A stretch of 64,000 bases of DNA. Source: Pseudomonas grimontii (lineage in GTDB: Bacteria > Pseudomonadota > Gammaproteobacteria > Pseudomonadales > Pseudomonadaceae). The notes under the pieces are model-generated. The model was not told the DNA's origin. It saw nothing but the letters and a program-made list of their open reading frames with translations, and searched no databases. The translations under genes were made by a program, and so were the position numbers. Location: the NCBI RefSeq assembly GCF_007858185.1, contig NZ_VFES01000003.1, forward strand, positions 310,001 to 374,000. Direction: 5' to 3'. Shown piece by piece: positions 1 to 64,000 of this stretch (position 1 is the stretch's first letter; each line of letters begins with the position of its first letter).

Positions 1-1
1 C

Positions 2-184
2 ACGCTTAACCGTTTTCATCTAAGCCCCTTATTGGAGCGATCAGTTCGCAATGGCGAATACGCTGTCGCGGTGAATGCCTTGCGCCGTAGCATGAAACTT
101 GAGTTTTCAATGGCGGTCATCATTATCTGTCTTGTCGCATGGTTAGGTACTTTAAGCCCTGTCATGGAAATGAGCGCAGCATAG
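2..184 (+). CDS. copD: Copper resistance protein CopD/PcoD, C-terminal fragment (cut by window edge)
   Basis: Reading from base 2 gives an open frame of 60 codons ending at TAG 182-184. It contains NALRRSMKLEFSMAVIIIC followed by LVAWLGTLSPVMEM. This matches the last periplasmic loop and final transmembrane helix of CopD/PcoD inner-membrane copper proteins, where an ALRRS..LE stretch leads into a helix ending in a WLGTL-P motif. CopD works with the periplasmic copper carrier CopC in copper handling. The start lies upstream of the window, so the gene may be intact. It lies directly upstream of the cus genes on the same strand, which supports a copper-resistance cluster. The frame has no ATG near the edge, so automated callers may miss it. 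Confidence 0.75.
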   Translation, partial: TLNRFHLSPLLERSVRNGEYAVAVNALRRSMKLEFSMAVIIICLVAWLGTLSPVMEMSAA

Positions 185-258
185 ACGTTGGTAACAGCCA
201 ATACAGGAGTCTTAAGGGTGAATTGTAAGGGCCATTTGCACCGTCTACACTTTAGCCC

Positions 259-600
259 ATGAAACGCTATGTGCGGTGTTGCCTGATTTTCCTAATTAGC
301 TTGGCGCTTCCCCTTAGCGGGATGGCGGGTGTTCAGGCATCGACTGAACCATGCCCGATGAAAACCATGGGTATAGCGATGATGGATGGTATGGGTCAAG
401 ACTGCTGCCACGACATGAAAAGTACCGCTGAGCATGGCAAACCTTGTAAGTCGGGCCAGGAATGCAAAACGGGCGGCATGCTGCAAGTCTCGATCATCAA
501 GCCTCCTATTACCTTGTCCAGTCCAATCGTTCTGCCCTTCTCCAGCCATTTCCCACTCGTACAAACCCCTTCTGGGTTATGGCGACCTCCCCGTACTTGA
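259..600 (+). CDS. Small periplasmic Met/Cys/His-rich metal-binding protein (CzcI/DUF2946-like)
   Basis: This is a 113-residue protein with an N-terminal signal peptide (basic MKR start, hydrophobic stretch, cleavage expected near GMAGVQAS, about residues 20-28). The mature part is rich in Cys, His and Met: PCPMKTMGIAMMDGMG, then DCCHDMK, then GKPCKSGQECKTGG. Small proteins of this kind often precede RND heavy-metal efflux operons in Pseudomonas and are thought to bind or sense periplasmic metal. It lies 93 bp upstream of cusC and 74 bp downstream of copD. The metal-binding role is inferred from composition and context; assignment to CzcI/DUF2946 is tentative. Confidence 0.65.
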   Translation: MKRYVRCCLIFLISLALPLSGMAGVQASTEPCPMKTMGIAMMDGMGQDCCHDMKSTAEHGKPCKSGQECKTGGMLQVSIIKPPITLSSPIVLPFSSHFPLVQTPSGLWRPPRT

Positions 601-699
601 TTCCTGTACCACACTGAGCCTCATTCCGCGTTAGCGGGATGGCATATCTGCGCGCATGTCTTATGAAGCGCGCGGTGGATCATCACAGGAATCGTGAAC

Positions 700-1956
700 A
701 TGAACTCCAACTGCTTTTGCACAGGTTGGTCCCTCGTGGCCGGCCTGGCGGCAAGCGTACTGGCATTGCCGAGCCTTGCTGGTGCATTGACACTCGATGA
801 AGCGCTGCGGCTGGCCGAAAACAATGCACCGTCGTTGACCGCACAAGACGCCAAAATTCAAGCAGCCACCAGTGCGGCCATTCCCGCCGGCGAACTACCC
901 GATCCCAAGCTACTGCTGGGCTTGCAGAACTACCCCATTGGTGGTGCCGACAGATGGAGCATCGACCAGGACTTCATGACCATGCAAGTGGTCGGGATCA
1001 GACAGGAGATGCCCAACAGCGATAAGCGCAAAGCACGTATCGAGGTCGCGGATGCGGCTGTTGATCGAGCGTCCGCTGAGCGTCGAGTGGCGCGTCTGAA
1101 CGTCCGACAGTCCACGGCATTGGCCTGGATCAGTAGCTACTCGGTTGAGCGTAAAGATGCGATGTTCCAGGACTTCTACAAAGAAAACCGTCTTCTGACC
1201 GATACCGTCAGATCTCAGATTGCGGGTGGCCGCGCCCAACCCGCCGATGCGGTGACACCTAAACAGGAAGCTGCCCAACTGGCGGAGCAGCAGGATGATT
1301 TAGTTCGCCAACGTGCACAGGCCCGGGCGGCCCTCAAGCGCTGGATTGGCCCAGCTGCCAATGACAAACCGGCGGGCAGCTTGCCTGATTGGCCCATTGA
1401 AACCTCTGGATACTCCCATAAGCTGCAACATCACCCTGAATTGGCGGCGTATGTGCCGATGACCCGTGAAGCACAAGCCAAGATCCGTGAAGCTGAGGCG
1501 GAAAAGCAATCTGACTGGAGCTGGGAATTCGACTATCAGCATCGAGGCAAACAATTCGGTGACATGGTTAGCGTCCAGTTTTCATGGGATCTCCCGCTGT
1601 TTCCTGACTCTCGGCAAAACCCCAAAATTGCGGCAAAGCACGCCGAACTCAACCAACTTGAAGCTGAGCGGGAAGCTCTGTCGCGCGAGCATACCCAGCA
1701 ACTGGAGGATGAGTTGGCCGACTACGAGCGACTCAATCGTGCAGTCACCCGTAATCAGGAAAGCTTGTTGCCGCTGGCTAAAGAAAAGGTTGAACTCACC
1801 ATGGCTAGCTACCGTTCCGGCAAAGGTGATTTGAACTCGGTTGTGGCCGCCCGACGCGAACTCATCGAAGCCCGTCTCAAGCAGATTGACGTTGAAGAGC
1901 AACGTGCTCTCACCAGCGCTCGCTTGTATTTCTCTTACGGGGAGCCCGCTCAATGA
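700..1956 (+). CDS. cusC: CusC/CzcC-type outer-membrane efflux channel (TolC family)
   Basis: A protein of about 418 residues with a signal peptide ending near SLAGA, followed by LTLDEALRLAENNAP, the usual start of TolC/OEP proteins. Two OEP repeats rich in coiled-coil alpha segments follow (about residues 30-220 and 235-415). It forms the outer-membrane duct of a tripartite RND metal pump. I prefer ATG 700 to GTG 694 because the CACAGGA ribosome-binding site ends nine bases before 700 and only three before 694. Its stop overlaps the next start (ATGA), indicating translational coupling with cusB. CusC and CzcC cannot be told apart from this protein alone; the copper call rests on the CusA partner. 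Confidence 0.85.
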   Translation: MNSNCFCTGWSLVAGLAASVLALPSLAGALTLDEALRLAENNAPSLTAQDAKIQAATSAAIPAGELPDPKLLLGLQNYPIGGADRWSIDQDFMTMQVVGIRQEMPNSDKRKARIEVADAAVDRASAERRVARLNVRQSTALAWISSYSVERKDAMFQDFYKENRLLTDTVRSQIAGGRAQPADAVTPKQEAAQLAEQQDDLVRQRAQARAALKRWIGPAANDKPAGSLPDWPIETSGYSHKLQHHPELAAYVPMTREAQAKIREAEAEKQSDWSWEFDYQHRGKQFGDMVSVQFSWDLPLFPDSRQNPKIAAKHAELNQLEAEREALSREHTQQLEDELADYERLNRAVTRNQESLLPLAKEKVELTMASYRSGKGDLNSVVAARRELIEARLKQIDVEEQRALTSARLYFSYGEPAQ

Positions 1957-3437
1957 ATTTCAAAGTATGGAAAGGGACTTTAGTTGTCGGCATCTCGATT
2001 GCCTTGGGTGTTGCCGGAGGTTACTGGTTAGCCCAACCGCGAATGAGCGAAGTAGCTGGTGTCGAGCCGGATCAGGAAGCCAAAGCCTCTCCCGATCGAA
2101 AGGTTCTGTATTGGTATGACCCCATGTACCCACAACAGAAATTCGATAAACCGGGTAAGTCACCCTTCATGGACATGCAGATGATCCCCCAATACGCAGA
2201 TACCAAGGGGGACAGCGGCGGCATTCGAATTGATCCAAGCCTGACTCAGAACCTTGGTGTGCGACTGGCTAGTGTCAGTCGAGGGGTATTTGCCTCGACA
2301 CTGAACGTGGTAGGTGTTCTGGCCTTCAACGAACGGGACGTTGCAGTCATTCAGGCCCGTACGGCGGGTTTTGTCGAGCGCGTGTACGCCCATGCACCTG
2401 GTGATGTGCTGAAAGTGAATGCAGCCTTGGCAGATATCTTGGTGCCGGATTGGGCAGCTGCTCAAGAGGAATTTCTCGCCCTCAAGCGTAGTGGCGATGC
2501 TGACTTGCTGACAGCGGCCCGCCAGCGATTGAGGCTCACCGGAATGCCAACTAAGTTAATTGCTCAAGTTGAGCGCAGTGGCAAAGTTCAACCGAACCTG
2601 ACTCTGACCAGCCCTATTGGTGGTGTGCTTCAAGAGCTGAGTGTGCGTGAAGGTATGACGGTGGCCGCAGGCGAGACGCTCGCGCGTGTTAATGGTTTGA
2701 GCAGTGTCTGGCTGGCCGTGGCGGTACCAGAGTCGGAGGCTGGGTCAATCGTCGTAGGGCAAGCAGCCGAAGCGCGTTTGTCCGCGCTCCCTGGAGTTGT
2801 GCTCAAGGGCGTCGTCAGTGCGATTCTTCCGGAAACCAGTTCGGACAGTCGCACACTTCGCGTTCGAGTTGAGTTACCCAATCCGGATGGCCGACTCAGG
2901 CCAGGTTTGACCGCGCAGGTAAGTCTCAATCGTTCGACGGAGCAAAGTGTTTTGTGGGTGCCGAGCGAGGCCGTCATTCGTACCGGTCGACGTACGTTGG
3001 TCATGCTCTCTGAAGACGCTGGTCGATATCGCCCGGTGGAGGTGCAGTTAGGCCAAGATAACGATGGCAAAACGCTGATATTGAAAGGCTTGGAAGAGGG
3101 GCAAAAAGTGGTGACTTCTGGCCAGTTCCTTCTCGACTCGGAGGCCAGTCTCAAGGGCGTTGTCGCAAGCTCACTGGACGTTTCGCCATCTACTGTAACC
3201 GCAGGCGCTTTGCATGAGGCCGATGGTCAGATCGTTGAGATCAACGACAAAGAAGTCACGCTCGCCCACGGTCCCTTCAGAACATTGGGTATGTCAGGCA
3301 TGACGATGACTTTCCCTCTCGCCGCTCCAGCTCTGATGAAGGGTCTTAAAACGGGCGACAAGGTTCGGATCGCTGTCAGCCAGACGGAAGATGGTCTGCG
3401 AGTTGAGCGTCTGGAACGCTTTGGGAGCCAGCCATGA
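1953..3437 (+). CDS. cusB: CusB-type membrane fusion protein with fused C-terminal CusF domain
   Basis: The periplasmic adaptor of the RND pump, 494 residues. It has an N-terminal membrane anchor (about 8-27). A heavy-metal-binding domain follows at about 50-80 ([12 protein letters not shown] and [12 protein letters not shown], with the Met/Asp pattern of CusB-type proteins). The HlyD-like beta-barrel, lipoyl and hairpin region spans about 95-400. The last 70 residues (about 425-494) form a CusF-like fold with [16 protein letters not shown], carrying the Met and aromatic residues that bind Cu(I)/Ag(I) in CusF. In E. coli CusF is a separate protein; here it is fused to the adaptor. The gene overlaps cusC by 4 bp and the cusA start by 4 bp. 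Confidence 0.9.
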
Positions 3438-6400
3438 TCGCGGCCCTTATTCGCTGGTCGGTGGCTAACCGCTTTCTTGTGTTGCTGGCGACGCTGTTTG
3501 TCACGGCATGGGGGATCTGGGCGGTTCAAAGTACGCCCATTGACGCATTGCCAGACCTGTCGGATGTTCAGGTAATTATCCGTACACCATATCCAGGCCA
3601 AGCCCCACAGATCGTAGAAAACCAGGTCACCTATCCATTGGCAACCACTATGCTCTCTGTGCCTGGTGCCAAGACTGTGCGCGGTTATTCCTTCTTTGGC
3701 GACAGTTTCGTTTACGTACTATTCGAAGACGGAACTGACTTGTACTGGGCCCGCTCGCGCGTATTGGAATATCTGAGCCAGATACAAAGCCGGCTTCCGG
3801 CCAGTGCCAAGCCCGCATTAGGACCTGATGCCACTGGGGTTGGCTGGATTTTCCAGTACGCCCTGGTAGACCGAAGCGGCGGGCATGACTTGGCGCAGTT
3901 ACGTGCCTTGCAGGACTGGTTCCTCAAATTCGAGCTTAAGACCCTACCGAACGTTGCGGAAGTGGCCACGGTGGGTGGCATGGTAAAGCAGTACCAGGTG
4001 CAGCTTGATCCGGTGAAGTTGGCCAGCTTGGGGATCACGCAGTCTGAAGTGACCGAGGCGATCGGCAAGGCCAATCAGGAAACTGGTGGGGCGGTGCTGG
4101 AGATGGCGGAGACCGAGTTTATTGTGCGGGCTTCCGGGTACTTGAAGACCCTCAATGACTTTCGTGCTATCCCACTCAAACTGGGCACGGGTGGTGTGCC
4201 GGTCACTCTGGGCGATGTTGCCACGATTCAGATGGGGCCTGAGATGCGTCGAGGCATCACCGAACTCGATGGCGAAGGTGAGACCGTCGGCGGCGTGGTA
4301 ATTCTGCGCAGCGGTAAGAATGCTCGAGAAACCATTGCGGCGGTCAAGACCAAACTCGACGAGCTGAAAAGCAGTCTGCCGGCGGGGGTAGAAATCGTCA
4401 CCACCTACGACCGCAGCAAGTTGATTGATCGTGCCGTGGAAAACCTCAGCCACAAGCTGATCGAAGAGTTCATCGTCGTCGCGTTGGTCTGCGGAATCTT
4501 TCTCTGGCACCTGCGTTCATCTCTGGTGGCAATCATCTCCCTGCCGGTTGGGGTGCTGATCGCCTTCATCGTAATGCGCTATCAGGGTATCAACGCCAAC
4601 ATCATGTCCCTTGGCGGGATTGCCATCGCCATCGGCGCCATGGTCGACGCTGCCGTGGTGATGATTGAAAACGCCCACAAGAAGGTCGAGGCTTGGCACG
4701 TGGCTAATCCTGGGGAGGAACTGAAAGGTGAACGTCATTGGCACGTGATGACTGAAGCGGCTGCCGAGGTAGGACCCGCATTGTTCTTCTGTCTGCTGAT
4801 CATCACCCTGTCGTTCATTCCGGTGTTCACGCTGGAGGCTCAGGAAGGACGTCTATTCGGTCCATTGGCGTTCACCAAAACCTACGCTATGGCCGCAGCG
4901 GCTGGACTGTCGGTAACTCTAGTTCCGGTGTTGATGGGGTATTGGATTCGCGGACGAATTCCTAATGAGCAACAGAATCCGCTAAATCGCTGGTTGATCC
5001 GGATCTACGAGCCCGCTCTGGACGCCGTATTACGTCGACCTAAAGTAACGCTGCTGGTTGCATTGCTAGTCTTTGTCAGCGCGTTGTGGCCGATCTCTCG
5101 TCTGGGTGGTGAGTTTCTTCCCCCGTTGGACGAAGGGGACCTGCTCTATATGCCGTCAGCTCTGCCTGGATTATCGGCGCAGAAGGCCGCGCAACTGCTT
5201 CAGCAGACTGACCGTCTAATAAAGACAGTTCCAGAGGTCGAACACGTTTTCGGAAAAGCCGGCCGCGCTGAAACCGCGACTGACCCGGCACCGTTGGAAA
5301 TGTTCGAGACCACCATTCAATTCAAACCACGCGAGCAGTGGCGCCCAGGCATGACCCAGGAAAAGCTCGTTGAGGAGCTAGAACAAGTGGTGCGTGTCCC
5401 AGGATTAACCAACATCTGGATACCGCCTATTCGTAACCGTATCGACATGCTGGCCACCGGCATAAAAAGCCCGATTGGCGTGAAGGTTGCCGGTACCAAC
5501 CTGACGGAGATCGATGCCGTCACCCAAGCCATCGAGCGTGTTGCCAAGGACGTCTCAGGTGTCAGTTCAGCGTTAGCCGAACGACTGACCGGTGGCCGCT
5601 ATATTGATGTAGATATCGATCGCAAAGCTGCGGCACGCTATGGGTTAAATATTGCCGATGTGCAATCAATCGTGGCCGGCGCAATCGGCGGTGAAAACGT
5701 CGGGGAGACGATTGAAGGGTTGGCTCGTTTCCCAATTAACGTACGTTACCCTCGTGAGTGGCGGGATTCGCTCGGCGCTTTGGAGCAGTTGCCGATCTAC
5801 ACCCCGCTAGGCAGCCAGATCACCCTTGGCACCGTGGCGAAGATCAAGGTCAACGACGGGCCGCCAATGCTCAAGAGTGAGAACGCACGGCCTTCAGGCT
5901 GGGTGTACATCGATGTGCGTGGCCGGGACATTGCCTCCGTAGTCGCCGATCTACGCCGGGTCGTCAGTGAGCAGGTCAAGTTGCAGCCCGGCATGAGCCT
6001 GAGCTACTCAGGTCAGTTCGAGTTTCTCGAAAGGGCCAACGCACGACTCAAACTGGTGGTGCCTGCCACGCTGTTGATCATCTTCGTGTTGCTCTACCTG
6101 ACATTTGCACGCCTTGATGAGGCTTTGCTGATTATGGCCACGCTGCCATTCGCTCTCACGGGCGGGGCATGGTTTCTCTATCTGTTGGGATTCAACCTGT
6201 CGGTTGCCACCGGGGTCGGCTTTATCGCCTTGGCCGGTGTTTCTGCCGAATTTGGCGTGATCATGCTGCTCTACCTGAAAAATGCATGGACCGAGCGTCA
6301 AGACCTCGGTGACAACACAGAACGCGGGTTGATGGCCGCGATTTGTGAAGGCGCTGTCCAGCGCGTTCGACCTAAGGCTATGACCGTGGCAGTGGTTATC

Positions 6401-6577
6401 GCTGGTTTGTTACCTATACTTTTGGGAGGCGGTTCCGGTAGCGAGGTTATGAGCCGCATTGCCGCCCCGATGATTGGCGGTATGGTTACGGCACCCTTGC
6501 TATCGCTGTTTGTGATCCCGGCGGCCTATCACCTCATGCGTCGTCGACACTTGTCCGTTGAGCCTGGCAAGCACTGA
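3434..6577 (+). CDS. cusA: CusA copper/silver RND efflux pump (HME family)
   Basis: The inner-membrane proton-driven transporter, 1047 residues, the same length as E. coli CusA. It has the RND layout of twelve membrane helices with two large periplasmic loops. The three Met residues that bind Cu(I)/Ag(I) in E. coli CusA are at the same residue numbers: M573 (codon 5150, in [10 protein letters not shown]), M623 (codon 5300, in [10 protein letters not shown]) and M672 (codon 5447, in [13 protein letters not shown]). This supports copper/silver rather than zinc/cobalt/cadmium specificity. It is last in the cusCBA operon, with a 4-bp overlap with cusB. A small hairpin follows the stop codon. Confidence 0.95.
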
Positions 6578-6600
6578 CGCGTAAAAACGCATACGAAAGG

Positions 6601-6622
6601 GGCTGCGCTTGCAGCCTCGTTT
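6601..6622 (+). terminator. Possible weak terminator after cusA
   Basis: GGCTGC-GCTT-GCAGCC is a perfect 6-bp stem with a four-base loop, 23 bp after the cusA stop, followed by TCGTTT. The T-run is short, so termination may be partial. The rest of the 6,578-6,868 gap shows no convincing gene. Confidence 0.4.
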
Positions 6623-6868
6623 GAGCTGCACAGCTCGTTTTCATCAGTCTTACATGCGCTGTGGTCAGTGCCATTACCCACCAGCACTTGCCAGAAAACG
6701 AACGCCGCCACCACCGCCTTTCGATGAGCCAAAAAAGCATCCTGCTAAAAGGCGACTCAGCATTCGTCACCCTCAGATCTCTCTTGAAATCGGGACGAAT
6801 GACCCTAATATGATCTTATCTTGCCATCATCGTTTTCAATCATGGATGTTTTTCGGGGGTCGGTCGAA

Positions 6869-8035
6869 ATGGCAGAAAAAGAAGACGCTAAGCCCGCGAG
6901 CGGGCGCTTTAACACGAATGATGAGACGAAGCGGATCGTATGGACACAGACCGCTGGTCATTGTGAACTGTGCGGTACGGATCTAACGTTCGACTATCGT
7001 GCCGGCAAGCCAATGAAATGGGGCGAAGTGGCGCATATCTTACCCGCCAGTCCCAAGGGGCCTCGGGGACGCGCGGATCATGATGCTGAGGCGCACACTA
7101 ACGATACTGCTAACCTGATGCTCCTGTGCCCAGGCTGTCATGACAAAATTGATCGTGACGCAGATGGCTACCCTGAAAATGATCTGAGCGGTTTGCACCA
7201 AGCGTACCTTGAACGCATCCGACTCGCCGCAACGACCCCCGATGGTGGCAGAGCCATTCCTCTCATCGTCCAGAGTCAGCACTTTCAGACGATCAACGAT
7301 ATCCCCGTTCGCGATCTGTTGGCTGCGATGTCCGCCGAGGGATTAACCGCCTTCGATCAAGGCATCAAAATCGCCTTCGCTGCGCCCGGACCACGTGGCA
7401 GGGACACTACCTATTGGCAGAACGTCAAAGACAGCGTCCAGTATGAGCTGGAGCAGCAACTCAAACGTCGCGGCGGCACTTATGGCGATTCGCCCGCGCT
7501 AGCAGTAGTCGGCTTGGCCGACATTCCGGCCTTGATGATGTTGGGCCAGAGTATCGGCGACCGTTCCAAACGCTTGATCTTCTCTTTTCATCGCGAGCAT
7601 CTTTTGCGCTGGCCCGATCAGTCTGCTGAGCCGCCTAGTTTTCTGTTTACGCCTCCACCCAACGGCGATGGCCCACTGGCGTTGGTGCTCTCCATTTCTG
7701 CGCAAGTTCCAGTACGCGACGTGACCGACGCTCTACCCGGTGCACGTATTGCAGAGCTGTCGATCCCAGAACCAAGCTACGCGATGGTACAGAACCGTCG
7801 GGTGATTCATGCTTTTCGCGACGCACTTCAAATACGACTGAGCCAGCTTGAGGCTCTGACTCCTGACCCCATCCACGTCTTCGCCGCCATTCCTGCGGCA
7901 TTGGCCATCGAGTTTGGCGCGTTGCTCACAACACAGCATCAACATACATACCTGATCTTCGATCGGGACAAAGAAAACCAAGATCGGTTTACGCAAACAC
8001 TGCAATTGGGTCCCGTGGCCCAGGAGGCTATGTAA
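6869..8035 (+). CDS. cap5: Cap5: HNH-SAVED effector nuclease of type II CBASS
   Basis: The CBASS effector, about 388 residues. The N-terminal HNH domain has two CxxC pairs (C32/C35 in HCELCGTD, C87/C90 in LCPGCH), likely zinc ligands, and catalytic-type residues H56 (EVAHILPAS), N82 (TANLMLLC) and H91. The C-terminal part (about 140-385) fits a SAVED domain, which binds the cyclic nucleotide and triggers multimerisation and DNA cleavage. Known HNH-SAVED Cap5 proteins paired with CdnG respond to 3',2'-cGAMP and degrade DNA, killing the infected cell. I chose ATG 6869, preceded by GGGGGT at about nine bases; ATG 6842 and TTG 6821 are in-frame alternatives. The stop overlaps the cdnG start (TAATG). 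Confidence 0.9.
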   Translation: MAEKEDAKPASGRFNTNDETKRIVWTQTAGHCELCGTDLTFDYRAGKPMKWGEVAHILPASPKGPRGRADHDAEAHTNDTANLMLLCPGCHDKIDRDADGYPENDLSGLHQAYLERIRLAATTPDGGRAIPLIVQSQHFQTINDIPVRDLLAAMSAEGLTAFDQGIKIAFAAPGPRGRDTTYWQNVKDSVQYELEQQLKRRGGTYGDSPALAVVGLADIPALMMLGQSIGDRSKRLIFSFHREHLLRWPDQSAEPPSFLFTPPPNGDGPLALVLSISAQVPVRDVTDALPGARIAELSIPEPSYAMVQNRRVIHAFRDALQIRLSQLEALTPDPIHVFAAIPAALAIEFGALLTTQHQHTYLIFDRDKENQDRFTQTLQLGPVAQEAM

Positions 8036-9285
8036 TGCTTTTGAGCAACGAACAGACCAAGCGCAGCAGTTGGGAATATTTTCTGCTTCGCGCCGCGAGG
8101 GAGATCTCGCTGTCGGAAGCGCAGTACGAAAAAATCAATGACCGCTACTCCCAACTGGAAAAAATCCTCTCGGCTTCCGACAATCCGTTGCTCGCTGAGG
8201 CTCATATTTTCGTTCAGGGCTCAATGCGGCTGAAAACGACCATTAAGCCAATTCCCGGGGCGCCTGCGGATCTGGACACCATTGATGCGGACGCGATTAT
8301 CTGGCTCCCTCACGCTCAAGGCGCTGGTGCGAAGGAAGTTCTAGAGGCGATTGAGCAGCGTTTTAGGGAAGGCTCCCGCGTTCAGGAAGAAGTTAAGCAA
8401 CTACGTCGTGGTATTCGAATCGTTTATGCAGACGAAAATCCAGGTTTCCACATCGATGTCACACCTGCCCGGGCGATCAACGGAAATGGCGAAGCAAACG
8501 GCGAGGGTAAGCTTGAGGTTCCGGATCGAGTCACAGGATGGAAAGCGAGCAGCCCTATTCCTTACTCGAATTGGTTGCAGGTCGCTTCCGCCCAGGAAAT
8601 CTCTCTGGAAAGCTTAGTGGTTGCCAAAAGCCAGCGGATGCTTGATGCCGCGACCCAAGATCCTTTGCCGCATTATCAGGATTACATCGATCAAGATCCC
8701 CTGCGTGCGACCATTAAGCTGCTCAAGCGGCATCGCGATGAATGGGCCATCAAGACAAGGAGCGCTGATACTCGCCCAATATCTGCGGTCATCACCACTC
8801 TAGCCACGCACGCATACCTGGATGTCGTAAAGGAGTCGCAGTCGAAGCCTCTGGCACCGCTCGATGCAATTTTGGAAATCGTTCGCAGAATGCCGCAGCA
8901 CATCGCGCATAGAGGTAGCGACTGCTATGTCTGCAACCCTGCCGATAACGGCGAAAACTTTGCAGAGAAGTGGAATCGACCGGGCGAGGGGCAAGGCTAC
9001 CGTCAGGCATTCGCCAAGTGGCATGCGGACGCCAGTGCATCTGTGTCATTAGGTTTGGAAAGTTTTGAATCCAATGACTCCTTTGCCGAGGCAGTGAAAA
9101 AGAACTTCGGTATTGCGCCGGCGTTCATCACGGCAGTGAACAATGAAATCCCTGCGAATTGGACGATGCCCGGTCGACCGGATGGCACTACTCGAAACTC
9201 TGCTTCGATGGGTTCGCTCTTCGGAGGGGCCAGCGGTGGCGGAACCTCTCAGTCGAGCGTAAAGCCAGTTGGACGCCTTGGCTGA
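8035..9285 (+). CDS. cdnG: CD-NTase (CdnG-like cyclic oligonucleotide synthase) of CBASS
   Basis: The sensor and second-messenger synthase of CBASS, 416 residues. The nucleotidyltransferase core shows GS at 62-63 (FVQGSMRLKTT), the metal-binding pair D84/D86 in DTIDADAIIWL, and the third acidic residue D141 in FHIDVTPAR, so the active site looks intact. The HNH-SAVED partner suggests clade G, whose studied members make 3',2'-cGAMP; clade and product are inferred. The last about 25 residues are a flexible Gly/Ser-rich tail ending in PVGRLG. In type II CBASS, Cap2 conjugates the CD-NTase C-terminus to targets, which primes its activity. Start and stop overlap neighbouring genes, so the four genes form one coupled operon. 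Confidence 0.92.
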   Translation: MLLSNEQTKRSSWEYFLLRAAREISLSEAQYEKINDRYSQLEKILSASDNPLLAEAHIFVQGSMRLKTTIKPIPGAPADLDTIDADAIIWLPHAQGAGAKEVLEAIEQRFREGSRVQEEVKQLRRGIRIVYADENPGFHIDVTPARAINGNGEANGEGKLEVPDRVTGWKASSPIPYSNWLQVASAQEISLESLVVAKSQRMLDAATQDPLPHYQDYIDQDPLRATIKLLKRHRDEWAIKTRSADTRPISAVITTLATHAYLDVVKESQSKPLAPLDAILEIVRRMPQHIAHRGSDCYVCNPADNGENFAEKWNRPGEGQGYRQAFAKWHADASASVSLGLESFESNDSFAEAVKKNFGIAPAFITAVNNEIPANWTMPGRPDGTTRNSASMGSLFGGASGGGTSQSSVKPVGRLG

Positions 9286-11053
9286 TCCTATTAAGACACC
9301 ATTGCAGCGCGGAATCGCCGCACTGCGTAACACCCTAGGTCAGGATGCTGCCGATGCATTGCTCCAGCCCGCACCCATGCGGGCTGACGAAGCGGCGTGC
9401 TTTCACTTCCCCTTGCCCACCGATTACACGGGGCAGGAGCGGCGACTGCGTATAGGTTTCCCCTCCAACTTTCCCCGCGGGCTCTTGCGGCTGAACGTCG
9501 AACCCTCTCCATGGCTGGTTTGGCCGCATGCCACTAAGTCGGGGCTTTGCCTTCATGGCTTTCAGGAACGCCCCATCATGGGCTCCCCGGAGGTCGTGGT
9601 AGAGGACAGCCTTGCTCGCTTGGCCCAGATCGTTTCGTTGTCCAAGATGGGATCAAACCAGGCAACACGCGATATCGAATTTCAGAATGAGATCACTACC
9701 TACTGGTCGTTTCAGCACGGGCAGTCATTCCAGAACCTCTTACTGTTGGATCGACCTCAGGCTGCCTCGCAGTTGTTTGCGCTCAGCGATCCGCGCCGAG
9801 CTGTGCCATCCGGTCAGGAAACGGTTTGGTTAGCATCGAATGTAGCTGCACTCAAAGGGCATTACCGACGGGTCGTCGGGCGCTCTGCTGTCATTCGTGC
9901 GGCCGAAACTCCCGGTTTTTACGTCAAGCTTCAGACTTATCCGGATATCCGCACCCCGGATCCAGAAGATTTATTGCTGTGGCTAAAGCCACACCTTCAA
10001 CCAGACGATGCCGAGCAATTGCTGGCATGGTTTGAGCTGCATGGAACGTTGGCGAGTCGATGGATTGTTCTGGAGCTTCCAGGAGGCGCAGATGCTCCAA
10101 CATATTGTCTCAATGTGCGTTCGCTCGGTGTACAGCAGGAGCGGGGGGCAAAGTTTGGCTTGCGTACAGCTCGCCGGCGGCCAGCTATCGCAAATGCTCA
10201 TCCTCCGGCGCTCGTCCGAGCAACTGCCCTGGATGTGCTTGATCGAGCGTCTATCCTGTCCCGCGATATAAGCGGCACTGCACAGCACCTTGAAAATGCT
10301 CGAGTCGTTTGTGTTGGCGTTGGCTCATTAGGCAGTACGGTGGCAATACAATTGGCACGATCCGGTGTCGGCCACCTTACCCTCATCGATCCTGACACTT
10401 TGGTGTCAGCCAATCTGGGGAGGCACGTTCTGGGAGCGGATAGCCTAGGGAGGCTGAAAGCCTCAGCGTTGAGGGACAAGATTCTGTTAGATCTTCCGAC
10501 GACAGAATGCACCGCTTATTCGACTTTTGCCGAAGTAGTGATGAGTAGCAAACCAGAAGTGTTCGATAACGCAGATCTGGTGGTGATCACGACAGCAGAC
10601 TGGCAGTCGGAGGTCACTGTATGGCGAACCAAATCCAGCGGCGCTCCTTGGGGGCTTTTACAAGCCTGGAGCGAACCGTATACCCAGGTCGGCCATGCTC
10701 TATTCGCACCAGGCGGCACCTTTGATGGCCGTCAGTTGTTCACGGACGTCGGCGATTTTTTGCATAGATTTACAGAGTGGCCGGGAGGCGGTGTTGTTCC
10801 ACTGCCCGCGTGTGGCGAGAGCTTTATCCCAGGCGGCTCGCTGGGAATGACCAATATCGCCTCTATGGTGTCGCACACGGCCTTACGCGCATTGACCGGC
10901 AAGATCGCCACTGCATCTTGGGTCAGCAGCATTTATAGGCCTGAAGATGTGCTGAGCCTAGGAGGCCAATACCATGGGCCCAAACTGCCAGAGGGGACGC
11001 AGCAAATCCTACTCGAACGCGGATGGCCGGAAGATAAGGACGAAATGGTATGA
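9269..11053 (+). CDS. cap2: Cap2: E2-E1 fusion that primes the CD-NTase
   Basis: A ubiquitin-transfer-like enzyme of 594 residues from a TTG start. An E2-like domain occupies about 35-130, with the likely catalytic Cys C94 in SGLCLHGF. A linker/inactive region follows. The ThiF-type E1 domain (about 340-560) has the nucleotide loop GVGSLGS at 350-356, Asp374 in TLIDPDT, and the E1 catalytic Cys C515 in PLPACGESF. In characterised systems Cap2 adenylates the C-terminus of the CD-NTase and joins it to a target, raising signal output. The start is uncertain: TTG 9269 and TTG 9278 both lie inside the 3' end of cdnG, and the first ATG would remove much of the N-terminus. It overlaps cap3 by 4 bp (ATGA). 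Confidence 0.92.
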   Translation: MDALADPIKTPLQRGIAALRNTLGQDAADALLQPAPMRADEAACFHFPLPTDYTGQERRLRIGFPSNFPRGLLRLNVEPSPWLVWPHATKSGLCLHGFQERPIMGSPEVVVEDSLARLAQIVSLSKMGSNQATRDIEFQNEITTYWSFQHGQSFQNLLLLDRPQAASQLFALSDPRRAVPSGQETVWLASNVAALKGHYRRVVGRSAVIRAAETPGFYVKLQTYPDIRTPDPEDLLLWLKPHLQPDDAEQLLAWFELHGTLASRWIVLELPGGADAPTYCLNVRSLGVQQERGAKFGLRTARRRPAIANAHPPALVRATALDVLDRASILSRDISGTAQHLENARVVCVGVGSLGSTVAIQLARSGVGHLTLIDPDTLVSANLGRHVLGADSLGRLKASALRDKILLDLPTTECTAYSTFAEVVMSSKPEVFDNADLVVITTADWQSEVTVWRTKSSGAPWGLLQAWSEPYTQVGHALFAPGGTFDGRQLFTDVGDFLHRFTEWPGGGVVPLPACGESFIPGGSLGMTNIASMVSHTALRALTGKIATASWVSSIYRPEDVLSLGGQYHGPKLPEGTQQILLERGWPEDKDEMV

Positions 11054-11532
11054 CGGATATCGCATGGCGCTGGCGATGGCCGGAGGTGGACTCCGAGCTA
11101 TTGGTGTCCCAGGCGGTCGCGGACATCTTGGATAGTCATCGGCAGGGCCTTTTTGGCGTGGAGCGAGGTGGACAGTTATTCGTCAACCCTGTTGATCCGA
11201 AAGGTTTGCTGCTGGCCTTGGCCACGTTGCCTCATCGCGCCGATCGGTCAGGCTGGTCTTGGCTAGAGTTGGATGCGGCGCGGTGCCGTCAGGAGATCCA
11301 GGCTGCCAACGAACAAGGGTTACGCCTGGTGGGCTATTGGCATACGCATCCCCAATCCGTTCCGGTGATCTCTCCGGCAGACATCGGTAGTTTCTCCAAA
11401 TTTGCTGCACGTTACACGCAGGATCTGCCGCACCCAATAGCCATTATTGTCGGCAAGTCCGAAAAACCAGAAGGTATCAAGGCGTGGTCGTTCAGGGACG
11501 GCAGATATGTTGAGGCAACCTGGGTCAGATGA
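11050..11532 (+). CDS. cap3: Cap3: JAB/JAMM deconjugating peptidase of CBASS
   Basis: A 160-residue protein of the JAB1/MPN metalloprotease family. The full JAMM signature is visible: E38 (GVERGGQLF) and H98-x-H100-P101 with S108 and D111 (WHTHPQSVPVISPADIG), so zinc and catalytic residues are present. In type II CBASS, Cap3 cleaves the CD-NTase-target bond made by Cap2 and so restrains activation. It is last in the operon; its ATG overlaps the cap2 stop. It ends 28 bp before the convergent exonuclease gene. No clear terminator is visible between the two. Confidence 0.92.
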   Translation: MTDIAWRWRWPEVDSELLVSQAVADILDSHRQGLFGVERGGQLFVNPVDPKGLLLALATLPHRADRSGWSWLELDAARCRQEIQAANEQGLRLVGYWHTHPQSVPVISPADIGSFSKFAARYTQDLPHPIAIIVGKSEKPEGIKAWSFRDGRYVEATWVR

Positions 11533-11560
11533 ACTTCAAGTCAGTGCGGTGGAAGGCAGG

Positions 11561-12109
11561 TCAGCGTTTATAGTTACCCGCTAGCATTAGGGCGAAGAGC
11601 TCTGCCTGAAAGCGGGCATCATCCAATGCGTTATGGTTCGGTTCGCTGAGTGGCTTCAGCGCAGCGGTCATTTTGGATGATTTTGTTTCCTTCCAGCTGC
11701 AACCTACAGCGCCCATAAAGTAGGCCTTCATGTCGATAGCGGTAAAACCAAAGGGGTTGGTTTCCAGGTATTTGTGGAAGTAGTAATTGACGAATGACCA
11801 GTCAAACGGTGCATTGAGTCCTACGAAAATGACCTTTTGCCCCGTTTGGCAGGACGATCTCAGCCACTGATCAAATGTCAGCATCGCCTGTTGCGGAGCG
11901 AGACCCTCGCGCTCCAGCTTCTCCAGACTCAGCCCCGATACTGCCAGCGCTTCGGGGTCGTGTTTCGGACTGTCAGGCCGTAGTTCAAGATATATGGACG
12001 TTTCAGGTTGGGCTACAAGACAAGCTCCAATGGAAAGCAGACTGTAATCGCCTGGTATAGGCCCAGAAGTCTCGACGTCGACGGAAACATAAAGCTCATT
12101 AGGGTGCAT
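11561..12109 (-). CDS. DEDDh-family 3'-5' exonuclease (DnaQ/RNase T fold)
   Basis: A 182-residue exonuclease-fold protein. The DEDDh residues can be read: Asp and Glu in SVDVETSG (near the N-terminus), Asp in LNAPFDWSF, and His plus Asp in PNHNALDDARFQAELF near the C-terminus. Such enzymes remove nucleotides from DNA or RNA 3' ends with two metal ions; the substrate cannot be told from sequence. The start ATG has AAAGGAT about seven bases upstream. It is convergent with cap3 and divergent from the downstream antitoxin-like gene. It may be an independent cargo gene or a defence accessory; no published link to CBASS is claimed. Confidence 0.8.
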   Translation of the reverse strand: MHPNELYVSVDVETSGPIPGDYSLLSIGACLVAQPETSIYLELRPDSPKHDPEALAVSGLSLEKLEREGLAPQQAMLTFDQWLRSSCQTGQKVIFVGLNAPFDWSFVNYYFHKYLETNPFGFTAIDMKAYFMGAVGCSWKETKSSKMTAALKPLSEPNHNALDDARFQAELFALMLAGNYKR

Positions 12110-12336
12110 GTCATATCCTTTCGTGTAGTTAACTGATCACGCTCAGGCTCTTAGCCATGTGAAGGTGGAAAGGCAGGTATATCCATTGCCCCATTTTTTG
12201 CTGTTTCACTCGCTATCCGGCGTTCGAGCAGCGGCAGTGCCTGTCTACCAGCGGATTGCGCGTTCCTTTGGTCAGCTCTGGGCCCAACCATGATGATGTG
12301 TGTCATTCTCTGATGGCGGATGAGGGCCGGACGATC

Positions 12337-12975
12337 ATGAGTGAAACTGAGCGTTGGATAGTAAAATCCCAGAAAACTGAGGACGGAACTGGCGACATCA
12401 TCATTGATCTGCCTCAAGAGTTGCTTGACCAAATGAGGTTAGGTGTTGGGGACGACTTGGAGCTAACGGTATTGAATGGCACATTAGTCCTGACGCCCGT
12501 CCGCAACGCAACATCAGTGCGGCCCATGTTTGCTGGCGTCCTGCGTCAGGATGCCAGTCATGCTTACCGCATGCGTCTGGAGACGCTTCTTCATATTTCT
12601 GTCAATGCTTCGGATCTGGACATTCACGACATGATAGTAGCTGGCTTCTCGGCCAGCCTGATCAAAATGCTTTGTGATGATGGAACCCTCAGCGACGAAG
12701 AACGCGACAGAATCATTCAACCCAAAACGCTCAAAACAAAACTGTCAGCCAATCAGCTTTTAACGTCGCATGAGAGCGATCGCCTGTTCCGTTTTGCACA
12801 TATTACCGCTATGGCCGAGGTGGTCTTCGGTGACAAAGGGAAGGCCAAACATTGGCTTTCCAAACCCAAAGCCCGTTTTTTAGGAGAAAGCCCATTGGCG
12901 ATGGTCACTACAACCTTTGGCACACATCTAGTCGAAGAAATGCTGATTCAAGTGTCTGAGGGCATGTCATTTTGA
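12337..12975 (+). CDS. AbrB/MazE-like N-domain fused to Xre/MbcA/ParS-type (DUF2384) antitoxin domain
   Basis: About 212 residues from ATG 12337; ATG 12313 and 12256 are in-frame alternatives. Residues about 15-55 resemble a swapped-hairpin AbrB/MazE DNA-binding domain (IIIDLPQELLDQMRLGVGDD, then LELTVLNGTLVLTP). The C-terminal 60 residues resemble the DUF2384 toxin-binding domain of Xre/ParS antitoxins (ITAMAEVVFGDKGKAKHWL, then ESPLAMVTTTFGTHLVEEML). Such proteins normally neutralise and repress a RES-domain toxin encoded immediately downstream. Here the next 370 bp contains no RES gene, so it may be an orphan or may act on an unusual partner. Base composition is lower in GC than the core genes. 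Confidence 0.7.
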   Translation: MSETERWIVKSQKTEDGTGDIIIDLPQELLDQMRLGVGDDLELTVLNGTLVLTPVRNATSVRPMFAGVLRQDASHAYRMRLETLLHISVNASDLDIHDMIVAGFSASLIKMLCDDGTLSDEERDRIIQPKTLKTKLSANQLLTSHESDRLFRFAHITAMAEVVFGDKGKAKHWLSKPKARFLGESPLAMVTTTFGTHLVEEMLIQVSEGMSF

Positions 12976-13344
12976 TTCAGTCGCAGCCAAACGGACTCTA
13001 CCGCTCCTTGAGTAACATGGATTTCATGCACCAATACCGGCGTCGCATAGCCGAATACGGCATGCACGGGCATCCATGAAGCACTAGGTTTCACCCGCAT
13101 CGGCACCTACCGCTAGGTAGGGTTCACGCACGGCAATGGTATAGCTGTGTACTGGCGCAAACCACTTTATCCGGTGACAACTCGATAGAAATCATCCCGT
13201 TCAGTGAGATGAAGGGAGAAGACGGAACAGCCATGAGATCACCCTGCTGCTATCCGTCGGCATCGGAACCTGGTGATCCGCTGGGAGCTAAGCTGAATGA
13301 TGCTTCTCGTTCGAATCGGTTTTTTGGATCGGCAGGAGGTACAA
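12976..13344. other. Gene-less stretch within the island, probably decayed DNA
   Basis: About 370 bp with no frame that looks like an intact gene. A short plus-strand frame directly after the antitoxin stop contains PNGLYRSLSN but ends within 35 codons. A minus-strand frame of about 40 codons (containing FGYATPVLVHEIHV) is also open. Neither has a convincing ribosome-binding site. A frame near 13,250-13,280 reads RRHRNLVIRWEL, faintly like the end of an IS5-type transposase. The place where a RES toxin would be expected is therefore empty or degraded. Confidence 0.5.
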
Positions 13345-13737
13345 ATGAATTTGGCAGATTATGTTTCAGTGCTTTCTGCAGGCGAGAAAATAGACGGATG
13401 CCAACTCGCCCCCTCAGATGCAGTGGCTTTCGCCAGTCTGCATTTTCCTTCCCGTGCCTATTGTCTTGTTGCTGATTGGGCAATATTGGATCTCGACATT
13501 ACAACACGTCAGCGAAAAGCCATTACGGATAGACAGCTAATTCCTGCTCTCGTTTACGCTTTGACCGTTATCCAAGACAGTAAAGGCCGCTTCCCGCCTG
13601 GTGATTGGGTCCGATCAACGCTGGGTGTTTCCTTCACCAATGACTGCTTATTTCGAACAAAAAACACAGTGTATGTGCTGATGGGGACCGGTCGAAGGTT
13701 GCGCACGGATTTAGACATCGCACTGAGCCTGTGTTGA
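13345..13737 (+). CDS. Small protein resembling DUF6957 family
   Basis: A 130-residue protein starting at ATG 13345, preceded by a strong AGGAGGT site four bases upstream; this start is better than the upstream ATG 13297. Recognisable stretches are GWDPS-like regions replaced here by LAPSDAVAFASLHFPS, then CLVADWAILDLDITTRQ, GDWVRSTLGVSFTNDC and NTVYVLMGTGRR. They resemble small Pseudomonas proteins that I recall as DUF6957, whose function is unknown. No signal peptide or membrane segment is seen. It is the last gene before the island end. It could be a partner of the upstream antitoxin-like protein, but nothing in the sequence proves this. Confidence 0.6.
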   Translation: MNLADYVSVLSAGEKIDGCQLAPSDAVAFASLHFPSRAYCLVADWAILDLDITTRQRKAITDRQLIPALVYALTVIQDSKGRFPPGDWVRSTLGVSFTNDCLFRTKNTVYVLMGTGRRLRTDLDIALSLC

Positions 13738-13814
13738 AAAAAGACTATTTCCGCACAGGTGATTGACCGGTCGCGCTCACATGGTGTTTCGGCATAAATG
13801 ATTGCTCTCGCTGT

Positions 13815-13963
13815 TGTGTCAAACTATGTTGTTACCAATCGAGCCCCGTATTTGAAGTGCGACCCGTCTGTGTCAGTCTATGTTGCTGTTGTGTGGCCCC
13901 CGGATCATCCTACAGGCCCCGATTTACGAGAGGGGCTGTGTCAAACTATGTTGTTGGTAACCA
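13815..13963. mobile_element. Transposon end with three TnsB-site-like repeats
   Basis: Three copies of a roughly 22-bp repeat occur in one orientation: 13815-13838 and 13937-13962 share TGTGTCAAACTATGTTGTT exactly, and 13869-13890 reads TGTGTCAGTCTATGTTGCTG. On the opposite strand the core CAACATAGTTTGACAC resembles Tn7 TnsB sites (ACAAAATAGTTNGGAACT). Start-to-start spacings are 54 and 68 bp. The outermost copy ends 24-25 bp beyond the glmS stop. The exact terminus is uncertain; TGGTTACC (reverse strand) at 13956-13963 is a candidate tip, and a usual TGT tip is not obvious. Confidence 0.75.
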
Positions 13964-14024
13964 GTGGGCCTCCAGCGTGAAGCGGATTACTCCACCGTCA
14001 CCGACTTCGCCAGGTTGCGCGGCT
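13964..14024 (-). other. attTn7 target region (glmS 3' end and flank)
   Basis: TnsD of Tn7 recognises the last codons of glmS and directs insertion about 25 bp past the stop. The glmS stop is at 13987-13989 (reverse strand) and the repeat-bearing element end lies about 24 bp further on, which fits a used attTn7 site. The 5-bp target duplication cannot be verified because the other island end is not in the window. Confidence 0.7.
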
Positions 14025-15819
14025 GGTCAACGTCGGTGCCTTTGAGCACGGCGACGTAGTACGACAGCAGCTGCAGCGGGATGGTGTAGAGGATCGGCGA
14101 CAGGGTGTCGTGGATGTGCGGCATGTTGATGACGTGGGTGCCTTCGCCGTTGGTCATGCCGGCTTTTTCGTCGGCGAACACGATCAGTTGGCCGCCACGG
14201 GCGCGGACTTCCTGCAGGTTGGACTTGAGCTTCTCCAGCAGTTCGTTGTTCGGCGCTACGGTGACCACCGGCATGTCGTCGTCCACCAAGGCCAACGGGC
14301 CGTGTTTGAGCTCACCGGCCGGGTAGGCTTCGGCGTGGATGTACGAAATTTCCTTGAGCTTCAGCGAGCCTTCCATCGCCACCGGGTACTGCGCGCCACG
14401 GCCGAGGAACAGGGTGTGGTTCTTGTCGGCGAACAGCTCGGCAACTTTTTCCACGGTGCTGTCCATGGCCAAGGCTTCGCCCAGGCGGGTCGGCAGGCGG
14501 CGCAGTTCTTCCACCAGGGTGGCTTCGACGCCGGCAGCCAACGTGCCGCGAACCTGGCCCAGGGACAGGGTCAGCAGCAGCAGGCCAACCAACTGGGTGG
14601 TGAACGCTTTGGTGGACGCTACGCCGATTTCGCGACCGGCCTGGGTCAGCAGGGTCAGGTCGGACTCACGCACCAGGGAGCTGATGCTGACGTTGCAGAT
14701 CGCCAGGCTGGCAAGGAAGCCCAGCTCTTTGGCGTTGCGCAGCGCGGCCAGGGTGTCGGCGGTTTCGCCGGACTGGGAAATGGTCACGAACAGGGTGTCG
14801 GGCTGCACCACCACCTTGCGGTAGCGGAACTCACTGGCGACTTCGACCTGGCACGGGATGCCGGCCAGTTCTTCCAGCCAGTAACGAGCAACCATACCGG
14901 CGTGGTAGCTGGTGCCACAGGCCACGATCTGCACATTGCGCACTTTGGCGAACAGCTCGGCGGCCTGGGGGCCGAAGGCGTTGACCAGCACTTGCTTGTC
15001 GCCAAGGCGGCCTTCCAGGGTGCGCTGCACCACGGCCGGTTGCTCGTGGATTTCCTTGAGCATGAAGTGGCGGAACTCGCCTTTGTCGGCGGCCTCAGCA
15101 CCGTCGCGGTATTGCACGGCTTCGCGTTCGACGGAATTGCCGTTCACATCCCAGATCGCCACGCTTTCACGGCGAATGTCGGCAATATCGCCTTCTTCCA
15201 GGTACATGAAGCGATCAGTGACCTGGCGCAGGGCCAGTTGGTCGGAGGCGAGGAAGTTCTCGCCCAGGCCCAGGCCGATTACCAGCGGGCTGCCACTGCG
15301 GGCGGCAACTACGCGGTCCGGTTGGCTGGCGCTGACCACGGCCAGACCGTAGGCGCCGTGCAGTTCCTTGACCGTGGCCTTGAGGGCGTTGGTCAGGTCG
15401 CCGTGGTCCTTGAGCTTGTGGTTGAGCAGGTGGGCGATGACTTCGGTGTCGGTGTCCGAAGTGAATACGTAGCCCATGCTCTTGAGCTGTTCGCGCAGCA
15501 CTTCGTGGTTTTCGATGATGCCGTTGTGCACCACCGCCAAGTCACCGGAGAAGTGCGGGTGGGCGTTACGCTCGCACGGTGCGCCGTGGGTAGCCCAGCG
15601 GGTGTGGGCAATACCCAGGCGACCTACCAGCGGCTCGCCGGCCAACGCCTGCTCCAACTCGCTGACCTTACCTGGGCGACGCATGCGCTCAAGCTTGCCG
15701 GCGTTGGTGAAGACGGCCACACCCGCGCTGTCGTAGCCGCGGTATTCCAGGCGCTTGAGGCCTTCGAGCAGGATGGCAGTAACGTTACGTTCGGCGACTG
15801 CGCCAACAATTCCACACAT
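13987..15819 (-). CDS. glmS: Glutamine-fructose-6-phosphate aminotransferase (isomerising)
   Basis: A 610-residue enzyme making glucosamine-6-phosphate from fructose-6-phosphate and glutamine, the first step to UDP-GlcNAc for peptidoglycan and LPS. After Met removal the N-terminal Cys of MCGIVGAV is the glutaminase nucleophile. Residues 2-220 are the class II amidotransferase domain and about 285-600 contain two SIS sugar-isomerase domains ([17 protein letters not shown]). It ends in LAKSVTVE, typical of Pseudomonas. It follows its DeoR-type regulator by 10 bp; the regulator stop is inside the TAGGAGA ribosome-binding site, so the pair is coupled. The 3' end is the Tn7 target and the Tn7-like island begins just beyond it. 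Confidence 0.99.
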
Positions 15820-15829
15820 GGTGCTTCTC

Positions 15830-16597
15830 CTAGATGATTGCCGCGCATATCAGCGTAATGCCGCGGGCTTGGATCTGGTCGCGGGCCTCAAGCGGCAGGC
15901 GATCATCGGTAATCAGGGTATGGACGCTGCTCCAGGGCAGTTCCAGGTTGGGAATCTTGCGGCCGATCTTGTCGGATTCGACCATCACCACCACTTCACG
16001 GGCGACCTCGGCCATCACACGGCTCAGGCCCAGCAATTCGTTGAACGTGGTGGTGCCACGTTGCAGATCGATGCCGTCGGCGCCGATGAACAGTTGATCA
16101 AAGTCGTAGGAACGCAACACCTGCTCGGCGACCTGGCCCTGGAACGAGTCCGAATGCGGGTCCCAGGTACCGCCGGTCATCAACAGCACCGGCTCGTGTT
16201 CCAGTTCGCTCAAGGCGCTGGCCACGTGCAGGGAATTGGTCATGACGACCAGGCCGGGCTGGTGGCCCAGTTCCGGGATCATGGCAGCGGTGGTGCTGCC
16301 ACTGTCGATGATGATGCGGGCGTGTTCACGCAAACGTGTCACGGCAGCACGGGCGATCGCACGCTTGTAGGCAGAGACCGGTTGGGCGGGGTCGCCCACC
16401 AGTTCCTGAGGCATGGTGATCGCGCCCCCGTAGCGGCGCAGCAACAGGCCGTTACTTTCGAGGGCGGCCAAGTCCTTGCGGATAGTGACTTCCGAGGTTT
16501 CGAAACGCTTGGCCAATTCGTCCACGCTCACTTCGCCCTGTTCGTTGAGCAAGGTGAGGATGTTGTGGCGTCGTTGGGGTGTATTTCGTTTCGACAT
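15830..16597 (-). CDS. glmR: DeoR-family transcriptional regulator upstream of glmS (GlmR)
   Basis: A DeoR-type repressor of about 255 residues. The start chosen is [14 protein letters not shown] (16597), 13 codons inside the longest frame, the usual family start. The N-terminal winged helix-turn-helix reads [20 protein letters not shown]. The DeoR C-terminal sensor domain (about 75-235) has [14 protein letters not shown] and [12 protein letters not shown], typical of sugar-phosphate-binding members. In P. aeruginosa the equivalent gene next to glmS is called glmR. It probably adjusts glmS or amino-sugar genes to sugar-phosphate level; target and effector are inferred from position. Confidence 0.9.
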
Positions 16598-16700
16598 GGT
16601 GATGATAAGTTTCGTTTCGAAAGATAACGAAGGCAATCAAAACCTATTGGTGAAAGATCGTCAAGCGGCGGGCTGCATTTTTTTGATAACGACGCAGAGC

Positions 16701-16796
16701 AAATGTGGGAGGGGGCTTGCCCCCGATAGCAGTGTGTCAGTCGGTACATAAGCTGACTGATCTACCGCCATCGGGGGCAAGCCCCCTCCCACATTG
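16701..16796. repeat. REPIN (paired REP palindromes) between glmR and glmU
   Basis: Two inverted REP units: AAATGTGGGAGGGGGCTTGC at 16701-16720 and its near-perfect reverse complement at 16776-16795, enclosing a variable spacer with the GTCAG..CTGAC pair. This is the REPIN form that is widespread in P. fluorescens-group genomes and mobilised in trans by a RAYT transposase. Confidence 0.92.
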
Positions 16797-16827
16797 GAGT
16801 TATGTCGCCTGAGAGATTGTGGATAAC

Positions 16828-18195
16828 TCAGGTCTTTTTGATTTTGACCGGGCGTTTCCAGCCGTCGATGTTGCGTTGGCGGGCACGGGCTACGGCCAGT
16901 TGGGACTTATCCACATCCTGGTTGATGGTTGAGCCCGCGGCAGTGTTCGAACCATCACCGATAGTCACTGGTGCAATCAGCGAGTTATTCGAGCCGATGA
17001 ATACGTCCTCACCAATAGTGGTCTGGTACTTGTTGGCGCCATCGTAGTTGCAGGTGATTGCGCCGGCACCAATGTTGCTGCGAGCACCGATTACCGCATC
17101 ACCGAGGTAGGCCAGGTGGCCGGCCTTTGCGTCGTCGCCCATTCGTGCGTTTTTCAGTTCGACGAAATTGCCGACATGCGCCCTGGCGCCCATCACTGTG
17201 CCCGGACGCAACCGCGCAAACGGGCCGGCATCGCTGCCCTCGCCCATCACCGCGCCGTCGATATGGCTGTTAGCCTTGATCACCACGCCCTTGCGCAGGG
17301 TGCTGTCCTTGATCACGCAGTTCGGGCCGATGACTACGTCGTCTTCGATGATTACACGACCTTCAAGGATCACGTTGATGTCGATCAGCACGTCGCGGCC
17401 CACGGTGACCTCACCGCGTACGTCAAAACGCGCAGGGTCGCGCAGGGTCACACCTTGGGCCATCAGGCGGCGGCCTTCACGCAGTTGGTAGTGACGCTCG
17501 AGCTCTGCAAGCTGCTTACGATCATTGGCGCCTTGCACTTCCATTGGGTCGTGAGGCTGTTCGGTGGCGACCAGCAGGCCATCACTCACGGCCATCTCGA
17601 TCACATCGGTGAGGTAGTACTCACCTTGGGCGTTGTTGTTGGACAGACGGCTCATCCAGTCGGCGAGCTTGTCGGCAGGGACGGCGAGGATACCGGTGTT
17701 GCCTTCGGTGATCGCGCGCTGGGCTTCGCTGGCGTCCTTGTGCTCAACGATGGCCGCGACCTTGCCGTCGGCATTGCGCACGATACGTCCGTAGCCGGTA
17801 GGGTCGTCAAGTTCAACGGTGAGCAGGCCCATTTGGCCAGGTACCACATGCTTGAGCAGGCGTTGCAGGGTTTCCACTTCGATCAGCGGCACGTCACCGT
17901 AGAGGATCAGCACGGTGTCAGCGGTAATGAACGGCACAGCTTGCGCGGTGGCGTGGCCGGTCCCCAGTTGTTTGTCCTGTAATACGAAATTCAGGTCATC
18001 CGCAGCCAGGCGCTCGCGCACCACATCAGCACCGTGGCCGATTACTACGTGGATGCGTTGCGGGTCCAACTGACGAGCACTGTGGATAACATGCCCAAGC
18101 ATGGAGTTGCCAGCAACCGGGTGCAGCACCTTGGGCAGGGCCGAACGCATGCGGGTGCCCTGGCCTGCGGCGAGAATGACGATTTCAAGAGACAT
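16828..18195 (-). CDS. glmU: Bifunctional GlcNAc-1-P uridyltransferase / glucosamine-1-P acetyltransferase
   Basis: A 455-residue enzyme catalysing the last two steps to UDP-GlcNAc. The N-terminal pyrophosphorylase domain (1-230) shows [19 protein letters not shown] and the DVPLI metal site. The C-terminal left-handed beta-helix (250-455) is made of hexapeptide repeats and carries the acetyl-CoA/acceptor region with [14 protein letters not shown] and [12 protein letters not shown]. It sits on the same strand as glmS and glmR, separated by a REPIN. It follows the atp operon terminator, so it has its own promoter or relies on read-through. Confidence 0.99.
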
Positions 18196-18255
18196 GAATG
18201 GCTACCAATCCTGGACGGTCCGGCTTCAGACCAAAGATGTGTTTTGCTAAATAAA

Positions 18256-18285
18256 GAAAAAGGGTAGCCGAGGCTACCCTTTTTA
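18256..18285 (-). terminator. Rho-independent terminator of the atp operon
   Basis: GGGTAGCC-GA-GGCTACCC, flanked by A and T runs on both sides, forms a long perfect hairpin (stem at least 12 bp counting A-T pairs) followed by a T-run on the minus strand. It sits 34 bp after the atpC stop and before glmU. Confidence 0.92.
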
Positions 18286-18318
18286 ATCAATCGCGCATAA
18301 GCATCACGGCGTGGCCGC

Positions 18319-18735
18319 TTACTTCTTGCGGATCTGCTGGAGCGTGCGCAGCTGGGCTGCAGCCTCGGCCAGACGTACAGCAGCAGCGCTGTAGTCGAAG
18401 TCCGCACCCTTTTCGTTCAGGGCCTTCTCGGCAGCCTTGACGGCTTCCTGAGCGGAGGCTTCATCCAGATCGCCAGCACGTTGCACGGTGTCGGCAAGTA
18501 CCTTGACCATGTTCGGCTGAACCTCAAGGAAACCACCGGAGATGTAAAACACCTCCTTTTCCCCGCCTTGCTTGGTCAGAGTGATCGGACCTGGCTTCAA
18601 GCTGGTGATCAATGGCGCGTGGCCCATGGCAATACCCAGGTCACCGAGTTCGCCGTGTGCAATCACCATTTCTACCAGACCGGAGAAGATTTCCCCTTCC
18701 GCGCTGACGATATCGCAATGGACTGTCATAGCCAT
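18319..18735 (-). CDS. atpC: ATP synthase F1 epsilon subunit
   Basis: A 138-residue central-stalk subunit. The N-terminal beta-sandwich begins [17 protein letters not shown] and continues with [20 protein letters not shown], the conserved epsilon pattern. The C-terminal helical hairpin (about 90-138) is Ala/Glu-rich and acts as the inhibitory arm in bacterial enzymes. It is the last gene of the atp operon, followed by a strong terminator. The start could also be the Met at residue 3. Confidence 0.98.
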
Positions 18736-18779
18736 CTGATTGCCTCAACCTGATGAGCGCCCGTTTCCGGGCGCTTGGA

Positions 18780-20183
<1,404 letters not shown>

Positions 20184-21044
20184 TTAAACCGCGGCAGCGC
20201 CGCCGACGATTTCCGAGATCTCTTGGGTGATCGCAGCCTGACGCGCCTTGTTGTAGATCAGCTGCAAATCGCTGATCAGATCACCGGCGTTATCGGTAGC
20301 GTTTTTCATCGCGATCATCCGCGCCGCTTGTTCAGCTGCGTTGTTCTCGACCACCGCCTGGTACACCTGCGACTCCACGTAGCGCACCATCAAGCCGTCA
20401 AGCAGCTCTTTGGCGTCTGGTTCGTAGAGGTAGTCCCAGTGGTGCTTGAGTTCCTGATCCGGAGTCGCCACCAGTGGAATCAATTGCTCCACGGTTGGCT
20501 GCTGGGTCATGGTGTTGATGAACTTGTTGGATACCACGGAAAGGCGGTCAATCCGGCCTTCCAGGTACGCATCCAGCATCACCTTCACACTGCCGATCAA
20601 ATCATTGATCGACGGTTCTTCACCCAGGTGGCTGATAGCTGCAACGACGTTACCGCCGAAGTTGCGGAAAAAGGCCGCACCCTTGCTACCAACAACACAC
20701 AGATCGATCTCGACGCCGTTTTCGCGGTTTACCGCCATGTCCTTGACCAGGGCCTTGAACAGGTTGGTATTCAAACCACCGCACAAACCACGGTCACTGC
20801 TCACTACCACATAACCCACACGCTTGACGGCGCGTTCGATCATGAATGGGTGGCGGTATTCCGGGTTGGCGTTGGCCAGATGCCCAATTACCTGGCGGAT
20901 ACGCTCCGCATAAGGACGGCTAGCAGCCATGCGCATTTGTGCCTTGCGCATTTTGCTGACCGCCACTTTTTCCATGGCGCTGGTAATTTTTTGCGTGCTT
21001 TTGATGCTCGCAATCTTACTGCGAATCTCTTTTGCGCCTGCCAT
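20184..21044 (-). CDS. atpG: ATP synthase F1 gamma subunit
   Basis: The rotor shaft, 286 residues, starting [20 protein letters not shown], which forms the N-terminal coiled-coil helix, and ending in the matching C-terminal helix ([20 protein letters not shown]). The middle has [18 protein letters not shown], conserved in gamma subunits. It couples proton-driven c-ring rotation to the catalytic sites. It lies between atpA and atpD in the normal operon order. Confidence 0.99.
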
Positions 21045-21094
21045 GTAACACCTATCAGGTTAGCAAGCGGGAGCCTTGCGGCTCCCGCTGCGGC

Positions 21095-22639
21095 TTACCA
21101 GGTTTGGGTGGCCTTGAACTTCTCGATACCGGCTTTCATGCCAGCGTCGATATCGTCATTGAAGTCACCCTTCACGTTGATCTTCGCCATCAATTCGGCG
21201 TGATCGCGGTTGAAGTAAGCAATCAGCGCTTGTTCAAAGCTGCCGACCTTGGCGATTTCAACGTCGGTCAGGAACCCACGCTCAGCGGCATACAGCGACA
21301 ACGCCATGTCAGCGATCGACATTGGGGCGTATTGCTTCTGCTTCATCAGCTCGGTAACGCGCTGACCATGCTCAAGTTGCTTACGGGTCGCTTCGTCCAG
21401 GTCAGAAGCGAACTGGGCGAATGCCGCCAGTTCACGGTACTGAGCCAGAGCGGTACGGATACCACCGGAGAGCTTCTTGATGATCTTGGTCTGAGCGGCA
21501 CCACCCACACGGGATACCGAAACACCGGCGTTCACTGCAGGACGGATGCCCGAGTTGAACATGGCCGATTCCAGGAAGATCTGACCGTCGGTGATGGAAA
21601 TCACGTTGGTCGGAACGAACGCGGAAACGTCGCCAGCCTGGGTTTCGATGATCGGCAGTGCGGTCAGGGAACCGGTTTTGCCGGTCACTGCGCCGTTGGT
21701 GAACTTCTCTACGTACTCTTCCGAAACGCGGGATGCGCGCTCCAGCAAACGGGAGTGGAGATAGAACACGTCGCCTGGGTAAGCTTCACGGCCTGGTGGA
21801 CGGCGCAGCAGCAGGGAAATCTGGCGGTAAGCCACTGCTTGCTTGGACAGATCGTCATAAACGATCAGCGCGTCTTCACCGCGGTCGCGGAAGAATTCAC
21901 CCATGGTGCAACCGGAGTACGGTGCCAGGAATTGCAGCGCAGGAGATTCCGAAGCACTGGCAGCCACGATGATCGTGTTGGCCAGGGCGCCGTTTTCTTC
22001 CAGCTTGCGAACCACGTTGGCGATGGTCGATTGCTTCTGACCGATCGCTACGTAGACGCAGAAAATGCCGCTGTTCTTCTGGTTGATGATCGCGTCGATC
22101 GCCAGAGCGGTTTTACCGATCTGACGGTCACCGATGATCAGCTCACGCTGACCACGGCCGACTGGGATCATGGCATCGACAGCCTTGTAGCCAGTCTGTA
22201 CAGGCTGGTCTACCGACTTACGCCAGATCACGCCTGGAGCAACTTTCTCGACCGCATCGGTCTCGGTGTTGCCCAGTGGACCTTTACCGTCAACAGGGTT
22301 ACCCAGTGCGTCGACTACGCGACCCAGCAGTTCCTTACCAACCGGAACTTCCAGGATACGGCCTGTGCACTTGGCGCTCATGCCTTCAGCCAGACTGGTG
22401 TATGCGCCCAATACAACGGCACCTACGGAGTCTTGCTCCAGGTTGAGGGCCATACCGTAGACGCCGCCCGGAAACTCGATCATCTCGCCGTACATAACGT
22501 CGGCCAGACCGTGAATCCGCACGATGCCGTCAGATACGCTGACGACAGTGCCTTCGTTACGGGCTTGGGAGGTCACATCGAGCTTGTCGATGCGGCCCTT
22601 GATAATTTCACTTATTTCGGAAGGATTGAGTTGCTGCAT
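21095..22639 (-). CDS. atpA: ATP synthase F1 alpha subunit
   Basis: The regulatory nucleotide-binding subunit, 514 residues. It begins [17 protein letters not shown] and has the P-loop GDRQIGKT at about 170-177 and the alpha/beta signature [17 protein letters not shown] near 365-381. It is located 21 bp after atpH. A very long plus-strand open frame runs opposite it and is a codon-bias shadow. Confidence 0.99.
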
Positions 22640-22660
22640 TGCTCTGCTGCCCCTTCAAAC

Positions 22661-23197
22661 TCAAGATTTCAATGCTTCGGCAAGATTCGCGAGTTTGCCG
22701 CGAATCGAGCCATCGATAACCAGGTCGCCGGCGCGAATGACAACACCCCCAATAAGGGATGGGTCTTCCGCAACTTGCAGGCGCACTTCCCGGTCGAGTC
22801 GTGCACTGAGAACCTTGGCGAGTTTGTCTTGCTGTTCTTGGTTCAATGCAAAAGCACTGGTCACTTCAACGTCTACCGATTTCTCCTGCTCGGCCTTGTA
22901 CAGGTCGAACAGAGCGGCAATCTCCGGCAAAAGCAGGAGACGGTCGTTTTCGGCGATGACATTGATGAAGTTCTGCACTTTCACATCAAACTTGTCGCCG
23001 CACACTTCAATAAAAGTGGCGGCCTTGTCTGCGCTCGTCAGTCGCGGGGCCTTGAGCACGCGCTGCATGGTGTCGTCTTGCGACACTGCTGCAGCCAGGC
23101 CGAGCATGGCTGACCAAGAGGCCAGCTGCTGGTGGGCCTGGGCGTGCTCGAAGGCTGCCTTAGCGTAAGGTCGGGCCAACGTGGTCAATTCTGCCAT
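22661..23197 (-). CDS. atpH: ATP synthase delta subunit (OSCP)
   Basis: A 178-residue peripheral-stalk subunit linking F1 alpha to the b subunits. It has the all-helical N-terminal domain ([14 protein letters not shown]) and the C-terminal strand [20 protein letters not shown] typical of the family. It lies 12 bp after atpF and 21 bp before atpA. Confidence 0.98.
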
Positions 23198-23209
23198 GAT
23201 CGCCCTCGC

Positions 23210-23680
23210 TTAAATTTCAGCAGCCAGTTTGTTAACCAGCTCCGCGTGCGCGTTTTGATCGATTGTGGCACCCAGGATCTTCTCAGCACCGCCGACGGCC
23301 AGAGCACCCAGTTGGGCACGCAGCGCATCTTTGACACCGTTCAGTTCCTGCTCGATCTCGGCTTGAGCCTGAACCTTCACACGGTCAGCGTCGATACGGG
23401 CTTTTTCAACAGCCTCTTCAACAATCTGGTTACCGCGTTTCTTGGCTTGCTCAATGATTTCGGCTGCTTGAGCTTTCGCTTCGCGCAGTTGCTGACCCGC
23501 TTTATCTTGGGCCAACTCCAGGTCGCGAGCTGCTCGTGCGGCAGCGTCCAGTCCATCCGCGATCTTCTTTTGACGTTCGTGCAAAGCCGCGATGACCGGA
23601 GGCCATACGAACTTCATGCAGAAAACGACAAAAATCAAGAACGCTAAGGACTGACCAATAATGGTTGCATTAATGTTCAC
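23210..23680 (-). CDS. atpF: ATP synthase F0 b subunit
   Basis: A 156-residue stator subunit with one N-terminal membrane helix ([20 protein letters not shown]) and a long Ala/Glu/Lys-rich helix forming the dimeric stalk. I place the start at GTG 23680 ([10 protein letters not shown]), where Pseudomonas AtpF begins, rather than at the longer frame's upstream ATG. It is located between atpE and atpH. Confidence 0.97.
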
Positions 23681-23735
23681 GCCAATACCTCGCTCATTCG
23701 TTGCACAACACACCAATCACTCGAAAAACGAGTGA

Positions 23736-24008
<273 letters not shown>

Positions 24009-24126
24009 TTACGTCGTATGGTTTAGGTTTTTTAGATTTTAAAGCGGTAAAACAAATCGTTTCATAGCCCTGGTGGGCCACCTTCCCGTTTCACCGGGAA
24101 GGACATCAGACTAGTCGAGACTGGTC

Positions 24127-25423
<1,297 letters not shown>

Positions 25424-25497
25424 TCTTGCTCCTCAATAGTCGGCTGCCGGAAATCAATAACTTGGCATAATTTGTGCCGACAAAATGCGCGCAGAGT

Positions 25498-25519
25498 ATA
25501 GGGGCGGTTCTGCCCCTAT
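25498..25519 (-). terminator. Palindrome after parB, probable terminator
   Basis: ATAGGGGC-GGTTCT-GCCCCTAT is a perfect 8-bp stem with a six-base loop, about 50 bp downstream of the parB stop on the minus strand and upstream of atpI. The trailing T-run is short, so it could instead be an operator. Confidence 0.5.
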
Positions 25520-25568
25520 TCAACTGCCGGGTAGTGATTTCCGATCACGCGCTACATAAGCAAATGTT

Positions 25569-26441
25569 TCAGCGGATGTGGGCAAGGACACCCTGAAGCT
25601 CATCAAGGGAGTTATATCCGATAACCAATTGTCCTTTGCCTTTCTTGCCGTGGCGAATTTGTACCGCAGAGCCCAGGCGCTCGGCCAGGCGCTGCTCGAG
25701 ACGCGCAATATCCGGATCAGGTTTGGCCGTTTCGACCGGTGCAGGTTTGCCGCTTAGCCACTGACGAACCAAGGCCTCGGTCTGACGAACGGTGAGCCCT
25801 CGTGCGACAACGTGTCGCGCCCCTTCAACCTGTTGATTTTCCGGCAACCCGAGCAAAGCACGAGCGTGCCCCATCTCCAGGTCGCCATGGGACAACATGG
25901 TCTTGATGACTTCCGGCAGCGCGATCAGGCGCAGCAAGTTGGACACGGTGACACGGGATTTACCCACGGCCTCGGCGACTTGTTGCTGGGTCAGTTGGAA
26001 CTCCTGCTGCAAACGCTGCAAGGCGATCGCTTCTTCGATCGGATTGAGGTCTTCACGCTGGATGTTCTCGATCAGCGCCATGGCGATGGCGGTTTCATCC
26101 GGTACATCGCGCACCATCGCCGGGATGGTGTCCTTGCTGGCCTGCTGGCTGGCACGCCAGCGGCGTTCACCGGCGATGATTTCAAAGCGGCCGCCGCCGA
26201 TCGGGCGAACCACAATCGGCTGCATCACGCCCTGGGCCTTGATCGAATTGGCCAGTTCTTCCAGCGCCTGGGGGTCCATGTCCCGGCGTGGCTGGTATTT
26301 GCCCCGCTGGATCAGGTCCAGGGGCAGGTGCTGCAGCTCGCGTTCCTCGGCCTGCACCGCTTGTTCTTCAAGCGATGTGACGGTTGGACCACTCAACAGT
26401 GCATCCAGTCCACGTCCGAGACCTCGTTTCTTGACGGCCAT
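25569..26441 (-). CDS. parB: Chromosome partitioning protein ParB
   Basis: A 290-residue ParB clamp. The N-terminal CTP-binding part has the GERRWRAS motif (about residues 90-100). A helix-turn-helix reads TQQQVAEAVGKSRVTVSNL. The C-terminal dimerisation domain ends at HIR. It binds the parS sites seen near recF and gyrB and loads ParA/SMC functions there. Encoded 9 bp after parA, so they are co-translated. Confidence 0.98.
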   Translation of the reverse strand: MAVKKRGLGRGLDALLSGPTVTSLEEQAVQAEERELQHLPLDLIQRGKYQPRRDMDPQALEELANSIKAQGVMQPIVVRPIGGGRFEIIAGERRWRASQQASKDTIPAMVRDVPDETAIAMALIENIQREDLNPIEEAIALQRLQQEFQLTQQQVAEAVGKSRVTVSNLLRLIALPEVIKTMLSHGDLEMGHARALLGLPENQQVEGARHVVARGLTVRQTEALVRQWLSGKPAPVETAKPDPDIARLEQRLAERLGSAVQIRHGKKGKGQLVIGYNSLDELQGVLAHIR

Positions 26442-26450
26442 GGGGATTCC

Positions 26451-27248
26451 TTAAGTTGGCTGGGCTGCAGCGGTGCGTGAGTTGCGGCGTTGACGGCGAA
26501 CCATCTCGCCGGCCAGAGCCAAGTAGGCAATGGCGCCACGCGAAGTTTTATCGTACGCCAGCGCAGGCATTCCATAGCTTGGCGCTTCGGCCAGGCGGAT
26601 GTTGCGTGGAATCACGGTGTCGTACAACTGGTCACCGAAGTGTTCCTTGAGCTGCGCCGATACATCGTTCATCAGGCTCAGGCGCGGATCGAACATGGTC
26701 CGCAGCAGGCCTTCGATCTGCAGGTTCGGATTGAGCAGTTCGGCGATACGCTTGATGTTATCCACAAGGTCGCTCAAGCCTTCCAACGCGTAGTACTCGC
26801 ACTGCATGGGGATAATCACCCCATCGGCGGCCACCAATGCGTTAAGCGTGAGCATCGACAGCGACGGTGGGCAGTCGATCAAAATGTAGTCGTAGTTCTC
26901 GCGGATCGGTGCCAAAGCGCTGCGCAGACGGCTTTCCTTCATCTGCATTTCCAGCAACACCACTTCCGCCGCGGTCAAATCGCGGTTGGCCGGCAGCAGT
27001 TGATAACCGCCATGCTCGGAGTAGTGCATGGCCTGGGCCAGGTCGCACTCGCCAATCAGCAAGTCGTAGACCGAGTTTTCCAAGCCGTGTTTATCCACAC
27101 CGCTACCCATGGTGGCGTTGCCCTGTGGATCGAGATCGATCAGCAGCACCCGGCGCTTGGTGGCGACCAGGGATGCTGCGAGGTTGATGCAGGTGGTGGT
27201 TTTGCCCACGCCACCTTTCTGGTTCGCTATCGCGAATACCTTAGCCAT
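26451..27248 (-). CDS. parA: Chromosome partitioning ATPase ParA (Soj)
   Basis: A 265-residue deviant Walker ATPase. The start is MAKVFAIANQKGGVGKTTT, with the signature Lys of KGGVGKTT at the P-loop, six codons inside the longest frame. Other motifs are LIDLDPQGN and DYILIDCPPSLSML. It drives origin segregation with ParB. It lies between rsmG and parB in the conserved Pseudomonas order. Confidence 0.98.
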   Translation of the reverse strand: MAKVFAIANQKGGVGKTTTCINLAASLVATKRRVLLIDLDPQGNATMGSGVDKHGLENSVYDLLIGECDLAQAMHYSEHGGYQLLPANRDLTAAEVVLLEMQMKESRLRSALAPIRENYDYILIDCPPSLSMLTLNALVAADGVIIPMQCEYYALEGLSDLVDNIKRIAELLNPNLQIEGLLRTMFDPRLSLMNDVSAQLKEHFGDQLYDTVIPRNIRLAEAPSYGMPALAYDKTSRGAIAYLALAGEMVRRQRRNSRTAAAQPT

Positions 27249-27266
27249 TCTTGCTTGTGTTCCCAA

Positions 27267-27911
27267 TCATGCCGTGCGGCGCAGTATCAGCAGATGGCGT
27301 TGGCCTTGGCAACCGGGTACGGCCAAGGCGTGTTCGCTATCGAGGTGGAAGTCTGCCGGCAATGCTAACAGCTCATCGCTTGGATGGACGCCCTTCATTG
27401 CCAGCCAGCGGGTGTCGCGATCGCCCAGGTGACGGGTCCAGTTGCTGAAGTTCTCCATGCTGCTGAACGCCCGGGAAACAATTCCGTTGAAGGGCTGTTC
27501 AGGCGTAAAGGCTTCGACGCGACTGTGGATAACTTGCAGGTTATCCAGCTTGAGCTCGAGTTTGACCTGGGTGAGGAAACGAGTTTTCTTGCCGTTGCTG
27601 TCCAGGCAGGTCACTTGCGACTCCGGAAACAGGATAGCCAGTGGAATGCCAGGCATACCGCCACCACTGCCCACATCGAGCCAGCGGCCGTTTTCGATAA
27701 ATGGCATCACGCTCAGACTGTCGAGCAAGTGACGGGAAACCATTTCGTCAGGATCACGCACGGCCGTCAGGTTGTAAGCCTTGTTCCATTTGATTAACAG
27801 GGCCAGGTAACCCAACAGCAACTCGTGCTGGGCTGCGGTCAAGTCCACACCCAATTGGCGCGCACCTGTGGATAACTCTTCGGCGTGTTGCGAGGTGACC
27901 AACGAACTCAA
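27267..27911 (-). CDS. rsmG: 16S rRNA m7G527 methyltransferase
   Basis: A 214-residue GidB-family methyltransferase that modifies G527 of 16S rRNA; loss of this enzyme gives low-level streptomycin resistance in other bacteria. The SAM-binding motif is [20 protein letters not shown]. It overlaps the mnmG stop by 4 bp and precedes parA by 18 bp. Confidence 0.98.
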
Positions 27912-29803
27912 GCGCTTTGCTCCAACTGACGGCCCGCGCCGCGTTTTTTCAAGTGAATCATCAACAGCGAAATGGCTGCCGGGGTGACGCCGGGGATACG
28001 TGAGGCCTGGCCGAGTGTTTCGGGGCGAGTTATCCCCAGCTTGCTTTGGATTTCTTTCGACAACCCGGAAATGCCGGTGTAGTCGATATCCACAGGCAGC
28101 TTGGTGTCTTCACTGGCGCGCAGGCGAGCGATCTCGTCCTGCTGGCGGTCAATGTAACCAGCGTACTTGGTCTTGATTTCGACCTGCTCGGCAACCTGTG
28201 GATCATCTGCGCCGCCGCCGGTCACTTCGACCAGACCAGCGTAGTCGATTTCCGGACGGGACAGCAGGTTCAGCAAGTTGTACTCATGAGTCAGCGGCGT
28301 GCCGAATTTTTCGGCAATCGCGTCGCCCTGCTCGGTCCCCGGGCGAACCCAGGTACTTTTCAGGCGTTGCTCTTCGAGCTCGATGCTTTCGCGTTTTTTG
28401 CAGAAGGCGGCCCAACGGGCATCGTCGACCAGGCCCAGTTCACGACCTTTTTCGGTCAGGCGCAGGTCGGCGTTGTCTTCGCGCAGGATCAGGCGATATT
28501 CCGCTCGGGAAGTGAACATCCGATACGGTTCCTGGGTTCCCAGGGTAATCAGGTCATCGACCAACACGCCGATATACGCTTCATCGCGACGCGGGCACCA
28601 GCTGTCTTTGCCCTGTGCACGCAATGCGGCGTTGGTCCCGGCCAGCAAACCTTGGGCGCCGGCTTCTTCGTAACCGGTGGTGCCGTTGATTTGACCAGCG
28701 AAGAACAGACCGCCGATCACTTTGGTTTCCAGGCTGTACTTCAGATCACGCGGATCGAAGTAGTCGTATTCGATGGCGTAGCCAGGACGCACGATGTGTG
28801 CGTTTTCCATGCCGCGAATCGATTGCACGATCTGGATCTGCACGTCGAACGGCAGGGAGGTGGAAATCCCATTCGGGTAAAGCTCGTGGGTGGTCAGGCC
28901 TTCGGGCTCGATGAAGACCTGGTGGCTTTCCTTGTCGGCAAAGCGGTGGATCTTGTCTTCGATCGACGGGCAGTAACGCGGGCCAATCCCTTCGATCACC
29001 CCGGAGTACATCGGCGAACGGTCGAGGTTCGCGGCAATGATTTCGTGAGTGCGGGCGTTGGTGTGTGTAATCCAGCAGCTCACCTGTTTGGGGTGTTGCT
29101 CCTTGGAACCCATGAACGACATCACCGGAATCGGCGTATCGCCGGCTTGTTCGGTCATCACTGAAAAATCCACAGAACGCCCGTCGATGCGCGGCGGGGT
29201 CCCGGTTTTCAGGCGACCGACGCGCAGCGGCAATTCACGCAGGCGTTTTGCCAAGGCAATCGACGGCGGATCACCGGCACGACCACCCGAATAGTTCTGC
29301 ATACCGATGTGGATAAGTCCGCCGAGGAAAGTACCGGTGGTCAACACTACGGATTCTGCGAAGAAACGCAGGCCCATTTGCGTAACAACACCGCGAACGA
29401 CGTCCTGTTCGACGATCAAGTCATCGGCAGCTTGTTGAAATATCCACAGGTTGGGTTGGTTTTCCAGGGTTTCGCGGACCGCAGCTTTGTACAGGATGCG
29501 GTCTGCCTGGGCCCGAGTGGCGCGCACGGCCGGGCCTTTGCGGCTGTTGAGCACGCGAAATTGAATACCACCCTTGTCGGTAGCCATGGCCATCACGCCA
29601 CCCAGGGCATCGATTTCCTTGACCAGATGGCTTTTGCCGATCCCACCAATGGCGGGGTTGCAACTCATGGCACCGAGGGTTTCCACGTTATGCGTCAACA
29701 ACAGGGTTTTTACGCCCATGCGTGCTGACGCCAGTGCTGCCTCGGTACCGGCATGACCGCCGCCGATGACGATCACTTCAAAACGGGAAGGGAAATCCAC
29801 CAC
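27908..29803 (-). CDS. mnmG: tRNA uridine 5-carboxymethylaminomethyl modification enzyme MnmG (GidA)
   Basis: A 631-residue FAD enzyme acting with MnmE on wobble U34 of certain tRNAs. The FAD-binding motif is [13 protein letters not shown] at the N-terminus, followed by [14 protein letters not shown], and [15 protein letters not shown] is a family signature. The C-terminal helical domain (about 550-631) binds MnmE/tRNA. It heads an operon with rsmG-parA-parB. The DnaA-box-rich gap upstream separates it from mnmE. Confidence 0.99.
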
Positions 29804-30352
29804 GCACCTCGTGCCTGCTTATGTAGGTAATTAGGAATTGATTGGTTGAGCTGGTTTTAGAGCTTTGGCGGCAAGTATAGGGACTTCGCCCTTCCTAAAG
29901 AACCCTTTGCACAAAATTTAACCAGCTGTGGATGAATCACAGACAATAGAAATTAAAAGAGAGAAAGTTATTAAATCTTTGTTTTTATGTTTATTTCTAC
30001 TGAGCATGATTTCTGTGGATAGATCTCTACAGGCCTTTATTTACAATGTGTACAGCGATTCAAAAGTCTGTGGTCATGTAGCCATGAGGCCCTTGGATAA
30101 GTGCTTTAAGCCTGTGGATTAAACAGGTGGTTATCCACAGATGGGTTTTTGCTCAGGTTCCAAGCCCTGTTATCAACTGGGCACAGGGGCGGTTATTCAC
30201 AGGGCTTAATCCACAGAAAAGGGGCCGCCGGGGCAAATAGCGCCCACGGGAAAGCCGCCACTGTCTCGGTGGTTATTCAGAAAAGGGAATGTGGTGCCCT
30301 GAAACGAGCAGGGCAGACAGGTACGAATGGCCTGTCTGTAAATATCAGAGGT
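29804..30352. other. Non-coding DnaA-box cluster between mnmG and mnmE (candidate second origin region)
   Basis: No gene is visible in 549 bp. It holds perfect DnaA boxes TTATCCACA (30131-30139) and TTATTCACA (30193-30201), and one-mismatch boxes at 29927-29935, 30014-30022, 30113-30121 and 30207-30215. A strongly AT-rich stretch (about 29,936-30,012) lies between the first two boxes, as expected for an unwinding element. Two origin-like segments have been reported from Pseudomonas chromosomes, one near gidA and one near dnaA; this matches the first. Activity is inferred. Confidence 0.75.
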
Positions 30353-31723
30353 CTATTTACCGATACAGAAGCTGGAGAATATCCGCCCCAGCAGATCATC
30401 CGAGCTGAATGCACCGGTGATTTCTCCCAACAGCTGCTGCGCCTGACGCAAGTCCTCAGCCAACAGCTCACCAGCCCCCGCCAAGGTCAATTGAGCCCGA
30501 CCGTGCTCCAACGCCGCACTGGCGTGACGCAGCGCCTCCAGGTGCCTGCGACGTGCACTGAAGCTGCTTTCCGACGTCTGCTCGTAACCCATGCAGGCCT
30601 TGAGGTGGTCGCGCAGCAACTCCAGCCCATCACCAGCCGATTTCGCACTCAGGCTGATGGTGACATGGCCATCCTCGCTGGTTTCCATGGCAATGGGTTC
30701 ACCGGTCAGGTCAGCCTTATTCCGGATCAAGGTGACTTTCGAGGGGTCTGGCCGCTGTTCAAGGAATTCCGGCCACAGTGCAAATGGATCTACGGCTTCC
30801 GGCGCCGTGGCATCTACCACCAGCAACACGCGGTCCGCCTCACTGATAGCCTTGAGCGCCCGCTCGACGCCGATCTTTTCCACCTGGTCGTCGGTGTTGC
30901 GTAAACCCGCGGTGTCGACCACGTGCAACGGCATGCCATCAATGTGGATATGTTCGCGCAAAATATCCCGGGTAGTACCGGCAATCTCGGTGACGATGGC
31001 CGCTTCTCGACCCGCCAGGGCGTTGAGCAGGCTGGATTTGCCGGCATTGGGCCGCCCAGCGATCACCACCGTCATGCCGTCGCGCAGCAACGCGCCCTGC
31101 CCCGCTTCACGCAGGACTGTGGATAATTCATCGCGGACTTTATCCAGCATCGCCAATACATGGCCATCGGCAAGGAAGTCGATTTCCTCTTCAGGAAAAT
31201 CAATCGCTGCCTCGACATAGATGCGCAGGCTGATCAACTGTTCGGTCAAGTTATGCACACGCAGGGAAAAAGCGCCTTGCAAAGAGCGCAATGCATTACG
31301 CGCAGCTTGTGCCGAACTCGCCTCGATCAAGTCGGCAATCGCTTCAGCCTGTGCCAGGTCGAGCTTGTCGTTAAGGAATGCCCGCTCACTGAATTCTCCA
31401 GGACGGGCCAGGCGGCAACCCAGTTGCAGGCAGCGCTGCAGCAACATATCCAGAACGATTGGGCCACCATGACCCTGCAATTCCAGCACGTCTTCACCCG
31501 TGAAGGAGTTTGGTCCAGGGAAATACAGGGCGAGGCCTTCGTCCAATACTTCTTCATCAGAGCCCAGGAATGGGCCGTAGTGGGCATAGCGCGGCTTCAA
31601 CTCCCGCCCGCTGATGGCCTTCGCGGCAATGCCGGCGAGCGGCCCGGAAATACGAACGATACCGACACCGCCGCGACCCTGAGCGGTGGCGACAGCAGCG
31701 ATGGTTTCACGAGGAGCGCTCAT
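30353..31723 (-). CDS. mnmE: tRNA modification GTPase MnmE (TrmE)
   Basis: A 456-residue GTPase, partner of MnmG. The N-terminal tetrahydrofolate-binding domain starts [20 protein letters not shown]. The inserted Ras-like G domain has [14 protein letters not shown] (P-loop), [10 protein letters not shown] and RNKAD. The C-terminus ends in CIGK, with the conserved Cys of the CIGK motif. It is transcribed away from rpmH, after yidC. Confidence 0.99.
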
Positions 31724-31756
31724 CAGCAGGTTCCAGAATAAAAGTGACGGAAAGCA

Positions 31757-31782
31757 AAACGCCCCACTAGGGGGCGTCTTGA
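31757..31782 (-). terminator. Hairpin between yidC and mnmE
   Basis: ACGCCCC-ACTAG-GGGGCGT is a perfect 7-bp stem at 31759-31777. On the minus strand the stem is followed by TTTTGC. It lies 20-40 bp after the yidC stop and likely terminates yidC transcripts at least in part. Confidence 0.65.
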
Positions 31783-31802
31783 GTGGTTATCCACAGAGTA
31801 AA

Positions 31803-33506
31803 TTACGCCTCGGCTTTTTTGGTAGCCGCTTCGATTTTACGTGTGATGTACCACTGTTGAGAGATCGACAACACGTTGTTGACCACCCAGTACAGAACCA
31901 GTCCAGCTGGGAACCACAGGAAGAAGAAGGTGAAGATGATTGGCATCATTTTCATCACTTTGGCCTGCATCGGATCCGGCGGTGTCGGGTTCAGGCGCTG
32001 CTGGATAAACATGGTCGCGCCCATGATGATCGGCAGGATAAAGAACGGGTCCTTGATCGACAGGTCAGTTATCCACAGCATGAACGGTGCCTGGCGCATT
32101 TCCACGCTTTCCAGGAGTACCCAGTAAAGCGACAGGAATACCGGCATCTGCACCAGAATCGGCAAGCATCCACCCAGCGGGTTGATCTTCTCTTTCTTGT
32201 ACAGCTCCATCATGGCCTGCGACATTTTCTGCCGGTCATCGCCATGTTGTTCTTTCAGCGCGGCCAGTTTAGGGGCCACAGCCCGCATGCGCGCCATCGA
32301 CTTGTAGCTGGCGGCCGACAGTGGGAAGAAGATCCCCTTGATCAGCATCGTCAGGAAGATGATCGAGAAGCCCCAGTTGCCGACGATGCTGTGGATATGT
32401 TGCAGCAGCCAGAAGATCGGCTGGGCAATGAACCACAGGATGCCGTAATCCACAGTCAGTTCCAGACCTGGGGATAACTCTTTCAGCACGGCTTGGCTTT
32501 TCGGGCCGGCGTACAGGGTAGCGCTGGTTTCAGCCTTGGCACCTGGAGCGACGGTCAATGCCGGGCCGGTGTAGCCAATGATGTAGTTGCCTTTGCTGTC
32601 CTTGCGCGCCAGGACTGCATTGTTCTGGCCAGGCTGAGGAATCCATGCGGTCACAAAGTAGTGTTGCAGCCAGGCTACCCAACCACCGTTCACGTTGTAG
32701 GTGATCGGTGCCTTGGTTTTGTCTTCGGCCACTTTATCCATGTCTTTCATGGATACTTTTTTATACGGTTCCGAACTTGTCCACAGGGCCGCGCCCAGGT
32801 AAGTCGCGGTACCGGTCGCAGTGCTGGACGATGGATCGGAGCTGGCGTCACGCTTGAGCTGTGCAAACATTGCACCGGTCCAAGGCTGAGCGCTCTGGTT
32901 GTCGATCAGATAGGTAACAACGATGTCGTACAGGCCGCGCTTGAGTGTGAAGCGCTTGATGTAGTTGACGCCGTCCTTGCTGAACTTCAAGTCCACGACC
33001 AGTTGGTCTTGGCCATCTGCCAGCTGATAGCTCTTCTTCTCCGCAGAGAAAATCGGACGACCGGTAGCGCTCGCATCAGGGCCGTTGGTGCCGATCAGGC
33101 CACTTTGTGCCTGGTAGACACGTTCACCACCGTTATCGAACAACTGGAATGGAATTTCCGGGTGATCCTGACGACGCGGATACAGCGGAAGTGTCAGTTT
33201 GGCAACATCGCCACCTTGCGGGTCGATAGCCAGGTCCAATACATCCGTCTTGATCTGGATGAGGTCGGTGCTTGCGGCAACTGCAACTTCGGCAGGTGCT
33301 TTTGTTTCGCCCGCTGCGCGTGGAATGTCATCACTGGCGGCAGTATTGGTGCCACTTACTGTATCGGGAAGTCCCGCTGGAACAGCATTGGCAGCAACAT
33401 TCTGAGTCGGCAGGGCAGCTTGGCCATAGTCCTGGTTCCATTTAAGGACCATGACGTAGGACACGATTGCCAGGGCGACGATCAGGATCGTGCGTTTAAT
33501 ATCCAT
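31803..33506 (-). CDS. yidC: Membrane protein insertase YidC
   Basis: A 567-residue insertase. The N-terminal signal-anchor helix (RTILIVALAIVSYVMVLKW) is followed by a large periplasmic beta-sandwich (about 60-340). The conserved core of five membrane helices follows, including IIFLTMLIKGIFFPLSAAS and PLGGCLPILVQMPVFLSLYW. It inserts membrane proteins alone or with SecYEG. It is encoded 2 bp after yidD. Confidence 0.99.
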   Translation of the reverse strand: MDIKRTILIVALAIVSYVMVLKWNQDYGQAALPTQNVAANAVPAGLPDTVSGTNTAASDDIPRAAGETKAPAEVAVAASTDLIQIKTDVLDLAIDPQGGDVAKLTLPLYPRRQDHPEIPFQLFDNGGERVYQAQSGLIGTNGPDASATGRPIFSAEKKSYQLADGQDQLVVDLKFSKDGVNYIKRFTLKRGLYDIVVTYLIDNQSAQPWTGAMFAQLKRDASSDPSSSTATGTATYLGAALWTSSEPYKKVSMKDMDKVAEDKTKAPITYNVNGGWVAWLQHYFVTAWIPQPGQNNAVLARKDSKGNYIIGYTGPALTVAPGAKAETSATLYAGPKSQAVLKELSPGLELTVDYGILWFIAQPIFWLLQHIHSIVGNWGFSIIFLTMLIKGIFFPLSAASYKSMARMRAVAPKLAALKEQHGDDRQKMSQAMMELYKKEKINPLGGCLPILVQMPVFLSLYWVLLESVEMRQAPFMLWITDLSIKDPFFILPIIMGATMFIQQRLNPTPPDPMQAKVMKMMPIIFTFFFLWFPAGLVLYWVVNNVLSISQQWYITRKIEAATKKAEA

Positions 33507-33508
33507 GA

Positions 33509-33754
33509 TTACTCGGCCATCGAAGAAGAACGGGAGGTAGGGATAGGTGGAACCGGGTCATAACCACCGGGATTCCACGGATGACAGCGACCTAAACGAC
33601 GAAAGGTCAGCCAGCCACCGCGCAGAAGACCATGATTTTCTATGGCCTCTAACGCGTAGCAGGAACAACTGGGGTAGAAACGACAGTGGCTGGCCATCAG
33701 AGGACTAATGGCATAGCGATAAAACTGGATCGGAACGAGTGCCAGTTTACGCAT
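33509..33754 (-). CDS. yidD: Membrane protein insertion efficiency factor YidD
   Basis: An 81-residue protein of the YidD family with the signature [16 protein letters not shown] and the Cys-rich [10 protein letters not shown]. It has an amphipathic N-terminus ([17 protein letters not shown]). It overlaps rnpA by 8 bp and precedes yidC by 2 bp. Confidence 0.97.
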
Positions 33755-34151
33755 CGGTGCTGTCTACCCCTACAGTTTCGGTGCTGACTGCTGGTGCTGG
33801 TTTGTTGGTACGCGCCAGACGTTTCCAGAGCTTGCCGAAATGCTGAATCAATTCGGGGTTTTCTACATCCCCCAAGCCTTTGCGCGCGACGATAACAATA
33901 TCCCAACCAACCAGAGTGTCCTGGTGGAGGCGAAACGATTCGCGCATCAGACGCTTGAGGCGATTGCGCTCAACGGAGAGCTTTACGCTCTTCTTGCCGA
34001 TCACTAACCCGAGACGGGGGTGATCAAGATCGTTGTTACGCGCAAGGAGCAGGAGATTTTTCCCCGGAACCTTGCCGGTGGGGGAGTCAAAGACTGCCTT
34101 GAAGTGCCGGGGGGTTAGCAGACGCTTTTCCCGACTGAAGTCCTGACTCAC
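33747..34151 (-). CDS. rnpA: Ribonuclease P protein component
   Basis: About 134 residues from GTG 34151 ([17 protein letters not shown]), the usual Pseudomonas start; the longer frame would run through rpmH. The RNR motif is [15 protein letters not shown]. It binds RNase P RNA and aids tRNA 5' processing. It lies 16 bp after rpmH and overlaps yidD. The extended C-terminal tail after about residue 110 is poorly conserved. Confidence 0.95.
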
Positions 34152-34167
34152 CACCAGTACCGGATTA

Positions 34168-34302
34168 TCAAACTGCCAGACGCGCACGACCTTTGGCGCG
34201 GCGACGCGACAGGACAGCACGGCCGTTCTTGGTAGCCATGCGAGCACGGAAGCCGTGGGTACGGGCGCGTTTGATGGTGCTTGGTTGGAAAGTACGTTTC
34301 AT
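34168..34302 (-). CDS. rpmH: 50S ribosomal protein L34
   Basis: A 44-residue basic protein beginning [20 protein letters not shown] and ending in RARLAV, typical of L34. It is easily missed because of its size. The stop (TGA at 34170-34168) lies 16 bp before rnpA. A hairpin (AACGGGGGCC-ATTCC-GGCCCGTT on the minus strand, 34326-34350) lies just upstream of the start and may be a leader structure. It is divergent from dnaA across the origin. Confidence 0.97.
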
Positions 34303-34887
34303 GGCGTTGTTACCTGGTTCGTCCACAACGGGCCGGAATGGCCCCCGTTTTAAGAGACCGGCGATTCTAGAGAAAGCAAGCCTCTAGGTCAATTTCCAAC
34401 CAGCTTTTCCTTCAATTAGATCTTTACGGGCCTCCAGACCTTTGCTTTCCGTTCTGCTTCCATGAGCAATGCCATAAATATAAAAATAAAGAAGGAAGTT
34501 ATTTAAAGCTTTTCTGTAAAGCTTATAAAAGCTAGGCAGGCCATCCTCTGTGGATAACTGCCTTAAGGCCATATTCCACGTGCTGTACAGAGGATGACAA
34601 CACGGGGGAGAAACGGTGCTCTGCCTGTGCTGCGCTGTCGGATAAGCTGTGTGTGGAATGGCATGTTATCCACAGGCCAGTTACCCACAGACTTTCGACC
34701 CCACTTGTACAACGAGCTCAGGCCTGCTTATCCACAGACCTTATGCACAGACCATCTGTCGCATTTTTTGCAGTTAAGGCATTGATTTTGGCTGGCCTGT
34801 GAGCAACCTACATGTGGATAAGTGGGCTGCTGGCCGCTACAATGGCGGCTGTTTTTGCCTCACCGGCTTTCAACTTAGGGGATATCC
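34303..34887. other. Chromosomal origin oriC between rpmH and dnaA
   Basis: This gene-free 585-bp stretch has perfect DnaA boxes at 34549-34557, 34666-34674, 34728-34736, 34741-34749 (TTATGCACA) and 34813-34821, plus TTACCCACA at 34681-34689. Both orientations are present. An AT-rich segment (34,474-34,530, with AAATATAAAAATAAA) lies to the left and could unwind. Location next to dnaA and rpmH matches the known Pseudomonas oriC. dnaA and rpmH promoters must also lie here. Confidence 0.9.
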
Positions 34888-36408
34888 GTGTCAGTGGAAC
34901 TTTGGCAGCAGTGCGTGGAGCTTTTGCGCGATGAGCTGCCTGCCCAGCAATTCAACACCTGGATCCGCCCGCTACAGGTCGAAGCCGAAGGCGACGAGTT
35001 GCGTGTCTATGCACCCAATCGTTTTGTTCTCGACTGGGTCAACGAGAAGTACCTGAGCCGCGTTCTCGAATTGCTCGATGAACACGGTAATGGCCTCGCG
35101 CCCGTGCTTTCCTTATTAATAGGCAGTAAACGCAGCTCGGCACCTCGGGCTGCACCGAATGCTCCGCTCGCTGCAAGTGCCTCGCAGGCTCAGGCCGCTG
35201 CGGCACCTGTTAATAACTCGCCAGCGCCGGTTGCCCAGACGCCTTCGAAATCCTCGTCGCAGAAAAGCGCGCCTGTAAATGAAGAGCCGTCCCGCGACAG
35301 CTTCGACCCGATGGCGGGTGCCAGTTCCCAGCAGGCTCCAGTCCGCGCCGAGCAGCGCACGGTTCAGGTTGAAGGTGCGCTCAAGCACACCAGCTACCTG
35401 AATCGCACGTTCACCTTTGAGAACTTCGTCGAAGGTAAATCCAACCAGCTGGCCCGCGCTGCCGCCTGGCAGGTCGCCGATAACCCCAAGCACGGTTACA
35501 ACCCGCTCTTCCTTTATGGCGGCGTTGGCTTGGGTAAGACCCACTTGATGCACGCTGTGGGTAACCACCTATTAAAGAAGAACCCGAATGCCAAGGTTGT
35601 GTACCTGCACTCGGAGCGCTTCGTGGCTGACATGGTCAAGGCCCTTCAGCTCAATGCGATCAACGAGTTCAAGCGGTTCTACCGCTCCGTTGATGCATTG
35701 CTGATCGATGACATTCAATTCTTCGCGCGCAAGGAGCGTTCCCAGGAAGAGTTTTTCCACACCTTCAACGCCCTGCTCGAAGGCGGCCAGCAGGTCATCC
35801 TGACCAGTGACCGTTACCCGAAGGAAATCGAAGGCCTGGAAGAACGCCTGAAGTCGCGCTTTGGTTGGGGCCTTACCGTTGCGGTAGAGCCGCCGGAGCT
35901 GGAAACCCGCGTTGCGATCCTGATGAAAAAGGCCGACCAGGCGAAAGTCGATCTGCCCCATGATGCTGCGTTTTTCATCGCTCAACGCATTCGCTCCAAC
36001 GTGCGCGAGTTGGAAGGTGCGCTCAAGCGTGTCATCGCTCACTCTCACTTCATGGGCCGCGATATCACCATCGAGCTGATTCGTGAATCCCTGAAAGACT
36101 TGCTGGCATTGCAGGACAAACTGGTGAGTGTGGATAACATCCAGCGCACCGTGGCCGAGTACTACAAGATCAAGATTTCCGACTTGCTGTCCAAGCGTCG
36201 TTCGCGCTCGGTGGCTCGTCCTCGCCAGGTGGCCATGGCACTCTCCAAGGAGTTGACCAACCATAGCCTGCCGGAAATCGGTGATGTGTTTGGCGGTCGC
36301 GACCACACCACGGTCTTGCACGCGTGCCGTAAGATCAACGAACTTAAGGAATCCGACGCGGATATTCGCGAGGACTACAAGAACCTGCTGCGTACACTGA
36401 CTACTTGA
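34888..36408 (+). CDS. dnaA: Chromosomal replication initiator DnaA
   Basis: A 506-residue AAA+ initiator starting at GTG 34888 after AGGGGAT. Domain I is 1-80 ([20 protein letters not shown]). A long Pro/Ala/Ser-rich linker (about 85-165) is longer than in E. coli, as in other Pseudomonas. The Walker A is GGVGLGKTH near residue 210. Domain IV has the DnaA-box binding signature [16 protein letters not shown] near 465. A perfect DnaA box lies inside the gene (36129-36137), and the upstream origin boxes probably give autoregulation. Confidence 0.99.
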
Positions 36409-36446
36409 TGACACCAGCGCAGCTTATTAAGGCAAGGGACTAGACC

Positions 36447-37550
36447 ATGCATTTCACCATTCAACGCGAAGCCCTGTTGAAACCCCTGCAACTGGTCGCA
36501 GGCGTCGTCGAGCGCCGACAGACCTTGCCGGTGCTCTCCAACGTATTGCTGGTGGTCGAAGGCCAGCAATTGTCCTTGACCGGTACCGACCTGGAAGTCG
36601 AGCTGGTCGGTCGCGTGCAACTGGAAGAGCCGGCTGAACCTGGCGAGATCACAGTGCCTGCGCGCAAGCTTATGGACATCTGCAAAAGCCTGCCGAACGA
36701 CGCGCTGATCGACATTAAGGTTGATGAGCAGAAGTTGGTGGTCAAGGCGGGTCGCAGTCGTTTCACGCTGTCTACTTTGCCGGCCAATGATTTCCCGACT
36801 GTGGAAGAAGGCCCAGGCTCACTGACTTGCAGCCTTGAGCAAAGCAAACTGCGCCGTCTTATCGAGCGCACCAGCTTCGCCATGGCCCAGCAGGACGTGC
36901 GTTACTATCTCAATGGCATGTTGCTGGAAGTGTCGGAGGGCATCATCCGCGCCGTGGCTACCGACGGTCACCGTCTGGCGATGTGCTCGATGCGCGCCGA
37001 TATCGGTCAACCTGACCGTCATCAGGTCATCGTGCCGCGTAAAGGTATTCTGGAATTGGCGCGCCTGCTCACCGAGCCAGATGGCAATGTCAGCATCGTG
37101 CTGGGTCAGCACCATATCCGCGCGACCACCGGCGAATTCACCTTCACCTCCAAGCTGGTTGACGGCAAGTTCCCGGATTACGAGCGTGTCCTGCCTAAAG
37201 GCGGCGACAAGTTGGTGATCGGTGATCGTCAGGCCCTGCGTGAAGCGTTCAGCCGTACTGCGATTCTGTCCAACGAGAAGTACCGTGGTATTCGTCTGCA
37301 ACTGGCCAATGGTCAGTTGAAAATCCAGGCTAATAACCCGGAGCAGGAAGAAGCGGAAGAGGAAGTGGGCGTCGACTACAACGGCGGCACTTTGGAAATC
37401 GGCTTCAACGTGAGCTACTTGCTGGACGTGCTGGGTGTGATGACCACCGAACAAGTTCGCCTGATCTTGTCGGACTCCAACAGCAGCGCCCTGGTGCAGG
37501 AATCCGATAATGACGACTCGGCTTACGTTGTTATGCCGATGCGCCTGTAA
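36447..37550 (+). CDS. dnaN: DNA polymerase III beta sliding clamp
   Basis: A 367-residue clamp with three repeated domains. The start MHFTIQREALLKPLQLVAG and the ending YVVMPMRL, where the C-terminal Met-Pro-Met-Arg-Leu is the standard end, are characteristic. It lies 38 bp after dnaA and 20 bp before recF in the usual cluster. Confidence 0.99.
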   Translation: MHFTIQREALLKPLQLVAGVVERRQTLPVLSNVLLVVEGQQLSLTGTDLEVELVGRVQLEEPAEPGEITVPARKLMDICKSLPNDALIDIKVDEQKLVVKAGRSRFTLSTLPANDFPTVEEGPGSLTCSLEQSKLRRLIERTSFAMAQQDVRYYLNGMLLEVSEGIIRAVATDGHRLAMCSMRADIGQPDRHQVIVPRKGILELARLLTEPDGNVSIVLGQHHIRATTGEFTFTSKLVDGKFPDYERVLPKGGDKLVIGDRQALREAFSRTAILSNEKYRGIRLQLANGQLKIQANNPEQEEAEEEVGVDYNGGTLEIGFNVSYLLDVLGVMTTEQVRLILSDSNSSALVQESDNDDSAYVVMPMRL

Positions 37551-37570
37551 TCATGCTCAGCAGAAGCTAG

Positions 37571-41096
<3,526 letters not shown>

Positions 41097-41120
41097 TCCA
41101 GACGCGACACCCCAAAAATA

Positions 41121-41153
41121 AAAAAGGCCAACGCTATGCGTTGGCCTTTTTTA
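41121..41153 (+). terminator. Terminator after gyrB
   Basis: AAAAAGGCCAACGC-TAT-GCGTTGGCCTTTTTT forms a long hairpin with a T-run, ending the dnaA-dnaN-recF-gyrB unit. Confidence 0.97.
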
Positions 41154-41179
41154 TTGCGCGGAAATCACCGTCTGCAAAA

Positions 41180-41195
41180 TGCTCCACGTGGAACA
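41180..41195. promoter_or_regulatory. parS site (15/16 match) downstream of gyrB
   Basis: TGCTCCACGTGGAACA has one difference (C for T at position 3) from the parS consensus, placed between the gyrB terminator and the response-regulator gene. Confidence 0.9.
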
Positions 41196-41204
41196 TCGTG
41201 GTTT

Positions 41205-41927
41205 TTATCCATGGGAAGCTGTAGCCACACTCTCCAACCGATACCCATACCCATAGATCGTCAACAACTGCCAACCCCTATCTGCGGTAAGCCCGAGCTT
41301 GTTGCGTAGCCGATAGATATGCGTATCCAGCGGCCGAGAGGACACCATTTCTTCATGGGTCCAGAATCGCTCATAAAGGTACTCGCGCGACAGCGGCCGA
41401 GCCAGGTTGGCGAACAAGCAGCTCGCCAGACGGTATTCGCGCTCGGTAAGGTTGATCGGTTTGCCTGCGCGTGTGACGGTCAACTCCGCGTCGTCGAAGG
41501 TCAGGTCATTGAAACTCTGCACTTCAGGGGTCGCCGATTTCTGCAGGCCATGCCGACGTAGAACGGCTGTCACTCTCGCCTTCAGTTCGTTAGGTCGAAA
41601 GGGTTTGCTGACGTAATCGTCGGCGCCACTGTTCAATGCGGTGACGATATCGCTTTCGGCGTCACGGCTGGTGAGCATGATGACAGCGGGTGGTGACTCC
41701 ATGTGCTCACGGGTCCAGCGCAGCAAGGCAATACCGGTGATGTCGGGCAGTTGCCAGTCGAGTATCAGCAGGTCGAAGGTCTCCCGGCGCAATTGACGCA
41801 GCAGGTCTTCGCCGCGCTCGAAGCAATGCAGGGTCCAGGGTTGTTCGGCAGTGCTGGGGATTTGTCGCAGTGTCTGTTCTACCCGTCGCAATTCAGCGGG
41901 TTCGTCATCCAGTATTGCGACACGCAT
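41205..41927 (-). CDS. OmpR/PhoB-type response regulator
   Basis: A 240-residue regulator; I use MRVAILDDEPAE (41927), preceded by AAAGGACCC, rather than the longest frame. The receiver domain has D7/D8, phospho-acceptor D57 (LLILDWQLP), T86 (MLTSRDA) and K108 (SKPF). The C-terminal winged helix (about 140-232) reads NLTEREYRLASCLFANLARP and LDTHIYRLRNKLGL. Gene context suggests it pairs with the divergent CHASE2 kinase; the signal and targets are unknown. The 280 bp upstream to the small ORF holds no further gene. Confidence 0.93.
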   Translation of the reverse strand: MRVAILDDEPAELRRVEQTLRQIPSTAEQPWTLHCFERGEDLLRQLRRETFDLLILDWQLPDITGIALLRWTREHMESPPAVIMLTSRDAESDIVTALNSGADDYVSKPFRPNELKARVTAVLRRHGLQKSATPEVQSFNDLTFDDAELTVTRAGKPINLTEREYRLASCLFANLARPLSREYLYERFWTHEEMVSSRPLDTHIYRLRNKLGLTADRGWQLLTIYGYGYRLESVATASHG

Positions 41928-42208
41928 GGGTGGGTCCTTTCTTCTCGAAGAGTACGGCAGTCGTATTATTGAGGGCACGTACTGCACAGATGCCGGTCAC
42001 TGAATCTGAATAATTGTGCTCAGGTTCGTTGACCCCTTGGATCTCTCGGTACGCTGGAATCAACAAGCGAATAGGCCATTGAACGTTCTCCATACCGATG
42101 TGGGAAAGATACCGGCTCCAGGCCTTAAGGAAAAGGATCAGCCGACGCGTGCGCTGTCGTAAACTTCTGTGTCCTGATAGTGGATAGCCTTTTGGACTCC
42201 CCGCCGTT

Positions 42209-42376
42209 ATGAACATCAAGCAGGATTTTTTTTCCACCGCGTCAAAAATGAGCTTCACTGGGCTCAGCGCGTCGTTCTATCACGTACGTGTGTCGGCTTA
42301 CGACGTGCAACGTCTTGAGGGGGAATCGGGGGGCTATGCCATCTTCTACCGCACGCCAACAACACAGGCGCGTTGA
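42209..42376 (+). CDS. Candidate small protein (55 aa) just upstream of the CHASE2 kinase
   Basis: An open frame from ATG 42209 to TGA 42376 begins MNIKQDFFSTASKMSF and contains SFYHVRVSAYDVQRLEGE and GGYAIFYRTP. It stops 3-6 bp before the kinase start, which suggests coupling. The ribosome-binding site is weak (no clear GGAG within 10 bp). I recognise no family. It may be a leader peptide or a chance frame. Confidence 0.35.
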   Translation: MNIKQDFFSTASKMSFTGLSASFYHVRVSAYDVQRLEGESGGYAIFYRTPTTQAR

Positions 42377-42382
42377 CCCGTG

Positions 42383-44662
42383 ATGCTCTGGGGAAAGGCC
42401 GAAAAGCGTCAACCCACCCATGCCCAGCGCCTATTCCACGGTCTGGTACGTGAGTGGTTGTGGATTGGTTTGCTGTTATTGCCGATCACTGCCTATCTCT
42501 CGATGAGTCCAGGCCTGGCCTTGAACAACCCGCTATACGACAGCCTTCGCCGTCTGGCGCCACTGCCGGTGGACCCGCGCATCCTGCTGGTGACCATCGA
42601 TGACCCTAGCCTGAAGAAACTCGGCCAGTGGCCCTGGCCGCGCAGTTTGCATGCCGACCTGATCGATCGTCTTAGCGCGGCGCAGCCGGCCGGTATCCTG
42701 TTTGATGTGATCTTCAGCGAGCCCGGTAACCCCATTAATGACAAACGCCTGGCCGACGCAGTGTGCAACGCCGGCAACGTATTGTTGCCCTTGGCCCGTG
42801 ACGATGCCGCCAGCTACAGTCAGCCCGGGGCACAAATGCTGTCACTGCTCAAATGTGCCAAGGGCGTCGGGCATATCAATGTGGAGGCGGATAGCGATGG
42901 CGTGGTCCGCAGGCTGTATATGCGCGAGGGGCCAGCCGACGCCACGGCGCTTCAGTTAGCGTGGCTGGCCTTCGCAATGAGCGGGCAATCGGCCGAGATG
43001 CCTGGGGAGCCCCTGACATCGATCACCCAGGATTGGCACCGGGAGTATGCCGTCCGTATCCCGTTTATTGCTGCCGACACCCATTTCCCGAGCGTGTCTT
43101 ATGTCAGCGTATTGCGCGGTGAGGTCCCTCCCGAGCGGTTGCGGGGCCGTCTGATTCTGGTGGGGGCGACAGCGTCGGGCATGGGCGATCGCTTTGTCAC
43201 ACCGCTCTCTCCTATGGCCGGCACCACCGCGGGTGTGGAGATCCAGGCCAATGTGCTCAATGGCTTGCTGCAAGGTCGAAGTATTGTGGACTTGCCCGCA
43301 TGGCTGGCCGCACTGATTGCAACGTCCCTGGTGGCGATGCTGCTGGGCCTGCTGCTCTACCGTCCACGCTATGCGCTGTGGATGACCCTGGGGTGCATGT
43401 TCACGGCCTTGCTCGGTTCAGCGGGCTTGTTGCGCTTGGGCTATTGGTGGTCGCCTGCGGCCTGCTTGATCGGTTTGCTGTTGAGCTATCTGATCTGGAA
43501 CTGGCGCCGTCTAAGTGTGATCCTGGCCTACTTCGGCTGGGAATTGGCGCGCCTGGATAACGAACCCAAAGTATTGCCCGAACGCCGTCGCGCACCCGCC
43601 AACAAAGGTGACGTATTGCAGGGCCGCATCTTTGCCCTGGAGCAAGCCGTAAGTCGTACGCGGGACACCCGACGTTTTATGGCCGATGGGTTGGAATGCT
43701 TGCCGGTGGCGACACTGATCACAGACACCCAGGGCAATATCCTGTTGGCCAACCGGATTGCCCGGGAAGTGTTCGGCAATGACTTGATCAACCATAACCT
43801 TCTGGAGCAACTGGCTGACCTCGGTTATCCGCCGCTGCACAATGGCGTACGCCCCACCCTCTCAACGCTGGAACTCGTTGAGTTTCGTGATATTCACCAG
43901 CGTAGCTTACGCATGGAACTTGCCCCGTTGCTGCCGGCCGAAGGGGATGTCGCGCTTGGCTGGCTGCTGAGCCTCACCGACCTGAGCCAGGAACGCGAGG
44001 CCCAGCAGCATCGGGAAACCATGTTGCGCTTCCTCTCCCACGACTTGCGTGCACCCCACTCGGCGATCCTCGCACTGTTGGATGTGCACAACAGTGAGTC
44101 GCCGATATTTGCCCAGATCGAGCAGCAAGTACGCCGTGCCTTGAGCCTGACCGAATCGTTTGTGCAACTGGCGAAAGCCGAGGCCGATGGCTACCAGTTC
44201 GAGCCTACGCTGTTCGCCATGTTGGTAATGGATGCCTTTGATCAGGTGGCAGTGATCGCCCAGCTCAAAGGTATTCACTTGGTCCACGATCTGGACGAGG
44301 CCGACGAAGGGATGGTGTCAGCCGATCAATCGCTGCTCACCCGCGCATTGTTCAACGTGTTGGAGAACGCGATCAAATACTCCCCGTCCGGTACCACTGT
44401 CCGGCTGCGACACAGCAGCGCGCAAGGCTGGTTGGAATGCCGCATCAGCGACCAGGGGCCGGGGATAGCCGCCGAGGATTTGCCTGAGCTCTTCAGCCAG
44501 TACAAGCGCTTTGACTCGGCCCAAGGCAGCGAAGGGTTGGGCTTGGGACTGAGCATGGTCAAGGCGGTCGTGGAGCGTCATGGGGGCCGTATCGAGTGTG
44601 AAAGCACCGTGGGCAAAGGCACTACGTTCAGTCTGCAGCTGCCCTTGCTGGACGACGGCTAA
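42383..44662 (+). CDS. CHASE2-domain hybrid-less sensor histidine kinase
   Basis: About 759 residues; GTG 42380 would add one residue. An N-terminal membrane helix (about 25-45) is followed by an extracytoplasmic CHASE2 domain (about 50-300; DPRILLVTIDDPSLKKLG, GILFDVIFSEPG). Three membrane helices (about 305-375) come next, then a PAS-like region (about 435-540). The HisKA site is FLSHDLRAPHSAIL with the phospho-His. The HATPase has NVLENAIKYSPSG, DQGPGIAAEDL and GLGLGLSMVKAVV. It senses an unknown periplasmic cue. Divergent from the OmpR-type regulator, its likely partner. Confidence 0.93.
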   Translation: MLWGKAEKRQPTHAQRLFHGLVREWLWIGLLLLPITAYLSMSPGLALNNPLYDSLRRLAPLPVDPRILLVTIDDPSLKKLGQWPWPRSLHADLIDRLSAAQPAGILFDVIFSEPGNPINDKRLADAVCNAGNVLLPLARDDAASYSQPGAQMLSLLKCAKGVGHINVEADSDGVVRRLYMREGPADATALQLAWLAFAMSGQSAEMPGEPLTSITQDWHREYAVRIPFIAADTHFPSVSYVSVLRGEVPPERLRGRLILVGATASGMGDRFVTPLSPMAGTTAGVEIQANVLNGLLQGRSIVDLPAWLAALIATSLVAMLLGLLLYRPRYALWMTLGCMFTALLGSAGLLRLGYWWSPAACLIGLLLSYLIWNWRRLSVILAYFGWELARLDNEPKVLPERRRAPANKGDVLQGRIFALEQAVSRTRDTRRFMADGLECLPVATLITDTQGNILLANRIAREVFGNDLINHNLLEQLADLGYPPLHNGVRPTLSTLELVEFRDIHQRSLRMELAPLLPAEGDVALGWLLSLTDLSQEREAQQHRETMLRFLSHDLRAPHSAILALLDVHNSESPIFAQIEQQVRRALSLTESFVQLAKAEADGYQFEPTLFAMLVMDAFDQVAVIAQLKGIHLVHDLDEADEGMVSADQSLLTRALFNVLENAIKYSPSGTTVRLRHSSAQGWLECRISDQGPGIAAEDLPELFSQYKRFDSAQGSEGLGLGLSMVKAVVERHGGRIECESTVGKGTTFSLQLPLLDDG

Positions 44663-44684
44663 AACGTACTTTTCTGCTGTGCAT

Positions 44685-44712
44685 AAAAAACCGGTCTCAA
44701 GGACCGGTTTTT
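44685..44712. terminator. Terminator after the CHASE2 kinase (bidirectional look)
   Basis: AAAAAACCGGTC-TCAAG-GACCGGTTTTTT is a near-symmetric hairpin with A and T runs, able to end both the kinase (plus) and plsC (minus) transcripts. The following gap to 44,841 also holds a perfect DnaA box (44828-44836). Confidence 0.93.
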
Positions 44713-44841
44713 TAATGCGGAAAAAACTTATGCACGTTTTCCGCGATTTTATGATCTTTAGAAATATCTAAGTAAATCAACTTATTAGGATCAAAAAAAG
44801 CCAATTCGCCAACAAACCGTACACAGGTTATCCACAGATGC

Positions 44842-45612
44842 TCATACCACCGGCGTATCCACCACCACCGGCTCCGGCGGCAGGGAACCCATGGCCCGCT
44901 GCTGCGCTTCATTCCATGCCTGGGCACGGTCATTCAGCGCGGCAATGGCGCGTGGGCCTTCGCCTTCTGCGTACATTGGCTCGCCAATCACCACAGTGAT
45001 GGTGCCCTCGCGTTTTGCCCAACCGGTCTTCGGCCAGAACTTGCCGGCGTTATGCGCAATCGGCAGCACCGGCAGGTTGGCATTGACCGCCAATGCCGTA
45101 CCCCCTCGGGAGAACTTGCCCACGGTCCCAAAGGGGACCCGTGTGCCTTCCGGAAAGATCAGTACCCACACGCCATCCTTGAGCAGTTCATCGCCCTTCT
45201 TGGCGACATGCTTGAGCGCCGCCTTGGGGTTGTCACGGTCGATAGCGATCGGGCGCAACATGGCCATGGCCCAGCCGAAGAACGGCACGTACAGCAGTTC
45301 ACGCTTGAGCACTTGGCTCAACGGCGAGAAGTAAGCCGAGAGGAAGAAGGTCTCCCAGGTGCTCTGGTGATTCGACAGAATCACGCAGGGCTGGTCCGGT
45401 ACGTTTTCCGCGCCCTTGATCTCGAAACGAATGTTCAGGAACACCTTGGTCAGCCACAACGCGCAGCGGCACCAATAGACGTTGATAAAGCGATAGCGCG
45501 CCTTGAACGGGAGAAACGGCGCAATAAAAAAGCTCAGGGTGCACCAGAGAAACGAACTGGTGCCCAGCAGCAGGTAAAAGAAAAAGGTTCTGATGGCCTG
45601 CAAAATCGACAT
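44842..45612 (-). CDS. plsC: 1-acyl-sn-glycerol-3-phosphate acyltransferase (PlsC family)
   Basis: A 256-residue inner-membrane enzyme, equivalent to the acyltransferase next to gmhB near the P. aeruginosa origin. The start is MSILQAIRTFFFYLLLG (45612), which begins a membrane helix; the longest frame adds an unlikely extension into gmhB. The acyltransferase motifs are NHQSTWETF and FPEGTRVPFGTVGKFSRGG. It probably acylates lysophosphatidic acid for phospholipid synthesis. It follows gmhB by 82 bp. Confidence 0.93.
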   Translation of the reverse strand: MSILQAIRTFFFYLLLGTSSFLWCTLSFFIAPFLPFKARYRFINVYWCRCALWLTKVFLNIRFEIKGAENVPDQPCVILSNHQSTWETFFLSAYFSPLSQVLKRELLYVPFFGWAMAMLRPIAIDRDNPKAALKHVAKKGDELLKDGVWVLIFPEGTRVPFGTVGKFSRGGTALAVNANLPVLPIAHNAGKFWPKTGWAKREGTITVVIGEPMYAEGEGPRAIAALNDRAQAWNEAQQRAMGSLPPEPVVVDTPVV

Positions 45613-45694
45613 GGCGGCATTTACCGTTGCGGGACATGGCCCGCCTGTTAAAAGCGCACTCCCGAACAGTCCTTGGTCAGGAAGTCGAGGGCGG

Positions 45695-46231
45695 CTAGTT
45701 GTTGATAAGTTCTGCGGCAACCGCCGCCAGATCGTCAAAAATCAAGGTGCCTACCGGCAGGTTTTTCGCCTGGGTCTTTTCGCCTTTCCCGGTCTTTACC
45801 AAAACTGGCTGAGAGTCGACGGCTTTGGCCGCCTCCAGGTCACCGAGGCTGTCCCCGACGAACCATATCCCAGCCAAGGGCACCTTGTAATGTTCTGCAA
45901 TGGTTTTCAACATGCCAGGCTTGGGTTTGCGGCAATTGCAGCCCTCATCCGGCCCGTGAGGGCAGTACACCACCAACCCCACCTCACCGCCCTGCTCCGC
46001 CACCAGCGTGCGCAAGCGCGCGTGCATGGCGTCCAGGGTAGCGATGTCGTAGTAGCCGCGGGCTATGCCGGACTGGTTGGTGGCGATGGCCACCGTCCAG
46101 CCGGCTTTGCTCAACTGCGTGATGGCCTCGATCGAACCGGGCAGTGGAATCCATTCCGCCACCGACTTGATGTAAGCGTCGGAGTCGTAGTTGATCACCC
46201 CGTCCCGATCGAGAATCAGCAGTTTCAACAT
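45695..46231 (-). CDS. gmhB: D-glycero-beta-D-manno-heptose-1,7-bisphosphate 7-phosphatase
   Basis: A 178-residue HAD phosphatase of LPS-heptose synthesis. The HAD motif I is ILDRDGVIN with nucleophile Asp, and the zinc-binding loop CPHGPDEGCNCRKPKPGM is diagnostic of GmhB. Motif VGDSLGDLEAA is the fourth HAD motif. Starts 2 bp after the glyS stop. Confidence 0.97.
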   Translation of the reverse strand: MLKLLILDRDGVINYDSDAYIKSVAEWIPLPGSIEAITQLSKAGWTVAIATNQSGIARGYYDIATLDAMHARLRTLVAEQGGEVGLVVYCPHGPDEGCNCRKPKPGMLKTIAEHYKVPLAGIWFVGDSLGDLEAAKAVDSQPVLVKTGKGEKTQAKNLPVGTLIFDDLAAVAAELINN

Positions 46232-46233
46232 GC

Positions 46234-48288
46234 TCAGCTCAGCGTCGAAATGTCAGCGATGTTGACGAACAAGCCACGCAGACGCGCCAGCATGGCGTAG
46301 CGGTTTTTCCGCACGCCGGCATCTTCGGCATTGATCATCACCGCTTCGAAGAACGCATCCACCGGCTCACGCAAGGTGGCCAGGCGTGCCAGGGCCTCGG
46401 CGTAATTGCGTTCGGCGATCAGCGGCTTCACCGCATTCTCTGCCTTGGCAATGGCCGAGTTCAGCGAGAACTCCTTGGCGTCGGCAAACAGGCCAGGGTC
46501 GACATCGGCGTTGCCCAGGCCTTCGGCCTTGCTCAGCAGGTTCGACACACGCTTGTTCACGGCGGCCAGGGCATCGGCTTCCGGCAGCTTGCGGAACGCC
46601 TGTACGGCTTGTACGCGTTGATCGAAGTCCAGCGCCGAACCCGGTTGCAGGGCACGTACCGACAGGTAGACGGAAACGTCCACGCCTTCATCTTCATAAC
46701 GCGCACGTAGGCGGTCGAACACGAATTCCAGCACTTGCTCGGCCAGGCCGGCTTGCTTGACCTTGCCACCGAACTGGCCGACCGCGAACACCACGGCCTG
46801 GGTCAGGTCGAGGTCCAGCTTCTTGTCGATCAGGATACGCAGTACGCCCAGGGCCGCACGACGCAGGGCATACGGGTCTTTGCTACCGGTGGGCAGCATG
46901 CCGATACCGAAGATACCGACGAGGGTATCCAGCTTGTCGGCGATGGCCACGGCCGCACCGGTCAGGGTGGTCGGCAGCTCGGCACCGGCACCGCGCGGCA
47001 TGTACTGCTCGTTCAGCGCCAGGGCGACATCGTTCGGCTCGCCATCGTTGAGGGCGTAGTAGTAACCGGCAACGCCTTGCATCTCCGGGAACTCGCCGAC
47101 CATCTCGGTGGCCAGGTCGCACTTGGACAGCAAGCCTGCACGCGTAGCCCAGGCGGCATCACCGCCAATGCGTGGGGCAATGTAGGCCGCCAGCTTGGAA
47201 ACGCGCACAGCCTTGTCGTAGACGCTGCCGAGTTTTTCCTGGAACACCACGTTTTGCAGGCGCAGGTTGAAGTCTTCGAGTTTCTGCTTCTTGTCTTGCT
47301 TGAAGAAGAACTCGGCGTCAGTCAGGCGCGGGCGAACGACTTTTTCGTTACCGGCGATGATCTGCTGGGGGTCCTTGCTTTCGATGTTGGCCACGGTGAT
47401 AAAGCGCGGCAGCAACTTACCGTCCACGTCCAGCAGGCAGAAATACTTCTGGTTGTCCTGCATGGTGGTGATCAGCGCTTCCTGCGGCACCTCGAGGAAA
47501 CGTTCTTCGAACGAGCACACCAGCGGAACTGGCCATTCAACCAGCGCGGTCACTTCGTCGAGCAGGCTTGGCGGCACGATGGCGGTGCCTTCCTGCAGGC
47601 GGGCCAGCTCTTCGGTGCGCTTGCTGATCAGCTCGCGACGCTCGTTGGCATCGGCCAGCACGTAAGCCGCGCGCAGATCGGCGGCATAGTTAGCCGGCGA
47701 AGTGATGCGCACCGCTTCTGGGTGGTGGAAGCGGTGACCACGGGAATCACGGCCAGCCTTCTGGGCGAGGATGGTGCAGTCGATGACCTGGTCACCGAGC
47801 AGCATCACCAGCCACTGGGTTGGGCGCACAAACTCTTCCTTGCGCGCGCCCCAGCGCATGCGCTTAGGGATCGGCAGGTCGTTCAGGGAGTCTTCGACGA
47901 TGGTCGGCAACAGGCTGGCGGTCGGCTTGCCTTTGATGACCTGGCTGAACCGCAGTTTCGGGCCGCTCTGGTCGATCTCGCTCAGCTCCACGCCACATTT
48001 CTTGGCGAAGCCCAGCGCGGCTTGAGTCGGGTTGCCTTCGGCGTCGAAAGCCGCCTGGCGTGGCGGGCCGTCGAGGTTGATGCTGCGGTCCGGCTGCTGG
48101 GTTTCCAGCGCGGTCAGCAACACGGCCAGGCGGCGCGGCGCGGCGTAGACTTTTTTCGCTTCAAACTTCAGGCCGGCGCTCTGCAGGCCTTTTTCGATAC
48201 CGGCCAGGAACGCATCGGCCAGGGTATTGAGTGCCTTGGGTGGCAGCTCTTCGGTGCCCAGTTCAACCAGGAAATCTTGAGCACTCAT
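46234..48288 (-). CDS. glyS: Glycyl-tRNA synthetase beta subunit
   Basis: The 684-residue beta chain of the alpha2beta2 GlyRS, which carries tRNA-binding and anticodon domains. It begins [20 protein letters not shown], the standard start, and has [20 protein letters not shown]. Overlaps the glyQ stop by 4 bp. An open frame of 546 codons on the opposite strand is a codon-bias shadow. Confidence 0.99.
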
Positions 48289-49238
48289 TGTGCAGCCTCC
48301 AGCTTAGCCAACACTTCATCACGCAGGTCCGGGGTGGCCATCGGGAAGCCCAGCTTGGCGCGAGCCAGCAGGTAGGCTTGGGCGACGGAACGTGCCAGGG
48401 TGCGTACACGCAGGATGTATTGCTGACGCGCGGTTACCGAGATGGCACGGCGGGCGTCCAGCAGGTTGAAGGTATGGGACGCCTTCAACACCATTTCATA
48501 GCTTGGCAACGGCAGCGGCTGGTCGAGTTCGATCAGGCGCTTGGCTTCGCTTTCATAGAAGTCGAACAGTTCGAACAGCTTCTCGACGTTGGCGTGTTCG
48601 AAGTTGTAGGTCGATTGCTCCACTTCGTTCTGGTGGAACACATCGCCATAGGTCACTTTGCCGAACGGGCCGTCAGCCCACACCAGGTCGTAGACCGAAT
48701 CCACGCCCTGCAGGTACATGGCCAGGCGCTCAAGACCGTAGGTGATCTCGCCGGTCACTGGGTAGCATTCGATGCCACCGGCCTGCTGGAAGTAGGTGAA
48801 CTGCGTGACTTCCATGCCATTGAGCCAGACTTCCCAGCCCAAGCCCCAGGCGCCGAGAGTTGGCGATTCCCAGTTGTCTTCGACGAAACGGATGTCGTGT
48901 ACCAGAGGGTCCAGGCCCACGTGCTTGAGCGAGCCCAGGTACAGTTCCTGGAAGTTGTCCGGGTTCGGCTTCAGGACTACCTGGAACTGATAGTAGTGCT
49001 GCAGACGGTTCGGGTTTTCGCCGTAGCGGCCGTCAGTCGGTCGACGACTGGGCTGCACGTAAGCGGCGTTCCAGGTTTCCGGGCCGATGGCCCGCAGGAA
49101 TGTAGCGGTGTGGAAAGTGCCGGCGCCTACTTCCATATCGTAGGGCTGAAGTACCACACAACCTTGCTCGGCCCAGTATTGCTGGAGGGCGAGGATCAAG
49201 TCTTGGAAGGTACGCACGGCTGGCGTAGGCTGGCTCAC
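48285..49238 (-). CDS. glyQ: Glycyl-tRNA synthetase alpha subunit
   Basis: A 317-residue catalytic subunit. I choose GTG 49238 ([18 protein letters not shown]), preceded by AGGTGAA, over ATG 49247. Typical motifs are [21 protein letters not shown], then [17 protein letters not shown] and [19 protein letters not shown]. Divergent from tag with only about 80 bp between. Confidence 0.98.
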
Positions 49239-49319
49239 GAAATTCACCTGTTACTTGGGCTGCGATTTAAAGAGCGGGAGTATACCCGATTCGGCCGCGC
49301 CACCATCCCCTGGAGCCTT

Positions 49320-49877
49320 ATGCCACGCTGCTTTTGGTGTTCTGAAGATCCGCTGTACATGGCTTATCACGATCAGGAGTGGGGAACGCCGCTGCGCGAT
49401 GCGCAGGGTTTGTTCGAGTTGCTTTTACTGGAAGGGTTCCAGGCGGGCCTGTCCTGGATCACCGTTTTACGCAAACGCGAGCATTATCGAAAGGTCTTGT
49501 TTGGTTTTGATGCCCGGCGTCTGGCACAGCTGACCGACGCTGAGATCGAAGCACTGATGCTCGATCCAGGCATTGTGCGTAACCGCATCAAGCTCAACGC
49601 GACCCGGCGCAACGCCGCGGCCTGGCTGGCGCTGGAGGACCCGGTGGGGTTGCTCTGGTCGTTTGTCGGCGGAGTGCCCAAGGTCAACCATTTCAAGGAT
49701 CGCAGCGAAGTGCCGGCGATTACGCCGGAGGCTGAAGCCATGAGCAAAGCACTCAAGAAAGCCGGCTTCACCTTTGTCGGCCCGACCATTTGTTACGCGT
49801 TCATGCAGGCCTCGGGCATGGTCATGGACCACACTCAGGACTGCGACCGTTACGCGGACTTGGCCAACGCCGGTTAG
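49320..49877 (+). CDS. tag: DNA-3-methyladenine glycosylase I
   Basis: A 185-residue glycosylase that removes 3-methyladenine. It starts MPRCFWCSEDPLYMAYHD, with the zinc-ligand Cys and His and the YHDQEWG motif, followed by EGFQAGLSWITVLRKRE. C-terminal CYAFMQASGMVMDHTQDC supplies the other zinc ligands. The frame remains open far upstream through the glyQ antisense strand, but only ATG 49320 fits the family. Confidence 0.97.
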   Translation: MPRCFWCSEDPLYMAYHDQEWGTPLRDAQGLFELLLLEGFQAGLSWITVLRKREHYRKVLFGFDARRLAQLTDAEIEALMLDPGIVRNRIKLNATRRNAAAWLALEDPVGLLWSFVGGVPKVNHFKDRSEVPAITPEAEAMSKALKKAGFTFVGPTICYAFMQASGMVMDHTQDCDRYADLANAG

Positions 49878-49917
49878 AATGGCGGCTTTGCGCACCACAC
49901 ACGATCAGGAGTGACCT

Positions 49918-50805
49918 GTGGAAAAGTTTAAAGGCGCCTTGCTGGTAGGCGCTCTTCGGTTGTTTGCCCTGCTGCCATGGCGCGCGGTGCAAGCCGTGGG
50001 TTCGGCCATCGGCTGGATCATGTGGAAAACCCCCAACCGCTCCCGTGACACGGTGCGGATCAACCTCTCAAAATGCTTCCCCGACATGGACCCCGCCGCG
50101 CGCGAGCGCCTGGTCGGCCAGAGCCTGAAGGACATCGGCAAGTCCCTGACCGAAAGCGCCTGCGCCTGGATCTGGCCGGCCCAGCGCTCCATCGACCTGG
50201 TGCGCGAAGTCGAAGGCCTTGAGGTGCTGCACGAAGCCCTGGCCTCGGGCAAAGGTGTGGTCGGCATCACCAGCCATCTGGGTAATTGGGAGGTGTTGAA
50301 CCACTTCTATTGCAGCCAGTGCAAGCCGATCATTTTTTACCGCCCGCCCAAGCTCAAGGCAGTGGATGAATTGCTGCGCAAGCAGCGTGTGCAACTGGGC
50401 AACCGCGTGGCGGCGTCCACCAAGGAAGGCATCCTCAGTGTGATCAAGGAAGTACGCAAAGGCGGCCAGGTGGGCATTCCGGCGGACCCGGAGCCGGCCG
50501 AATCCGCCGGGATCTTCGTGCCGTTCTTCGCCACCCAGGCACTCACCAGCAAGTTCGTGCCAAACATGCTCGCCGGCCACAAGGCCGTGGGGGTGTTCCT
50601 GCACGCACTGCGGCTGCCGGACGGTTCGGGCTACAAAGTGATCCTGGAGGCGGCACCGGAAGACATGTACAGCACCGACACCGCCACCTCCTGCGCGGCA
50701 ATGAGCAAGGTAGTGGAGCGCTATGTCGGCGCTTACCCGAGCCAGTACATGTGGAGCATGAAGCGCTTCAAGAAACGCCCGCCGGGTGAGGAGCGGTGGT
50801 ATTGA
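49918..50805 (+). CDS. Lipid A biosynthesis lauroyl-type acyltransferase (LpxL/HtrB family)
   Basis: A 295-residue inner-membrane acyltransferase; the start is GTG 49918. The N-terminal membrane segment (GALLVGALRLFALLPWRAVQAV) is followed by the HX4E catalytic motif in SHLGNWEVLNHF. Other matches are YRPPKLKAVDELLRKQR and DPEPAESAGIFVPFFA. It sits where P. aeruginosa has a lauroyl/2-hydroxylauroyl transferase beside tag. It adds a secondary acyl chain to lipid A; exact acyl specificity cannot be read. Confidence 0.92.
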   Translation: MEKFKGALLVGALRLFALLPWRAVQAVGSAIGWIMWKTPNRSRDTVRINLSKCFPDMDPAARERLVGQSLKDIGKSLTESACAWIWPAQRSIDLVREVEGLEVLHEALASGKGVVGITSHLGNWEVLNHFYCSQCKPIIFYRPPKLKAVDELLRKQRVQLGNRVAASTKEGILSVIKEVRKGGQVGIPADPEPAESAGIFVPFFATQALTSKFVPNMLAGHKAVGVFLHALRLPDGSGYKVILEAAPEDMYSTDTATSCAAMSKVVERYVGAYPSQYMWSMKRFKKRPPGEERWY

Positions 50806-50837
50806 CCCACTGCTGACCCAAAAACAACGCAAAACCA

Positions 50838-50931
50838 AATGTGGGAGGGGGCTTGCTCCCGATAGCAGTGTGTCAGCCAATGCATATTTGACTGATCCAC
50901 CGCTATCGGGAGCAAGCCCCCTCCCACATTT
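50838..50931. repeat. REPIN after the lpxL-like gene
   Basis: Inverted pair: AATGTGGGAGGGGGCTTGCT at 50838-50857 and its reverse complement ending at 50930, with the spacer holding GTCAG and TGACTG. Placed between convergent genes, likely also affecting mRNA ends. Confidence 0.92.
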
Positions 50932-50940
50932 TCGATCTGC

Positions 50941-51261
50941 TTAGACCTGGCGGTCGAGTTTCTTCAGGAACACCGTCATCTCTTTCTCGGCCTGCTTGTC
51001 ACCATGGGCCAAGGCCGCTTCGATGCCCTTCTCCCACGCCTGTCGCGCTGCGGCGTTATCACCCTGCCCCAATTGCGCCTTGCCCAACAACTTCCATGCC
51101 GCCGAATACTTCGGATCGAACTCGACGCATTTCTGCAAATGCTCCGCCGCCTTGGCGTTGTCCTTCAGGTCCAGGTAACCCTTGCCCAGCCCAAAGCGCA
51201 GCAGCGAGTTATCCACACCCTTGGCGAGCATTTTTTCCAGGGATTCGAGCATGTCGGTCAC
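50941..51261 (-). CDS. Tetratricopeptide-repeat protein
   Basis: A 106-residue soluble protein of about three TPR-like helix pairs (LRFGLGKGYLDLKDNAKAAE, then AWKLLGKAQLGQGDNAAARQ and the Ala-rich GIEAALAHGDKQAEKEM). Found near trkA in Pseudomonas. Ends in KKLDRQV. Partner unknown. It lies 9 bp downstream of trkA on the same strand, so it is probably expressed with it; a perfect DnaA box is inside the gene (51209-51217). Confidence 0.85.
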   Translation of the reverse strand: MTDMLESLEKMLAKGVDNSLLRFGLGKGYLDLKDNAKAAEHLQKCVEFDPKYSAAWKLLGKAQLGQGDNAAARQAWEKGIEAALAHGDKQAEKEMTVFLKKLDRQV

Positions 51262-51270
51262 TCCGTTTGA

Positions 51271-52644
51271 TCAGAAAAAGCTCAATCCCACGTGGAACAA
51301 CTTCTCCACATCGCGGATATGTTTTTTATCCACCAGGAACAGGATCACGTGGTCACCCGTGGCGATCACCGTGTCGTCGTGGGCGATGATCACTTCCTCA
51401 TCACGAATGATTGCGCCAATGGTGGTGCCCGGCGGCAGGCCTATATCGCGGATGGCCTTGCCGATCACTTTGCTCGACTTCGAATCACCGTGGGCAATTG
51501 CCTCGATGGCCTCCGCCGCACCCCGGCGCAGGGAGTGCACGCTGACTATGTCGCCACGGCGTACGTGGGCGAGCAAGGTACCGATGGTGGCCAGTTGCGG
51601 GCTGATAGCGATGTCGATATCGCCGCCCTGGATCAGGTCGACATAGGCCGGGTTGTTGATGATGGTCATCACCTTCTTCGCCCCCAGCCGCTTGGCCAGC
51701 AGCGACGACATGATGTTGGCCTCGTCATCGTTGGTCAGGGCCAGGAAGATGTCGGCGTCGGCGATGTTTTCTTCCATCAGCAGGTCGCGGTCCGAGGCAC
51801 TGCCTTGCAGTACGACGGTGCTGTCCAGGGTGTCGGACAAATGCCGGCAGCGTGCCGGGCTCATCTCGATGATTTTCACCTGGTAGCGACTCTCGATCGC
51901 TTCGGCCAGGCGTTCGCCAATCTGCCCGCCGCCGGCGATGACGATGCGTTTGTAGTTCTCATCGAGCCGACGCATTTCACTCATGACTGCACGAATATTC
52001 GCTTTGGCAGCGATGAAGAATACTTCGTCGTCTGCCTCGATCACCGTATCACCCTGGGGCAGGATCGGTCGGTCACGTCGGAAAATGGCGGCTACGCGGG
52101 TTTCCACATTCGGCATGTGTTCACGCAGTTGACGCAATTGCTGACCCACCAGCGGCCCACCGTAGTAGGCCTTCACGGCGACCAATTGCGCCTTGCCGCC
52201 AGCGAAGTCGATCACTTGCAAGGCGCCCGGAATTTCAATCAGGCGCTTGATGTAGTGGGTCACCACTTGTTCCGGGCTGATCAGCACGTCAACCGGAATA
52301 GCGTCGTTATCGAACAGGCCGGCGCGTGTCAGGTAGGCCGCTTCACGCACCCGGGCGATCTTGGTCGGGGTGTGGAACAGGGTGTGGGCGACCTGGCAGG
52401 CGACCATATTGGTCTCGTCACTGTTGGTGACCGCGACCAGCATGTCGGCATCGTCGGCACCCGCCTGACGCAGCACGGTAGGAAACGACGCACGACCTTG
52501 TACGGTGCGGATGTCCAGGCGGTCACCCAAGTTGCGCAGGCGCTCGGCATCGGTGTCGACCACGGTGATGTCATTGGCTTCACTGGCCAAATGTTCGGCC
52601 AGTGTGCCGCCAACCTGCCCTGCTCCAAGGATGATGATTTTCAT
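51271..52644 (-). CDS. trkA: Trk potassium uptake system, regulatory subunit TrkA
   Basis: A 457-residue peripheral membrane protein that gates TrkH/TrkG. It has two RCK modules: [16 protein letters not shown] (about 6-21) and [13 protein letters not shown] (about 238-250) are the two NAD-binding loops, each followed by a RCK_C domain. It ends FHVGLSFF. A partial parS-like sequence lies at its 3' end (51284-51299). Located 22 bp after rsmB. Confidence 0.97.
51284..51299. promoter_or_regulatory. Degenerate parS-like site (13/16 match)
   Basis: AATCCCACGTGGAACA keeps the core CACGTG and the right arm GAACA but only two of five left-arm bases match. It could be a weak ParB site. Confidence 0.45.
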
Positions 52645-52666
52645 CCGGTCACTCCCTTAAACCCGT

Positions 52667-53977
52667 TCAGCCGCGCGCGGCGGCGATCTTGATCAGTTTG
52701 GCGTAGTAGAAACCATCATGCCCGCCTTCCTGCGCAAGTAACTGGCGGCCATGGGGCTGCTTGATACCGGCTGCCGTGGCGAGGTCCAGTTCCCGGGCGC
52801 CGCTGGTGCGGGCAAGAAAGGCTTCGATCACCTCGGTGTTTTCGGTGGGCAAGGTGGAGCAGGTGGCGTAGAGCAGGATGCCGCCGACTTCCAGGGTCGG
52901 CCACATTGCATCGAGCAGTTCACCTTGCAGCACCGCCAGGGCCGCGATGTCGTCGGGTTGGCGAGTGAGCTTGATGTCCGGGTGGCGGCGGATCACACCG
53001 GTGGCCGAACACGGCGCGTCGAGCAGGATGCGTTGGAACGGTTTGCCGTCCCACCAAGTGGCGGTGTCGCGGCCGTCGGCGGCGATCAGTTCGGCGCTGA
53101 GGCCCAGGCGTGCGAGGTTTTCCCGTACACGCACCAAGCGCTTGGCTTCCAGATCGACAGCCACTACACCGGCGAGGTCCTTTTCGACTTCGAGGATGTG
53201 ACATGTCTTACCGCCCGGAGCACAGCAGGCGTCCAGCACACGCTGGCCGGGAGCCAGGTCGAGCAGGTCGGCGGCCAGTTGCGCGGCTTCATCCTGCACA
53301 CTGATCCAACCTTCGGCGAAGCCCGGCAGGCTGCGTACGTCGGCGGCCGCTTCCAGCACGATGCCGTCGGTGCTGTACACGCATGGCGTGGCGTCGATGC
53401 CTGCGTTCATCAGCAATTGCAGGTACGCATCACGGCTGTGATGTCGACGGTTGACCCGCAGGATCATCGGCGGGTGCGCATTGTTGGCTGCGCAAATGGC
53501 TTCCCATTGCTCGGGCCAGAAGGCCTTCAGGGATTTTTGCAGCCAGCGCGGATGAGCGGTGCGCACCACCGGGTCATGTTCCAACTCGGCCAGCAGCGCT
53601 TCGCCTTCGCGCTGGGCGCGGCGTAGTACCGCGTTGAGCAGGGCCTTGGCCCAGGGCTTTTTCAGCTTGTCGGCGCAACCGACGGTCTCACCAATGGCGG
53701 CGTGGGCCGGTACGCGGGTGTAGAGCAACTGATAGAGCCCGACCAGCAGCAGCGCCTCGACATCCGCATCGGCCGCCTTGAACGGCTTTTGCAGCAGCTT
53801 GGCTGCCAGCGCCGACAACCTTGGTTGCCAGCGGGCGGTGCCGAAGGCCAGGTCCTGGGTGAAACCGCGATCGCGGTCTTCGACCTTGTCCAACTGCGTG
53901 GGCAGCGAACTGTTCAGCGAAGCCTTGCCGTTGAGTACGGCGGCGAGAGCCTTGGCGGCGGCCAGACGTGGGTTCAT
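52667..53977 (-). CDS. rsmB: 16S rRNA m5C967 methyltransferase RsmB
   Basis: A 436-residue enzyme with an N-terminal NusB-like RNA-binding domain (about 5-140) and a C-terminal SAM methyltransferase. Motifs are [16 protein letters not shown], the DAPCSATGV loop and [14 protein letters not shown], both with a Cys; the latter acts as nucleophile in this family. It overlaps the fmt stop by 4 bp and is co-transcribed with it. Confidence 0.97.
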
Positions 53978-54927
53978 TGAGTTGCCACCCCGAGGATCGT
54001 GCCCTGGGAAAATTTCTCACGGCGACTGTTATACAAATCGCTGAAATTAAGCGCCTTGCCACCGGGCAATTGCAGACGGGTCAGGCACAGAGCCTGTTCG
54101 CCGCAAGCGACCAGCAGGCCGTCCTTGCTGGCGCCGATGATTTCACCGGGTGCGCCTTTGCCGTCGGCCAGGGTCGCGGCCAATACCTTCAAGGCTTCGC
54201 CATTGAGGGTGCTGTGGCAGATCGGCCATGGGTTGAACGCACGTACCAGACGTTCCAGCTCCACCGCCGGGCGGCTCCAGTCAATGCGGGCTTCATCCTT
54301 GTTCAGTTTGTGGGCGTAGGTGGCCAGGCTGTCGTCCTGCACCTCGCCTTCCAGGGTTCCGGCAGCGAGGCCGGCGATTGCCTGGATCACGGCGGGCGGG
54401 CCCATCTCGGCGAGACGGTCGTGCAGGCTGCCACCCGTGTCTGCGGTCGTGATCGGGGTGGTGACTTTGAGCAGCATCGGGCCGGTGTCCAAACCCGCCT
54501 CCATGCGCATTACGGTCACGCCGCTTTCGCTGTCGCCTGCCTCCACGGCACGCTGGATCGGCGCCGCACCGCGCCAGCGTGGCAGCAGTGAGGCGTGGCT
54601 GTTGATACACCCCAGGCGTGGAATATCCAGCACGACCTGGGGCAGGATCAAACCGTAGGCCACCACCACCAGCAAGTCCGGTTGCAGCGCCGCCAGTTCA
54701 GCCTGGGCCTCGGCGTTGCGCAGGCTCGGCGGTTGCAGCACGGGGATGTTGTGCTCAACCGCCAACTGCTTGACCGGGCTCGGCATCAGTTTTTGCCCGC
54801 GACCGGCCGGGCGATCCGGCTGGGTGTACACCGCGACGATGTCATAAGGGCTGGCAAGCAGGGCCTTGAGGTGTTCGGCGGCAAATTCAGGAGTGCCGGC
54901 AAAAACAATGCGCAGTGGCTCGGTCAT
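53974..54927 (-). CDS. fmt: Methionyl-tRNA formyltransferase
   Basis: A 317-residue enzyme that formylates initiator Met-tRNA with 10-formyl-THF. N-terminal start [20 protein letters not shown]; active-site stretch [16 protein letters not shown] carries the Asn and His and the SLLP loop. Its C-terminal tRNA-binding domain is about 205-310. Paired with def as usual; a hairpin separates the two. Confidence 0.97.
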
Positions 54928-54951
54928 GGGAGTTCTCGGTTAAAAACAGTC

Positions 54952-54986
54952 ACAAAAGAAAAAGGCTTGCCGCAGCAAGCCTTTGG
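54952..54986 (-). terminator. Hairpin terminator-like sequence between def and fmt
   Basis: AAAGGCTTGC-TGCG-GCAAGCCTTT (minus strand) is a perfect 10-bp stem followed by TTCTTTT. It lies 11 bp past the def stop and upstream of fmt, so it may reduce read-through into fmt rather than end all transcripts. Confidence 0.8.
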
Positions 54987-54996
54987 AAGGAGGGCA

Positions 54997-55503
54997 TCAA
55001 GCTTGCTGGCGATGCTTTTTTTCCAGCTTCTTCTTGATCCGGTCACGCTTGAGCGTGGACAGGTAATCGACAAACAGCTTGCCGTTGAGGTGGTCGCATT
55101 CGTGCTGGATGCACACCGCCAACAGGCCTTCGGCGATCAGTTCGAACGGCTTGCCGTCGCGGTCCAGCGCCTTGATCTTCACACGTAGTGGGCGTTCGAC
55201 GTTTTCGTAGAACTCCGGCACCGACAGGCAACCTTCCTGGTATTCGCCCATCTCGTCGGTCAGCGGTTCGAACTCGGGGTTGATGTACACCCGTGGTTCG
55301 CTGCGGTCTTCCGACAGGTCCATGACCACGACGCGCTGATGCACGTTGACCTGGGTGGCGGCGAGGCCAATACCCGGGGCTTCATACATTGTTTCAAACA
55401 TGTCATCGACCAACTGACGAACCTTGTCGTCCACTACGGCCACCGGTTTGGCGATCGTGCGCAGGCGCGAGTCGGGGAATTCGAGGATGTTCAAAATAGC
55501 CAT
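54997..55503 (-). CDS. def: Peptide deformylase
   Basis: A 168-residue metalloenzyme that removes the formyl group from new proteins. The start is [20 protein letters not shown] at 55503. The three PDF motifs are [16 protein letters not shown] and QHECDHLNG (metal-binding Cys and two His). Lies divergent from the TsaP-like gene at 55,640. Confidence 0.98.
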
Positions 55504-55639
55504 AAGCGTAATTGCTGCACATGTGAGGTAGAGGCAAATCGGCGGTGGGAATGGACCCATACGGCCGGTGTGAAACGCCCGAAAGCCGCGAAGGCTCTGG
55601 CATTTCACGCGAACGCACATAATAAAGGAGATTCACCCC

Positions 55640-56416
55640 ATGAGGAAATCGCTACTCGTCTTGCTGCTATGGGCCCCGTTTGCCATGGCCCTGCTTCCCC
55701 AGCCCGGCCGGCACCTGGATCAACCGACGCAACAGGCCATCCAGCGCTTTTTACTGCATAACCGTATTCTCGATTCGCCCCTGGACCTGGACAACGCGCC
55801 GTACATTGTCGCCGCAGAGGCAGGGCGGGTGTTGGGTGCCCAAGGTGAGCGCGCATACGCCAGGGGCGTGTTGGACCCGGCCCAGCCAAGCTATGGGATC
55901 TTTCGCCGAGGCAAGGTCTACACCGACCCGCAAACCCAGGAGCTGTTGGGGATTAACGCCGACGACATCGGCACCGCACGGTTTGTGACGGCAGGCGACC
56001 TCAGCACCCTGGCCCTGCAGCGCGTTACCCAGGAGGTACGTCCCGGCGACCGTTTGCTCCGTGATCAACCGCCCGTTGCACCGGACCACCTGGAACGGGC
56101 GAAGCCCGCGCCTTTTATACAAGGACATATCATTGACGTCCCCAAGGGTGTTACCCAGATCGGCGTACTGGACGCCGTGACCCTGAATAAAGGTCGTCGC
56201 GATGGCCTGGTCGAAGGCCAGTTGCTGACCGTTATCAAAACTGGCGCCACCGTGCGCGATACCCTCGCCGGCAACCAGGTGAAGCTTCCCGATGAGCGTG
56301 CCGGCACCCTACTGGTGTTTCGCACCTACGAAAAACTCAGCTACGGCCTGGTCCTGACTGCCTCGCGCCCACTGGCGGTAAAGGACCGTTTCGAGACTGT
56401 CCCTCAATCGCAATAA
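55640..56416 (+). CDS. TsaP-like periplasmic protein lacking its N-terminal LysM domain
   Basis: A 258-residue protein with a signal peptide (MRKSLLVLLLWAPFAMALLP), then directly the C-terminal domain known from the Pseudomonas gene at this place (P. aeruginosa PA0020/TsaP type): YIVAAEAGRVLGAQGERAYA, YGIFRRGKVYTDPQTQELLG, GVTQIGVLDAVTLNKGRRDG and AGTLLVFRTYEKLSYGLV. Relatives carry a LysM peptidoglycan-binding domain (near 30-80) and are about 340 residues long; that part is absent here. TsaP anchors the type IV pilus secretin through LysM in species where studied, so this version may be altered or specialised. Flanking genes (def, dprA) are as expected, and the frame is intact. Confidence 0.85.
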   Translation: MRKSLLVLLLWAPFAMALLPQPGRHLDQPTQQAIQRFLLHNRILDSPLDLDNAPYIVAAEAGRVLGAQGERAYARGVLDPAQPSYGIFRRGKVYTDPQTQELLGINADDIGTARFVTAGDLSTLALQRVTQEVRPGDRLLRDQPPVAPDHLERAKPAPFIQGHIIDVPKGVTQIGVLDAVTLNKGRRDGLVEGQLLTVIKTGATVRDTLAGNQVKLPDERAGTLLVFRTYEKLSYGLVLTASRPLAVKDRFETVPQSQ

Positions 56417-56479
56417 ATAGCCTGCTAAATAAGTTACCAACAGAGTTATCCACAGCTTGTTCCGGTCAAGGATGATCAG

Positions 56480-57583
56480 ATGTTTCCGATAAACAGCAAT
56501 GAAATTTCCCCTTCAGAACTGGAAGCCCGCCTACGCTTGCACAGGCTGCCGGAAGTAGGCCCGAAGCGTTTTCGCTTGTTGATCGAAGCGTTCGGCAGTG
56601 CTTCAAAGGCCATCAGTGCCCCTGCCGGCGCGTGGCGCTCCTTGGGATTGTCACCGATCAGCGCCGATGCCCGCCGTAGCCATGAAATCCGCGACGGTGC
56701 CAGTGAGGCATTGGCTTGGTTGGAACGTCCGGCCCAGCATTTGCTGATGTGGGACCAACCTGAGTACCCGGCACTGCTCGCCCAGATAGATGACGCACCG
56801 CCGCTTTTATTCGTCGCCGGTGACCCCGGGATCCTGGAAAAACCGCAACTGGCGATGGTCGGCAGCCGCCGTGCGTCCCGCCCGGGCATGGACACTGCGG
56901 CTGCATTTTCCCGCAGCCTGGCGAGCGCCGGTTTTGTCATCACCAGTGGCCTTGCGCTGGGTATTGACGGTGCGGCCCATCAAGCAGCGTTGGATGTTGG
57001 AGGGCATACAATCGGCGTGCTTGGCACGGGCCTGGAAAATCTTTATCCACAGCGTCATCGGCGGCTCGCAGCGGCGATGATTGCCCAAGGCAGCGCCGTG
57101 GTTTCCGAGTTCCCGCTGGACGCCGCGCCGCAGGCCGGTAACTTCCCGCGGCGCAACCGTATTATCAGCGGCCTGTCCCTGGGCGTGCTGGTGGTGGAAG
57201 CCAGCATGGCCAGCGGCTCGCTGATCACCGCCAAGCTCGCGGCCGAGCAAGGGCGCGAGGTGTATGCAATCCCGGGCTCCATCCATCATCCCGGGGCCAA
57301 GGGTTGTCACCAGTTGATCCGTGATGGCGCGATGCTGGTGGAGACCATTGAACACATCCTCGAAGGTTTGCGTGGCTGGCAGGCGTTGTCGCGCCCGGTG
57401 CCGACGCCCGTCATACATCCGTTGGTGGCGCTGTTGCACGCGGCCCCCCATACCAGCGAAGCCTTGGCGCTTGCCAGCGGGCGGTCGTTGGCCCAGGTGC
57501 TGGCGACCCTCACGGAGTTGGAGCTTGAAGGCCAAGTGATCTGCGAAAGCGGGCGCTGGCTTGCGCGCGGCCAGCTTTTGTAG
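56480..57583 (+). CDS. dprA: DNA processing protein DprA (Smf)
   Basis: A 367-residue DNA-uptake RecA loader. It has an N-terminal SAM-like part, then the Rossmann core with AMVGSRRASRPGMDTAA, TSGLALGIDGAAHQAAL, GVLGTGLENLYP and the PLDAAPQAGNFPRRNRIISG region, and a C-terminal winged helix (about 300-360). It binds ssDNA from natural transformation. A perfect DnaA box occurs at 57043-57051. Confidence 0.97.
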   Translation: MFPINSNEISPSELEARLRLHRLPEVGPKRFRLLIEAFGSASKAISAPAGAWRSLGLSPISADARRSHEIRDGASEALAWLERPAQHLLMWDQPEYPALLAQIDDAPPLLFVAGDPGILEKPQLAMVGSRRASRPGMDTAAAFSRSLASAGFVITSGLALGIDGAAHQAALDVGGHTIGVLGTGLENLYPQRHRRLAAAMIAQGSAVVSEFPLDAAPQAGNFPRRNRIISGLSLGVLVVEASMASGSLITAKLAAEQGREVYAIPGSIHHPGAKGCHQLIRDGAMLVETIEHILEGLRGWQALSRPVPTPVIHPLVALLHAAPHTSEALALASGRSLAQVLATLTELELEGQVICESGRWLARGQLL

Positions 57584-57658
57584 CTGCCAGTTTTTTGGAA
57601 CTAGGTTTTGTAAAGAAGATCGGTAAACTGCCCAGAGCTTTAGTCCGGAGAGTAAACA

Positions 57659-58216
57659 ATGGTCAATAGGTGGCGTGTGCTGGAAGCCGCACGAGAAATT
57701 CGCGCAGGCGCGGTGATTGCCTATCCAACCGAAGCGGTCTGGGGCCTGGGCTGTGATCCTTGGAACGAAGAGGCGGTGGATCGGCTGCTGGCGATCAAGA
57801 ACCGTTCGGTGGACAAGGGCCTGATCCTGGTGGCAGACAATATTCGCCAGTTCGACTTTCTGTTCGAAGACTTCCCGGATACCTGGATCGAACGCATGGC
57901 CAGCACCTGGCCTGGGCCGAATACGTGGCTGGTGCCGCATCAGGATTTGTTGCCGGAATGGGTCACCGGTGTGCACGACACGGTGGCGCTGCGGGTGAGC
58001 GATCATCCACTGGTGCGGGATTTGTGCGCGCTGGTGGGACCGTTGATTTCTACCTCAGCCAACCCTCAGGGCCGCCCGGCGGCACGCACGCGGATTCGTG
58101 TGGAGCAGTATTTCCGCGGGCAGGTGGATTTGGTTTTGGGTGGTGCCCTGGGTGGACGCAAGAACCCCAGCCTGATTCGCGATTTGGCAACGGGTGAGGT
58201 GGTGCGGCCTTCCTGA
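57659..58216 (+). CDS. tsaC: Threonylcarbamoyl-AMP synthase (TsaC/YrdC type)
   Basis: A 185-residue enzyme making threonylcarbamoyl-AMP for the t6A modification of ANN-decoding tRNAs. Motifs are [18 protein letters not shown], the [10 protein letters not shown] (Lys/Arg substrate region) and [11 protein letters not shown]. It lies between dprA and qor as in other Pseudomonas. Confidence 0.96.
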
Positions 58217-58228
58217 GACCGTGTCGCA

Positions 58229-58314
58229 CCCATCGCGGGCAAGTCCCCTCCTACATTTGAACCGTGTCCGTTATGAAACAGGGTCAAATGTAAGAGGGGC
58301 TTGCCCCCGAAGAG
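58229..58314. repeat. Inverted REP pair with reversed arm orientation
   Basis: Two REP-like units face the opposite way to the REPINs elsewhere in the window: CATCGCGGGCAAGTCCCCTC at 58231-58250 and AGAGGGGCTTGCCCCCGAAG at about 58293-58312, joined through TGAACC..GGTTCA-like flanks (GAACC and GGGTC). It lies between convergent tsaC and qor and could also act as a transcription end. Confidence 0.7.
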
Positions 58315-58318
58315 GCCC

Positions 58319-59296
58319 TCAAGGCAACAGAATTGTCGACCCGGTGGTACGCCGCCCCGACAACTCCGTCTGTGCCTTCGCCGCGTCCGCCAGCGAATAC
58401 CGCTGGTTGATATCAATGCGCACTTTGCCGCTCTTGATCATCGAAAACAGGTCATCCGCCATTACCTGCAAGTTCGCCGGATTGTTGGCGTAGGTCGCCA
58501 GGGTCGGCCGTGTCACGTACAGCGAGCCTTTGGCCGCGAGTATCCCCAGGTTCACCCCATCCACCGCGCCCGAAGCATTGCCAAAGCTCACCACCAGACC
58601 ACGTGGCGCCACGCTGTCCAATGAGGTCAGCCACGTGTCCTTGCCGACGCCGTCGTACACCACGGACACCTTTTTGCCGTCGGTCAATTCCAGCACGCGT
58701 TGTGCGACGTTTTCCTTGCTGTAGTCGATGGTTTCCCACGCGCCGAGGGATTTGGCCAGGGCGGCTTTTTCTGGCGAGCTGACGGTACCGATCAGCTTCA
58801 CACCCAATGCCTTGGCCCATTGGCAGGCCAGGGAGCCCACGCCACCGGCGGCGGCGTGAAACAGGATGGTCTCGCCACCTTTCAACTCATAGGTCTGGCG
58901 CAGCAGGTATTGCACGGTCAGGCCCTTGAGCATGGCGCCGGCGGCTTGTTCGAAGCTGATGTCGTCCGGCAGGTGCACCAGGTTGGCGGCGGGCAGTACA
59001 TGCAGTTCGCTGTATGCACCCAGTGGTCCACTGCCGTAGGCCACGCGGTCGCCAACTTTAAATTGCGTGACTTCGCTGCCCACCGCATCAACCACACCGG
59101 CGCCTTCTGCGCCCAGCCCCGATGGCAGGGCAGGCGGCGCGTAAAGGCCGCTGCGGAAATAGGTATCGATGAAGTTCAGGCCAATCGCCTCGTTACGCAC
59201 TCGAACCTGCTGCGGGCCCGGCTCTGCCGGTGTGTAGTCCACATATTCAAGTACGTCGGGGCCGCCATGGGCGCTGAACTGGATACGTTTGGCCAT
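58319..59296 (-). CDS. qor: Quinone oxidoreductase (zinc-free MDR family, QOR)
   Basis: A 325-residue NADPH-dependent oxidoreductase. The start is MAKRIQFSAHGGPDVLEYVD at 59296, after AAGGAGATG. The NADPH loop reads HAAAGGVGSLACQWAKALG, and IGLNFIDTYFRSGLY marks the QOR family. It acts on quinones in known members; the physiological substrate is unknown. Divergent from hemF with about 160 bp between. Confidence 0.95.
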   Translation of the reverse strand: MAKRIQFSAHGGPDVLEYVDYTPAEPGPQQVRVRNEAIGLNFIDTYFRSGLYAPPALPSGLGAEGAGVVDAVGSEVTQFKVGDRVAYGSGPLGAYSELHVLPAANLVHLPDDISFEQAAGAMLKGLTVQYLLRQTYELKGGETILFHAAAGGVGSLACQWAKALGVKLIGTVSSPEKAALAKSLGAWETIDYSKENVAQRVLELTDGKKVSVVYDGVGKDTWLTSLDSVAPRGLVVSFGNASGAVDGVNLGILAAKGSLYVTRPTLATYANNPANLQVMADDLFSMIKSGKVRIDINQRYSLADAAKAQTELSGRRTTGSTILLP

Positions 59297-59432
59297 CTGC
59301 ACATCTCCTTGGGTCGATCTCGCGTAGCTCCCTATCGGACTCCTAAGCGTGATCTTCGTCAACTGTGGCGACATGGAGTGCAGTGGTATCCTGTGCGCCC
59401 ATTTGCCGCCGACGCCCTGTGGCCTCGCGTAG

Positions 59433-60388
<956 letters not shown>

Positions 60389-60389
<1 letters not shown>

Positions 60390-61207
60390 TGGATCGTTAT
60401 GTGGTGTTCGGCAACCCCATCGGCCACAGCAAGTCGCCGCTGATTCACCGTATGTTCGCCGAGCAGACCGGCGAGCAACTGGACTACAGCACCTTGCTCG
60501 CGCCTCTGGAGGATTTCACCGGCTGTGCCCGTGAGTTTTTCCAACAGGGCCGAGGTGCCAACGTCACCGTGCCGTTCAAGGAAGACGCTTACCGCCTGGC
60601 CAACAGCCTCACCGAACGCGCCCAGCGTGCTGGGGCGGTGAACACCTTAAGCAAACTGGCTGACGGCACACTGCTCGGCGATAACACCGATGGTGCCGGC
60701 CTGGTACGCGACCTGACGGTAAACGCCGGCTTGAATCTGCAAGGCAAGCGCATCCTGTTGCTGGGCGCGGGTGGCGCGGTAAGGGGCGCGTTGGAGCCGT
60801 TGCTGGCTGAACGACCCGCCTCGTTGATCATCGCCAACCGCACCGTGGAAAAAGCCGAATTACTCGCCGAGCTGTTCGACGACCTGGGCCCCGTGTCTGC
60901 CAGTGGTTTCGACTGGCTGCGTGAGCCGGTGGACGTGATCATCAATGCCACGTCCGCCAGCCTGTCAGGCGATGTACCGCCGATTGCCGGCAGCCTGATC
61001 GAGCCGGGCAAGACGTTTTGCTACGACATGATGTACGCCAAGGAACCGACTGCGTTCTGCCGTTGGGCCGCTGAACAAGGCGCTGCCGTGGCGATGGACG
61101 GCCTGGGCATGCTGGTGGAGCAGGCGGCAGAGGCGTTCTTCCTGTGGCGCGGCGTGCGCCCGGATTCGGCGCCGGTGTTGGCTGAACTGCGCCGCCAGTT
61201 GGCCTGA
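60389..61207 (+). CDS. aroE: Shikimate 5-dehydrogenase
   Basis: A 272-residue NADPH enzyme of the shikimate pathway. Substrate-binding start is [20 protein letters not shown], the catalytic Lys is in [14 protein letters not shown], and the nucleotide loop is [17 protein letters not shown]. It is translationally coupled to hemF and followed by a REPIN. Confidence 0.98.
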
Positions 61208-61216
61208 CACTAAACA

Positions 61217-61312
61217 AAATGTGGGAGGGGGCTTGCCCCCGATGGCGGCCTGGCAGCTATAAATATGCTGGCTGACACACCATTATCGGGGGCAAGCCCC
61301 CTGCCACATTTT
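61217..61312. repeat. REPIN after aroE
   Basis: AAATGTGGGAGGGGGCTTGC at 61218-61237 and its near reverse complement ending at 61312. The right arm has one change (CCCCCTGCCACATTT). Confidence 0.9.
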
Positions 61313-61320
61313 GACCGTAT

Positions 61321-62889
61321 TCAGTCTTCGAAATGAATGGGGCATTTGTCGGCCCCTTCCAGTTTTTTCAACTCTTCCACCACCTGCGGCCTGGCGCGAC
61401 GCAGTGTCAGGCTACGCCCCAGCCCCCTTAAGCGACGCGCCTCCTGGTGCAGCATCTCCACCCCGGAATAGTCGATAAAATTGATCTGCTGCGCCTCGAT
61501 CACCACCCGCTCACCTTGCAAGCTTTGCAGGCGCACTTGCAGGTAGTGGCTGGCGCCAAAGAAGATCGACCCACCGACGCGCAGCACATCCTCTTCCCCA
61601 TCACGCCATTGCTGTACCCGTGGCTGCGACGTGCGCTTGAGGTAGAAAAACAACGACGCCAACACGCCCGCATAAATCGCCGTTTGCAACTCCAGCAGCA
61701 AGGTGGCGATGCAGGTCAGGCTCATCACTACGAACTCTGCGCGGCTCACGCGGAACAACGCACGAATACCCCGGCGATCCACCAGGCCCCAGGAAATCAG
61801 CAAGATGCTGGCGGCCATGCTCGGGATCGGAATGTGCGCGATCAGTGCGGCGCCAAACAGCGCAAACAAGGCCACCCATACTGCGGAAAACACTCCTGCC
61901 AACGGTGAGCAGGCGCCCGCTTCATAGCTGAGGCCGGAGCGAGTAAACGAACCAGCTGACAAGTACCCGGAGAAAAATCCGCCAACGATATTGGATAAAC
62001 CCTGTGCACGAACTTCCTGGTTGGCGTCGAGCAATTGTTGCGAGCGGGCTGATAGCGAGCGGGCAATCGACAGGCTGGTTACCAGCCCCAGCATGCCCAC
62101 CGCAACAGCGCTGGGCAGCAGGCGCAGGATCATGTCCGGATCCAGCGGCAACGGGCTGAACGGCGGCAGTTTGCCGATAAACGAACTGACCAGCGCTACA
62201 TGCCCGAACATCGCCGGCCACAGCCACGCCGCCAGGCTACCCAAGGCGAGCGCGATCAGTAGCGTTGGCCAGCGAGGCACAAGGTATTTGAGCAACGCGC
62301 CCACCAGCAAAGTACCGAGCCCGAGGGTGAGGGAGGCGTGGTCCCACTCGCCACTATGGTGGATCAGCGCCAGCAGACTATTGATCGCTGTGGCCTGGCT
62401 CGGTAAATCCAGGCCCAGCAGATTAGGCAACTGCCCCAGGGCAATCACCACGGCGGCGCCCAGGGTGAAACCCAGCACCACCGAATGTGAGACGAAGTTC
62501 ACCAGCGCGCCAAAGCGCAGCATGCCCAGTAACCACTGGAACACCCCGGCCAGGAATGTCAGCAATAGGATCAGGGTGATGTAGTCCTGAGACCCGGGCA
62601 CGGCCAACGGACTGATGCTGGCGTACAGCACGATGGAAATCGCCGCCGTAGGGCCACAGATCAGGTGCCAGGATGAACCCCACAGGCACGCGATCAGCAC
62701 CGGGAGGATGGCGGCGTACAGACCGTATTCCGGTGGGAGACCGGCGATCAGCGCGTAGGCAATCGACTGCGGCAAAGCAAGCACGGCGCCGCTGAGGCCG
62801 ACCAGCGCGTCCCGGCCGACGCTGGCGCGCGTTTGGCGCGGGAGCCAACTGAGGAAGGGGAAGAGTGTATGGCGGTTGGGCCGGGGCAT
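61321..62889 (-). CDS. SulP-family sulfate/anion permease with STAS domain
   Basis: A 522-residue transporter with about 12 membrane segments (residues 25-400; GLSGAVLALPQSIAYALIA is the SulP start and LICGPTAAISIVLYASISP the second). A cytoplasmic STAS domain spans about 425-515, with INFIDYSGVEMLHQEARRL. Likely carries sulfate or a related anion. It lies near a choline-type binding protein, as in Pseudomonas loci for choline-O-sulfate use, where sulfate is released; this role is inferred. Confidence 0.9.
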   Translation of the reverse strand: MPRPNRHTLFPFLSWLPRQTRASVGRDALVGLSGAVLALPQSIAYALIAGLPPEYGLYAAILPVLIACLWGSSWHLICGPTAAISIVLYASISPLAVPGSQDYITLILLLTFLAGVFQWLLGMLRFGALVNFVSHSVVLGFTLGAAVVIALGQLPNLLGLDLPSQATAINSLLALIHHSGEWDHASLTLGLGTLLVGALLKYLVPRWPTLLIALALGSLAAWLWPAMFGHVALVSSFIGKLPPFSPLPLDPDMILRLLPSAVAVGMLGLVTSLSIARSLSARSQQLLDANQEVRAQGLSNIVGGFFSGYLSAGSFTRSGLSYEAGACSPLAGVFSAVWVALFALFGAALIAHIPIPSMAASILLISWGLVDRRGIRALFRVSRAEFVVMSLTCIATLLLELQTAIYAGVLASLFFYLKRTSQPRVQQWRDGEEDVLRVGGSIFFGASHYLQVRLQSLQGERVVIEAQQINFIDYSGVEMLHQEARRLRGLGRSLTLRRARPQVVEELKKLEGADKCPIHFED

Positions 62890-62940
62890 TTATAACTCGG
62901 CTGAAAAGGTTTGACTCAGGGTATCAGTACACACTGGTCC

Positions 62941-63035
62941 TTGTGGGAGGGGGCTTGCTCCCGATATAGGTGGACCCGTCCAAATCTCTCTGACTGGCAC
63001 TCCGCTATCGGGAGCAAGCCCCCTCCCATATTGGA
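62941..63035. repeat. REPIN between the SulP gene and the binding-protein gene
   Basis: TTGTGGGAGGGGGCTTGCTC at 62941-62960 with the inverted arm GAGCAAGCCCCCTCCCATAT at about 63012-63031. Confidence 0.9.
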
Positions 63036-63048
63036 ATAGCGCAAGGCC

Positions 63049-63963
63049 CTAGAGTTTGGCTTTTACTGCCGGCAACGCGTCCTTGCCATCCACGGTTTTC
63101 ACACCGTCCAACCATTTATCCAGTACCGCCGGGTTCGCCTTGATCCACGCCTTCGCCGCCTCGGCATTGCTGACTTTTTTGTTGACCACCTCAGCCATGA
63201 TGCTGTTCTCCATCTCCTGGGTAAAACTCAGGTTGGTCAGCAGTTTTCCTACGTTAGGGCAAGCCTGCGCATAACCCTTACGGGTCAAGGTATACACGCT
63301 GCCAGTGTCACCGAAGTATTTCTCGCCGCCCTTGAGGTAGTGCATTTTCAACTGCACGTTCATTGGGTGCGGTGTCCAGCCGAGGAAGGTGACGAATTTC
63401 TGCTTCTTCACCGCCCGTGACACTTCCGCCAGCATCGCCTGTTCGCTGGACTCGATCAGCTTCCACTGGCCAAGGTCGAAGTCATTCTTCTTGATGATCT
63501 CCTGCAGCGAGATATTCGCCGGCGCGCCGGAGCCGATGCCGTAGATTTTCTTGTCGAACTTATCGGCGAATTTGTTCAAGTCGGCAAAGTCATGCACCCC
63601 CGCATCCCAGACATAATCCGGTACGGCGAGGGTGAACTCGGTACCGTCGAGGTTCTTCGCCAGTTGCACCACATCGCCATTGGCGACGAACTTGTCGTAG
63701 AAGCCCTGCTGCGCCGGCATCCAGTTACCCAGGAACACATCCACCTGGCCGTCCTTGAGCCCGCCAAAGGTAATCGGCACCGCCAGGGTGTCGACCTTGG
63801 CCTTGTAGCCCATGCCGTTCAGCAGAAAACCGGCGATGGCATTGGTGGCGGCGATATCGCTCCAGCCTGGGTCGGCCATTTTCACCGTGTCACAGCGGGT
63901 GTCCGCATACGCATTGGCGCTACCCAGCACTAACAAGCCCACTACCGCAGTTAACTTTTGCAT
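63049..63963 (-). CDS. Choline/betaine-type ABC transporter substrate-binding protein (ChoX-like)
   Basis: A 304-residue periplasmic binding protein with a signal peptide (MQKLTAVVGLLVLGSANAYA). The OpuAC/ChoX fold shows DPGWSDIAATNAIAGFLL, then VDVFLGNWMPAQQGFYDKF and FVTFLGWTPHPMNVQLKM, whose Trp/Tyr residues make the aromatic box that holds the quaternary ammonium. Next to a SulP transporter it matches the choline-O-sulfate locus near the Pseudomonas origin, whose sulfatase gene betC would lie beyond the window end. The start is ATG 63963. Confidence 0.88.
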   Translation of the reverse strand: MQKLTAVVGLLVLGSANAYADTRCDTVKMADPGWSDIAATNAIAGFLLNGMGYKAKVDTLAVPITFGGLKDGQVDVFLGNWMPAQQGFYDKFVANGDVVQLAKNLDGTEFTLAVPDYVWDAGVHDFADLNKFADKFDKKIYGIGSGAPANISLQEIIKKNDFDLGQWKLIESSEQAMLAEVSRAVKKQKFVTFLGWTPHPMNVQLKMHYLKGGEKYFGDTGSVYTLTRKGYAQACPNVGKLLTNLSFTQEMENSIMAEVVNKKVSNAEAAKAWIKANPAVLDKWLDGVKTVDGKDALPAVKAKL

Positions 63964-64000
63964 GGCCTTCCCTCAGTGTTATTGGTTTTGGCAGGGTTGT

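Follow-up and report, generated by a model that had tools for sequence, protein, structure and literature searches.

A CdnG-Cap5 type II CBASS cassette with a convergent Cap18-like exonuclease gene on a Tn7-like transposon of Pseudomonas grimontii

Among the proteins of CBASS operons, Cap2 carries out a conjugation that is reversed by Cap3. CBASS of the CdnG-Cap5 kind is already known, and Cap5 has been solved and assayed. In Vibrio cholerae, the 3',2'-cGAMP made by VcCdnG causes VcCap5 to assemble into tetramers; the likeness to the locus described here lies in the HNH-SAVED effector and the clade G cyclase, and the available text of that study has no mention of Cap2, Cap3 or an exonuclease (PMC12804361). 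PsCap5 of Pseudomonas syringae is activated by 3',2'-cGAMP and inhibits the growth of E. coli when cGAMP is added. The PsCap5 work used Cap5 or Cap5 with CdnG, and the word exonuclease does not occur in its available text. PsCap5 with CdnG gave no protection of E. coli against 69 coliphages, in a section that leaves Cap2 and Cap3 unmentioned, and according to the same source no phage is yet known as the target of a Cap5 CBASS (PMC13253105).

The E. coli upec-117 CBASS is built around CdnC and also has HORMA and TRIP13 proteins together with CapW, a transcription factor; D165N is the dead mutant of its Cap18, and dead Cap18 left protection unchanged (PMC9122588). Tn7-like transposons with defence cargo were described by Benler et al. 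2021, where CBASS is listed (nucleotidyltransferase, table entry 216) and the passages available do not name a pairing of CdnG-Cap5 with copper genes (PMC8649781). The copper transposon that Aprile et al. 2021 described from P. syringae pv. syringae resembles the element reported here, as far as its citations in PMC8649781 and PMC13318929 show: it is chromosomal, large and Tn7-like, and it bears copper genes in a Pseudomonas. In literature searches of titles, abstracts and passages, neither this transposon nor a Cap5-exonuclease arrangement was found.

Within the window, the whole stretch of 64,000 nucleotides of P. grimontii DNA analysed here, the four intact overlapping genes cap5, cdnG, cap2 and cap3 span bases 6869-11532 (Table 1). 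The overlaps are 1 nt between cap5 and cdnG, 17 nt between cdnG and cap2, and 4 nt between cap2 and cap3. The annotation of record L137 begins cap2 at the base that matches the start given here. There is also an in-frame TTG upstream of cap5, at 6821, in the list of open reading frames. A scan for sigma-70 promoters and terminators gave counts similar to those of shuffled sequence (4 promoters where 3.0 were expected and 8 terminators where 5.1 were), with none beyond chance level for the operon, and no operon promoter is therefore claimed. The notion that the CBASS module is generally bounded at base 6651 was dropped, as homology resumes approximately 60 bases on in most of the relatives that bear copper genes.

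Table 1. Features of the CBASS cassette and of the adjoining transposon end, with positions in the window.
Feature	Position	Strand	Basis or remarks
Metal-efflux cargo: outer-membrane efflux protein, RND adaptor, RND pump	694..6577	+	ORFs, Pfam
cap5: HNH-SAVED endonuclease effector, 388 aa	6869..8035	+	ATG start
cdnG: CD-NTase cyclase, 416 aa	8035..9285	+	ATG start; C-terminus VKPVGRLG
cap2: E1-E2 ligase-like protein, 594 aa	9269..11053	+	TTG start
cap3: JAB/JAMM isopeptidase, 160 aa	11050..11532	+	ATG start
cap18-like DEDDh 3'-5' exonuclease, 182 aa	11561..12109	-	PADLOC, PDB, residues; convergent with cap3
MazE-like N-terminus fused to Xre/MbcA/ParS antitoxin-type C-terminus	12346..12975	+	Pfam Xre_MbcA_ParS_C 7.7e-10
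DUF6957 protein; no other gene recognised between it and the right end	13297..13737	+	Pfam 4.7e-36
Tn7-like right end	13815..13963	.	Three 19-nt repeat copies (13815, 13869, 13937); terminus ...GGTAACCA at 13963
GTGGG target-site duplication	13964..13968	.	Left copy G000:C33:273768-273772, outside the window
glmS, insertion target neighbour	13987..15819	-	Stop codon 23 bp from element end

The best PADLOC matches are SAVED_HNH for Cap5 (2e-242, residues 1-386 of 388), the cyclase for CdnG (2.8e-241, residues 1-416 of 416), E1-E2 for Cap2 (1.1e-276, residues 8-591 of 594, with a second E1-E2 model at E=0 over residues 104-594), and JAB for Cap3 (3.9e-93, residues 1-160 of 160). In Pfam, Cap5 matches SAVED (8.2e-26) and HNH_2 (1.3e-7), both over cut-off, and there are matches of CdnG to SMODS (1.4e-13), Cap2 to ThiF (3.3e-17) and Cap3 to Prok-JAB (8.2e-8). 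The NCBIfam models for CBASS cGAMP synthase and Cap3 gave matches far below cut-off only, with 20.1 bits for Cap3 against the Cap3 equivalog, which has a cut-off of 200 bits. Against the PDB, CdnG matches SmCdnG (8hsb, 3e-53) and Cap2 matches Cap2 (7tsq) over 337-419. Chance ORFs were rejected on the family matches of the encoded proteins.

The HNH domain of Cap5 is intact (H56, N82, and H91, with C32, C35, C87, and C90), the catalytic set of CdnG is complete (G62 S63, D84, D86, and D141), and the JAMM residues of Cap3 are present (E38, H98, H100, and D111). Also present in Cap2 are C94 and C515, the putative E2 and E1 catalytic cysteines. The CdnG tail (...PVGRLG) ends in glycine, as required for conjugation, and the RLG end is seen in all 27 of the relatives read, out of 29 named cassettes. 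The catalytic residues of the four proteins are thus where the original prediction had placed them, and the genes overlap at every junction as it stated; the family search against CBASS profiles that it proposed found all four proteins in both PADLOC and Pfam, including the SAVED match of Cap5 on which it had staked the assignment.

At 387 of 388 residues, Cap5 is identical to PDB 8fm1, the one difference being near position 150 (A here, T in 8fm1); PDB 9dif holds this chain with a substitution at H56. We take 8fm1 to be PsCap5 of Pseudomonas syringae, from the matching numbering. Indeed, the ligand residues H138, R242, S277, Y304 and R366 are at the numbers published for PsCap5. The single difference from 8fm1 and the agreement in ligand residues mean that the system is not new.

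For all five cassette genes, dN/dS against two relatives is 0.021-0.203, and purifying selection on them is strong. Broken relatives are nevertheless found. In genome G358, cdnG stops after codon 58 with an insertion sequence adjacent, and in G301 the cdnG match likewise ends at codon 58, near a contig end. The cap3 of G332 is read in two frames, and 'complete' therefore refers to gene content for that genome. In G040 there is an intact copy plus a fragment of Cap5 residues 1-134 with a stop, while among 32 loci there are five in which Cap5 is cut down to its first 39-134 residues, one with a Cap5-Cap3 deletion, and one with cdnG ending at codon 58. The occurrence of such shortened copies in G040 and among the 32 loci, as well as the lack of protection by PsCap5 with CdnG in the E. 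coli experiments reported (PMC13253105), would be in keeping with an intact-looking operon that no longer works and is kept solely through the copper resistance of the transposon. That the operon is an inactive relic of this kind is extremely improbable, however, as every catalytic residue is present, all five genes are under strong purifying selection, and PsCap5, taken as 8fm1 and hence differing at a single residue, cuts as an active nuclease in the published assays (PMC13253105). It was rejected on the purifying selection and the intact catalytic residues. The near full-length profile matches, the residues, the RLG tails (27/27) and the dN/dS of 0.02-0.20 favour instead what the original prediction had proposed, a system that probably works.

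The fifth gene lies tail-to-tail with cap3, with a gap of 28 bp. Its product matches the PADLOC CBASS model 'Effector, Exonuclease' (5.9e-90), Pfam RNase_T over cut-off, and PDB 7t2s (1.4e-56, ungapped over 172 residues), and it has the complete DEDDh set, with DVE at 11-13, DW at 103 (D103), and HNALDD at 159-164 (H159, D164). It is of the same family as Cap18 of the upec-117 CBASS; D164 here aligns with D165 of 7t2s, in agreement with the D165N mutant, which fits 7t2s being upec-117 Cap18. Unlike in upec-117, the exonuclease gene here is convergent with a Cap2/Cap3-type operon. No match to CapW, CapH or CapP, the known CBASS transcription factors looked for, was found among the seven proteins scanned between 6869 and 13734. 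The original description of a complete type II CBASS operon stands as far as the near full-length profile matches and the catalytic residues go, but its gene list lacks the Cap18-like exonuclease. Both this gene (11561-12109, minus strand) and the earlier characterisation of the system were absent from that description.

The exonuclease gene is convergent with cap3 in 20/20 five-gene cassettes (19 genomes), and it has the same convergent place in 25/25 cassettes of a second collection, which overlaps the first, and in 4/4 cassettes examined in annotated records. This holds even in cassettes with approximately 71% DNA identity and no shared flanks, and in Klebsiella. In a Klebsiella plasmid the two genes are 13 bp apart, and in a P. 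aeruginosa plasmid they overlap by 4 bp. In Acinetobacter pittii, an annotated 3'-5' exonuclease is within an operon of SAVED, nucleotidyltransferase, ThiF and Mov34 genes, on the same strand. This A. pittii locus is the only one of six divergent plasmid records, at a Cap5 identity of 23-30%, in which an exonuclease is annotated within the CBASS genes; the other five have no annotated exonuclease, ThiF or Mov34 near the CBASS genes in the PLSDB gene table, which is incomplete. Relatives of the exonuclease at 51-61% identity are present in 9 of 398 genomes.

Were the exonuclease a bystander, an unrelated gene that ends by chance beside cap3, this would account for its being on the opposite strand and outside the operon, for the absence of effect of dead Cap18 in one other CBASS, as reported for upec-117 (PMC9122588), and for the relatives in nine genomes, which may lie outside a CBASS context. 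This is very unlikely, given the same convergent place in every four-gene CBASS cassette examined, including those with divergent sequence and the one in Klebsiella, the exonuclease inside the CBASS-type operon of A. pittii, and the listing of the family as a CBASS protein by PADLOC. We infer that the exonuclease is accessory to the cassette and has a transcript of its own from the opposite strand, and that it most likely trims nucleic acid and is not the killing effector. The conserved tail-to-tail layout, with its spacing of 28 bp here, 13 bp in Klebsiella, and a 4 bp overlap in P. aeruginosa, would also suit an exonuclease that determines the response threshold, for instance by clearing away nucleic acid that either activates CdnG or is released by Cap5, with the abutting or overlapping 3' ends coupling the levels of cap3 and exonuclease. 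The mutant data available from another CBASS, upec-117, show no effect (PMC9122588), and such a role in setting the threshold is rather unlikely.

The locus, with the exonuclease as accessory part, is very probably a working CdnG-Cap5 CBASS of type II, in the form of a five-gene cassette that is cargo of a Tn7-like transposon. Cap2 would prime CdnG by conjugating the C-terminal glycine of the cyclase to a target, and Cap3 would reset it. On phage infection, CdnG would make 3',2'-cGAMP, which would bind the SAVED domain of Cap5 and turn Cap5 dimers into tetramers, in which the HNH domains would degrade DNA, such that the cell dies before phage release. The ligand, the tetramer and the DNA cutting in this scheme are from the Cap5 and CdnG papers, and the conjugation and its reversal are as generally known for Cap2 and Cap3; gene content, residues, conservation, purifying selection and transposon ends were computed here. 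We infer that the system operates in this host as a putative anti-phage defence, that the exonuclease is transcribed separately, and that it has any role.

The carrier of the CBASS genes is a Tn7-like transposon of 50,191 bp (G000:C33:273773-323963) that ends at base 13963. The glmS-linked island of the original prediction was correctly recognised and can be sharpened to this element, the right end of which lies 23 bp away from the stop codon of glmS, with 23-25 bp in nine relatives. None of 100 shuffles gave three matches to the repeat. Homology stops at 13963 in 7 of 22 other stretches and at 13966-13967 in three more, and the flanks beyond the right end differ between genomes. Perfect 5-bp target duplications are present in 10/10 elements with both ends read, this element included, and the matching duplications at its two ends indicate a single insertion site in this genome. 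The tns end adjoins glmS in 9/10 glmS insertions, but this genome is reversed, with the CBASS end adjoining glmS, and does not show the fixed Tn7 orientation; the orientation comes from a draft assembly of 57 contigs, with both element ends on one contig.

The tns set is complete in the ORFs of L056 (TnsA-like, 1.6e-20; Mu-transpos_C, 2.2e-8; AAA_22 with TniB), where two proteins are over the TnsD and TniQ cut-offs. The element occurs in many Pseudomonas genomes and is present twice in one, G320, where the second copy has no glmS tail within approximately 400 bases, as is also the case for the element in G138. In the case of G067, the right end and the cassette are present and TnsB is only distant (29%). 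In G130 and G331, a motif search around TnsB did not find the left end. None of the 12 loci compared for the left-flank gene pbpC has a match to glmS.

The Pfam scan of the efflux cargo, which covered the efflux protein and the pump, gave OEP (2e-33) and ACR_tran (3.2e-234), and the homologous trio is annotated beside copC/copD in L137 and L138. The copper genes of the transposon extend leftward beyond the window; L054 has CopB, CopC, a multicopper oxidase and a CusS-type sensor. On the other side of the cassette, the product of the gene at 12346 is over cut-off for Xre_MbcA_ParS_C and TIGR02293, just under it for MazE_antitoxin and under it for Xre_ParS_antitoxin. No match to this gene was found beside cassettes with Cap5 at 67-84%, and it is of the close clade only.

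It is possible, though doubtful, that CdnG-Cap5 CBASS is in general a five-gene system with an obligatory convergent Cap18 exonuclease that tunes the response, and that exposure to copper selects for phage defence across Pseudomonas species. Such selection, if it occurs, would follow from the cassette riding on an active copper-resistance Tn7-like transposon.

The window holds a complete CBASS as it occurs in nature, near-identical to one that has been solved structurally. One implication is that reconstructions in the laboratory, where described as Cap5 with CdnG, may miss up to three conserved neighbours, these being Cap2, Cap3 and the exonuclease, and the full cassette makes the question of the phage target of Cap5 CBASS directly testable. 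The transposon joins phage defence and copper handling on one mobile element.

The list of open reading frames has four genes, cap5, cdnG, cap2, and cap3, with successive overlaps of 1, 17, and 4 nt, and the original prediction of an operon overlapping at every junction is therefore borne out; all of the catalytic residues that it named are at their predicted positions. PADLOC and Pfam assign the four CBASS proteins to matching families, and the NCBIfam SAVED domain in Cap5 scores above its cut-off; in the same scan, the operon proteins stay below the cut-offs of the NCBIfam models specific for the CBASS cGAMP synthase and for Cap3. The annotation of a plasmid of Pseudomonas sp. 4810-S13 gives the same four genes, with an identical Cap2 start. 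The reading as a type II CBASS, a predicted anti-phage system that is probably working, is supported; the system, however, is not new.

Features of the CBASS region and of its carrier element (plain positions are those of the window; L054 and L056 are loci holding the copper cargo and the tns genes)
Feature	Position	Strand	Description
Cap5	within 6869-11532	+	HNH-SAVED protein (PADLOC, Pfam)
CdnG	within 6869-11532	+	CD-NTase (PADLOC, Pfam)
Cap2	within 6869-11532	+	E1-E2 protein, start codon TTG (PADLOC, Pfam)
Cap3	within 6869-11532	+	JAB protein (PADLOC, Pfam)
Exonuclease	11561-12109	-	DEDDh, 182 aa; PADLOC class CBASS effector, 5.9e-90
Antitoxin-like protein	12346-12975		MazE-like N-terminus fused to Xre/MbcA/ParS antitoxin domain
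Tn7-like element	G000:C33:273773-323963		50,191 bp, GTGGG on both flanks
P-type ATPase gene	L054:12477-14835	-	heavy-metal type, two overlapping frames
Flagellar rod-type gene	L054:11721-12134		Flg_bb_rod 1.1e-8
TniQ/TnsD genes	L056:8532-10217 and 10468-12207		two distinct genes after tnsC

The CBASS of the window is a known system. Its Cap5 is identical to PDB entry 8fm1 at 387 of 388 positions, 9dif being the 8fm1 chain with H56 replaced, and the ligand residues listed for P. syringae Cap5 (PsCap5) in PMC13253105, H138, R242, S277, Y304, and R366, have the same numbers in the Cap5 of the window. According to that paper, 3',2'-cGAMP activates PsCap5, and E. coli growth is severely restricted by the protein once ligand is added; 3',2'-cGAMP is reported as the product of V. 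cholerae CdnG, and V. cholerae Cap5 as forming a tetramer (PMC12804361). In the coliphage section of PMC13253105, cloned PsCap5 and CdnG give no protection against 69 coliphages, and Cap2 and Cap3 go unmentioned there.

Beyond the original prediction, the analysis gives one more gene of the cassette, its fifth, and shows precisely which transposon carries it, how far that transposon has spread, and that its orientation is reversed. The exonuclease aligns without gaps to PDB entry 7t2s (1.4e-56), its D164 corresponding to D165, the residue changed in the published dead mutant (D165N) of E. coli upec-117 Cap18; in that CBASS, a different one from the system here, dead Cap18 is reported to have made no difference (PMC9122588). 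In the genus search of 398 Pseudomonas genomes, exonuclease matches of at least 73% identity are present at 20 loci in 19 genomes, all within the 20 cassettes examined, each with cap5, cdnG, cap2, and cap3 (counting G332, where the cap3 match spans two frames), and the gene is convergent with cap3 in every one. Four-gene loci make up 25 of the 32 in a second contig collection (genome_contigs), the remaining 7 being truncated, and the exonuclease takes this position at every one of the 25; several strains are evidently common to both collections, so these counts overlap. It is also present in all four plasmid records opened with Cap5 identity of at least 66%, taken from 37 with at least 60%. 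The second-clade cassettes (L048-L052) have ~71% DNA identity to the window from ~6870 to 12099, with no further blastn match of at least 80 bases elsewhere in window positions 1-20000. The confinement of homology to this stretch places the exonuclease gene in the CBASS unit. In Acinetobacter pittii, an annotated 3'-5' exonuclease is within an operon of SAVED, nucleotidyltransferase, ThiF, and Mov34 genes, on the same strand. The antitoxin-like protein encoded divergently from the exonuclease could regulate the exonuclease gene; no toxin partner for it was recognised among the neighbouring proteins scanned with PADLOC, Pfam, and NCBIfam.

Against the plasmid copy of P. syringae pv. actinidiae (L138), dN/dS is 0.065 for cap5, 0.021 for cdnG, 0.100 for cap2, 0.104 for cap3, and 0.203 for the exonuclease (0.076, 0.021, 0.088, 0.098, and 0.170, respectively, against locus L152), synonymous sites being saturated or nearly so against L161 and L162. 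CdnG ends in RLG in all 27 relatives read, a set outside which L138 and L155 fall.

Two genomes, G301 (Pseudomonas sp. CBZ-4; L038 and L145) and G358 (L039), have an intact Cap5, with complete cdnG and all downstream cassette genes absent from the stretch seen. The cdnG match stops after codon 58 in both; the contig ends at this remnant in G301, and an IS21-type IstB gene (7.2e-98) is next in G358. In P. frederiksbergensis SI8 (L166), Cap5 residues 1-156 are joined directly to Cap3 residues 13-158, an internal deletion by which SAVED, cdnG, and cap2 were lost; the exonuclease is kept. Recurrent relics (L167, L168, L170, L171) retain no more of Cap5 than its HNH half (residues 1-119 or 1-134), with equal fragment extent and the same RND-pump neighbour at L167 and L168.

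Genes for TnsA, TnsB, and TnsC and two for TniQ/TnsD are 35-43 kb left of cap5 in the source genome (G000, with the window at G000:C33:310001-374000). A 19-nt repeat in three copies ends near window position 13963, with related repeats beginning at the other end of the element (G000:C33:273773), and the DNA beyond the same right end differs among relatives. All ten elements with both ends read (G000, G032, G142, G320 twice, G004, G382, G005, G338, and G138, the ends being on two contigs in G142 and G004) have a perfect 5-bp duplication, and 13 of the 21 genomes having Cap5 of at least 83% identity have TnsB of at least 71%. One of the two G320 copies has an interrupted tnsB. Cargo genes of the element encode, among others, CopB, CopC, and a multicopper oxidase, a cation-efflux protein and an RND efflux pump, and a CusS-type sensor kinase together with its regulator. 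A lone flagellar rod-type gene is amid this copper cargo, and the two frames of the P-type ATPase gene suggest a frameshift. CBASS as cargo of Tn7-like elements is already published in a table of PMC8649781, and copper Tn7-like elements of P. syringae are cited there and in PMC13318929.

The predicted linkage of the island to glmS holds, one element end being 23 bp from the glmS stop, with an intact GTGGG duplication. In the source genome this is the CBASS end, not the tns end, which adjoins glmS in nine relatives (G032, G142, G320, G004, G382, G005, G338, G040, G250). Since Tn7 is known for inserting in one fixed orientation, either the element inserted here in the reverse sense, which would be rare, or the assembly is flipped. 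There are two TniQ/TnsD genes, and the second G320 copy and the G138 copy have no glmS tail within ~400 bases past the tns end, which makes a second target route possible. A similar element end adjoins glmS in G030, a genome outside the 35 that matched Cap5 in the genus search, and CBASS therefore looks like optional cargo of the element.
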